Notes: generated from the sequence alone by a model not told the origin. Numbered from the stretch's first letter, positions 1 through 33,664 are shown. The stretch: 33,664 nt of DNA from a virus (IMGVR_UViG_3300027859_000048:1-33664); one strand, 5' to 3'. Numbers and translations are program-made.

Positions 1-380
1 ATAGAGTAGAAGATGCTATCTGTGCTACTAAAGCTGCTATTAAAGAAGGGATTGTTCCTGGTGGTGGTATTGCTCTATTAAACGCTGCAACAAATATAAC
101 AGCTAAGTCTAAAGGCGAAACAGTTTTGTTAGAAGCTATTAAAGCACCTTTTAGAACTATACTTGAAAATGCTGGTGTTGAAAATTTAAAAACACCGACA
201 ACTAAAGGACAAGGCTACAATGTGGTTACAGGAAAAATGGTAAATATGATCGAGTCAGGTATAATAGATCCACTACTGGTCACCAAGAGCGCTCTTCAAA
301 ATGCAGCTTCTGTAGCAACAACAATATTATCTACTGATTGTGTAATTAATAATTTAAGAATTGATGAAAGCAATAGGTAG
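1..380 (+). CDS. groEL: GroEL-type chaperonin, C-terminal part (5' end outside window)
   Basis: Reading starts at base 3 and gives the last 125 residues of a 60-kDa chaperonin. The RVEDAICATKAAIKEG block and the PGGG turn match E. coli GroEL around residues 395-416. The aspartate codon at 12-14 aligns with catalytic Asp398. GIIDPLLVTKSALQ contains the equivalent of nucleotide-contacting Asp495. GroEL forms ATP-driven cages for protein folding in the cytoplasm. The protein ends in a short ESNR tail soon after the last equatorial strand, so the usual Gly-Gly-Met tail is missing. Its stop overlaps the groES start by 17 bases, so the two are probably co-translated. Bacterial operons normally have groES first; here groEL comes first. 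The apical and most of the intermediate domain lie outside the window, so I cannot tell whether the gene is intact. Confidence 0.93.
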   Translation, partial: RVEDAICATKAAIKEGIVPGGGIALLNAATNITAKSKGETVLLEAIKAPFRTILENAGVENLKTPTTKGQGYNVVTGKMVNMIESGIIDPLLVTKSALQNAASVATTILSTDCVINNLRIDESNR

Positions 381-624
381 AAACTTAATTATAATAAAAG
401 AAAAAGAAGGTACTACTAAAACAGATGGTGGTTTACTTCTTGCTGAAAGCCAAAGAGAAGATATACGCTATGTCAAAGCAAGCGTTGTATCTGCAGGTGA
501 AGAAGTAGCAGGCGTTAAAGAAAACGATGCTATATATTTTGATCGCCATGCTGGTCACAAAATAGAAGTTGATAAAAAATCTTACCACGTTATAAAGTCA
601 GGTGACATAGTCGTTGTATTATGA
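364..624 (+). CDS. groES: GroES-type co-chaperonin, short form
   Basis: This 86-residue protein caps GroEL rings. I chose the ATG at 364 rather than the TTG at 361. Residues 4-12 (IGRNLIIIK) match the first strand of the Cpn10 fold. Residues 13-36 form the mobile loop, with GGLLL (22-26) in place of the E. coli GGIVL that binds GroEL. The C-terminal strands (HVIKSGDIVVVL) are clear. Compared with the 97-residue E. coli protein, about ten residues are missing where the roof hairpin should be (around residues 45-50). T4 gp31 also lacks this roof, which enlarges the folding chamber for the capsid protein. It overlaps groEL upstream by 17 bases and the next gene by an ATGA. The family assignment is strong; the roof deletion comes from a by-eye alignment. 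Confidence 0.9.
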   Translation: MKAIGRNLIIIKEKEGTTKTDGGLLLAESQREDIRYVKASVVSAGEEVAGVKENDAIYFDRHAGHKIEVDKKSYHVIKSGDIVVVL

Positions 625-1061
625 GATTAGCCGCTAGTGACATAAGAGAACTAAACCTCTTGAAGCACTATCGCATCATAAGAAAATGGGCTTGTCGCAA
701 CAATGATTTAAACGATGCAGATCTAGAACTTCTCATATACCTTGATTGTATAGATTTTTTTACTAAAAAAGACTTTGAAATGGGTGTTTATTCTTATAGT
801 TGGGACAACCGCAGATGGAATAGACTACTGAAAGAAGGTTGGATAGTCGTGTGGAGACACAGGAACAGAACCACTCAGAAGTACCATATATACAAGGTGT
901 CTTTTAAAGGTAAGCAACTAATAAGTAGAATATACAGAGTAATGCTTGGCGAAGAAGATATAAACACAGGTAGACGAAACAAAATAATTAATGGTGATAC
1001 ATACACTGATAAGGTTATGACTAAAGCTATTTATAACGTAAACAAAGATAAAAACAGATGA
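621..1061 (+). CDS. Putative winged-helix (MarR-like) protein, 146 aa
   Basis: It is linked to groES by an ATGA overlap and to the next gene by another. Residues 1-105 alternate helices and basic turns in a way that resembles a winged helix-turn-helix: an N-terminal helix (LNLLKHYRIIRKWACR), a middle helical pair with LELLIYLDCIDFFTKKDFE, then a WNRLLKEGWIVVWRH recognition-helix and wing segment followed by KYHIYKVSFKGKQLISRIY. This order is that of MarR-type folds, which bind DNA. The C-terminal 40 residues are basic and probably disordered. I see no ligand-binding domain. It could regulate late transcription or be a small virion DNA-binding protein; the position among structural genes does not decide. 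The fold call is by pattern only. Confidence 0.5.
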   Translation: MRLAASDIRELNLLKHYRIIRKWACRNNDLNDADLELLIYLDCIDFFTKKDFEMGVYSYSWDNRRWNRLLKEGWIVVWRHRNRTTQKYHIYKVSFKGKQLISRIYRVMLGEEDINTGRRNKIINGDTYTDKVMTKAIYNVNKDKNR

Positions 1062-1798
1062 GTATACTTAGAGGTATGGCAGGGGCTTTAGGAGTTAATG
1101 ATGCTTTCATGCAAGCTCGATCAACGAGAGGTCAAAGAATTCGAGACGCGATAAGAAAAAGAGGCGGTAAAGGTGGTTTTTATGATTTATTTAATCGCCG
1201 CGCCAGGGGACAAAGCAACAGACAGCGTATGTTAGCGGCTGGTGCTGCTCCAAATATTGCTGAACAAAACATGGGAACAAGTGGACTATCAGGTATTATG
1301 CAGGGAGCACAAGTTTCAGGCGGTTTAATAGGAGCTGCTTCATCTGCGGCTGCTGCTCAACAACCCGTTCAGTCTGAAAGTTTAGCTCCAGCAGATAGAA
1401 AATCTGCTTTTGATGCTGGAATAAGAACTATAGATCCAATGGCAGGTATGACAGTGTTTGGAGCCAACAAAGCTAAAGCAGATGCCATGAATGATCCGGG
1501 TTTTGATCCTTACAATACTTTTGATGACGATTCTACTGCTCAAGATAGAGCAATAAAAGAACAAACAAGAAAATACAATCTTCTTAGAGCTGGTTTAACC
1601 CCAAGAACTATGGGTAGCAGCATAGATGATGCTTTTACTCAAGCTGGTGGAACTTTAAATTATGAGGCAAGACAAACACCTACTAGTGATTTTGATTATA
1701 GCACCTTAGGTTATCAGATGAGTAATAATCAAAACTTCGCGCAGTTATTTGCTGGAAATCAATCAGCTTTATATTTTAAAAAACAAAAAACAAAATGA
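1058..1798 (+). CDS. Unknown 246-aa Ala/Gly/Gln-rich probable virion protein
   Basis: I do not recognise this protein. The start at 1058 overlaps the previous stop as ATGA, and the end overlaps the next start in the same way. The first 60 residues are strongly basic (many Arg, with GGKGG and RRARGQSNRQR), a possible nucleic-acid-binding segment. Residues 75-105 are small and hydrophobic (Ala, Gly and Ser runs). The rest is polar with repeated Asp-Pro and Phe-Asp pairs and looks loosely folded. This composition is common in small internal head or ejection proteins of podoviruses. The setting, between the chaperonin genes and a series of small Lys/Met-rich proteins, fits a structural role, but no function can be read from it. 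Confidence 0.6.
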   Translation: MSILRGMAGALGVNDAFMQARSTRGQRIRDAIRKRGGKGGFYDLFNRRARGQSNRQRMLAAGAAPNIAEQNMGTSGLSGIMQGAQVSGGLIGAASSAAAAQQPVQSESLAPADRKSAFDAGIRTIDPMAGMTVFGANKAKADAMNDPGFDPYNTFDDDSTAQDRAIKEQTRKYNLLRAGLTPRTMGSSIDDAFTQAGGTLNYEARQTPTSDFDYSTLGYQMSNNQNFAQLFAGNQSALYFKKQKTK

Positions 1799-2019
1799 TG
1801 CATAAAACAGATCCAAATTACAATAAAACAATGGCGTCAAAAAACGTACACGGAGTTGTAGGTGAAAACGCAATATGGGACGGACCATTAGATCAAACAG
1901 GTAGACCTCACGCCGTGGGATCAAGTTCTGGTATAACAGGCATGGAAGTATTAAAGTTTCCTTGTAAATATGAAGCTGGACCAATTACTAGCAAAGCTAA
2001 AGTTTACAAAAATGTATAG
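1795..2019 (+). CDS. Hypothetical 74-aa protein
   Basis: The ATG at 1795 overlaps the upstream stop. A second in-frame ATG follows directly at 1798 and could equally be the start. The protein is polar and Gly-rich, with no membrane segment and a single cysteine (FPCKYEAGP). Its C-terminal codons overlap the likely ATG of the next gene at 2012. This chain of overlaps supports real translation. I recognise no domain. It belongs to the run of small proteins from 1058 to 4984. Confidence 0.55.
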   Translation: MMHKTDPNYNKTMASKNVHGVVGENAIWDGPLDQTGRPHAVGSSSGITGMEVLKFPCKYEAGPITSKAKVYKNV

Positions 2020-2227
2020 ATCACCATTTTTTAAGAAAGAAGAAGAGCAGGATATAAAGATCAAAGAAAAAAACGAAGGTAAATTCACTGATTGGATTAA
2101 AGATAATATGCCTGGTAAATCTACCTGCGAAGCAGCTACTGCTGTAATGAAAAATAAAGACAAATACACAACGCGTGTTATGAAAATGGCAAACTTTGCT
2201 AAGAACTTTGCTTGTAAAAAGAAATAA
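2012..2227 (+). CDS. Hypothetical 71-aa Lys-rich protein with two cysteines
   Basis: The frame is open from 1970, but I chose the ATG at 2012 because it overlaps the previous stop by eight bases, like the neighbouring junctions, and gives an N-terminus starting MYRSPFFKK. An SP motif near the N-terminus recurs in nearby proteins. Residues 10-30 are highly charged. The C-terminal half is helical, with regularly spaced Met, Ala and Lys and two cysteines (STCEAAT and FACKKK) about 30 residues apart. No known domain is visible. A small basic virion-associated protein is the most natural reading. Confidence 0.6.
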   Translation: MYRSPFFKKEEEQDIKIKEKNEGKFTDWIKDNMPGKSTCEAATAVMKNKDKYTTRVMKMANFAKNFACKKK

Positions 2228-2230
2228 GCT

Positions 2231-2674
2231 ATGACGAAATTTAGAGACGGGTTCATGATGAAAAGCCCTATGAAAGCCCATAAAGATATTATGGAACAAA
2301 TGAAAGCTAAATCTAAAGAATCAAGCGGCAGAGATGACGCTCTTGATTATGATAATCCTGAGGTAGTTGAACTTAAAAAAGAGTACGATAAAGAAAAACA
2401 AGACCACGCAGGAGATGGACCTCTTGAAATGGCTACAGCTTCATATAGAAGAACTCCAATGGATACTGAAACATATTATGGCGGTGAGATAGACGTACCA
2501 GACATTACTTCAGTTGGTGTATTAGCTGGAGCTGCTGTTGATACTCTTGAAAAAACAATAGCTGGTGGAGGCGCAGACTTTGAAGGAGATTTAAAAAAGA
2601 GAAAAGCAGAGTATAAGGGACAAGCTTGCCCTGAAGGTTATAAAATGGAAAATGGCAAATGCGTGCCAGAATAA
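2231..2674 (+). CDS. Hypothetical 147-aa protein with SP motif and C-terminal Cys hairpin motif
   Basis: It starts three bases after the previous stop, in an A-rich context without a Shine-Dalgarno. The N-terminus carries FMMKSPMKAHKD, one of the SP motifs shared by this cluster. Residues 20-60 are a charged, probably coiled region. The middle is mixed, with a small hydrophobic stretch (VGVLAGAAVDTL). The last 18 residues form a compact CPEGYKMENGKCVP motif, a two-cysteine beta-turn unit of the kind found at protein termini in secreted or virion proteins. I do not know its function; a small structural protein is likely from context. Confidence 0.6.
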   Translation: MTKFRDGFMMKSPMKAHKDIMEQMKAKSKESSGRDDALDYDNPEVVELKKEYDKEKQDHAGDGPLEMATASYRRTPMDTETYYGGEIDVPDITSVGVLAGAAVDTLEKTIAGGGADFEGDLKKRKAEYKGQACPEGYKMENGKCVPE

Positions 2675-2682
2675 AATAAGTT

Positions 2683-2937
2683 ATGGGAATGCAAAAAGGA
2701 CACTACGGAAAATATACTGGTAATGCTAAATGGTCAATGGACCACGCGCATACTAAGGTAACAAAAGAAAATTACAAAGCTACTGAGCGAGACGACGCGG
2801 CTCATATAGATTATTTAAAGCGTGATGTATTATATGATGATCATCACGGGCATAGCGACGAAAAAATGACTGCTGACGAGAAACATATTTCTAAATTAGC
2901 AGGCGATATGAAATATGACAAAAAACATCACAGTTAA
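2683..2937 (+). CDS. Hypothetical 84-aa His/Lys/Asp-rich protein
   Basis: A very polar protein with many His, Lys and Asp residues (DDHHGHSDE near residue 60, KKHHS at the C-terminus) and no cysteine or hydrophobic core. It begins nine bases after the previous stop and sits 17 bases before the next gene. Its histidine content resembles that of the following 172-aa protein, which suggests a shared setting such as a packaged, nucleic-acid- or metal-associated protein. This is inference from composition only. Confidence 0.55.
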   Translation: MGMQKGHYGKYTGNAKWSMDHAHTKVTKENYKATERDDAAHIDYLKRDVLYDDHHGHSDEKMTADEKHISKLAGDMKYDKKHHS

Positions 2938-2954
2938 ACTTAAAAATTAACATT

Positions 2955-3473
2955 ATGCCACATCATCCAGAAGGTCATTATATGACAAAAAAACTAGAAA
3001 AGCTACCTAAAAAAAAGATTAAAAAAGCTACAAAAAAACTAGAAAAGCCATCTAAACGAAAAATTAAAAAAGCTGCAAAACAACTAGGAAAAATGAGTAA
3101 ACAAATCCTTTCAGAAAAATTAACAAAAAATCCAATTGATATGAAATATGGTAAAGGACCTCATATGGGACACTCACCAGCAGAAATGGAATCTGCAAAA
3201 CAAGAAAAATACAACTTAATGCATGACAACCCAGTAGCTAAACACGCTAGTGGAGGATCATGGATGTCAAAGCACTCAAAGTCTGCTTTACACATGGGAC
3301 ATAGTCCAGCTGAAATGAGCCCATACAAAATGAATCATGACTCACCAGCTAAAAACTTAGGTCATGGCATGGATAAAATGAGTCCGGAAAAAGGTGCTCA
3401 TAGAGACTACCATTTAAAGCAGAGAATGTCTAAAAAGTCTAAAGATTCAATAGCTGAAATGAAAACAGATTAG
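2955..3473 (+). CDS. Repetitive Lys/Met/His-rich 172-aa protein
   Basis: The protein has two repetitive halves. Residues 12-56 hold three 15-residue units of the type KKLEKxxKxKIKKAx, very basic and probably helical. Residues 70-145 hold two exact copies of HMGHSPAEM, then SPYKMNHDSPAKN and KMSPEKGAH. There are no cysteines and no hydrophobic core. The basic half could bind DNA or RNA. The SP-containing motifs recur in neighbouring genes, so they may be a shared sorting, cleavage or assembly signal. I cannot assign a function. An in-frame ATG at 2982 could give a slightly shorter product. Confidence 0.6.
   Translation: MPHHPEGHYMTKKLEKLPKKKIKKATKKLEKPSKRKIKKAAKQLGKMSKQILSEKLTKNPIDMKYGKGPHMGHSPAEMESAKQEKYNLMHDNPVAKHASGGSWMSKHSKSALHMGHSPAEMSPYKMNHDSPAKNLGHGMDKMSPEKGAHRDYHLKQRMSKKSKDSIAEMKTD
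2988..3122 (+). repeat. Three tandem 45-base coding repeats
   Basis: Three units of 45 bases (2988-3032, 3033-3077, 3078-3122) encode the basic 15-residue repeats of the 172-aa protein. Units one and two are nearly the same in protein; the third has diverged in its second half. The unit length is a multiple of three, so copy number can change without a frameshift. Confidence 0.7.
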
Positions 3474-3533
3474 GACTGTACAAACCTAAACAAAACAACC
3501 AAAACCAAGTCAAACAATTAAAAACAAAACAAA
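3474..3533 (+). promoter_or_regulatory. A/C-rich, nearly G-free 60-base leader
   Basis: The interval between the 172-aa and 133-aa genes is made almost only of A and C, with a few T and very few G. It should be unstructured and has no Shine-Dalgarno. In Bacteroidota such A-rich open leaders favour efficient initiation. It is one of the longest intergenic gaps in the window, so a late promoter could also lie here, but I recognise no consensus. Confidence 0.35.
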
Positions 3534-3935
3534 ATGGCAAAATGGATTAATTTTCACGTAACAGGTGGATACGACAACTCAGGTGCTGTGCCAGCAGAAG
3601 ATGGAGACAACTTATTATTAGCTGATTCTATTCTAACTGTAGCAGTAGCTGCAAACGGAGCAGGAGATGCAATGTCTGCTACTTTAACAACTGCTACTAA
3701 AACAGTAACAGTTCTTTTTTCTTTAGATGCAGCAGCAACAGATCCTGGAGCAGCAAGCGCAAAACCAGCTTCGGCAGGATACATTAACAAAGTTAAAGCT
3801 GCTATTACTAGAGCTATTACAGCAAACCCAGGTGGAGTAAAATCTACAGTTAGCTTACCTCAAGATGTTGCAGATAACAATGCTGCATATGACTTTGCTA
3901 AAACAGTTTATTTTAAATCATTTAAAATAGCATAA
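3534..3935 (+). CDS. Putative small virion protein, 133 aa
   Basis: The protein is dominated by Ala, Thr, Val, Gly and Asp in alternating patterns, which suggests a beta-rich fold. Residues 1-45 (MAKWINFHVTGG onward) and 50-70 (strand-like TTATKTVTVLFSL) are the clearest strands. There are no cysteines and no long hydrophobic segment. Its soluble, low-complexity make-up and the unusually open leader before it fit an abundant small capsid decoration or tail protein. That function is inferred, not recognised. A 51-aa gene follows two bases after its stop. Confidence 0.55.
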   Translation: MAKWINFHVTGGYDNSGAVPAEDGDNLLLADSILTVAVAANGAGDAMSATLTTATKTVTVLFSLDAAATDPGAASAKPASAGYINKVKAAITRAITANPGGVKSTVSLPQDVADNNAAYDFAKTVYFKSFKIA

Positions 3936-3937
3936 TT

Positions 3938-4093
3938 ATGAAATCAATAGGTTTAGGAGACAGCGTAGAAAAGTTTACTAAAGCTACTGGCATCAAGAAA
4001 ATGGTAGACACAATGAGCAAGGGACTAAACATCCCTTGCGGTTGTGAAAGCCGAAAAAATGCATTAAACAAAATGTTTCCTTATAAAAAATAA
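3938..4093 (+). CDS. Small 51-aa protein with C-terminal CGC motif
   Basis: It starts two bases after the previous stop and ends one base before the next ATG, as expected of a real gene in this array. The sequence reads GLGDSVEKFTKATGIKKMVD, then IPCGCESRKNALNKMFPYKK. Helix 1, a second helix and a Cys-Gly-Cys turn followed by a basic LNxxFPY ending form a pattern I associate with small conserved proteins in phages of Bacteroidota and marine viruses. The two close cysteines could bind metal, perhaps through oligomerisation. The function is unknown. It is too short for common gene-length cut-offs and easily missed. Confidence 0.6.
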   Translation: MKSIGLGDSVEKFTKATGIKKMVDTMSKGLNIPCGCESRKNALNKMFPYKK

Positions 4094-4094
4094 C

Positions 4095-4409
4095 ATGGCT
4101 TTTAAATTAGACAATCCTCCATACGATAAAAAGCTTTTTAGCACTCCTATATATCACGTTGATATGGAAGATGATGTTATGGGTAAGGCTAATAATAATT
4201 TAACAATTATAATAAACAAAGATGTAGATCCTTCAAAAACTCAAGATGTTATAGATCACGAAATGGTGCATATAGACCAAATGAAACGTGGTGATCTTGA
4301 TTACGACGATGATAACGTTTATTGGAAAGGTAAAACATATTCAAGAGATAAAATGAACGAAGGCGCTAAAAACTTGCCTTGGGAAAACGAGGCTTATAAA
4401 AACGCATAA
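4095..4409 (+). CDS. Minimal HExxH putative metallopeptidase, 104 aa
   Basis: HEMVH at residues 55-59 is a zinc-binding HExxH motif inside an amphipathic helix (DVIDHEMVHIDQM). A possible third ligand is a glutamate in PWENEAY (E97 or E99). Residues 33-41 form the preceding beta strand, the order usual in small gluzincin-type metallopeptidases. At 104 residues it is close to the minimum for such a fold. It opens with MAFKLDNPPYDKKL, which resembles the N-terminus of the next gene. Sitting among virion genes, it could trim head proteins, act on the cell wall, or be an inactive structural relative. Zinc-site recognition is fairly good; substrate and activity are unknown. Confidence 0.6.
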   Translation: MAFKLDNPPYDKKLFSTPIYHVDMEDDVMGKANNNLTIIINKDVDPSKTQDVIDHEMVHIDQMKRGDLDYDDDNVYWKGKTYSRDKMNEGAKNLPWENEAYKNA

Positions 4410-4411
4410 CT

Positions 4412-4984
4412 ATGGCATTTAAAATGAAATACAGCGGCGGAACTCCATTTCACTTTCATGGTGGAGATCCAGCAGAGCACACTTCAAGCGCTGGAGGAAT
4501 AGATCCAAAAAAGCTAAAGTATAAAACAACTCAAACCGCTACAAATTTAGCTGGTGAAGATATTGACACAGCTGGAACTGCTAAGATAACAATACCTGGC
4601 AAAGAAGTTGAAAGATTAGCTCAACCTGGAACGCCTGAGTATGATAGATGGAAAGCTGCTGTTGAAAAAGATCCTTCTATAGAAGATAAATATAAAGATA
4701 AAGAAGTTACTGTAACTAGAGAGAGAGATTATAGTCAAGAAGAAAAATTATATCCAAACCCATTTAAAGGCATGGAAAATTATAAAGGTATAGTTTTAGA
4801 AAGAAATGTCAGAGAAGCAGATAGTTTACCATCTTCAACAATTACAAGAGCGTTTAAGACAGCTAATGATCGAGAAGGTTATCAAATTTATTTAGATAAA
4901 TATGGTTATAAAAGGAGAAAAGGCAAACCTAAAAAGAAAATATCAGAAAATTTAACTGAATATACTTATAAAATAGACGAATGA
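4412..4984 (+). CDS. Hypothetical 190-aa protein with MAFKMK N-terminus
   Basis: The N-terminus (MAFKMKYSGGTPFHFHGGDP) parallels that of the preceding gene and contains a TP variant of the cluster's SP motif. Residues 30-75 include strand-like segments with many Thr (KTTQTATNLAGEDIDTAGTAKITIPG). The C-terminal half is charged, ending in a Lys-rich RRKGKPKKK segment. I recognise no domain. It overlaps the holin gene by ATGA, so the two are probably translationally coupled. Confidence 0.55.
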   Translation: MAFKMKYSGGTPFHFHGGDPAEHTSSAGGIDPKKLKYKTTQTATNLAGEDIDTAGTAKITIPGKEVERLAQPGTPEYDRWKAAVEKDPSIEDKYKDKEVTVTRERDYSQEEKLYPNPFKGMENYKGIVLERNVREADSLPSSTITRAFKTANDREGYQIYLDKYGYKRRKGKPKKKISENLTEYTYKIDE

Positions 4985-5379
4985 AAAAACTTTGGCAATG
5001 GCTTACTGGCAATGTAATAAAAGAAGTTGGTCAAGTCATAGATGATTTAACAACTACTAAAGAAGAAAAGCTAGAAGCTCAAAGATTAATAACAGAGATA
5101 CTACAAAAAGCAGACACTGAAGCCCAAGAGCAAGTTAGCGCTCGATGGGCTGCTGATATGGCTTCAGATAGTAAACTGTCTAAAAACATAAGACCAATGG
5201 TGCTTATATACTTGACAGTTATATTTACTGCCTGCGCCTTTTTCGACGGCAACATAGGTCAGTTTAAAATAGCTGAAGAATATATACCAATATTTCAAAC
5301 ACTACTAGTAACAGTATATGGCGCATATTTTGTGGGTCGTAGCTGGGAAAAAACAAAACAAATTATAAAAAATAAATAA
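4981..5379 (+). CDS. Putative holin (GTA/3TM-holin-like), 132 aa
   Basis: Residues 1-65 form an amphipathic, charged helical region ending in ARWAADMASDSKLSKNIRP. Two hydrophobic segments follow, about 73-88 (VLIYLTVIFTACAFF) and 101-118 (YIPIFQTLLVTVYGAYFVG), then a basic tail. The SKNIRP element before the first membrane segment and the GAYFVGRS element at the end of the last are typical of the holin family related to gene-transfer-agent release proteins. Holins make holes in the inner membrane to time lysis. No endolysin is visible in this window. The family call is by motif memory, so a different small membrane protein is possible. Confidence 0.6.
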   Translation: MKKLWQWLTGNVIKEVGQVIDDLTTTKEEKLEAQRLITEILQKADTEAQEQVSARWAADMASDSKLSKNIRPMVLIYLTVIFTACAFFDGNIGQFKIAEEYIPIFQTLLVTVYGAYFVGRSWEKTKQIIKNK

Positions 5380-5381
5380 AA

Positions 5382-5942
5382 ATGGGACAATACGCAAATC
5401 AACCTGATTTTATAACAAACGACATACAGCCCGTAGCGCCTGTAGCTGTAGCATCTTTAACGGCGGCAGATTCTTTAAATGGTTCCGTATTATACATAGG
5501 AACTAGCGCGCCTGGTAATCTTCAAGTAATTCCAGCTGGAAGAGTAGGGCCAAGCACGGCAACTGAACTTGTATCACCTGGATACGCTGGATCTGGAGGA
5601 ACTGGATATGTTAGTGATGAATACCAGACCTCAGGTGGCAGCGGAACAGGTCTGGATGTTAATATAACTGCAGTTAATGGAGTGGTAGTTTCAGTTGATG
5701 CAATTGTTGGCGGAGAAGACAGTGGATATTTAAACGGAGAATTAGTTACCATAGATGCCACTGGAAGTGGTAATCCTGGTGATGATAATGCAGTGTTTAG
5801 AGTCGTAGCATCTCCTGGACTACCTGGTGCTGCTCAAGCTCAGGTTTTTGTAAATGTACCACAAGGAGAGTGGTTTCCGGTGGTTGTGGATTATGTTTTA
5901 TCTGATTCAACAACAGTTAGTGACATAATTGCAGGTAAATAA
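5382..5942 (+). CDS. Gly-rich beta-repeat virion protein, 186 aa
   Basis: Residues 70-144 make a Gly-rich beta module: GGTGYVSDEY, a GGSGTGLDVNITAVNG strand-turn-strand, then SGYLNGELVTIDATGSGN and NAVFRVVAS. The same order of elements occurs three times in the 1757-aa tail protein starting at 17555. The N-terminal 65 residues contain strands such as GSVLYIGTSAPGNLQVIPAG, and the C-terminal part ends with QGEWFPVVVDYVL. A virion surface or tail protein that shares a fold with the large tail protein is the best reading. No catalytic motif is visible. Confidence 0.6.
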   Translation: MGQYANQPDFITNDIQPVAPVAVASLTAADSLNGSVLYIGTSAPGNLQVIPAGRVGPSTATELVSPGYAGSGGTGYVSDEYQTSGGSGTGLDVNITAVNGVVVSVDAIVGGEDSGYLNGELVTIDATGSGNPGDDNAVFRVVASPGLPGAAQAQVFVNVPQGEWFPVVVDYVLSDSTTVSDIIAGK

Positions 5943-5993
5943 CTTATATACAAGTAACTATATAAATATAACAATTAACTTAAATTAAATTAA

Positions 5994-6227
5994 ATGGCAA
6001 AAATTACAGAAGAACAACTTAAGAAAGTTGCAGATCAAAATAAAGAATTAGAAGATACTGTTATTGAAATAGGTATTTTAGAAAGTAAAAAGCACGCATT
6101 GCTTCACAAGGTAGCAGAAGTAAACACAATTTTAGAAGAATATAAAAAAGAGCTAGAAGAAGAATACGGTAAAATTTCTATTGATCTTAAAACTGGTGAA
6201 TACACTGAAATAACTGAAGAAGCGTAA
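5994..6227 (+). CDS. Small coiled-coil protein, 77 aa
   Basis: Residues 3-60 are almost entirely helical with a heptad-like pattern of Leu, Val and Ile between Lys and Glu, a clear coiled coil. A short beta-like tail (KISIDLKTGEYTEI) follows. The gene is preceded by a 51-base, nearly pure A/T gap and overlaps the next gene as TAATG. Small coiled-coil proteins before the terminase could be assembly chaperones or packaging accessory proteins. I cannot choose between these. Confidence 0.6.
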   Translation: MAKITEEQLKKVADQNKELEDTVIEIGILESKKHALLHKVAEVNTILEEYKKELEEEYGKISIDLKTGEYTEITEEA

Positions 6228-6454
6228 TGAATTCAGTTATAAGAAAAATCAGTATAGGTTCTGATTATAAAAACGATGCAATGCATTATTCCGTAGGTCA
6301 ACAGGTTTATGGAGGCCATGAAATATCTTATATAGTTTTAGATGACTCTGATGGTTCTTATAATATTCACATAAAGAAAAACAATGAGGTATTACCATGG
6401 AAAAAATTTAATTCTAACATGGCTGTATCTGTTGAGTATGACTTAGAGTACTGA
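6227..6454 (+). CDS. Hypothetical 75-aa beta-rich protein
   Basis: Translation is coupled on both sides (TAATG at the start, TGATG at the end). The sequence contains several predicted strands: VIRKISIG, a YSVGQQVYGGHEISYIVLDD hairpin, YNIHIKK and AVSVEYDLEY. It is compact, with no cysteine, no membrane segment and a conserved-looking VGQxVxGG turn. The function is unknown. Its position between the coiled-coil protein and the GroES-like protein, with start/stop overlaps, suggests the three are made together. Confidence 0.6.
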   Translation: MNSVIRKISIGSDYKNDAMHYSVGQQVYGGHEISYIVLDDSDGSYNIHIKKNNEVLPWKKFNSNMAVSVEYDLEY

Positions 6455-7080
6455 TGAAAAGCTTGTATGATTTTATTTTAAAACCAATTGGTGATAAATA
6501 TAAAAACACAGTTGAAATAGCAGGTAAAGACGTTGTTGTTAATACTAAAATTGAAAACTGGAAGTTTGTAAACAGATTAGCTGAGATTATTGAAACACCA
6601 TTAGCTTTTAAATCAGGTATTAAAAAAGGTGATATAGTAATTATACACCAAAATGTATTTAGAACCTTTTACGATATGAAAGGTAATAAAAAGAAAAGCA
6701 GATCTTATTTTGAAAATGATTTGTATTTCTGTAGTCTTGACCAGGTTTATTTATATAAAAATAAAAACGGTTGGAACACTGTTGGTGACAGATGTTTTAT
6801 AACACCCATAAAAAGTAATGATTCTCTAACGCTTGATAAAGAGCGTAAGCTTATTGGTATATTAAAATATGGTAATAAGTCCTTAGAAGCGCTAGAAATA
6901 AACCCAGGAGACCTAGTTGGCTATACGCCTAATGGTGAATGGGAGTTTTTAGTTGAAGGAAAAAGACTTTACTGTATGAAATCTAATGATATTGTAATTA
7001 AGTATGAACACCAAGGAAACGAAGAAGAATATAATCCAAGCTGGGCAGCGTGCAGTCGAGGAGTTAATCAAAGTAGCTAA
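6454..7080 (+). CDS. 208-aa protein resembling two tandem GroES-fold domains
   Basis: The C-terminal domain, about residues 109-186, follows the co-chaperonin order: GDRCFITPIK, a loop, KLIGILKYGN, INPGDLVGYTPNGEWEFLVEGKR, and LYCMKSNDIVIKYE. E. coli GroES has DRVIV, GEVLAVGNG, VKVGDIVIF, EVLIMSESDILAIVE at the matching places. The first domain, about residues 20-103, shows the same plan with NRLAEIIETP, IKKGDIVIIHQNVFR and LYFCSLDQVYLYK. Neither half has an obvious GGIVL-like mobile-loop motif, so binding to GroEL is uncertain. The domains could be a structural reuse of the fold. A co-chaperonin role would fit the phage groEL/groES pair 6 kb upstream. The fold is inferred from motifs only. 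Confidence 0.55.
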   Translation: MKSLYDFILKPIGDKYKNTVEIAGKDVVVNTKIENWKFVNRLAEIIETPLAFKSGIKKGDIVIIHQNVFRTFYDMKGNKKKSRSYFENDLYFCSLDQVYLYKNKNGWNTVGDRCFITPIKSNDSLTLDKERKLIGILKYGNKSLEALEINPGDLVGYTPNGEWEFLVEGKRLYCMKSNDIVIKYEHQGNEEEYNPSWAACSRGVNQSS

Positions 7081-7276
7081 AGAAGCTATTGTAGATTCAG
7101 ATGATGATATATCAGCTGACAGACTCAAGAACGCAGCAGCCACTAAAAAGCTAGCTATATTCGATGCCTTTGAAATACTTAATCGCATTGAAGAAGAAGA
7201 AAACTTATTAAACGAAAAACCTAAAGAAGTTAAAGAAAGAACTTTTAAAGGTTTTGCAGAAGGTAGATCATCGTAA
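7004..7276 (+). CDS. Putative terminase small subunit, 90 aa
   Basis: The gene overlaps the 208-aa gene by 77 bases and the terminase by one base (TAATG). The ATG at 7004 is the first start in frame; the helical core (AGQRAVEELIKVAKE) begins soon after it, so a later start is not supported. The protein is almost wholly helical and acidic, with LKNAAATKKLAIFDAFEILNRIEEEENLL as a likely coiled coil. Small terminase subunits are short helical proteins directly upstream of the large subunit and recognise the packaging site. I see no clear helix-turn-helix at its N-terminus, so the call rests mainly on position and size. Confidence 0.45.
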   Translation: MNTKETKKNIIQAGQRAVEELIKVAKEAIVDSDDDISADRLKNAAATKKLAIFDAFEILNRIEEEENLLNEKPKEVKERTFKGFAEGRSS

Positions 7277-9486
7277 TGTACAAACAGAGTTTATATAAAG
7301 TTTTAAAAGACCATGTAAAGCCTAAGGTTTTAAAAAGAACTAATAGGTATAAAAAATGGGAGTATGGATATAACAAAGAACACGATATGGTTGTTATATC
7401 TAAGACAGGTAAGATAGGTGAAGTATATGAAATACAGAATTTAAAAATAGCTTTACCTGAAAAGTTTAACGTAGAAAAATTTGATTCAAACACATGGGAA
7501 TATTCTGAGTATCCTAAAGTATTGAAAAAAATAAAGTCTGTATTTGACTGGGAAGAATACCCACTAGACTTTAAAGAAAAATGGTATGATTACATCGATA
7601 GTGAATTCAATAAAAGAGAACAAGGCTTTTGGTTCTATAATAAGAATGTGGCTACTTACATTACTGGTACTCACTATATGTACCTGCAGTGGTCCAAAAT
7701 TGATGTTGGGCAACCAGATTTTAGGGAATCAAACAGATTATTTTACATATTCTGGGAAGCTTGTAAAGCCGATCATAGGTCATATGGAATGTGCTACCTT
7801 AAAAATAGACGATCTGGATTCTCATTTATGGCGTCCGGGGAGTGCGTTAATATGGCAACCATATCAAGCGACTCTAGATTTGGCATTTTATCAAAGAGTG
7901 GACCTGATGCGAAGAAGATGTTTACGGATAAGGTGGTACCAATATCGGTTAATTACCCCTTCTTTTTTAAACCAATACAGGACGGTATGGACCGCCCCAA
8001 GACAGAGCTCGCCTATCGTGTACCAGCCAGTAAATTCACCCGTAAGAAACTCGAAACCAACGAGACATTACGTGAGCTCGACGGCCTCGACACCACGATC
8101 GACTGGAAGAATACCGGTGACAACTCGTACGACGGTGAAAAACTCAAGCTACTCGTCCACGACGAAAGCGGTAAATGGGAACGCCCGACGAACATCCTCA
8201 ACAACTGGCGTGTCACGAAAACGTGTTTACGATTAGGTAGTAGAATTATAGGTAAATGTATGATGGGTTCAACTAGTAACTCATTAGACAAAGGTGGTGA
8301 TAATTTTAAAAAATTATATAATGACTCAGACGTTACTCAAAGAAATGCAAATGGACAAACTCGCTCTGGATTATATAGCTTGTTCATACCTATGGAATGG
8401 AATTACGAAGGATACATCGATTCTCATGGCTTACCTGTATTCGACACCCCAAGCAAGAAAATTAGTGGACCGCAAGGCGAAACAATTGAGCAAGGTGTTA
8501 TAGAATACTGGGATAATGAAGTTGCTGGATTAAAACAAGATCAAGATGCTTTAAATGAATTCTACAGACAATTTCCAAGAACAACTAAGCACGCATTTAG
8601 AGATGAATCAAAAGACTCTTTATTTAATCTAACTAAAATTTATGAGCAAATAGATTTTAATGAAGATTTAAGAAATTCTATAAATATAACACAAGGCAAT
8701 TTTGCTTGGAAAAATGGCGTGCAAGATTCCGAAGTTATATTTTTACCTAACAAAAATGGTAGATTTTTTATAACATGGGTTCCGTCTGTTAGTATGCAAA
8801 ACGCGGTAATAACTAAGTCAGGAATTAAATATCCATTAAATGAAACAATGGGGGCTTTTGGTTGTGATCCTTACGATATATCAGGTACTGTAGACAATAG
8901 GGGTTCTAAAGGTTCTTTGCACGGGCTTACTAAATTTTCAATGACAGACACACCGCCAAACCACTTTTTTTTAGAATATATAGCAAGACCTCAAACAGCT
9001 GAAATATTTTTTGAAGATGTGCTTATGGCCTGCGTATTTTATGGCATGCCAATACTAGCAGAAAACAACAAACCAAGATTACTATACCATTTTAAAAGAA
9101 GAGGTTATAGAGGCTTTTCAATGAACAGGCCTGATAGAAAAAGAAATAAATTATCTGTAACAGAAAGAGAATTGGGTGGTATACCAAATTCTAGTGAAGA
9201 TATAAAACAAGCTCATGCAGCTGCTATAGAGTCTTATATTGAAGACTTTGTTGGTTTAAAAGAAACAGGCTATGGGGATATGTATTTTCAAAAAACATTA
9301 GAAGACTGGTCTCAGTTTAATATAAACAACAGAACAAAACACGATGCTTCAATAAGTTCTGGATTAGCATTGATGGCTTGCAACAAGCACAGGTATTCTC
9401 CAAGTGCTCCAATAAAATTAAAAGCCGTAGATTTAGGTATTAAAAAATATGACAACAAAGGTTCTATGTCAAAAATAATAAGTTAA
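7276..9486 (+). CDS. terL: Terminase large subunit (packaging ATPase and nuclease), 736 aa
   Basis: The protein drives DNA into the prohead and cuts it. The Walker A-like loop is KNRRSGFS (residues 176-183); its lysine sits at the front of the loop, as in lambda gpA (KSARVGYS), instead of the usual GKS/T. Walker B is LLVHDE (292-297), with the catalytic glutamate E297. GST (331-333) is the coupling motif. The nuclease domain begins around residue 525, with GCDPYD (D531) and further acidic residues in EIFFEDV (about 580). Length is above the typical 500-600, with an N-terminal extension of about 110 residues. Residues 236-314 are encoded by a GC-rich, codon-switched island described separately. 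The portal starts directly after the stop. Confidence 0.88.
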   Translation: MYKQSLYKVLKDHVKPKVLKRTNRYKKWEYGYNKEHDMVVISKTGKIGEVYEIQNLKIALPEKFNVEKFDSNTWEYSEYPKVLKKIKSVFDWEEYPLDFKEKWYDYIDSEFNKREQGFWFYNKNVATYITGTHYMYLQWSKIDVGQPDFRESNRLFYIFWEACKADHRSYGMCYLKNRRSGFSFMASGECVNMATISSDSRFGILSKSGPDAKKMFTDKVVPISVNYPFFFKPIQDGMDRPKTELAYRVPASKFTRKKLETNETLRELDGLDTTIDWKNTGDNSYDGEKLKLLVHDESGKWERPTNILNNWRVTKTCLRLGSRIIGKCMMGSTSNSLDKGGDNFKKLYNDSDVTQRNANGQTRSGLYSLFIPMEWNYEGYIDSHGLPVFDTPSKKISGPQGETIEQGVIEYWDNEVAGLKQDQDALNEFYRQFPRTTKHAFRDESKDSLFNLTKIYEQIDFNEDLRNSINITQGNFAWKNGVQDSEVIFLPNKNGRFFITWVPSVSMQNAVITKSGIKYPLNETMGAFGCDPYDISGTVDNRGSKGSLHGLTKFSMTDTPPNHFFLEYIARPQTAEIFFEDVLMACVFYGMPILAENNKPRLLYHFKRRGYRGFSMNRPDRKRNKLSVTERELGGIPNSSEDIKQAHAAAIESYIEDFVGLKETGYGDMYFQKTLEDWSQFNINNRTKHDASISSGLALMACNKHRYSPSAPIKLKAVDLGIKKYDNKGSMSKIIS
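7981..8228 (+). other. GC-rich, codon-switched island inside terL
   Basis: By hand count the 240 bases 7981-8220 contain 128 G/C (53%), while a 60-base sample just after (8281-8340) is 28%. All six Arg codons from residue 240 to 312 are CGC or CGT; the rest of the gene uses AGA. Seven of nine Leu codons are CTC instead of TTA. All eight Asp codons are GAC, and both Ile codons are ATC. The reading frame and Walker B motif are intact. The downstream boundary lies within a few codons of 8228, where TTA and AGA return; the upstream boundary is more gradual, from about 7900. Confidence 0.85.
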
Positions 9487-11868
9487 ATGAAGATATACAC
9501 TAATACTAGAAGTGCATTTCCTAGCCAAGTTGTTAGTGAAGAAGTTAAATCCAGTTTAGACTATGGCAAGCAAGTTGCTCAAGCTATAGAGGGCGAGTGG
9601 TTTGATCAAGGCAGAACAACAGGTAATAGGTATTTAACTAATTGGAATAATTTTAACCAATTAAGACTCTACGCTAGAGGCGAGCAAAGCGTTCAAAAAT
9701 ATAAAGATGAATTATCTATAAATGGTGATTTGTCTTATCTTAATTTAGACTGGACACCTGTTCCTATTTTGTCTAAGTTTGTAGATATTGTAGTAAATGG
9801 TATTTCTTCTAAGTCTTACGAAATAAAAGCTTACGCTCAAGATCCAGAGTCTGTAATAAAAAGAACTACATACGCTTCTAAGCTTTATGAAGATATGATT
9901 TCTCAAGATTATTTATCTATTTTGCAAGAAACTCTAGGCATTGATGCTTATCAGTCACCAAACAAAGATGTTGTTCCAGAGTCAAAAGAAGAATTAGAAC
10001 TTCACATGCAGTTGAGTTATAAACAATCAATAGAAATAGCAGAAGAAGAAGCTATATCAAGCATTATGGCTCAAAATAAATACCAATTAACAAGAAGAAG
10101 GCTAAATATGGATTTAGCGGTTTGTGGTATTTCTGCTGTTAAAACTAGTTTCAACGTAGCTAATGGAGTGACTATAGAATATGTTGATCCTGCTTACATG
10201 GTTTATTCTTACACAGAAGATCCTAATTTTGAAGATATATATTACGTAGGAGAAGTAAAGTCTATTACTATACCTGAGCTCAAAAAAGAGTTTCCAAATA
10301 TATCAGAAGAAGAGCTAAAAAGAATTCAAAGCATGCCAAGTAATAAGTCTTATATTACTGGTTATGGAAACTATGACAATAACACAGTTCAAGTTTTATA
10401 CTTTGATTATAAAACATATCATAATCAAGTTTTTAAAATTAAACAAACAGAGCAGGGTTTATTAAAAGCTATTGAAAAACCAGACACTTTTAACCCACCT
10501 GAAAGTGACATGTTTGAAAAAGTTTCAAGATCTATAGAGGTTTTATATAGTGGCGCTAAAGTGTTAGGAACAGAAACAATGCTTAAATGGGAGCTAGCTG
10601 AAAACATGTCTAGACCAATGTCAGACACTACTAAAGTAAAAATGAATTACGCCATATGCGCGCCAAGAATTTATAAGGGTAGAATTGAATCATTGGTTAG
10701 TAGATGCACTGGTTTTGCAGATATGATACAATTAACACATCTAAAACTTCAACAAGTAATTTCTCGTATGGTTCCTGATGGTGTTTATTTAGATATGGAC
10801 GGTTTAGCTGAAGTCGATTTAGGCAACGGCACTAATTATAACCCAGCAGAAGCTTTAAACATGTATTTTCAAACTGGTTCCGTGATTGGTAGATCACTAA
10901 CTCAAGATGGCGAAATGAACGCCGGCAAAGTTCCAGTTCAAGAACTACAAAGCGGAAGTGGTAACGCTAAGATACAAAGTCTTATTACAACTTATCAGTA
11001 CTATCTTCAGATGATAAGAGACGTGACGGGATTAAACGAAGCTCGAGACGGTAGCTTGCCAGATAGAAACACTTTAGTAGGATTACAGAAACTAGCTGCT
11101 AATGCTTCTAACACTGCAACCAAGCATATAACTCAAGCAGGTATGTACTTGACCTTGCGCATAGCTGAAAACGTTACTTTAAAAATAGCAGACGCTTTAG
11201 AATTTCCTCTTACAAGATCATCGTTGCAAAGCTCTATTTCAACTTTTAACGTAAAAACTTTAGAAGAAATTATAAAATTAAATATGCATGATTTTGGTAT
11301 ATTTCTAGAACTTGAACCAGAGGAAGAAGAACAAGCTCAATTAGAAGCAAATATTCAAGCTTCTATTCAGCAAGGTGGTATAGATTTAGAAGACGCTATA
11401 GATTTAAGACAAATAAAAAATCTTAAACTAGCTAATCAAATGCTTAAAATAAAAAGAAATCAAAAGCAAGCTAGAGATCAACAAGTTCAACAAGCTAATA
11501 TAGCGGCTCAAGCAGACGCTCAAGCTCAAACAGCAGAAAGAACCGCAATGGCAGAAGTAGAAAAACAACAAGCAATTACTTCCACTAAAGTTGACTTTGA
11601 GCAGTCTAAAAGCCAAATGGAAATACAACGTATGAATACTCAGACACAATTAGACATGCAGAAAATGGCTAAAAAATTTGAGTATGACAGACAGTTGAAA
11701 CAAATGGAAGTACAGGCTATTGGCTCTAAAGAGCAAATGATAGAAGATAGAAAAGATAAGCGTATAAAAATGGAAGGTACGCAACAAAGTGAAATGATAA
11801 GTCAAAGAAAAAACGATGGCTTGCCAATTGATTTTGAAAATCAACCCGATATGGGCGCGTTTATGTAA
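9487..11868 (+). CDS. Portal protein, 793 aa
   Basis: The gene starts at the base after the terL stop, the usual place for a portal. Residues 1-110 resemble portal N-terminal wing segments (WFDQGRTTGNRYL, YARGEQSVQKYK, WTPVPILSKFVDIVVNG). The middle contains RRRLNMDLAVCGISAVKTSF followed by EYVDPAYMVYSYTEDPNFEDIYYVGE, a block I associate with portals of Bacteroidota podoviruses. The last 150 residues are Gln-, Lys- and Met-rich coiled coil, resembling the barrel extension of P22-type portals. The portal is a dodecameric ring through which DNA enters and leaves. Family confidence is good from context and motifs, although portals diverge widely. Confidence 0.82.
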   Translation: MKIYTNTRSAFPSQVVSEEVKSSLDYGKQVAQAIEGEWFDQGRTTGNRYLTNWNNFNQLRLYARGEQSVQKYKDELSINGDLSYLNLDWTPVPILSKFVDIVVNGISSKSYEIKAYAQDPESVIKRTTYASKLYEDMISQDYLSILQETLGIDAYQSPNKDVVPESKEELELHMQLSYKQSIEIAEEEAISSIMAQNKYQLTRRRLNMDLAVCGISAVKTSFNVANGVTIEYVDPAYMVYSYTEDPNFEDIYYVGEVKSITIPELKKEFPNISEEELKRIQSMPSNKSYITGYGNYDNNTVQVLYFDYKTYHNQVFKIKQTEQGLLKAIEKPDTFNPPESDMFEKVSRSIEVLYSGAKVLGTETMLKWELAENMSRPMSDTTKVKMNYAICAPRIYKGRIESLVSRCTGFADMIQLTHLKLQQVISRMVPDGVYLDMDGLAEVDLGNGTNYNPAEALNMYFQTGSVIGRSLTQDGEMNAGKVPVQELQSGSGNAKIQSLITTYQYYLQMIRDVTGLNEARDGSLPDRNTLVGLQKLAANASNTATKHITQAGMYLTLRIAENVTLKIADALEFPLTRSSLQSSISTFNVKTLEEIIKLNMHDFGIFLELEPEEEEQAQLEANIQASIQQGGIDLEDAIDLRQIKNLKLANQMLKIKRNQKQARDQQVQQANIAAQADAQAQTAERTAMAEVEKQQAITSTKVDFEQSKSQMEIQRMNTQTQLDMQKMAKKFEYDRQLKQMEVQAIGSKEQMIEDRKDKRIKMEGTQQSEMISQRKNDGLPIDFENQPDMGAFM

Positions 11869-11877
11869 ACGTTTAAT

Positions 11878-11899
11878 TATTTAATTATATTATATTATG
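11878..11899 (+). promoter_or_regulatory. 22-base leader motif before the scaffold gene (copy 1)
   Basis: TATTTAATTATATTATATTATG, read through the start codon, differs at one base of 22 from the leader of the gene at 14653. Both follow the stop of a major structural gene. It could be a translation enhancer or a late promoter element; no Shine-Dalgarno is present. Confidence 0.4.
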
Positions 11900-13099
11900 T
11901 CAGAACAAACACAAGAAGCTGTAAAGCAAGAAGGTGATTTTAAACTTAAAAAGAAAGCACCTAAAAAATTTAAAGAAACAAAAGACAACATTACAAAAGT
12001 AAATGTTAATGCCAAAGAACCTTTAATAGAATTAGAGCCAGAGGTAAAGAAAGTAGTAATTCCAAAACAAGAAGAAAAAGAAGATGCCATTCAAATCGGA
12101 GAAACAAAGGAGGTATCTGTGGAAGAACCATCCGGAGATAGCACAACGGTGGGAGAACCTGTACAAGAGTCCAACGAGACTACTGAAGGGTTTTCTCCGA
12201 TCCAAGAAGTAACTGAAGAAGAAGTAATAACTAAAGCTGAAGTTAAAGAAGCTCTAAGAGATGAAAAAGTATTAGGTAAACCTTTACCTGAAAATATTGA
12301 AAAGCTAGTTGCCTTTATGGAGGAAACCGGTGGTACGATAGAAGACTATGCTAGGTTGAACGCCGACTATAGTAATGTAGATGATAAAACTCTTATAAAA
12401 GAGTACTACAAAAAAAATAAACCTTACTTAGATTCTGAAGATCTTGATCTTTTATTAGAAGATTTTGAATTTGATGAAGACATAGATGAGGAAAAAGACG
12501 TAAGAAAAAAGAAACTTGCGTTTAAAGAAGAAGTTGCAAAAGCCAAAAACTTTTTAGAGGAAACTAAGAGTAAATATTACGACGAGATCAAGTTGAGACC
12601 GGGCGTTACTCAAGAACAACAAAAAGCCATGGACTTTTTCAATAGATATAACAAGGAGCAAAAACAAGCTGAGCAACAGCATCAGACTTTTAAAGATAAT
12701 ACTAAAAAGCTTTTCAGTGATGATTTCAAAGGTTTTGATATCAAAGTTGGTGAAAAGAAATACAAGTACAATATCCAAAACAAAGATAAAGTTGCAGAAA
12801 GCCAGTCAAATATAACAAACCTCGTTGGGAAGTTCTTAAACGAAAATGGTGATGTTGTAGATCATGTTGGTTATCACAAGGCTATTTATGCTGCTGAAAA
12901 TGTAGATAAAATTGCCGCTCATTTTTACGAGCAAGGAAAAGCGGATGCTGTAAAAGACGTTGTAAATAAATCAAAAAACTTGAGTGACACTAAAGCTAGG
13001 ACTACTCAAGGAGATGTATTTCTTGGCGGATTTAAAGTTAAAGCTATTTCAGGCGCTGATTCTACAAAACTTAAAATAAAAACTAAAAAATTTAACTAA
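11897..13099 (+). CDS. Putative capsid scaffolding protein, 400 aa
   Basis: Located between portal and major capsid, the standard place for a scaffold. The protein is highly charged: a Lys-rich start (LKKKAPKKFKETKD), an acidic, low-complexity region (about 45-110), then a folded helical part with LPENIEKLVAFMEETGG, YLDSEDLDLLLEDFEFDED and a long Lys/Glu helix (KKKLAFKEEVAKAKNFLEE). The C-terminal 60 residues are basic. This arrangement, with a capsid-binding basic C-terminus, fits scaffolding proteins of podoviruses. No protease motif is visible. A perfect AAAGGAGGT sequence at 12106-12114 lies five bases before an in-frame GTG at 12119, so an internal start is possible. The part around 12100-12210 is GC-richer than its surroundings. 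Confidence 0.7.
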   Translation: MSEQTQEAVKQEGDFKLKKKAPKKFKETKDNITKVNVNAKEPLIELEPEVKKVVIPKQEEKEDAIQIGETKEVSVEEPSGDSTTVGEPVQESNETTEGFSPIQEVTEEEVITKAEVKEALRDEKVLGKPLPENIEKLVAFMEETGGTIEDYARLNADYSNVDDKTLIKEYYKKNKPYLDSEDLDLLLEDFEFDEDIDEEKDVRKKKLAFKEEVAKAKNFLEETKSKYYDEIKLRPGVTQEQQKAMDFFNRYNKEQKQAEQQHQTFKDNTKKLFSDDFKGFDIKVGEKKYKYNIQNKDKVAESQSNITNLVGKFLNENGDVVDHVGYHKAIYAAENVDKIAAHFYEQGKADAVKDVVNKSKNLSDTKARTTQGDVFLGGFKVKAISGADSTKLKIKTKKFN

Positions 13100-13114
13100 T
13101 AAAAATTTAAAATT

Positions 13115-14572
13115 ATGAGTTTAACTCCTCAATTTGGTAGTTTAATTCCATCTCAAACACAAGAGATTTTAGAATCAAATTACTTAAAATTTAACGACGG
13201 TGGTGCTGGAAACACTGACACATTTGCTCAGCAGTATTTACCTGAAATTTACGAACAAGAAGTAGAGCGTTATGGAAACAGAACGTTATCTGGCTTTTTA
13301 CGTATGGTTGGCGCTGAAATGCCAATGACATCTGACCAAGTTATTTGGTCTGAGCAAAATAGACTACACATATCTTACGACAACGTGACTGTTGTAGCGG
13401 GTGGTGCTGGTACTACAAATGTTATTAACTTACCTGCAGGCGTAACAAATGTTGTTTCTGCAAACGACACTGTTGTTGTTTTAGATCCAGCTACTGGTGG
13501 AGAGGCTAAATGTCTTGTTACTGCTAGTACTCCTGGTGCTGGAGGTGGTGTTGGTACTTTTACGGTAGCTCCATTTAACGGTGCAAAGCTAGATGACCCT
13601 GCCAACGGTATTACTGCTGGAGCTGGAATCAAAGTATTTGTTTACGGTTCTGCTTATCAGAAAGGTGTATCTTTAAATAAGTATGATGCTGTAAGTAATC
13701 CAAATGGGTATGTTTCTGTAGAACCTGTTTTAACTCAATTTTCAAATACGCCAATTATCATTAGAAGCCAATACGTAGTATCTGGTTCTGATATGGCGCA
13801 AATTGGATGGGTTGAAGTTGCTACTGAAGATGGTGCTTCTGGATATTTATGGTACTTAAAAGCTGAGTCTGAAACAAGATTACGCTTTGAAGATTACTTA
13901 GAAATGTCTATGGTAGAATCTGAAAAATCAGCTCTAGCCGGCGCTGCAACATTGCCTGGTAGTGAAGGTTTATTTGCTGCTATCGAAGATCGTGGTAACG
14001 TACAAGTAGGATTTACAGCTGCTGCTGGAATTGATGACTTTGACGCTATCTTGAAAAACTTAGATACTCAAGGTGCTATTGAAGAAAACATGCTTTTCTT
14101 GCAAAGACAAACAGCTCTTGATTTTGACGATATGCTAGCTGCAATCTCTGGTGGAACTGCCGGTGGTACTGCATTTGGTTTATTTGAAAACTCAGAAGAA
14201 ATGGCATTGAACCTAGGGTTCAGCGGTTTCCGAAGAGGATCTTACGATTTCTACAAAACTGATTGGAAATACTTAAACGATGCTTCAACTCGTGGCGCTA
14301 TCGATGGAATTAACTCTATCGAAGGCGTATTGATACCAGCTGGAACATCTACAGTATACGATCAAGTACTAGGAACTAATATACGTAGACCTTTCTTACA
14401 TGTACGATACAGAGCTTCACAAGCTGATGATCGACGTATGAAGTCTTGGTTAACTGGTTCTGCTGGTGGCGCATTTACATCTACTCTTGATGCTATGGAA
14501 GTAAACTTCCTATCAGAAAGATGTTTAGTTGTACAAGCTGCTAACAACTTTGTACTTTTCAAAGGTATCTAA
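13115..14572 (+). CDS. Major capsid protein, 485 aa
   Basis: It follows the scaffold after a 15-base A/T leader and precedes a strong terminator, as expected for the most abundant virion protein. The N-terminus (QEILESNYLKFNDGGAGNTDTFAQQYLPEIYEQEVERYGNRTLSGFL) forms a long helical arm. Residues around 92-185 are a Gly/Ala/Val-rich beta insertion. The centre and C-terminus contain mixed segments typical of HK97-fold P and A domains (for example IEENMLFLQRQTALDFDDML and the ending ANNFVLFKGI). HK97-fold capsids cannot be proven by eye, but gene order, size and the terminator make this call strong. Codon use is slightly more GC-rich than in the neighbours, which fits high expression. Confidence 0.82.
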   Translation: MSLTPQFGSLIPSQTQEILESNYLKFNDGGAGNTDTFAQQYLPEIYEQEVERYGNRTLSGFLRMVGAEMPMTSDQVIWSEQNRLHISYDNVTVVAGGAGTTNVINLPAGVTNVVSANDTVVVLDPATGGEAKCLVTASTPGAGGGVGTFTVAPFNGAKLDDPANGITAGAGIKVFVYGSAYQKGVSLNKYDAVSNPNGYVSVEPVLTQFSNTPIIIRSQYVVSGSDMAQIGWVEVATEDGASGYLWYLKAESETRLRFEDYLEMSMVESEKSALAGAATLPGSEGLFAAIEDRGNVQVGFTAAAGIDDFDAILKNLDTQGAIEENMLFLQRQTALDFDDMLAAISGGTAGGTAFGLFENSEEMALNLGFSGFRRGSYDFYKTDWKYLNDASTRGAIDGINSIEGVLIPAGTSTVYDQVLGTNIRRPFLHVRYRASQADDRRMKSWLTGSAGGAFTSTLDAMEVNFLSERCLVVQAANNFVLFKGI

Positions 14573-14584
14573 TTACCTTAAATT

Positions 14585-14627
14585 AACCCCACGGGGCTAC
14601 ACAGTGAGCGTAGCCCTGGGGTTTTTT
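14585..14627 (+). terminator. Rho-independent terminator after the major capsid gene
   Basis: The arm 14585-14600 (AACCCCACGGGGCTAC) pairs with 14610-14623 (GTAGCCCTGGGGTT) except for a two-base CG bulge, giving 14 base pairs with a nine-base loop. A run of six T follows from 14622. This is the strongest hairpin in the window. The next gene begins 26 bases downstream, so the terminator probably lowers transcription after the capsid gene rather than ending the operon. Confidence 0.9.
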
Positions 14628-14633
14628 ATTAAC

Positions 14634-14655
14634 TATTTAATTTTATTATATTATG
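14634..14655 (+). promoter_or_regulatory. 22-base leader motif (copy 2)
   Basis: TATTTAATTTTATTATATTATG differs from the scaffold leader at 11878-11899 by one base. It lies directly after the terminator, so it would be well placed to restart transcription or to promote translation of the next gene. Confidence 0.4.
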
Positions 14656-15471
14656 GCTAAAAAAGCTACAGCAGAAACAACTGTTGAGGTTGCACCTCAG
14701 CCCGTGGTTACAAAAACACCACCTAAGCCCGCAAAAAACGCGTGGGAAATAAAAGATAGATTTTATTATTTAACAAACAAAAAATCTCCAATTACTTTTA
14801 CAATACCTAGTAAGCACACAAAAAAACACTCTTTGTTGTACTTTGATAAAAAAACAGGTAGCCAAAAAGAAATTAGATATGCAACTAACCAAGATTCTCC
14901 GTTTGTAGAAGAACAAAAAGGTGAAGCAACACTAGGTCACATAATATTTAAAGACGGTGACTTAAAAGTTCCAAAAGAAAAACAAAATTTACAAAAATTA
15001 CTTTCTTTATATCACCCTTTAAAAGGTAAAATGTATGAAGAATTTAGTGCTGTTGAAGAAGCTGTTGATCAATTAGAAATATTAGATCTTCAAATAGACG
15101 CATTAAACTCTGCTAGAAATATGGAGATAGATCAAGCAGAAGCAATATTAAGAGTTGAGCTTGGATCTAAAGTAAGTAGCATGAGTTCTAAGGAAATCAA
15201 AAGAGATTTACTTTTGTTTGCTAGAAATAATCCAGTTTTGTTTATTAATTTAGCAAATGACGACAATGTTCAGTTAAGAAATATAGCTATTAGAGCAACT
15301 GAAGCTAATATAATTAACTTGTCTAGCGATCAAAGAACATTTACGTGGGGATCAAATGGTAGAAAATTAATGAATGTGCCTTTTGACGAAAATCCTTATT
15401 CAGCGTTTGCTGCATTTTTGAAAACAGACGAAGGTGTTGAAATCTATAAATCTATAGATAAAAAACTATAA
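14653..15471 (+). CDS. Hypothetical 272-aa probable structural protein
   Basis: The gene lies between two hairpins, so it forms its own transcription segment. The first 30 residues are Ala/Pro/Thr/Lys-rich and probably disordered. Residues 34-100 look beta-rich (DRFYYLTNKKSPITFTIPS, HSLLYFDKKTG, LGHIIFKDGDLKVP). Residues 125-200 are helical (EEFSAVEEAVDQLEILDLQIDALN and MEIDQAEAILRVEL). The C-terminal part ends LMNVPFDENPYSAFAAFLKTDEG. I do not recognise the family. Its place next to the capsid gene suggests a minor head or neck component. Confidence 0.6.
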   Translation: MAKKATAETTVEVAPQPVVTKTPPKPAKNAWEIKDRFYYLTNKKSPITFTIPSKHTKKHSLLYFDKKTGSQKEIRYATNQDSPFVEEQKGEATLGHIIFKDGDLKVPKEKQNLQKLLSLYHPLKGKMYEEFSAVEEAVDQLEILDLQIDALNSARNMEIDQAEAILRVELGSKVSSMSSKEIKRDLLLFARNNPVLFINLANDDNVQLRNIAIRATEANIINLSSDQRTFTWGSNGRKLMNVPFDENPYSAFAAFLKTDEGVEIYKSIDKKL

Positions 15472-15480
15472 AAACAAGTG

Positions 15481-15519
15481 ATACTATAAAATAGGCGGTT
15501 TCGGCCGCCTTTATAGTAT
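15481..15519 (+). terminator. GC-core hairpin, probable terminator or RNA-processing stem
   Basis: The arm 15481-15498 (ATACTATAAAATAGGCGG) pairs with 15505-15519 (CCGCCTTTATAGTAT) with a three-base ATA bulge and a six-base TTTCGG loop, giving 15 base pairs. The downstream flank is A-rich rather than T-rich, so it is weaker as a classical + strand terminator. A short T-run exists on the opposite strand side. Confidence 0.65.
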
Positions 15520-15534
15520 AAATAAAAAATTAAT

Positions 15535-16320
15535 ATGGCAGTAAGCGTAAATACAGTATACCAAACAGTCTTGTATATATTAAACAAAGAACAAAGAGGT
15601 TATGTAACTCCTGCTGAATTTAGTAGCATTGCTGATTTAGTGCAAAAAGAAATATTTAATTCTTATTTTCCAGATGGAAATCAACAAAATAGAGTGGTGC
15701 AGAGTAATCAAGAAAATGATACAGAATTCTTTAACATGTTTAAAGACATTTCTTACAAACTACATCCTTTTGAAAAACAATTAAACTTTACTTATGATAC
15801 AACTGGTGGATTTTTCTACAATGGATCTAGTAGTGAAATATATAAAATAGGTGAAGTTGTAACTACTTATACTGGTCAACCTCAATATTCTTCTCCGGTT
15901 CAGCTAGTGAGTAAAAAAGATTTTGACAAAATAACAAGATCTAAATTAACAGCTCCAACAAAACAACATCCTCTTTTTATTACAACAGGCGCCATACCAC
16001 TTGGTTTTTCAAATCCTGTTTTAGCATTAAAAATATATCCTAATCCAAGCGCTACTACTGACACGGTAAGCGTTAATTGTATTATAAATCCTTCTAGTCC
16101 AAACTGGGATTTTACAATAGGTACAGTTGGGCAATACGTGTTCAACCCACCAAATAGTGCAGTTGGTTCTGCCACTGTAGATTTTGAACTTGATATATCA
16201 GAGCAGACTAATATTATAATTAACACTTTAAAATATTTTGGAATTGTAATAAATGATCCTACAATAATACAAGTTGCAAGTCAAGAAGCAGAAGCTACTG
16301 AAGTAAATTTAAAATCTTAA
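15535..16320 (+). CDS. Putative head-tail connector or ring protein, 261 aa
   Basis: The N-terminus, VNTVYQTVLYILNKEQRGYVTPAEF followed by a helix with LVQKEIFNSYF, is a helical unit I associate with a conserved structural protein of crAss-like and related Bacteroidota phages. The remainder is beta-rich, with strands in residues 75-150 and a Pro-rich loop (NPSSPNWDF). The C-terminus returns to helix (QTNIIINTLKYFGIVIN). The gene follows the hairpin at 15481 and is separated from the next gene by only four bases. A role as a ring between portal and tail is inferred from order and pattern; the exact ring is not assigned. Confidence 0.6.
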   Translation: MAVSVNTVYQTVLYILNKEQRGYVTPAEFSSIADLVQKEIFNSYFPDGNQQNRVVQSNQENDTEFFNMFKDISYKLHPFEKQLNFTYDTTGGFFYNGSSSEIYKIGEVVTTYTGQPQYSSPVQLVSKKDFDKITRSKLTAPTKQHPLFITTGAIPLGFSNPVLALKIYPNPSATTDTVSVNCIINPSSPNWDFTIGTVGQYVFNPPNSAVGSATVDFELDISEQTNIIINTLKYFGIVINDPTIIQVASQEAEATEVNLKS

Positions 16321-16324
16321 ATAA

Positions 16325-17548
16325 ATGAGTTTAGTAACAGAAACAAATCAACAATACTACCAAGGTGCACAACCTTTTTTAGCAGTAACTACTCAAAAGG
16401 ATTTTATAACTACTTTTGATACTGATTTAGTTTTTGGATCAGCTGATCCTACAGAAACTAACTACGCTTTAAATAATTTTAAACTTTATAAAAGCCAAAC
16501 TGGTTTTCCAGGAAGTTTTGCAGAAGTTACATCTGGATATACTGTTGCTAATAACACTATAAGCTTTACAAATGCTCCTTATGATGATATTCCTTCTACG
16601 CCTTATATTGTAGTTCAATTAAAATTATTAAACGGAGGTAATTATGGCAATCAAGATGCGTTTGGTGAAACAGTAGAAGAAAATTATGGAGGTTATGAGT
16701 ATATTACATTAAACGATGCTATCGATAATTTTATGGTAGGATACGTCGGTGACGGTAAAATACTTCAAACGGCATCAAAGTCTGATGTTTTGTTTTTTGC
16801 TAAAAGATCTTTGCAAGAGTTTAGTTATGATACGTTAAAAAGTATACATTCTCAAGAACTAACAGTACCAGCTTCTTTAAGTTTGCCTTTACCTCAAGAC
16901 TATGTAAACTACGTTAGAGTTTCTAGAATAGACAGCATGGGTATAAAAAGAATTTTATATCCTGTTAATAATTTAACTATAAACCCATACAATAATCCGG
17001 TTCAAGACGCAACAGGTATTCCAACACAAGATAATTTTGGTGAAAATATTGAAGGCACTTCTATTACTGAAGAAAGATTTAAAAACGCAAACCTTGATTT
17101 ATTAAACTTTAACTTACTTAACAACTTTGACGACTTTGCGTATTGGTGGAATTTATATGGCTTTGATGGTAACTTTAATACGGGTAAACTATATGGATTA
17201 GACCCTGAAACATCTCAAATAAATGGCTGGTTTAGTATGAACTACAGAGAAGGTAAAATATCTTTTTCTAACAAACTAGTAAATAAGTTAATAGTACTAG
17301 AATACATATCTGATGGCTTAGCGCATAACGGTGATAGTAAAGTACCTAAACTTGCAGAAGATGCTTTATACGCGTCTATATTATACAATATTGTGTCCGT
17401 AAGAGCTGGACAAGATCCAAATGCTGTAATGAGATTAAAAAGAGACAGAAGCGCTAAACTTAGAAATGCTAAAATAAGATTATCTAATATTAAACTTGAT
17501 GAAATAGCTCAAGTTATGCGTGGTAAATCTAAATGGATAAAACACTAA
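16325..17548 (+). CDS. Putative tail tubular or ring protein, 407 aa
   Basis: Residues 1-110 form a beta-rich N-terminal part (VTTQKDFITTFDTDLVFG; NYALNNFKLYKSQTGF). Residues 125-190 hold a helix-strand block (ITLNDAIDNFMVGYVGDGK, RSLQEFSYDTLKSIHSQEL) followed by PLPQDYVNYVRVSRID. The C-terminus, with KLAEDALYASILYNIVSVR and then RSAKLRNAKIRLSNIKLDEIAQVMRGKSKWIK, is a distinctive ending also seen, to my memory, in neck proteins of crAss-like phages. It probably joins the tail to the portal complex. It starts five bases after the previous stop and ends six bases before the large tail gene. Confidence 0.62.
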   Translation: MSLVTETNQQYYQGAQPFLAVTTQKDFITTFDTDLVFGSADPTETNYALNNFKLYKSQTGFPGSFAEVTSGYTVANNTISFTNAPYDDIPSTPYIVVQLKLLNGGNYGNQDAFGETVEENYGGYEYITLNDAIDNFMVGYVGDGKILQTASKSDVLFFAKRSLQEFSYDTLKSIHSQELTVPASLSLPLPQDYVNYVRVSRIDSMGIKRILYPVNNLTINPYNNPVQDATGIPTQDNFGENIEGTSITEERFKNANLDLLNFNLLNNFDDFAYWWNLYGFDGNFNTGKLYGLDPETSQINGWFSMNYREGKISFSNKLVNKLIVLEYISDGLAHNGDSKVPKLAEDALYASILYNIVSVRAGQDPNAVMRLKRDRSAKLRNAKIRLSNIKLDEIAQVMRGKSKWIKH

Positions 17549-17554
17549 AATTAA

Positions 17555-20500
17555 ATGGCAGAAGTTAAGAATAGTTTTTTATCGTCTAAAATGAACAAAG
17601 ACTTAGACGATAGATTAATTCCTAATGGAGAATATAGAAATGCGATTAATGTTTCTATAAATAAATCTACTGGAGAAAACGTAGGAACAGTTCAAACTGT
17701 TTTAGGTAATGAAGAAATTATAGACATAGGAACAGCACTTGGTGTTTCTAACTTAGAATTTATAGGAGCTTTACCAGATGATGTTTCTGGTAATATTTTC
17801 TGCTTTTTAACTAACAATACTTTAAGACCTTATATAACTACTGGAGCTGTAGGCGTAGCTTCTACTTTTCCGCAAGAGCAAGGTACTGTTGCTTTTGACG
17901 GTCAAATACTTGCTAGTGGCGCGGGTTATGGAATTGGTACAGCTGGATCTTCAGGCGGCACGGGTAGCGGTATAATATTTAACATTACAAGCGTAAGTAC
18001 TAGCGGTTCTATAACTGGTATTGAAGTTACAAATCAAGGATCTGGATACACGCAAGGTGATGTAATAAACTTAGTTACTACTATTGGCTCTGGAGCAAGC
18101 TTTATAATAAACACTTTAGGTGGACCTGTTTCTTTTGTAGGCACAACCCCCTTCGGAACAAATTACACAAACTCTAATACACCTGGCACTACTACTGCTC
18201 AAGGATCTTCAACTGGTAGCGGCTTGACTTTAAACGCTACTATAAGTTCTGGATCTATAACAAGCGTTACAATAAACAACTTTGGATCAGGTTACGCTGT
18301 TGGTGACACTGTAATAATAGATGGAGGAGATAACAATGCTGTATTGAGAATTGATTCTATTTTATCTAATGATAACTTTATAGTTTCTTATAATCTTAAT
18401 TCTACTAGCTTAAGAGTTATAGCTCAAGGAGCTTTTTTAAATTTTTCTACTTTAAATCCTGTTACTGGAATTAATTTATTAGAAAAATTATTATTTTTTA
18501 CTGACAATAGAAATCAACCTAGAAAAGTAAATATTGATAGAGAAGCTTCTGTTTCAAATCCAGCTGGAGACTATTACACAACTGAAGAACAACTGTCTGT
18601 AGCTAAATATTATCCCTACGATCCTATACAACTATACCAACCAAGTCAACAAACAGGAGCAATACAAAGCACTTATATAGTAGACACGGTTACTAATAGC
18701 AGAACCTTAACACTACAAACTCCAACTGGTAATGCAGATCCTACAATAACACTTGGGAGTTTGGGTGTAAATTGTTTTAGTTTAACTATAACAAATGGAG
18801 GTACTGGTTACGCGGTTGGAAACACAATTAGCACAGGTGGAAATCCTACAGGTACTGGACTTTTAATAAACATAGATACTGTTGATCCTGTCACTAATGC
18901 AATAACTGCTGTTTCTGTTTCTAATCCAGGTAGCAACTATACAAGCGGTACAACTGTTAGAGTCTTGCAGCCTAGTTCTGGCGAAAACGCAATACTAACT
19001 GTAGATTTTATAACACCAAACACTTTTTTAGACATAACACAAGCTAATTGGGGAACAGAAATAACACTTAATCAACCTCAAACTCTGCCTGCTGGTTCTT
19101 CGGTAAATTTAGTTTATCCAGAAACAACTCTTCAAGATGCGATAAGTGAATATCTTCCAGTAGAAGCAAGTGCAACTATATATCAAACAGTAAATACAAC
19201 TGATTTTGAGGTACTTCTTGACTCTTACAAAGGTGATCAATTAATTGCAGGAACTAATTTATTTGTTGAAGATTCTTCAGGTAACTTTAATGACACGGGT
19301 TCTGTAGTGCAATCAGCTGCTATTAATCCAACGCCAGTGCCTGGAATACCTCCTACTTATTTACTTACAGTTACTGTAGCTCCAGCTATAACAAACGCAG
19401 ATTATTTAGCCGCTGCTGGTGTTGTGCCTGCTGACTTAAATGTAAAATTTTCTATTGCAAATCCTTATTTTGATCAAGTATTTAAAGAAAACGCTAATGT
19501 TGATTTTTTAAATGATAAATTTGTAAGATTCTCTTATAGATTTAAGTTTGACGATGGTGAATATTCTTTAATGGCACCTTTTACTCAACCTTGCTTTATA
19601 CCACAACAAGACGGGTATTTTACTCTTAAAGAGTTTGGACTTAATCAAGATAGTTTTAACTCTGTATCTGACACAGATAGAACATATAGAAGTACAGTCG
19701 TTGAATTCATGCAAAATAAAGTTAATAAAATTTTATTAAACGTACCTCTGCCTTGCGCTGCAAACGACATAATATCTAAATATAAGATTCAAGAAATAGA
19801 TATTCTTTATAAAGAATCAGATCAAACTACAATAAAAGTTGTTGAAACAGTTCCAATACGGTTTAACGTAGTCGGTAGCGGTTCGTATTATCAATATGAA
19901 TACGGCTCAAAACCTCCCTTTAAAACACTTCCTCAAGACGAAACTGTTAGAGTTTACGACAAAGTGCCTGTAAAAGCTTTAGCTCAAGAAGTAGCTAGCA
20001 ATAGAATTATATATGGAAACTACCAAGATAAGCATACGCCTCCTAAATTTTTAGATTATTTAGTAGGTTCAAGATCTAAAACATCTCCTTTTACAATAAC
20101 AAATAATGGTATAACAGATTTAACAACATCAGTTGAATATCCTAACGCTTCTTTGAAGCAAAATAGAAATTATGAAATAGGTGTTGTTCTGTCTGATAGA
20201 TTTGGTAGACAATCAACGGTTTTATTCTCTCAAACAAAACTTAATTTTCAGTCTAGCTTTTTAGCATCGACAGTTTATTCTCCTTACAGATCTCAAGCAG
20301 ATGATGTTAGCACTTCAGCAAACCCTCCTAATGGTTTACCATATTTTGATGGAAATGCTTTACGCATACAATTTAACAACTTAATAACAAGTGTTAAAAA
20401 CGAATTTACTGGAACACCAGGGCTTTACAACTCAGATATAACATCTGCTGATTATAATCCTTTAGGTTGGTATTCTTTTAAAGTGGTCGTGAAACAAACG

Positions 20501-22828
20501 CAGCAAGATTATTACAATGTTTACATACCCACTGCTATGGCAGCTTATCCATTGGATGAAACTAGAGAAGTAGAAACAACTTCACATATAGTCTTATATG
20601 GAGACAATATAAATAAAGTTCCAAGAAGTTTAATAGAAGTAGGACCTCAGCAGAAAGAATTTGGTAGTGATGTAAGGTTATTTGGTAGAGTTAATAATAT
20701 AGAAATATCTGCAAGTGGAAATCAAATGCAGCAGTATTACCCTGAAAGATCTTCGGATTCTGTTTCTGTCATAGGCACTATAAAGGATTTATTTGATTTT
20801 AGAGAATTTACTAATCTTCCAACTAATGATGATTATGTTTTTTATAACTACGAATACACAACTACTGGAGCGGCTAGTGATTTTACTACATCTGACGGCA
20901 GTTCTTTAATAGGTAGAGTAAACACCGAAAAGCAATTTGGTGTTCCACTGCCAGCAGCGGATGGATATTTTTCAAATCCACCAGAGTTGAATGTTTTTGA
21001 AACATCACCAGTAGAGTCGCTTATAGATATATATTATGAAACAACAACAGCGGGAACTATAGAAGATCTTAACAATGCTATAGAAACAGGTCCAGCTGCT
21101 AATGTATTTTCAACTGTAACTAATGTAGACTTTCACCAATTTAATGAAGGTTTGGAAGGTCAAAACAGTCAAGGTCCAGCCCCAGCTCAAATAGAAATAT
21201 GCAGCCCTTTTAGACCACTTAGAATAGGTAACGCAGAGTTTTCAAATCCATCTGAAAATGAATGTATATTAAACAGTGTAAACAATCAATTGGCTCAACC
21301 TTTTCCAAACGATTCAAATGAAGAAGGTTTTCCATACACTGCTGTTGTGACTGATGAAGGTATATTTTCTATACAAAATAATGGTGACGGATCTTTTAAT
21401 ATAATACTCTCAAGAGTTAGTACGGCATCAGGCGGAACTTTAGATCCTAACAATGCACCAGGTTTAGTTGTAGCAGGTGGTACAGATCCTGAAAAATTAG
21501 ACAAAAGCTATACATACGATTTTGATTTAACATTTACAAATCCAGAAGCAGAAGACTTTAATTTTTTAGGTTTCAGTGGTATAAGATTAGGTAATGAACC
21601 TCCTAGTAGGCCTTTAGTACAGTTTCCACAAGCAGGCAAAGCCCCAGAGACATTAGATTGTTGTACCACAAACGAAGGAGATTGTCAAGGTAATTTAGAA
21701 ATATTTACTAAAAACGAACTTGATATAACCGAAGTAAATTCACCAACCCCTTTTCTTGGGGTTTCAGGTGACAATGGGTCTTCAACGGTCTCTTTAGAAA
21801 AAGAAGATCTTACATACTCAATAACTTATTTAGCTCAAGAAGATCTTGATCCTTCATCATCTACGTTTGGTGAGTTTATACCTATTTACGATCCGACTAG
21901 CGTAGTAAGCGCGCTGAACAGTCAAAGTGCTTTAGATGGTTATTTTAGTATTCAAAATTATGGACCAGAAGGTTTCCAAGCTGGATCTGGACCTTCGCAA
22001 ATACCGTCATACTTTAACGATTACCAGGCAATTATAAGTATTGCAACAGTAGGAGGTGTTATCGGTGGAGGTTTTGGTGTTCAAGGAAACACAAACGTTG
22101 AAGCTAATAGAATTTATCAAATGCGAGTTACAGCTACAGATGGTGGAATTTTAGGCGACAATGCTGAGACTAAATCTTGTCAAATTCGTTTTAAGTTTAG
22201 TGCTTTACCTCTTGTTCAATTTCCTTACGGTCAACCAGGTGAAGTTGACTCAAGTGGATTTTTATCACCAGCTTATAAATTTACACCCTACACAATCGAT
22301 GGCGACGGAAATGGACAAGTCTGGGTTGGTAATGCTGAAATACCTCCGCCTACATGGGGAGCTTGGAGTTCTCAAGATTTTTCACCTCAACCTTCTGTGT
22401 TTTGTGGTAATAATTTACAAGTACAAAATGCACCTGCAAAAATATCTATACACTCGGTTAATGTTAGAAAAGGTGTTGGTCAAAACCAAGCTCCAAATTC
22501 AACTCAAAGCGCTCTTGGCAATGGGTTTTTACTGCTTCCTGATGACCCTAATTACGGAGTAAGTAACGCAAGTGCACTAAACTTTGTTGCGCAAAACTCA
22601 CCAGGTTTTAGTAATATTTCTTTTTCAATTCCAATAAATAGCTCCACAAGCGGTGGGGGTACTACTATACCAACACCAACAGGCACGATAACAGTTCCAG
22701 CTGGTTACGGTAATAGTGGTGGTTTTAATCTTAGAATTGATTTAGCTAATCTTGCAAATGTTGTAGGTTTTTCTACAACTACTCGAAATCTTGTAGTAAC
22801 AGTTATACTAAAAGCAGAACCAGCGTAA
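17555..22828 (+). CDS. Large tail protein with GxGY beta repeats, 1757 aa
   Basis: The N-terminus (SSKMNKDLDDRLIPNGEYRNAINVSI, then GTVQTVLGN) matches a motif found in stabilisation/tail-hub proteins of podoviruses. Three Gly-rich beta modules follow at about residues 122-188, 209-269 and 413-486, each with a GSGY or GTGY turn, a GxGL strand and a later GD or GT turn. The centre (about 640-960) looks like a conserved beta-propeller-like or hub domain (VRFSYRFKFDDGEYSLMAPFTQP; LKQNRNYEIGVVLSDRFGRQSTV). The last 500 residues look like repeated Ig- or cadherin-type beta domains with Asp-rich turns and several cysteines. It is probably a tail hub with host-facing domains. Length is large for the family, and the repeats suggest domain gain. 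Confidence 0.7.
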   Translation: MAEVKNSFLSSKMNKDLDDRLIPNGEYRNAINVSINKSTGENVGTVQTVLGNEEIIDIGTALGVSNLEFIGALPDDVSGNIFCFLTNNTLRPYITTGAVGVASTFPQEQGTVAFDGQILASGAGYGIGTAGSSGGTGSGIIFNITSVSTSGSITGIEVTNQGSGYTQGDVINLVTTIGSGASFIINTLGGPVSFVGTTPFGTNYTNSNTPGTTTAQGSSTGSGLTLNATISSGSITSVTINNFGSGYAVGDTVIIDGGDNNAVLRIDSILSNDNFIVSYNLNSTSLRVIAQGAFLNFSTLNPVTGINLLEKLLFFTDNRNQPRKVNIDREASVSNPAGDYYTTEEQLSVAKYYPYDPIQLYQPSQQTGAIQSTYIVDTVTNSRTLTLQTPTGNADPTITLGSLGVNCFSLTITNGGTGYAVGNTISTGGNPTGTGLLINIDTVDPVTNAITAVSVSNPGSNYTSGTTVRVLQPSSGENAILTVDFITPNTFLDITQANWGTEITLNQPQTLPAGSSVNLVYPETTLQDAISEYLPVEASATIYQTVNTTDFEVLLDSYKGDQLIAGTNLFVEDSSGNFNDTGSVVQSAAINPTPVPGIPPTYLLTVTVAPAITNADYLAAAGVVPADLNVKFSIANPYFDQVFKENANVDFLNDKFVRFSYRFKFDDGEYSLMAPFTQPCFIPQQDGYFTLKEFGLNQDSFNSVSDTDRTYRSTVVEFMQNKVNKILLNVPLPCAANDIISKYKIQEIDILYKESDQTTIKVVETVPIRFNVVGSGSYYQYEYGSKPPFKTLPQDETVRVYDKVPVKALAQEVASNRIIYGNYQDKHTPPKFLDYLVGSRSKTSPFTITNNGITDLTTSVEYPNASLKQNRNYEIGVVLSDRFGRQSTVLFSQTKLNFQSSFLASTVYSPYRSQADDVSTSANPPNGLPYFDGNALRIQFNNLITSVKNEFTGTPGLYNSDITSADYNPLGWYSFKVVVKQTQQDYYNVYIPTAMAAYPLDETREVETTSHIVLYGDNINKVPRSLIEVGPQQKEFGSDVRLFGRVNNIEISASGNQMQQYYPERSSDSVSVIGTIKDLFDFREFTNLPTNDDYVFYNYEYTTTGAASDFTTSDGSSLIGRVNTEKQFGVPLPAADGYFSNPPELNVFETSPVESLIDIYYETTTAGTIEDLNNAIETGPAANVFSTVTNVDFHQFNEGLEGQNSQGPAPAQIEICSPFRPLRIGNAEFSNPSENECILNSVNNQLAQPFPNDSNEEGFPYTAVVTDEGIFSIQNNGDGSFNIILSRVSTASGGTLDPNNAPGLVVAGGTDPEKLDKSYTYDFDLTFTNPEAEDFNFLGFSGIRLGNEPPSRPLVQFPQAGKAPETLDCCTTNEGDCQGNLEIFTKNELDITEVNSPTPFLGVSGDNGSSTVSLEKEDLTYSITYLAQEDLDPSSSTFGEFIPIYDPTSVVSALNSQSALDGYFSIQNYGPEGFQAGSGPSQIPSYFNDYQAIISIATVGGVIGGGFGVQGNTNVEANRIYQMRVTATDGGILGDNAETKSCQIRFKFSALPLVQFPYGQPGEVDSSGFLSPAYKFTPYTIDGDGNGQVWVGNAEIPPPTWGAWSSQDFSPQPSVFCGNNLQVQNAPAKISIHSVNVRKGVGQNQAPNSTQSALGNGFLLLPDDPNYGVSNASALNFVAQNSPGFSNISFSIPINSSTSGGGTTIPTPTGTITVPAGYGNSGGFNLRIDLANLANVVGFSTTTRNLVVTVILKAEPA
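17920..19012 (+). repeat. Three diverged GxGY repeat modules within the tail gene
   Basis: Modules lie at about 17920-18118, 18180-18361 and 18793-19012. Each codes for a Gly-rich strand, an ITxxxVxNxGSGY turn and a closing hydrophobic strand. A fourth copy is in the separate gene at 5382. DNA identity is low; the similarity is in the protein. Confidence 0.65.
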
Positions 22829-22860
22829 AACTTAATAAAAAAAAGTGATAATAATATAAC

Positions 22861-24537
22861 ATGGCAGCTATAATAGAAATAAAATACTTTAATAGTTACA
22901 TATTGAAAAATATAGAAGAATCTAGTCCTGTGCTTCAGCCGCGATGGAATGGTTCTAAGGGTATACCTGAGAACATAGGTGGTTTTCCTAGGTTTACAGG
23001 TTTTAATTATACTAATAGCTTTGTCATTGAAGAATCACGCATAAGAGGAGGTTTCAATAACACTCAAGTAGATTTTGGTGTAAGAGCTTATTTAGTAGAA
23101 CTAGAACCCAATGCTAGCTTTAGAGTAAACTCTATGATATACTCTGGTATTTACAACTCTAGAACAGGTATAAATGATACAAATGTTTTCAGTATAGCAG
23201 AAGAAATAACTAAAAGCTTAGATCCAGCTAATGGTTCTATTCAGAAGCTATATGCTGAAGATACTAATTTAATTATTTTTCAACAATACAAAGTAAACAA
23301 GGCGTTAATAGATAAAGACGCTATTTATACCGCAGAAGGTGGTGGTGTTCCTGTTAGTTCTTTTAAAACTGTAATAGGACAAATAGTACCGATAATAGGT
23401 AACTATGGTATTGGTGATCACCCAGAAAGCTTTGCTGTTTACGGTTATAATAAATATTTTGTAGATAGTAGTCAAAACTGTGTTTGCAGGTTAAATCCTA
23501 ACGGTATAGAAGAAATATCATCTACAGGCATGAGAAGTTTCTTTAGAAATCAAATAGTAAATATAGATTCTGCCGGAGCCAGTGGAAAGCTATTAGGCGC
23601 TTGGGATATATACAACAAAGAATATGTTTTATCTTTGCAGCCTGCAGAACAAACAAGACAGCTGGCGCAGCCTACGGTTTCTTTTGATGAAAAAGCACAA
23701 GGTTGGATTAGCTTTCTTAGCTACAAGCCTAGTCAGTCTTTTAGTATAAGAAATCAACACTACACAACGTTTAGAGATTCTTTGTATCTTCATAATTCAA
23801 TAAATGTTAATTATAATAATTTCTATGGAATATCAACACCTTCCTCTGTAGAATTTACTTTTAATCCTGAAGTCAGTAACTCTAAAGTTTTTAATACTAT
23901 AGCTTACGAGGGATCAAACGGCTGGAGATTAGATAGCTATGTTTCTGATGAAACAGGACCTGGGATTTTTTCTAGCAATTCTGGATCTTCTGTTGATAGA
24001 ACAAACTCTGTGTTAAGTCTAAACGAAGGTGAATATGTTATAGTAGACACTAACGCGACAACAACAGCCGCTTCAATTACAACAAGCGTGGGTGTAACGG
24101 GTATGACAGGTTTAGTTCCTAATGGAGCCGCTATATCAGGAGTTGGTGTACCAGCTGGAACAACTGTAGTGTCGTTTAATGTAGGTACAAATGGAAACAC
24201 TTTAGTTGCCTCACAAGCATTAAACGTTGCTGAAGGAGCTTTATTAAACTTTTATTTAGTAGTAAACAGAGCCGACTATTTAACGACTTTTTCAACTTTA
24301 AATCCAAACTTAAATATACTACAATCAGGTTTTTATAGAAAAGAAAATAAATACTGCGCTAACCTTGTGAACAACTCTTTAGCGAATAGTAGAGAAGTTG
24401 TGTTTGGAAGTCAAATATCTGGTGTAAAAGGATTTTTTATCAATGCCACAATTTCAACTGACACTATAACAGATCCGGGTGGCTTTAAAGAGCTTTTTGC
24501 AGTTTCATCTAACTACACTTTTTCAAGTGGATATTAA
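22861..24537 (+). CDS. Putative tail or tail-stabilisation protein, 558 aa
   Basis: The N-terminal block (SFVIEESRIRGGFNNTQVDFGVRAYLVE) is a clear, conserved-looking motif. Residues 180-290 read as a beta-propeller-like region with VYGYNKYFVDSSQNCVCRLNPNGIEEIS, KLLGAWDIYNKEYVLSL and SFDEKAQGWISFLSYKP, repeated units of strand-turn-strand. Near residues 395-460 lies a Thr/Val/Gly/Ala-rich insertion (TTTAASITTSVGVTGMTGL). In some related phages such a region is joined to the upstream large tail protein; here the two are separate, with a 32-base A-rich gap. A tail sheath, spike base or stabilisation role is inferred. Confidence 0.62.
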   Translation: MAAIIEIKYFNSYILKNIEESSPVLQPRWNGSKGIPENIGGFPRFTGFNYTNSFVIEESRIRGGFNNTQVDFGVRAYLVELEPNASFRVNSMIYSGIYNSRTGINDTNVFSIAEEITKSLDPANGSIQKLYAEDTNLIIFQQYKVNKALIDKDAIYTAEGGGVPVSSFKTVIGQIVPIIGNYGIGDHPESFAVYGYNKYFVDSSQNCVCRLNPNGIEEISSTGMRSFFRNQIVNIDSAGASGKLLGAWDIYNKEYVLSLQPAEQTRQLAQPTVSFDEKAQGWISFLSYKPSQSFSIRNQHYTTFRDSLYLHNSINVNYNNFYGISTPSSVEFTFNPEVSNSKVFNTIAYEGSNGWRLDSYVSDETGPGIFSSNSGSSVDRTNSVLSLNEGEYVIVDTNATTTAASITTSVGVTGMTGLVPNGAAISGVGVPAGTTVVSFNVGTNGNTLVASQALNVAEGALLNFYLVVNRADYLTTFSTLNPNLNILQSGFYRKENKYCANLVNNSLANSREVVFGSQISGVKGFFINATISTDTITDPGGFKELFAVSSNYTFSSGY

Positions 24538-24555
24538 TAATAAAAATAAATAATT

Positions 24556-25263
24556 ATGCCAGCAGCAGCAATAATAGGAGGAGCGTTCAAATTAGGTAGC
24601 GCTATATTCGGCTCAAGAGCTAGGAGAAAAAGAGCTAGAGCTTTAGCAAGGCAATTAAAAGCTGAAACTAAAAAACTTAATCAACTAGAAAACTCAAGAC
24701 AACAGATTGTTAACCCATATGATAACGTTCGAAGCGTAGCTCATTTATACGCTAAAGATCTGTCTGCTAAAGTTACAAACCCCTTTGCCAATCTTAGTGT
24801 AGCTACAAAAGCAGCAGAGATGCAAGCGGAACAAAGCGACTTAGCATTAGCAAATACTTTAGATACTTTAAGAGCTACAGGAGCTGGAGCTGGTGGCGCA
24901 ACAGCACTTGCGCAAGCGGCATTACAAAGCAAACAACAAGTTGCGGCTAGCATTGAGACTCAAGAAGCACAAAACGAGAAAATGCGGGCTCAAGGTCAAC
25001 AAACTATGGAGCAACAGCAATTAGCAGATGCTCAAAGAATACAAGGCCTGCAAATATCAGAAGCAGGTAGAGAACAACAGCTTGAAGGCATGGGTAGAAA
25101 TATACAAATGCAAACAACAGAAGCTAGACAACAAGACGCTATAAACTATCAAAGAGATAAAATAGCAGCTTTAACAGGAGCTTCAAATAAGGCTAAAAAT
25201 TCTTCAACAAACGCTATAACCGGTATGCTGTCTCAGTTTGGAAGCGGCTTAATGGGTATGTAA
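24556..25263 (+). CDS. Putative DNA-ejection (internal virion) protein, 235 aa
   Basis: The N-terminus (PAAAIIGGAFKLGSAIFGS) is a hydrophobic, membrane-like helix followed by a very basic segment (RARRKRARALARQLK). The rest is a long Ala/Gln-rich helical region, with Ala/Gly-rich residues 105-135 and Gln-rich residues 140-200. This matches the look of T7 gp14-type proteins that leave the virion and enter the host envelope to form the DNA channel. Position just after the tail genes fits. Sequence identity to T7 gp14 is not expected to be visible, so this is a class assignment by composition. Confidence 0.6.
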   Translation: MPAAAIIGGAFKLGSAIFGSRARRKRARALARQLKAETKKLNQLENSRQQIVNPYDNVRSVAHLYAKDLSAKVTNPFANLSVATKAAEMQAEQSDLALANTLDTLRATGAGAGGATALAQAALQSKQQVAASIETQEAQNEKMRAQGQQTMEQQQLADAQRIQGLQISEAGREQQLEGMGRNIQMQTTEARQQDAINYQRDKIAALTGASNKAKNSSTNAITGMLSQFGSGLMGM

Positions 25264-25275
25264 TATTTAAAATAA

Positions 25276-26373
25276 ATGGAAAACAAAAATATAGCAAATA
25301 ATTTATTTTTACTTCAAAGAAACGAAAGCAATGCGCTTGGCTATAATACGAATTTTTTAGCTCATAGTTATGATGTTAATTTTGATATTCTAGGTAAAGC
25401 TTATGAAGGAACTGGAAGAGCTTACGCAAAGTTGTCTTTAGCTATAGAAAGTAACTCGTGCACTTCTCTTAATTGCGAATATGAAAGAAGACAGTTAAAA
25501 ATTCTAAAGGAAGCCCCAGCTCTATCAATAGAGTTTATGTCGGATCTTTTTTCTCAATTAGAAATAACTGAAAGCCCTAACTTTGACCCTAACAACAATT
25601 TTAAGTATACTGTTGCAAATTCAATTATTACAGAAAAGCCAGGCTTTGCAAAAAATTATGGTTACGATGTTAGACTTAATTTGATAGATGACGGTTCACA
25701 AGAAATGGTATTCACTGGTCCTTTGCTAGAACAACCTCTTATTATTAACAGTGTTGCTTTGCAAGCTCTACAACAAACCGGTACTAGTATTGTATCTGAT
25801 ACTCCTGATATAAACAAGCTAATGCTAGCTTTAATGCCTCAAGTAGGCTTATTTGAGCCGGAAAATGTTGTTGATGGTGAACTAAGCCCTAATGCTGAAA
25901 TAGCGGAAGAGTTTATGCTTAGAAACGTAGACGGTACTTTTGACTATAAAATCATAGACATAGGAAACGGTTTGGGTAGAAACGTTTTACAATTTGATAT
26001 GGATAGAATAGAAAGAAAAGCAATGCCTTTTTTAAATGCAGAAGTTGCTGGTGTTTTATCTTCAGAACAAAACGCTGTAGCTTTGTGGAACGTTTATTTA
26101 GCTCAAGGCACAAGTGTAGAAGAAGACGATCAAATGGTACAAAATGCCAACGCGGCTGAAAAGAGCTGGAGTTATGAAAAAGACTTGCCTCTTGATCAAA
26201 GCAAAAAGAAAAAGTTTGAAAAAAGTTTTATAGATTATTTTATGAATAACTACATAAAACAATTTATCACAGACAGACTACCTACAGTAACAGAAGACGC
26301 TGCTGTATTTGATTTAGAAGAAGCTAAAAAAGCTAAAGCACAAAAGTTTTTACAAGATAACAAATTAATTTAA
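25276..26373 (+). CDS. Hypothetical 365-aa structural protein
   Basis: The gene starts 12 bases after the ejection-protein stop and ends five bases before the giant gene. The protein is acidic and soluble. Residues 30-95 are helical (LGKAYEGTGRAYAKLSLAIE, CEYERRQLKILKEAP), the middle is mixed, and residues 285-365 are Lys/Glu-rich helix (KKKKFEKSFIDYFMNNYIKQF; EEAKKAKAQKFL). No known motif is seen. Lying between an ejection protein and a giant internal protein, it may also be part of the injected core. That is inference from order. Confidence 0.55.
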   Translation: MENKNIANNLFLLQRNESNALGYNTNFLAHSYDVNFDILGKAYEGTGRAYAKLSLAIESNSCTSLNCEYERRQLKILKEAPALSIEFMSDLFSQLEITESPNFDPNNNFKYTVANSIITEKPGFAKNYGYDVRLNLIDDGSQEMVFTGPLLEQPLIINSVALQALQQTGTSIVSDTPDINKLMLALMPQVGLFEPENVVDGELSPNAEIAEEFMLRNVDGTFDYKIIDIGNGLGRNVLQFDMDRIERKAMPFLNAEVAGVLSSEQNAVALWNVYLAQGTSVEEDDQMVQNANAAEKSWSYEKDLPLDQSKKKKFEKSFIDYFMNNYIKQFITDRLPTVTEDAAVFDLEEAKKAKAQKFLQDNKLI

Positions 26374-26378
26374 ATTAA

Positions 26379-29300
26379 ATGACATTAGAAGAAAAAACTA
26401 TAGAACTTCAGTCTCAGTTTCCTCCGTTGAAAGTTGGGCAAATTATAGAAATTCTTAAAAACTTTAAACCTGATGAAGAGGTTGTAGAAGAGGTTGAGGA
26501 AACACCTACACAAGAAGTTGTAAGTGAAACTGAAGTTACAAGCGATGACCAGACTCCTGAAGCGGGAAACCAAAACAGCTCTATAACGCCGGATCCGGTT
26601 GTAGAGCAGACAAACAACACAGGGTCCGATCCTTCAGATTCTGGAGATGGCAAATCACAATTAAGTCCTCGCGCTGTAGCTAATCTTGATTTAATAAATC
26701 AAAGAGCAGAAAGAGCTATATCTATGGATGCGGCAGTAGATGTAAGAAAATCTAGAAGATCTCTTGAAGAAGCCGCTGGCTTTGTTGCTGACTTTAAATC
26801 TTCATCTAATGTTGTTAACGAGGTTGGTGTATTTAGAGACAAAGATGGTAATGTTATAGATACAAGCAATGTAGAGATTGAAGAACAAAAAATACCAGCT
26901 CCTTTTACTCAAGAAAGAAAAGATTATTATGATGAAAAAGGTTTTGCTTACGATAATACCATAGTTCAAGATGAGCAAAAACTTCCTTATGATTTTAATA
27001 AAAAACTCAAACAAGCTGTTTCTGAATATGAAAAAGTAAACGATACTGATAAAATAGCTTTAACTCCAGACCAAGCTAAACAAGCTGGTTTAATACCACA
27101 AGATTCTAGTGTAACAAGTCAGCAATTATATTCTGTAGAAGAATATTTAAAAAGTGATTTTGTAAAAAACAAATCACTAGATCTTATGTCTAAAATAAAC
27201 GATCCTAATTTTGCTAAGTTTACTGATCAAGAATTAACGCAAAAAGCTGCTTCAAATTATTTTGGTAATTTAAAAAGTAGAAATGCTGTTAGAACAAGTT
27301 CTGGAACTGGCGCGGCTTATGGCGCTGCCCCTGAATTTTCATCAGATGAAGAATATGATGAATATTTGCTAAAAACCCTTGGAAAAGAAAAGTTTGAAGA
27401 ATATAAAATATATAACCCAGATTATAAGAGTGGAATAAGTATAGAGAGTAAAAAATTTGTTGGTGGTAGTTTTGATATTACACCAGACCAACAAGAGCAA
27501 GCAACAAATGAGCTTATTGCTAAGAAAGTTCAAATAGAAATGTACGGAGCTTTTGGTGAAGGTGAACTAAGAGGAAAAGGTGTTGGGGATAATAGAATTC
27601 TAGGTATTGCAGCCAAACTTCATGATAAAAACATAGGTGAATCTCAATTAGAGACTGAAGAGTTAGAAATATTTAAAAAAGATTTAACTAATAGAGGAAT
27701 TGAGTTAGAAAAAAACAACGCTGAAATACAAAAAAAACTAGACCCTATTGTAAAAAACTTAAATCAACTTTCTTCTAAAAAAGACGCGTTATTAGCTAAA
27801 ATAAAAGAGTATGAAAGTTCTAATTTCTTTTCTACATTAAACCCTGGTTATAAAAAAGCTATAGATGAATACAACAGTGCTTTAAGCAATTATCAAAACG
27901 CTTATAGCGATTATAAATCTAGTGAAATTAGTAAGCTTGCTAAAATCGCAGATCAAGATACTAAAGTTTACAAGTATAGATTAGATAATTTTATGCGAAG
28001 AGCTGAGGCTTCTTATGAAGACCCTACAAAAGTTGTAGAGTTTGCGTTAGGACTAGATTATAGCAACTCAGCTAAAGTTGCAAATTCTTTATATAACACT
28101 TTTATTAAAGATACTAAAAACTTTGGTAATCTAACAGCTCAAGCTTTTTTAAAAGCTGTTAACTTATTAGGACCTACTGGCTTAAACACAGCCGTGTACT
28201 CTTTACAGCAAAGTATGTATAATTACAATAAGCGGCTAGCTGAAGAAACTCAGGCTAATATTGCACCAAGTTTAGAAATAGACGACATAGGTAAAGGTAA
28301 TATAGGATTTTTTGATTATTCCATGCAGGCTTTATCAGATCAAACTGGAACTATAGCTCTAGGAGCTTCTTATGTTTTTACAGGAGGCACAACTTCTTTA
28401 TTAACAGCCCCTTTAAAAGCTGGTTCTAGTTTTGCTAAAAGAAGAGCTTTTAAGATAATGCAAAAAAGAGTTGCATTAGCTCAGCAAAGGATAGTTTCTA
28501 CTGTTTTTGGAATGTCCGAAACAGGTAGTTCTATTGGTGAGTCTACTATGGAAAAATATGACGCTATTAAGTCTGTTGATTTTTACAATGAAGCTATAGA
28601 GTCCGGTCAGTATACCGCTGATCAGTTAGAAGAAATGGGATTAGATATAGATGATCTTAGAAGAAAGGCAAGTTATACTTGGAATTCTATGGCTTTTAAC
28701 GCTTATGGCGCTGGCGCAATAGCTAGATATGCTGAAAAACTAGGTACAATAAAAATGCCATCTATATTACGAAACGCTTCTAAGCAGCGGGGTATAAACA
28801 ACATTATAAAAACAAAAATATATAAACATGATTTTGGTTTAAAAGCTTTATATACAAGCAAAAGAGCGCTTCAAGGCTTAAGACCTTTAGCTACAAAAGC
28901 AGTACCAGGTGAATTATTAGAAGAAAGCTTAACAGAAATAGGTCAAAAAGCTTTAAGATATTACGCGTTAGATGAAAACGGAAGCTGGCTAGAAGGAATA
29001 AATAAAGATTTTATCGGTAAAACAAGTATAAGCTCTTTAGCTATGATGGCTCCTGGTTCGATGCAAAATGTATTTACTACTCTTAAAAGCGATTTTAGAT
29101 CAATAGATGATTTATCTGCAAATCTTAAGCTTAGAAATAGATTAAATCAATTAGATCTTTTAATGCCTAGTTTACAAGGTTCTAGACGTATCGAGGCTAA
29201 AAAAGAAAAAAGAGATATACTAAGAACTTTTGCTTTAAATGAAGTCAGTAGTATTCAGAAATTAAACCATCTAAATGCTGATCAAATATTTGAAATAGCG

Positions 29301-32300
29301 GAAGCTAGTAGAATACAAAGAGATTTAGCAAAACAAGCTAGATTAATAGGTCAAGAAGGTGGAACTGATGCAGATAGTAGAAATGAAATAGCTAAAATAA
29401 ACGAAGAGTATTCTAATTTAGAAAAAGTAAAAGACAATCTATTAAACACCAAAAAGCGCAAAATGGCTCTTGCTGCTAAAAATATGCGCGAGCAAATGGA
29501 CGCTCCTTCAGCTGTAGACTTAGAATATAATTTAGGTTTATATGACATGGCTATAGATAGCGCCGGAGTTTTAATGAATAAAGATGGTAATTTTATTCAA
29601 ATACCAGCAAAAGAAGACGGTGGATTTCCGTCACCTGCAGAGGTTATAAACATATTAAAAGAAAATGGTTATGATGATGCTAAAGCCGAAGCATTGGCTT
29701 CACAGTTAGTCGGAGACGCTCCTGTTAATGCTTTACAGGACGGCAATAATATTATAGTAAATGATTACGCTATTAAAGCTAGAATATATACTTCTTTAAA
29801 TAAAGGTGATGCTGAATACGCTGCTATAGCACCTATCGAAGAAATATTTCACGCTAATATAAAAGCTAAGAATTTAAGAAATGCCGATGGAGAACTAAGC
29901 GATTTAGCTACCACAGCGATTGAAGATACTATTAAAATATTAAAACAAAATAGAGACACCGGGGTTATATCAGAGCAAGACTACAATGATTTACTAGAGC
30001 GTTTTGAATTGTATAGAGATGGTAAAGGTAAAGTTGTTTTAAATTCAGGCGAAAGAGGCGCTGCAAACGTGGATATAGAAGAAGTAATGGCTCAAATGAA
30101 TAACGCCAATATACTAGGTAAAATAAATGCCAACGATTTAAAAGGCGCTCCTTCTATTAGAACTTTTTTAAACGGTGTTGTCTCTAATATAATGGGTGAT
30201 TCTGCGTGGCTTATGGATCTTAAAGATTCTAACGACGTGTTAAACTTTTTAGATACTTTCAAGAAAAGATACGAGGCTAGAAACATATTAGTAGATTCAG
30301 ACGAAGAGCAAAAAGACACTACGCCCGTTATAGACTTACAAACAGAAACACAAGTTGATGAAAATTTACGTGTTGCAGCTAGCAAAGGCCAGCAGATAAA
30401 TCGAGCCGAAGAAGCAGCTGGTTATCAAGTGGCTCCACTAGCGGCGTTTTTTGCTAATGATGTAAAATCTGGTGAAAAAACAAATGAACAGTTAATTGTA
30501 GACGCTGCTCCAAAGAATAACGCAACACCAGAGGTTAGAATAGCATCACAAGATGCATTAGTAGAAGCTAATTGGCCTGTTATAAGAAAAGCGTTAAAGA
30601 TTGATCCTAGTGGTAAGATTTCACAGCCTTTTATAAAGCTTGCTGTTCAAGAAATGTTTAGAGATACATTTCCAGGTAGAGGCGTTAAAGCTAAGTTTTT
30701 TGATAAGTTTGATCCTAAACGTGAAAACAAAGTTACTACGTTTCTTGAAAGTCAGTTAAGAGACAGAACTGCAGAAGTATTAGAACGAGCCAAGGCTTTA
30801 CAAGCAGGTAAACAAGATTTAGGCATTGAGAAAGCTGGTGGTGTTATAGACACAACGGTAACTGAAACTGTAAAAGAAACCGCTATAAAAAGACCGCCAA
30901 GTGAAACTGGTGTTTACACCCCTGTAGTTGCTGAAAACTTAGATATCGATGTGCTTACTGAAAAAGTAGATCAAAACGGAGATAGAATACCTAAGACAAG
31001 CGCGCAGATAAAAACAGAAGTTGACGCTGTTATAAATGAAGCTATAAAAGCTGACACAGAAGGCGTGACTGGTGTTACTAGATTTGGTCAAGTAAAAGTG
31101 GGTCCTAAGTTAGCCGCTGTATTAGGAAAAGCATTTAATCTTAATCCTAAAGTGTTTTTACAAAAAGGTTTTAACTTGTCTGGCAACTTTGAAAATCTAA
31201 GACAATACTTGCTTAAAAATGCTCAAGAAGATTTTAGTAATCTACCTGAGGCGTATGATCCTTCTATATCTTCAAAAAATAGAGCTTCAGGAGCAGCTTT
31301 TATACCTGAAAATGTTAAAAATGAATTTTATAAAAAAGTAGAAGGTACAAACAGATTTGAGTTAGACAAAAGCAAAACAGTTAAAGACTACATGAATCTA
31401 TTGAAGGAATCAGACGGTAGATCTACTGGAGCTCAAACAGTTAAAGGTTTAGCTGATTTACATTTTAGAAACAAAATAGCTGAAACATTAATAGAGCCTT
31501 CAACTAGAAGAATTACAGGTATAAAGTTTAATAAAGGTAAAAAATTAGTAAACCCAGTTGACGCTTTAAGAGAATTAGAAGCAGGAGCGAACGTTCAAAG
31601 TTACAATAATACTTTAAAACTTTTTGGCGCTAAACCTTTAAGTTCTAAAAATTTAGATGTAAATAGCTCTAAGCTTCCAAGTATAGTCACTAACTATTTA
31701 AATAAAAACAACATACCTATACCTGAAGGTTTAGAAGATTTTCTAGACAACAACTTCAAAGGTGTAGAAAATTTTAAAGATTTTGATGAAAAGTTTTCAC
31801 GGTTAAAAAAAGATTTTCCTGAATTAAATAAGAAAAAAGTAAAAGACGCTATAACCAAATCGTTTTTTGATACTATAACAGCAAATAAAGATGTTTTAGA
31901 ATATAGAGACTGGGTTAGAAACACTCTATTTCCTATATTCCCTAAGTCATTTTTTACATCAGGCGCTTTTGCAGGAGCTGGAGTATCTGGGCCTTCAAGA
32001 AACTTTTATTACTATGCTGTAGGGGATTTAGATCTTGATAACAATAAGTTTGCACCTGAAGATGCGGATATAGCTGCGGCGGTGACTAGAGTTGGCTACA
32101 CGACTGGGTCTGGAGTTAATAGAAAAATGACACAAAGCTGGTATAAAAATGAATTTTTAACAGGTAAGACTGCTAAGTTAAATAAACAAAAGCTAAAAGG
32201 TTTAGAAAAAATATTTTTAAAGTTTGAAAAGCTAATGAACACCGGTACCGATGCTCAAAAAATAGCTAACGTGAGAGGTATTGCTGCTTTGCTTTCTAGT

Positions 32301-33664
32301 ACTAGTCAAGGCATGGGAGGTATAGTTAGGGTTGCTGCTCCAATAACATTTGTAGGTACTAAATTAAATAATGGAATAGTAGAAGAACATACTATGCCGG
32401 CTAGTTTAGTTGCTAAGTATCTTTTTGAGTCTGCCATAAAAGGAGACGTTAAAACAAACTTTAAAAACGTAGCTAAAAATTACCAACAAGGACTATTAGG
32501 CAAGTTAGATGATAATAAATTAAAAGGCAGTAACAATGGTATAAAATTTAATTATACTCAAAACATGCCACAAGACTGGCAGTTTGCTGATAATGTGTGG
32601 AGTAGATATTTTAACTTTAATGTAGCTAGCCAAAATGGAGGTATTAATGGAAACAACTATGTAATGGCTGATGGTAAAACTTTAGCTCAAGTTGCTCAAG
32701 TCACACCATCTGGTCTTCCTATAACAAACAAAAACAAACCTCAAATAAAAGCTGCTAATGTATTAAACGCTTCAATGAGTAATTTAGCTAATAACCAAAC
32801 TAATGAAGAGCAAGTTAATACTTATAAAAAAGCAGACAAAGCTATTAGTCTAGGTCAACTTGGTATAAAAGCTTCTAGAGGTATAAGTATATTTGACTTT
32901 GACGATACTTTAGCTAGATCTAAAAGTATGGTTATTGTAACGATGCCGTTTTTAAAAGGTGATAGTGATATGGCTGATATTGTTGCTCGTAGACTTTTTA
33001 AAGATAAATTTAAAAACTTGCCTAGCTTTAAACAAACATATTCTAGCTTAAATGCTGAGGATAAATTAAAAGTACTAAAGGAAATACCTGGTAAAACAAG
33101 AAAAATAAACGCAACTGAGTTTGCTAAAGAATCAGCTAGTTTAGAAGCTCAAGGAGCAACATTTGATTTTTCAGAATTTGCAGAGGTTATTAAAGGAGAA
33201 AAAGGCCCTTTGTTTGACTTAGCCGTAAGAAGAAAAGGCAAGTTTGGAAATAAAGATATTTTTATACTTACAGCTAGACCAGATATTGCAGCGCCTGCTA
33301 TATATGAATTTTTAAAAGGAGTAGGATTAGAAATACCTTTAGAAAATATAACAGGCTTAGCAGATGGTAAACCTGAAGCTAAAGCAAATTGGGTTATTGG
33401 AAAAGCAGCAGAAGGATATAATGATTTTTATTTTGCGGACGACGCTATCAAAAACGTTAAAGCCGTTAAAGAAGTATTAAGTCAAATAGATGTTAAATCT
33501 AAAGTACAACTTGCTAAGGCAAATAAAGGAAAAGCTTTTAACACTATTGTAAACGATATGATTGAAGACTCTTCGGGTATTGAATCATATAAAACTTTTT
33601 CTGCCGCTAAAGCTAGAACAGTAGGTAAAAACAAAGGTAGATTTGATTGGCTTACAATGGCTTC
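26379..33664 (+). CDS. Giant virion protein with HAD-phosphatase domain (3' end outside window)
   Basis: The frame is open from the ATG at 26379 to the window end, at least 2,428 codons. Residues 32-100 are acidic and Pro/Thr/Ser-rich, probably disordered. Coiled coils lie near 425-490 and 1000-1040. Residues about 654-685 form a hydrophobic stretch (TIALGASYVFTGGTTSLL). Near the end, motifs of a HAD hydrolase occur in order: DFDDT (2173-2177), FILTARP with T2298, KPEAK (K2331 or K2335) and FADDA (D2354, D2355). Giant late-encoded proteins of podoviruses are usually carried in the virion and injected. The HAD domain could hydrolyse phosphoesters such as nucleic-acid ends. I found no RNA-polymerase or transglycosylase motif. 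The gene is partial, so more domains may follow. Confidence 0.75.
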   Translation, partial: MTLEEKTIELQSQFPPLKVGQIIEILKNFKPDEEVVEEVEETPTQEVVSETEVTSDDQTPEAGNQNSSITPDPVVEQTNNTGSDPSDSGDGKSQLSPRAVANLDLINQRAERAISMDAAVDVRKSRRSLEEAAGFVADFKSSSNVVNEVGVFRDKDGNVIDTSNVEIEEQKIPAPFTQERKDYYDEKGFAYDNTIVQDEQKLPYDFNKKLKQAVSEYEKVNDTDKIALTPDQAKQAGLIPQDSSVTSQQLYSVEEYLKSDFVKNKSLDLMSKINDPNFAKFTDQELTQKAASNYFGNLKSRNAVRTSSGTGAAYGAAPEFSSDEEYDEYLLKTLGKEKFEEYKIYNPDYKSGISIESKKFVGGSFDITPDQQEQATNELIAKKVQIEMYGAFGEGELRGKGVGDNRILGIAAKLHDKNIGESQLETEELEIFKKDLTNRGIELEKNNAEIQKKLDPIVKNLNQLSSKKDALLAKIKEYESSNFFSTLNPGYKKAIDEYNSALSNYQNAYSDYKSSEISKLAKIADQDTKVYKYRLDNFMRRAEASYEDPTKVVEFALGLDYSNSAKVANSLYNTFIKDTKNFGNLTAQAFLKAVNLLGPTGLNTAVYSLQQSMYNYNKRLAEETQANIAPSLEIDDIGKGNIGFFDYSMQALSDQTGTIALGASYVFTGGTTSLLTAPLKAGSSFAKRRAFKIMQKRVALAQQRIVSTVFGMSETGSSIGESTMEKYDAIKSVDFYNEAIESGQYTADQLEEMGLDIDDLRRKASYTWNSMAFNAYGAGAIARYAEKLGTIKMPSILRNASKQRGINNIIKTKIYKHDFGLKALYTSKRALQGLRPLATKAVPGELLEESLTEIGQKALRYYALDENGSWLEGINKDFIGKTSISSLAMMAPGSMQNVFTTLKSDFRSIDDLSANLKLRNRLNQLDLLMPSLQGSRRIEAKKEKRDILRTFALNEVSSIQKLNHLNADQIFEIAEASRIQRDLAKQARLIGQEGGTDADSRNEIAKINEEYSNLEKVKDNLLNTKKRKMALAAKNMREQMDAPSAVDLEYNLGLYDMAIDSAGVLMNKDGNFIQIPAKEDGGFPSPAEVINILKENGYDDAKAEALASQLVGDAPVNALQDGNNIIVNDYAIKARIYTSLNKGDAEYAAIAPIEEIFHANIKAKNLRNADGELSDLATTAIEDTIKILKQNRDTGVISEQDYNDLLERFELYRDGKGKVVLNSGERGAANVDIEEVMAQMNNANILGKINANDLKGAPSIRTFLNGVVSNIMGDSAWLMDLKDSNDVLNFLDTFKKRYEARNILVDSDEEQKDTTPVIDLQTETQVDENLRVAASKGQQINRAEEAAGYQVAPLAAFFANDVKSGEKTNEQLIVDAAPKNNATPEVRIASQDALVEANWPVIRKALKIDPSGKISQPFIKLAVQEMFRDTFPGRGVKAKFFDKFDPKRENKVTTFLESQLRDRTAEVLERAKALQAGKQDLGIEKAGGVIDTTVTETVKETAIKRPPSETGVYTPVVAENLDIDVLTEKVDQNGDRIPKTSAQIKTEVDAVINEAIKADTEGVTGVTRFGQVKVGPKLAAVLGKAFNLNPKVFLQKGFNLSGNFENLRQYLLKNAQEDFSNLPEAYDPSISSKNRASGAAFIPENVKNEFYKKVEGTNRFELDKSKTVKDYMNLLKESDGRSTGAQTVKGLADLHFRNKIAETLIEPSTRRITGIKFNKGKKLVNPVDALRELEAGANVQSYNNTLKLFGAKPLSSKNLDVNSSKLPSIVTNYLNKNNIPIPEGLEDFLDNNFKGVENFKDFDEKFSRLKKDFPELNKKKVKDAITKSFFDTITANKDVLEYRDWVRNTLFPIFPKSFFTSGAFAGAGVSGPSRNFYYYAVGDLDLDNNKFAPEDADIAAAVTRVGYTTGSGVNRKMTQSWYKNEFLTGKTAKLNKQKLKGLEKIFLKFEKLMNTGTDAQKIANVRGIAALLSSTSQGMGGIVRVAAPITFVGTKLNNGIVEEHTMPASLVAKYLFESAIKGDVKTNFKNVAKNYQQGLLGKLDDNKLKGSNNGIKFNYTQNMPQDWQFADNVWSRYFNFNVASQNGGINGNNYVMADGKTLAQVAQVTPSGLPITNKNKPQIKAANVLNASMSNLANNQTNEEQVNTYKKADKAISLGQLGIKASRGISIFDFDDTLARSKSMVIVTMPFLKGDSDMADIVARRLFKDKFKNLPSFKQTYSSLNAEDKLKVLKEIPGKTRKINATEFAKESASLEAQGATFDFSEFAEVIKGEKGPLFDLAVRRKGKFGNKDIFILTARPDIAAPAIYEFLKGVGLEIPLENITGLADGKPEAKANWVIGKAAEGYNDFYFADDAIKNVKAVKEVLSQIDVKSKVQLAKANKGKAFNTIVNDMIEDSSGIESYKTFSAAKARTVGKNKGRFDWLTMA

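Follow-up and report, generated by a model that had tools for sequence, protein, structure and literature searches.

A Ser-Pro-Phe/Leu peptide near the N-termini of otherwise unrelated small late proteins in a group of phages

The analysed window, i.e. the entire 33,664-base stretch of viral DNA, is a virus record with genes for the terminase large subunit, the portal, the major capsid protein and further structural proteins, together with a cluster of small genes (Table 1; small proteins are referred to by their start positions). The portal shares 50 % identity with that of an uncultured podovirus (Manatee Spring), 42 % with those of Flavobacterium elemoviruses and 27–34 % with those of Cellulophaga phages. 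Many close relatives of the terminase are contained in IMG/VR, and those found in genome bins often reside in marine Bacteroidota bins, elsewhere being clearly mis-binned; Bacteroidota, probably Flavobacteriia, are therefore the likely hosts. Genomes carrying the peptide described below, termed the SP tag, represent one clade of uncultured marine podovirus-like phages that probably infect Bacteroidota. Searches of annotated phages (tblastn) with the 2955 and 2012 proteins revealed no credible relatives, and thus no cultured tagged phage was found. ORFs were called mechanically from ATG only, a procedure that overlooked some tags (that of the 2012 ORF both in the window and in relative L201); several of the related genomes are partial and one (G004) is frameshifted.

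Table 1 Features of the small-gene cluster and of the adjacent head-gene landmark block (7276..14572)
Feature	Position	Strand	Basis	Remarks
74-aa protein, GENAIWDGPL family	1795..2019	+		mostly in tagged genomes
71-aa basic protein, tag MYRSPFFKK followed by helical domain	2012..2227	+	homologues, AF2	tag DNA ~2018-2038
147-aa protein, N-terminal tag ...FMMKSPMKAH	2231..2674	+	sequence, relatives	tag DNA ~2255-2281
84-aa His/Lys-rich protein, GHYGKYTGNA family	2683..2937	+		between tagged genes; window copy without SP
172-aa Lys/His/Met-rich protein with tandem motif copies	2955..3473	+	sequence, relatives	
51-aa GLGDxIEKFTKATGIK...CGC...FPYK protein	3938..4093	+		in tagged and untagged clades; untagged among the rows listed
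104-aa predicted gluzincin-type mini-metallopeptidase (HEMVH, W-E97)	4095..4409	+	invariant residues, AF2 model	
190-aa protein starting MAFKMKYSGGTPFHFH, TP variant of tag	4412..4984	+	sequence	TPF DNA ~4442-4450
Terminase large subunit	7276-9486	+	PHROG match, synteny	untagged
Portal	9487-11868	+	PHROG match, synteny	untagged
Putative scaffold	11897-13099	+	PHROG match, synteny	untagged
Major capsid protein	13115-14572	+	PHROG match, synteny	untagged

A preliminary description of the cluster had listed short SP-type motifs in four adjacent, otherwise dissimilar proteins, and each of these motifs is present where it was listed. Their frequency likewise withstood comparison with shuffled proteins of the same composition: SP occurs 7 times in the four proteins as compared to 2.04 in shuffles (p 0.0018), and the pattern SP[LFMA]x(1,2)[KMNH] 5 times versus 0.22, a count reached by none of 5000 shuffles. 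In the remaining late genes of the window SP is at chance (2 versus 3.3). The motif RSPFFKK is present in the ORF starting with the ATG at 2012, which is probably the real start rather than the longest-ORF start at 1970, since relatives begin at MY[RKTS]SPF. Among 70 distinct homologues of this protein, 58 are SP-tagged and 12 begin directly at the domain (e.g., MAEKEFPEIKEK versus MYSSPFLKKQEFPEIKEK). Across 54 distinct tagged sequences of the family the S and P of the tag are invariant with six serine codons in use, position +2 is F or L with one exception, position +4 is K or Q, and most neighbouring residues vary. The AF2 model of the 2012 protein (pLDDT ~45 for residues 1-20, 76-88 for residues 21-70) predicts a disordered tag and a folded three-helix domain, for which Foldseek retrieved no match.

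The other named proteins present the motif in different forms. In the 2231 protein, 19 distinct relatives retain F-M-x-[K/A]-S-P-[LIMFV], 18 of them with H at +5, and in the 4412 protein GTPFHFH follows the common MAFKM(K) start, its syntenic relative (L099 3783) reading MAFKMKHLGGSPLHDH. The 2955 protein, of which 31 loci occur in IMG/VR, contains GHSPAEM (3168), HDNPVAK (3222), a second GHSPAEM with the overlapping further motif MSPYKM (3297), HDSPAKN (3336) and KMSPEKG (3375). Its 84 distinct relatives harbour 1-11 [SN]P copies, most commonly GHSPAEM, arranged around the conserved core MESxKQEKYNLMHDNPVAKHASGGSWMSKH. The two GHSPAEM copies in the window differ in the serine codon (TCA versus AGT) and in other codons as well, and hence are not a fresh DNA duplication. 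Comparison of the tagged proteins with Pfam, PHROG and PDB sequences yielded nothing convincing except for a DUF5872-like protein (below cut-off) and DUF6321.

Conservation in relatives, proposed in the preliminary description as a check, is apparent from the enrichment of SP at the N-termini of small ORF clusters: in ~110 relatives, the N-terminal 40 residues contain 95 SP versus 48.6 expected (z 6.9), the remainder of the same proteins contains 106 versus 103, and minus-strand ORFs as well as large proteins are near chance. A motif search across protein families, likewise proposed there, was conducted with 12 long relatives plus the window, clustering families by the residues after position 35 and proteins under 75 aa as a whole. 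SP[LF] occurs within the first 40 residues in 21.2 of 234 families versus 3.4 expected (z 10.7), the maximum in 500 shuffles being 10. Due to clustering without N-termini, the tag could not drive clustering for most families, and the carriers, otherwise unrelated, thus have a short N-terminal peptide in common. Neither the reversed motif [LF]PS (2.5 versus 3.4 expected in the same segment of the 234 families) nor the controls S[LF]P and [LF]SP exceed chance, and SP[LF] is likewise not enriched at C-termini (1.5 versus 2.5 expected). Beyond what had been observed in the preliminary description, the core of the tag is S-P-[F/L]-x-[K/Q/N], which is N-terminal in most carriers; the unrestricted profile around SP has K, S or N before it and L or F after it, followed by K or N and then K, Q or M. 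The shuffles preserve composition and not phylogeny, a point answered in part by the clustering, the tag-minus orthologues and the tree described below.

SP can arise randomly in small proteins with a high content of S, P and K, and a repeat could also spread at the DNA level. An artefact of either kind has, however, a practically negligible probability, considering the z of 10.7 against composition-preserving shuffles, the controls at chance, and the serine codon classes, which differ between neighbouring copies and across orthologues. Since both classes are used in the tags, selection acts on the peptide rather than on DNA, and a DNA-level element is ruled out. The mild TCA bias of the tag serines is shared by the other SP dipeptides encoded in genomes of the tagged group.

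Presence of the tag differs between genomes even for orthologous proteins. DUF5872-like orthologues read MGKISGPCKAAAKRKFKVWPSAYASG in genome G002 and MSSPLYGKISGACKAAAKKKFKVWPSAYASG in G007, and DUF6321 orthologues MPKSNEPRKTTKGRGRNF in G002 versus ...ESPLHKNEPRKTTKGKGRNF in G008 and MAYIQPDSPFLRVRKTTKGKDRNF in L077; the KVKGGG family has the same contrast between G002 and tagged genomes. Pooled tag counts were 29 versus 4.2 expected for the tagged genomes, 1 versus 1.2 for the untagged clade of G002 and G009, and 3 versus 1.5 for four named relatives. Loci with an untagged 2012 homologue contain almost no further tagged small genes (pooled, 4 versus 3.2 expected), and the untagged sister clade as well as cultured relatives (Cellulophaga, Flavobacterium and Tenacibaculum phages) are at chance levels. 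On a tree of the wHTH protein, tag state is clade-like and needs only 2 changes; the tag thus originated on one or two occasions and was subsequently taken up by many unrelated proteins, which would be expected if one reader evolved in the tagged clade. The possibility, raised earlier, that the motif tracks with one capsid or portal gene did not hold: the tag follows the clade, and tagged and untagged genomes have their portal, capsid and terminase families in common. By contrast, the proposal that unrelated proteins share a signal is well supported: the tag is N-terminal, is strictly conserved despite varying codons, is present in some orthologues and absent from others, and is borne by many non-homologous proteins.

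A co-occurrence search for a partner gene of the tag retrieved the GENAIWDGPL and GHYGKYTGNA families and a canonical metallopeptidase (that of 4095). The clade-like distribution of tag state confounds such associations, which therefore cannot name the reader. GENAIWDGPL, itself rarely tagged, is present in none of 14 loci picked for an untagged protein of the 2012 family, and also occurs in five loci scored as untagged, one of which (L201) is an ORF-calling miss.

In tagged genomes nearly all tags fall into two spots, one delimited by groES/wHTH and holin/terminase and the other lying immediately downstream of the giant virion gene. Some families (among them the DUF5872-like one and that of L135 6211) switch spot between genomes while being tagged in both. 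As compared to other small ORFs, the carriers are more basic (+4.7 versus +1.7 per 100 aa), richer in lysine (12.8 versus 9.0 %) and less hydrophobic. Two tagged families carry the DUF6321 domain; in Pelagibacter phage HTVC200P, a gene with this domain is flanked by those for scaffold and capsid. The corresponding late region of Cellulophaga phage phi38:1 encodes two small basic proteins, gp69 and gp80, which its record annotates as structural. As neither of them bears the tag, packaging in relatives does not depend on it. The untagged clade has a homologue of gp80.

The lysine-rich carriers and the lysines following some motifs (SPFFKK, SPIKK) are reminiscent of S/T-P-K/R-K/R (SPKK) elements, which bind the DNA minor groove in the manner of histone tails. 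SPKK and S(T)PXX motifs likewise place SP in basic proteins, but need basic residues after P, where the residue here is mostly hydrophobic (F, L, V or I). In tagged genomes [ST]P[KR][KR] occurs about as often as expected (2 versus 1.8) and SP[KR] is depleted (1 versus 5.95), and the SPKK motif was rejected as a highly improbable identity of the tag. An N-terminal degron or stability signal setting the half-life of small late proteins would agree with the extreme N-terminal, disordered, hydrophobic and basic character of the tag. It is nevertheless very unlikely, as it would account neither for the restriction to late structural neighbourhoods nor for that to one phage clade, and as the 2955 family has repeated internal copies. 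Modification, another role considered for the motif at the outset, received no support.

The 4095 protein agrees with minigluzincins and IrrE-type proteins in combining HExxH with a downstream Glu ligand, and H55, E56, H59, W96 and E97 are invariant in 36 relatives. Its AF2 model (pLDDT 83.8) matches the folds of IrrE/PprI, Wss1-type proteins, abylysin and selecase, all weakly (best Foldseek E 0.11; VIA Z up to 6.2 with IrrE and 4.0 with abylysin). It could be a processing enzyme or a co-packaged cargo. Were the motif its recognition or cleavage site, tags would be removed during head maturation and 2955-type proteins cut into peptides, comparable to the processing of T4 internal proteins after capsid targeting. 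Such a role is suggested by the location of the gene inside the cluster, the invariant catalytic residues and the presence of the canonical enzyme in all nine tagged long genomes (9/9) and in G012, G002 and G009 possessing only a ~25%-identity relative. However, this co-occurrence is confounded by clade. The untagged L190, L196 and L040 also hold an enzyme of 40-44% identity, and other untagged genomes a divergent one. Furthermore, no conserved residue beyond the tag marks a scissile bond, tandem copies resemble binding repeats as much as cut sites, and the enzyme's own N-terminus (MAFKLDNPPY) is itself tag-like, as if it were cargo. Cleavage by this enzyme thus appears rather improbable as the purpose of the tag. 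A Peptidase_S78 prohead protease, fulfilling the role of T4 gp21, was not found in 8 genomes.

Folded proteins are the usual binding partners of short linear motifs, and the tag could accordingly dock proteins in late infection on a partner unrelated to packaging, such as host polymerase, clamp or chaperonin, or the phage's GroEL/GroES. The position of groES next to the cluster, and of groEL upstream in relatives, would fit the latter. Yet untagged relatives have the same chaperonin genes, tagged genes occupy late structural positions and not those among early genes, and many carriers appear lysine-rich and compatible with DNA rather than diverse effectors, rendering this explanation unlikely, albeit conceivable.

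Gene position, lysine content and T4 precedent together make docking or packaging the most plausible role of the tag. More specifically, the Ser-Pro-Phe/Leu-x-Lys tag may be a prohead-loading address label on ~20 non-homologous families, to which a probability of roughly 0.5 is assigned. S-P-[F/L]-x-[K/Q/N], placed right at the N-terminus, would serve as a short address peptide, a flexible tag recognised by a common partner that gathers the carriers. One shared binding partner is very likely, because parallel acquisition of the tag is hard to explain otherwise. This partner would most likely belong to the prohead, as part of its scaffold, its portal or the interior of the capsid, the odds for the prohead as destination being about even. 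Tagged proteins would be enclosed in the head together with the DNA and subsequently be ejected into the host, as are T4 internal proteins, and 2955-type proteins may act on the same partner as multivalent organiser or bulk cargo, their multi-copy form fitting multivalent binding better than a single-use leader. Against terminase, portal, capsid or scaffold as receptor stands the occurrence of their homologues in the untagged clade; such a receptor would have to differ subtly between the clades, unless a different protein is the partner.

The capsid targeting sequence (CTS) of phage T4 is N-terminal and cleaved. It represents the sole conserved part of highly diverse internal proteins, the lysines of which contact DNA, and directs proteins into the scaffolding core of the prohead (PMC3012670). 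The SP tag resembles it as a short peptide common to otherwise unrelated phage proteins with diverse, lysine-rich putative cargo, and differs in the larger number of carrier families, the internal multi-copy form and the lack of a detectable S78 protease in the genomes searched. The CTS is the closest precedent by mode of working, and the SP tag may function like a CTS without being filed as one. Cargo-loading peptides of encapsulins are likewise short and terminal, docking diverse cargo inside an HK97-fold shell, and N-terminal versions exist (PMC8346489). They are mostly C-terminal with the consensus SDGSLGIGSLKRS, a pattern to which the SP tag (SPFxK, in phages, with multi-copy carriers) does not conform. 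The Bacteroidota-infecting podovirus crAss001 stores much protein in head and tail, including gp45/gp46 and RNA-polymerase cargo (PMC10172136); these cargo proteins are large, those tagged here small, and the words 'signal' and 'targeting' are absent from the main text of that report. Literature searches covering N-terminal motifs common to internal head proteins, and virion proteomes of flavophages, did not reveal a report of the tag.

Extending the prohead-loading reading, a clade-wide peptide-address code may tentatively be envisaged, in which a reader evolved, unrelated late proteins gained SPFxK, and 2955-type strings organise an internal core or condensate; this is possible, though rather doubtful, and a described counterpart of such a code, in which cargo is sorted by tags as well as a hub, was not found. 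If prohead loading by the tag is true, the cargo of many uncultured ocean phages would be predictable from a simple N-terminal pattern, 'hypothetical small late genes' would become a testable class, and the tag would provide a new handle for putting proteins into phage heads. The natural tag-plus and tag-minus orthologues offer a ready comparison for the origin of a sorting signal shared across unrelated proteins.

Gene families encoding small basic proteins, among them a DUF5872-like family and DUF6321, occupy one of two late positions, the first following the giant virion gene and the second preceding the terminase gene, and retain the N-terminal S-P-[F/L]-x-[K/Q/N] tag at both. The head-region protein encoded downstream of the capsid gene contains an internal KSPITFTIPSK stretch (KSPLTFTIPSK in its counterpart at the related phage locus L050), the resemblance of which to the tag may be accidental.

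The late cluster also harbours a mini-metallopeptidase (104 amino acids, HExxH + E), which is kept therein across hundreds of related phage loci and for whose role we know of no description. Two GroES-like genes are present within this single phage, one beside the end of groEL and the other closely upstream of terminase. The giant gene at the end of the window starts with a low-complexity acidic stretch and, in its final portion, shows weak similarity to a polynucleotide-kinase PHROG (E 0.0014).

Features of the window and of related phage loci
Feature	Location	Remark
GroES-like gene	window 364-624	adjoins groEL end
Metallopeptidase	window 4095-4409	weakly minigluzincin/IrrE-like in fold
GroES-like gene, long, divergent	window 6454-7080	PHROG 13932; closely upstream of terminase
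Head-region protein	window 14653-15471	after capsid gene
Giant gene	window 26379-33662	runs off window
Small basic gene families	L135 2685-6444 (= G007 42685-46444); L049 2424-3257	late positions
DUF6321 protein gene	L137 2911-3162	Pelagibacter phage HTVC200P

Among the related loci, the assignment of contigs of the phage group (L324-L357) to archaeal, Pelagibacter, Desulfobacteraceae and Aliivibrio MAGs has the look of a binning error. The terminase, portal and putative scaffold genes of L125 (genome G004, 3592-9437) are split over several ORFs, probably reflecting assembly errors.

In Pelagibacter phage HTVC200P, the DUF6321 gene is flanked by the scaffold and capsid genes, suggesting this family to represent a virion or assembly protein.
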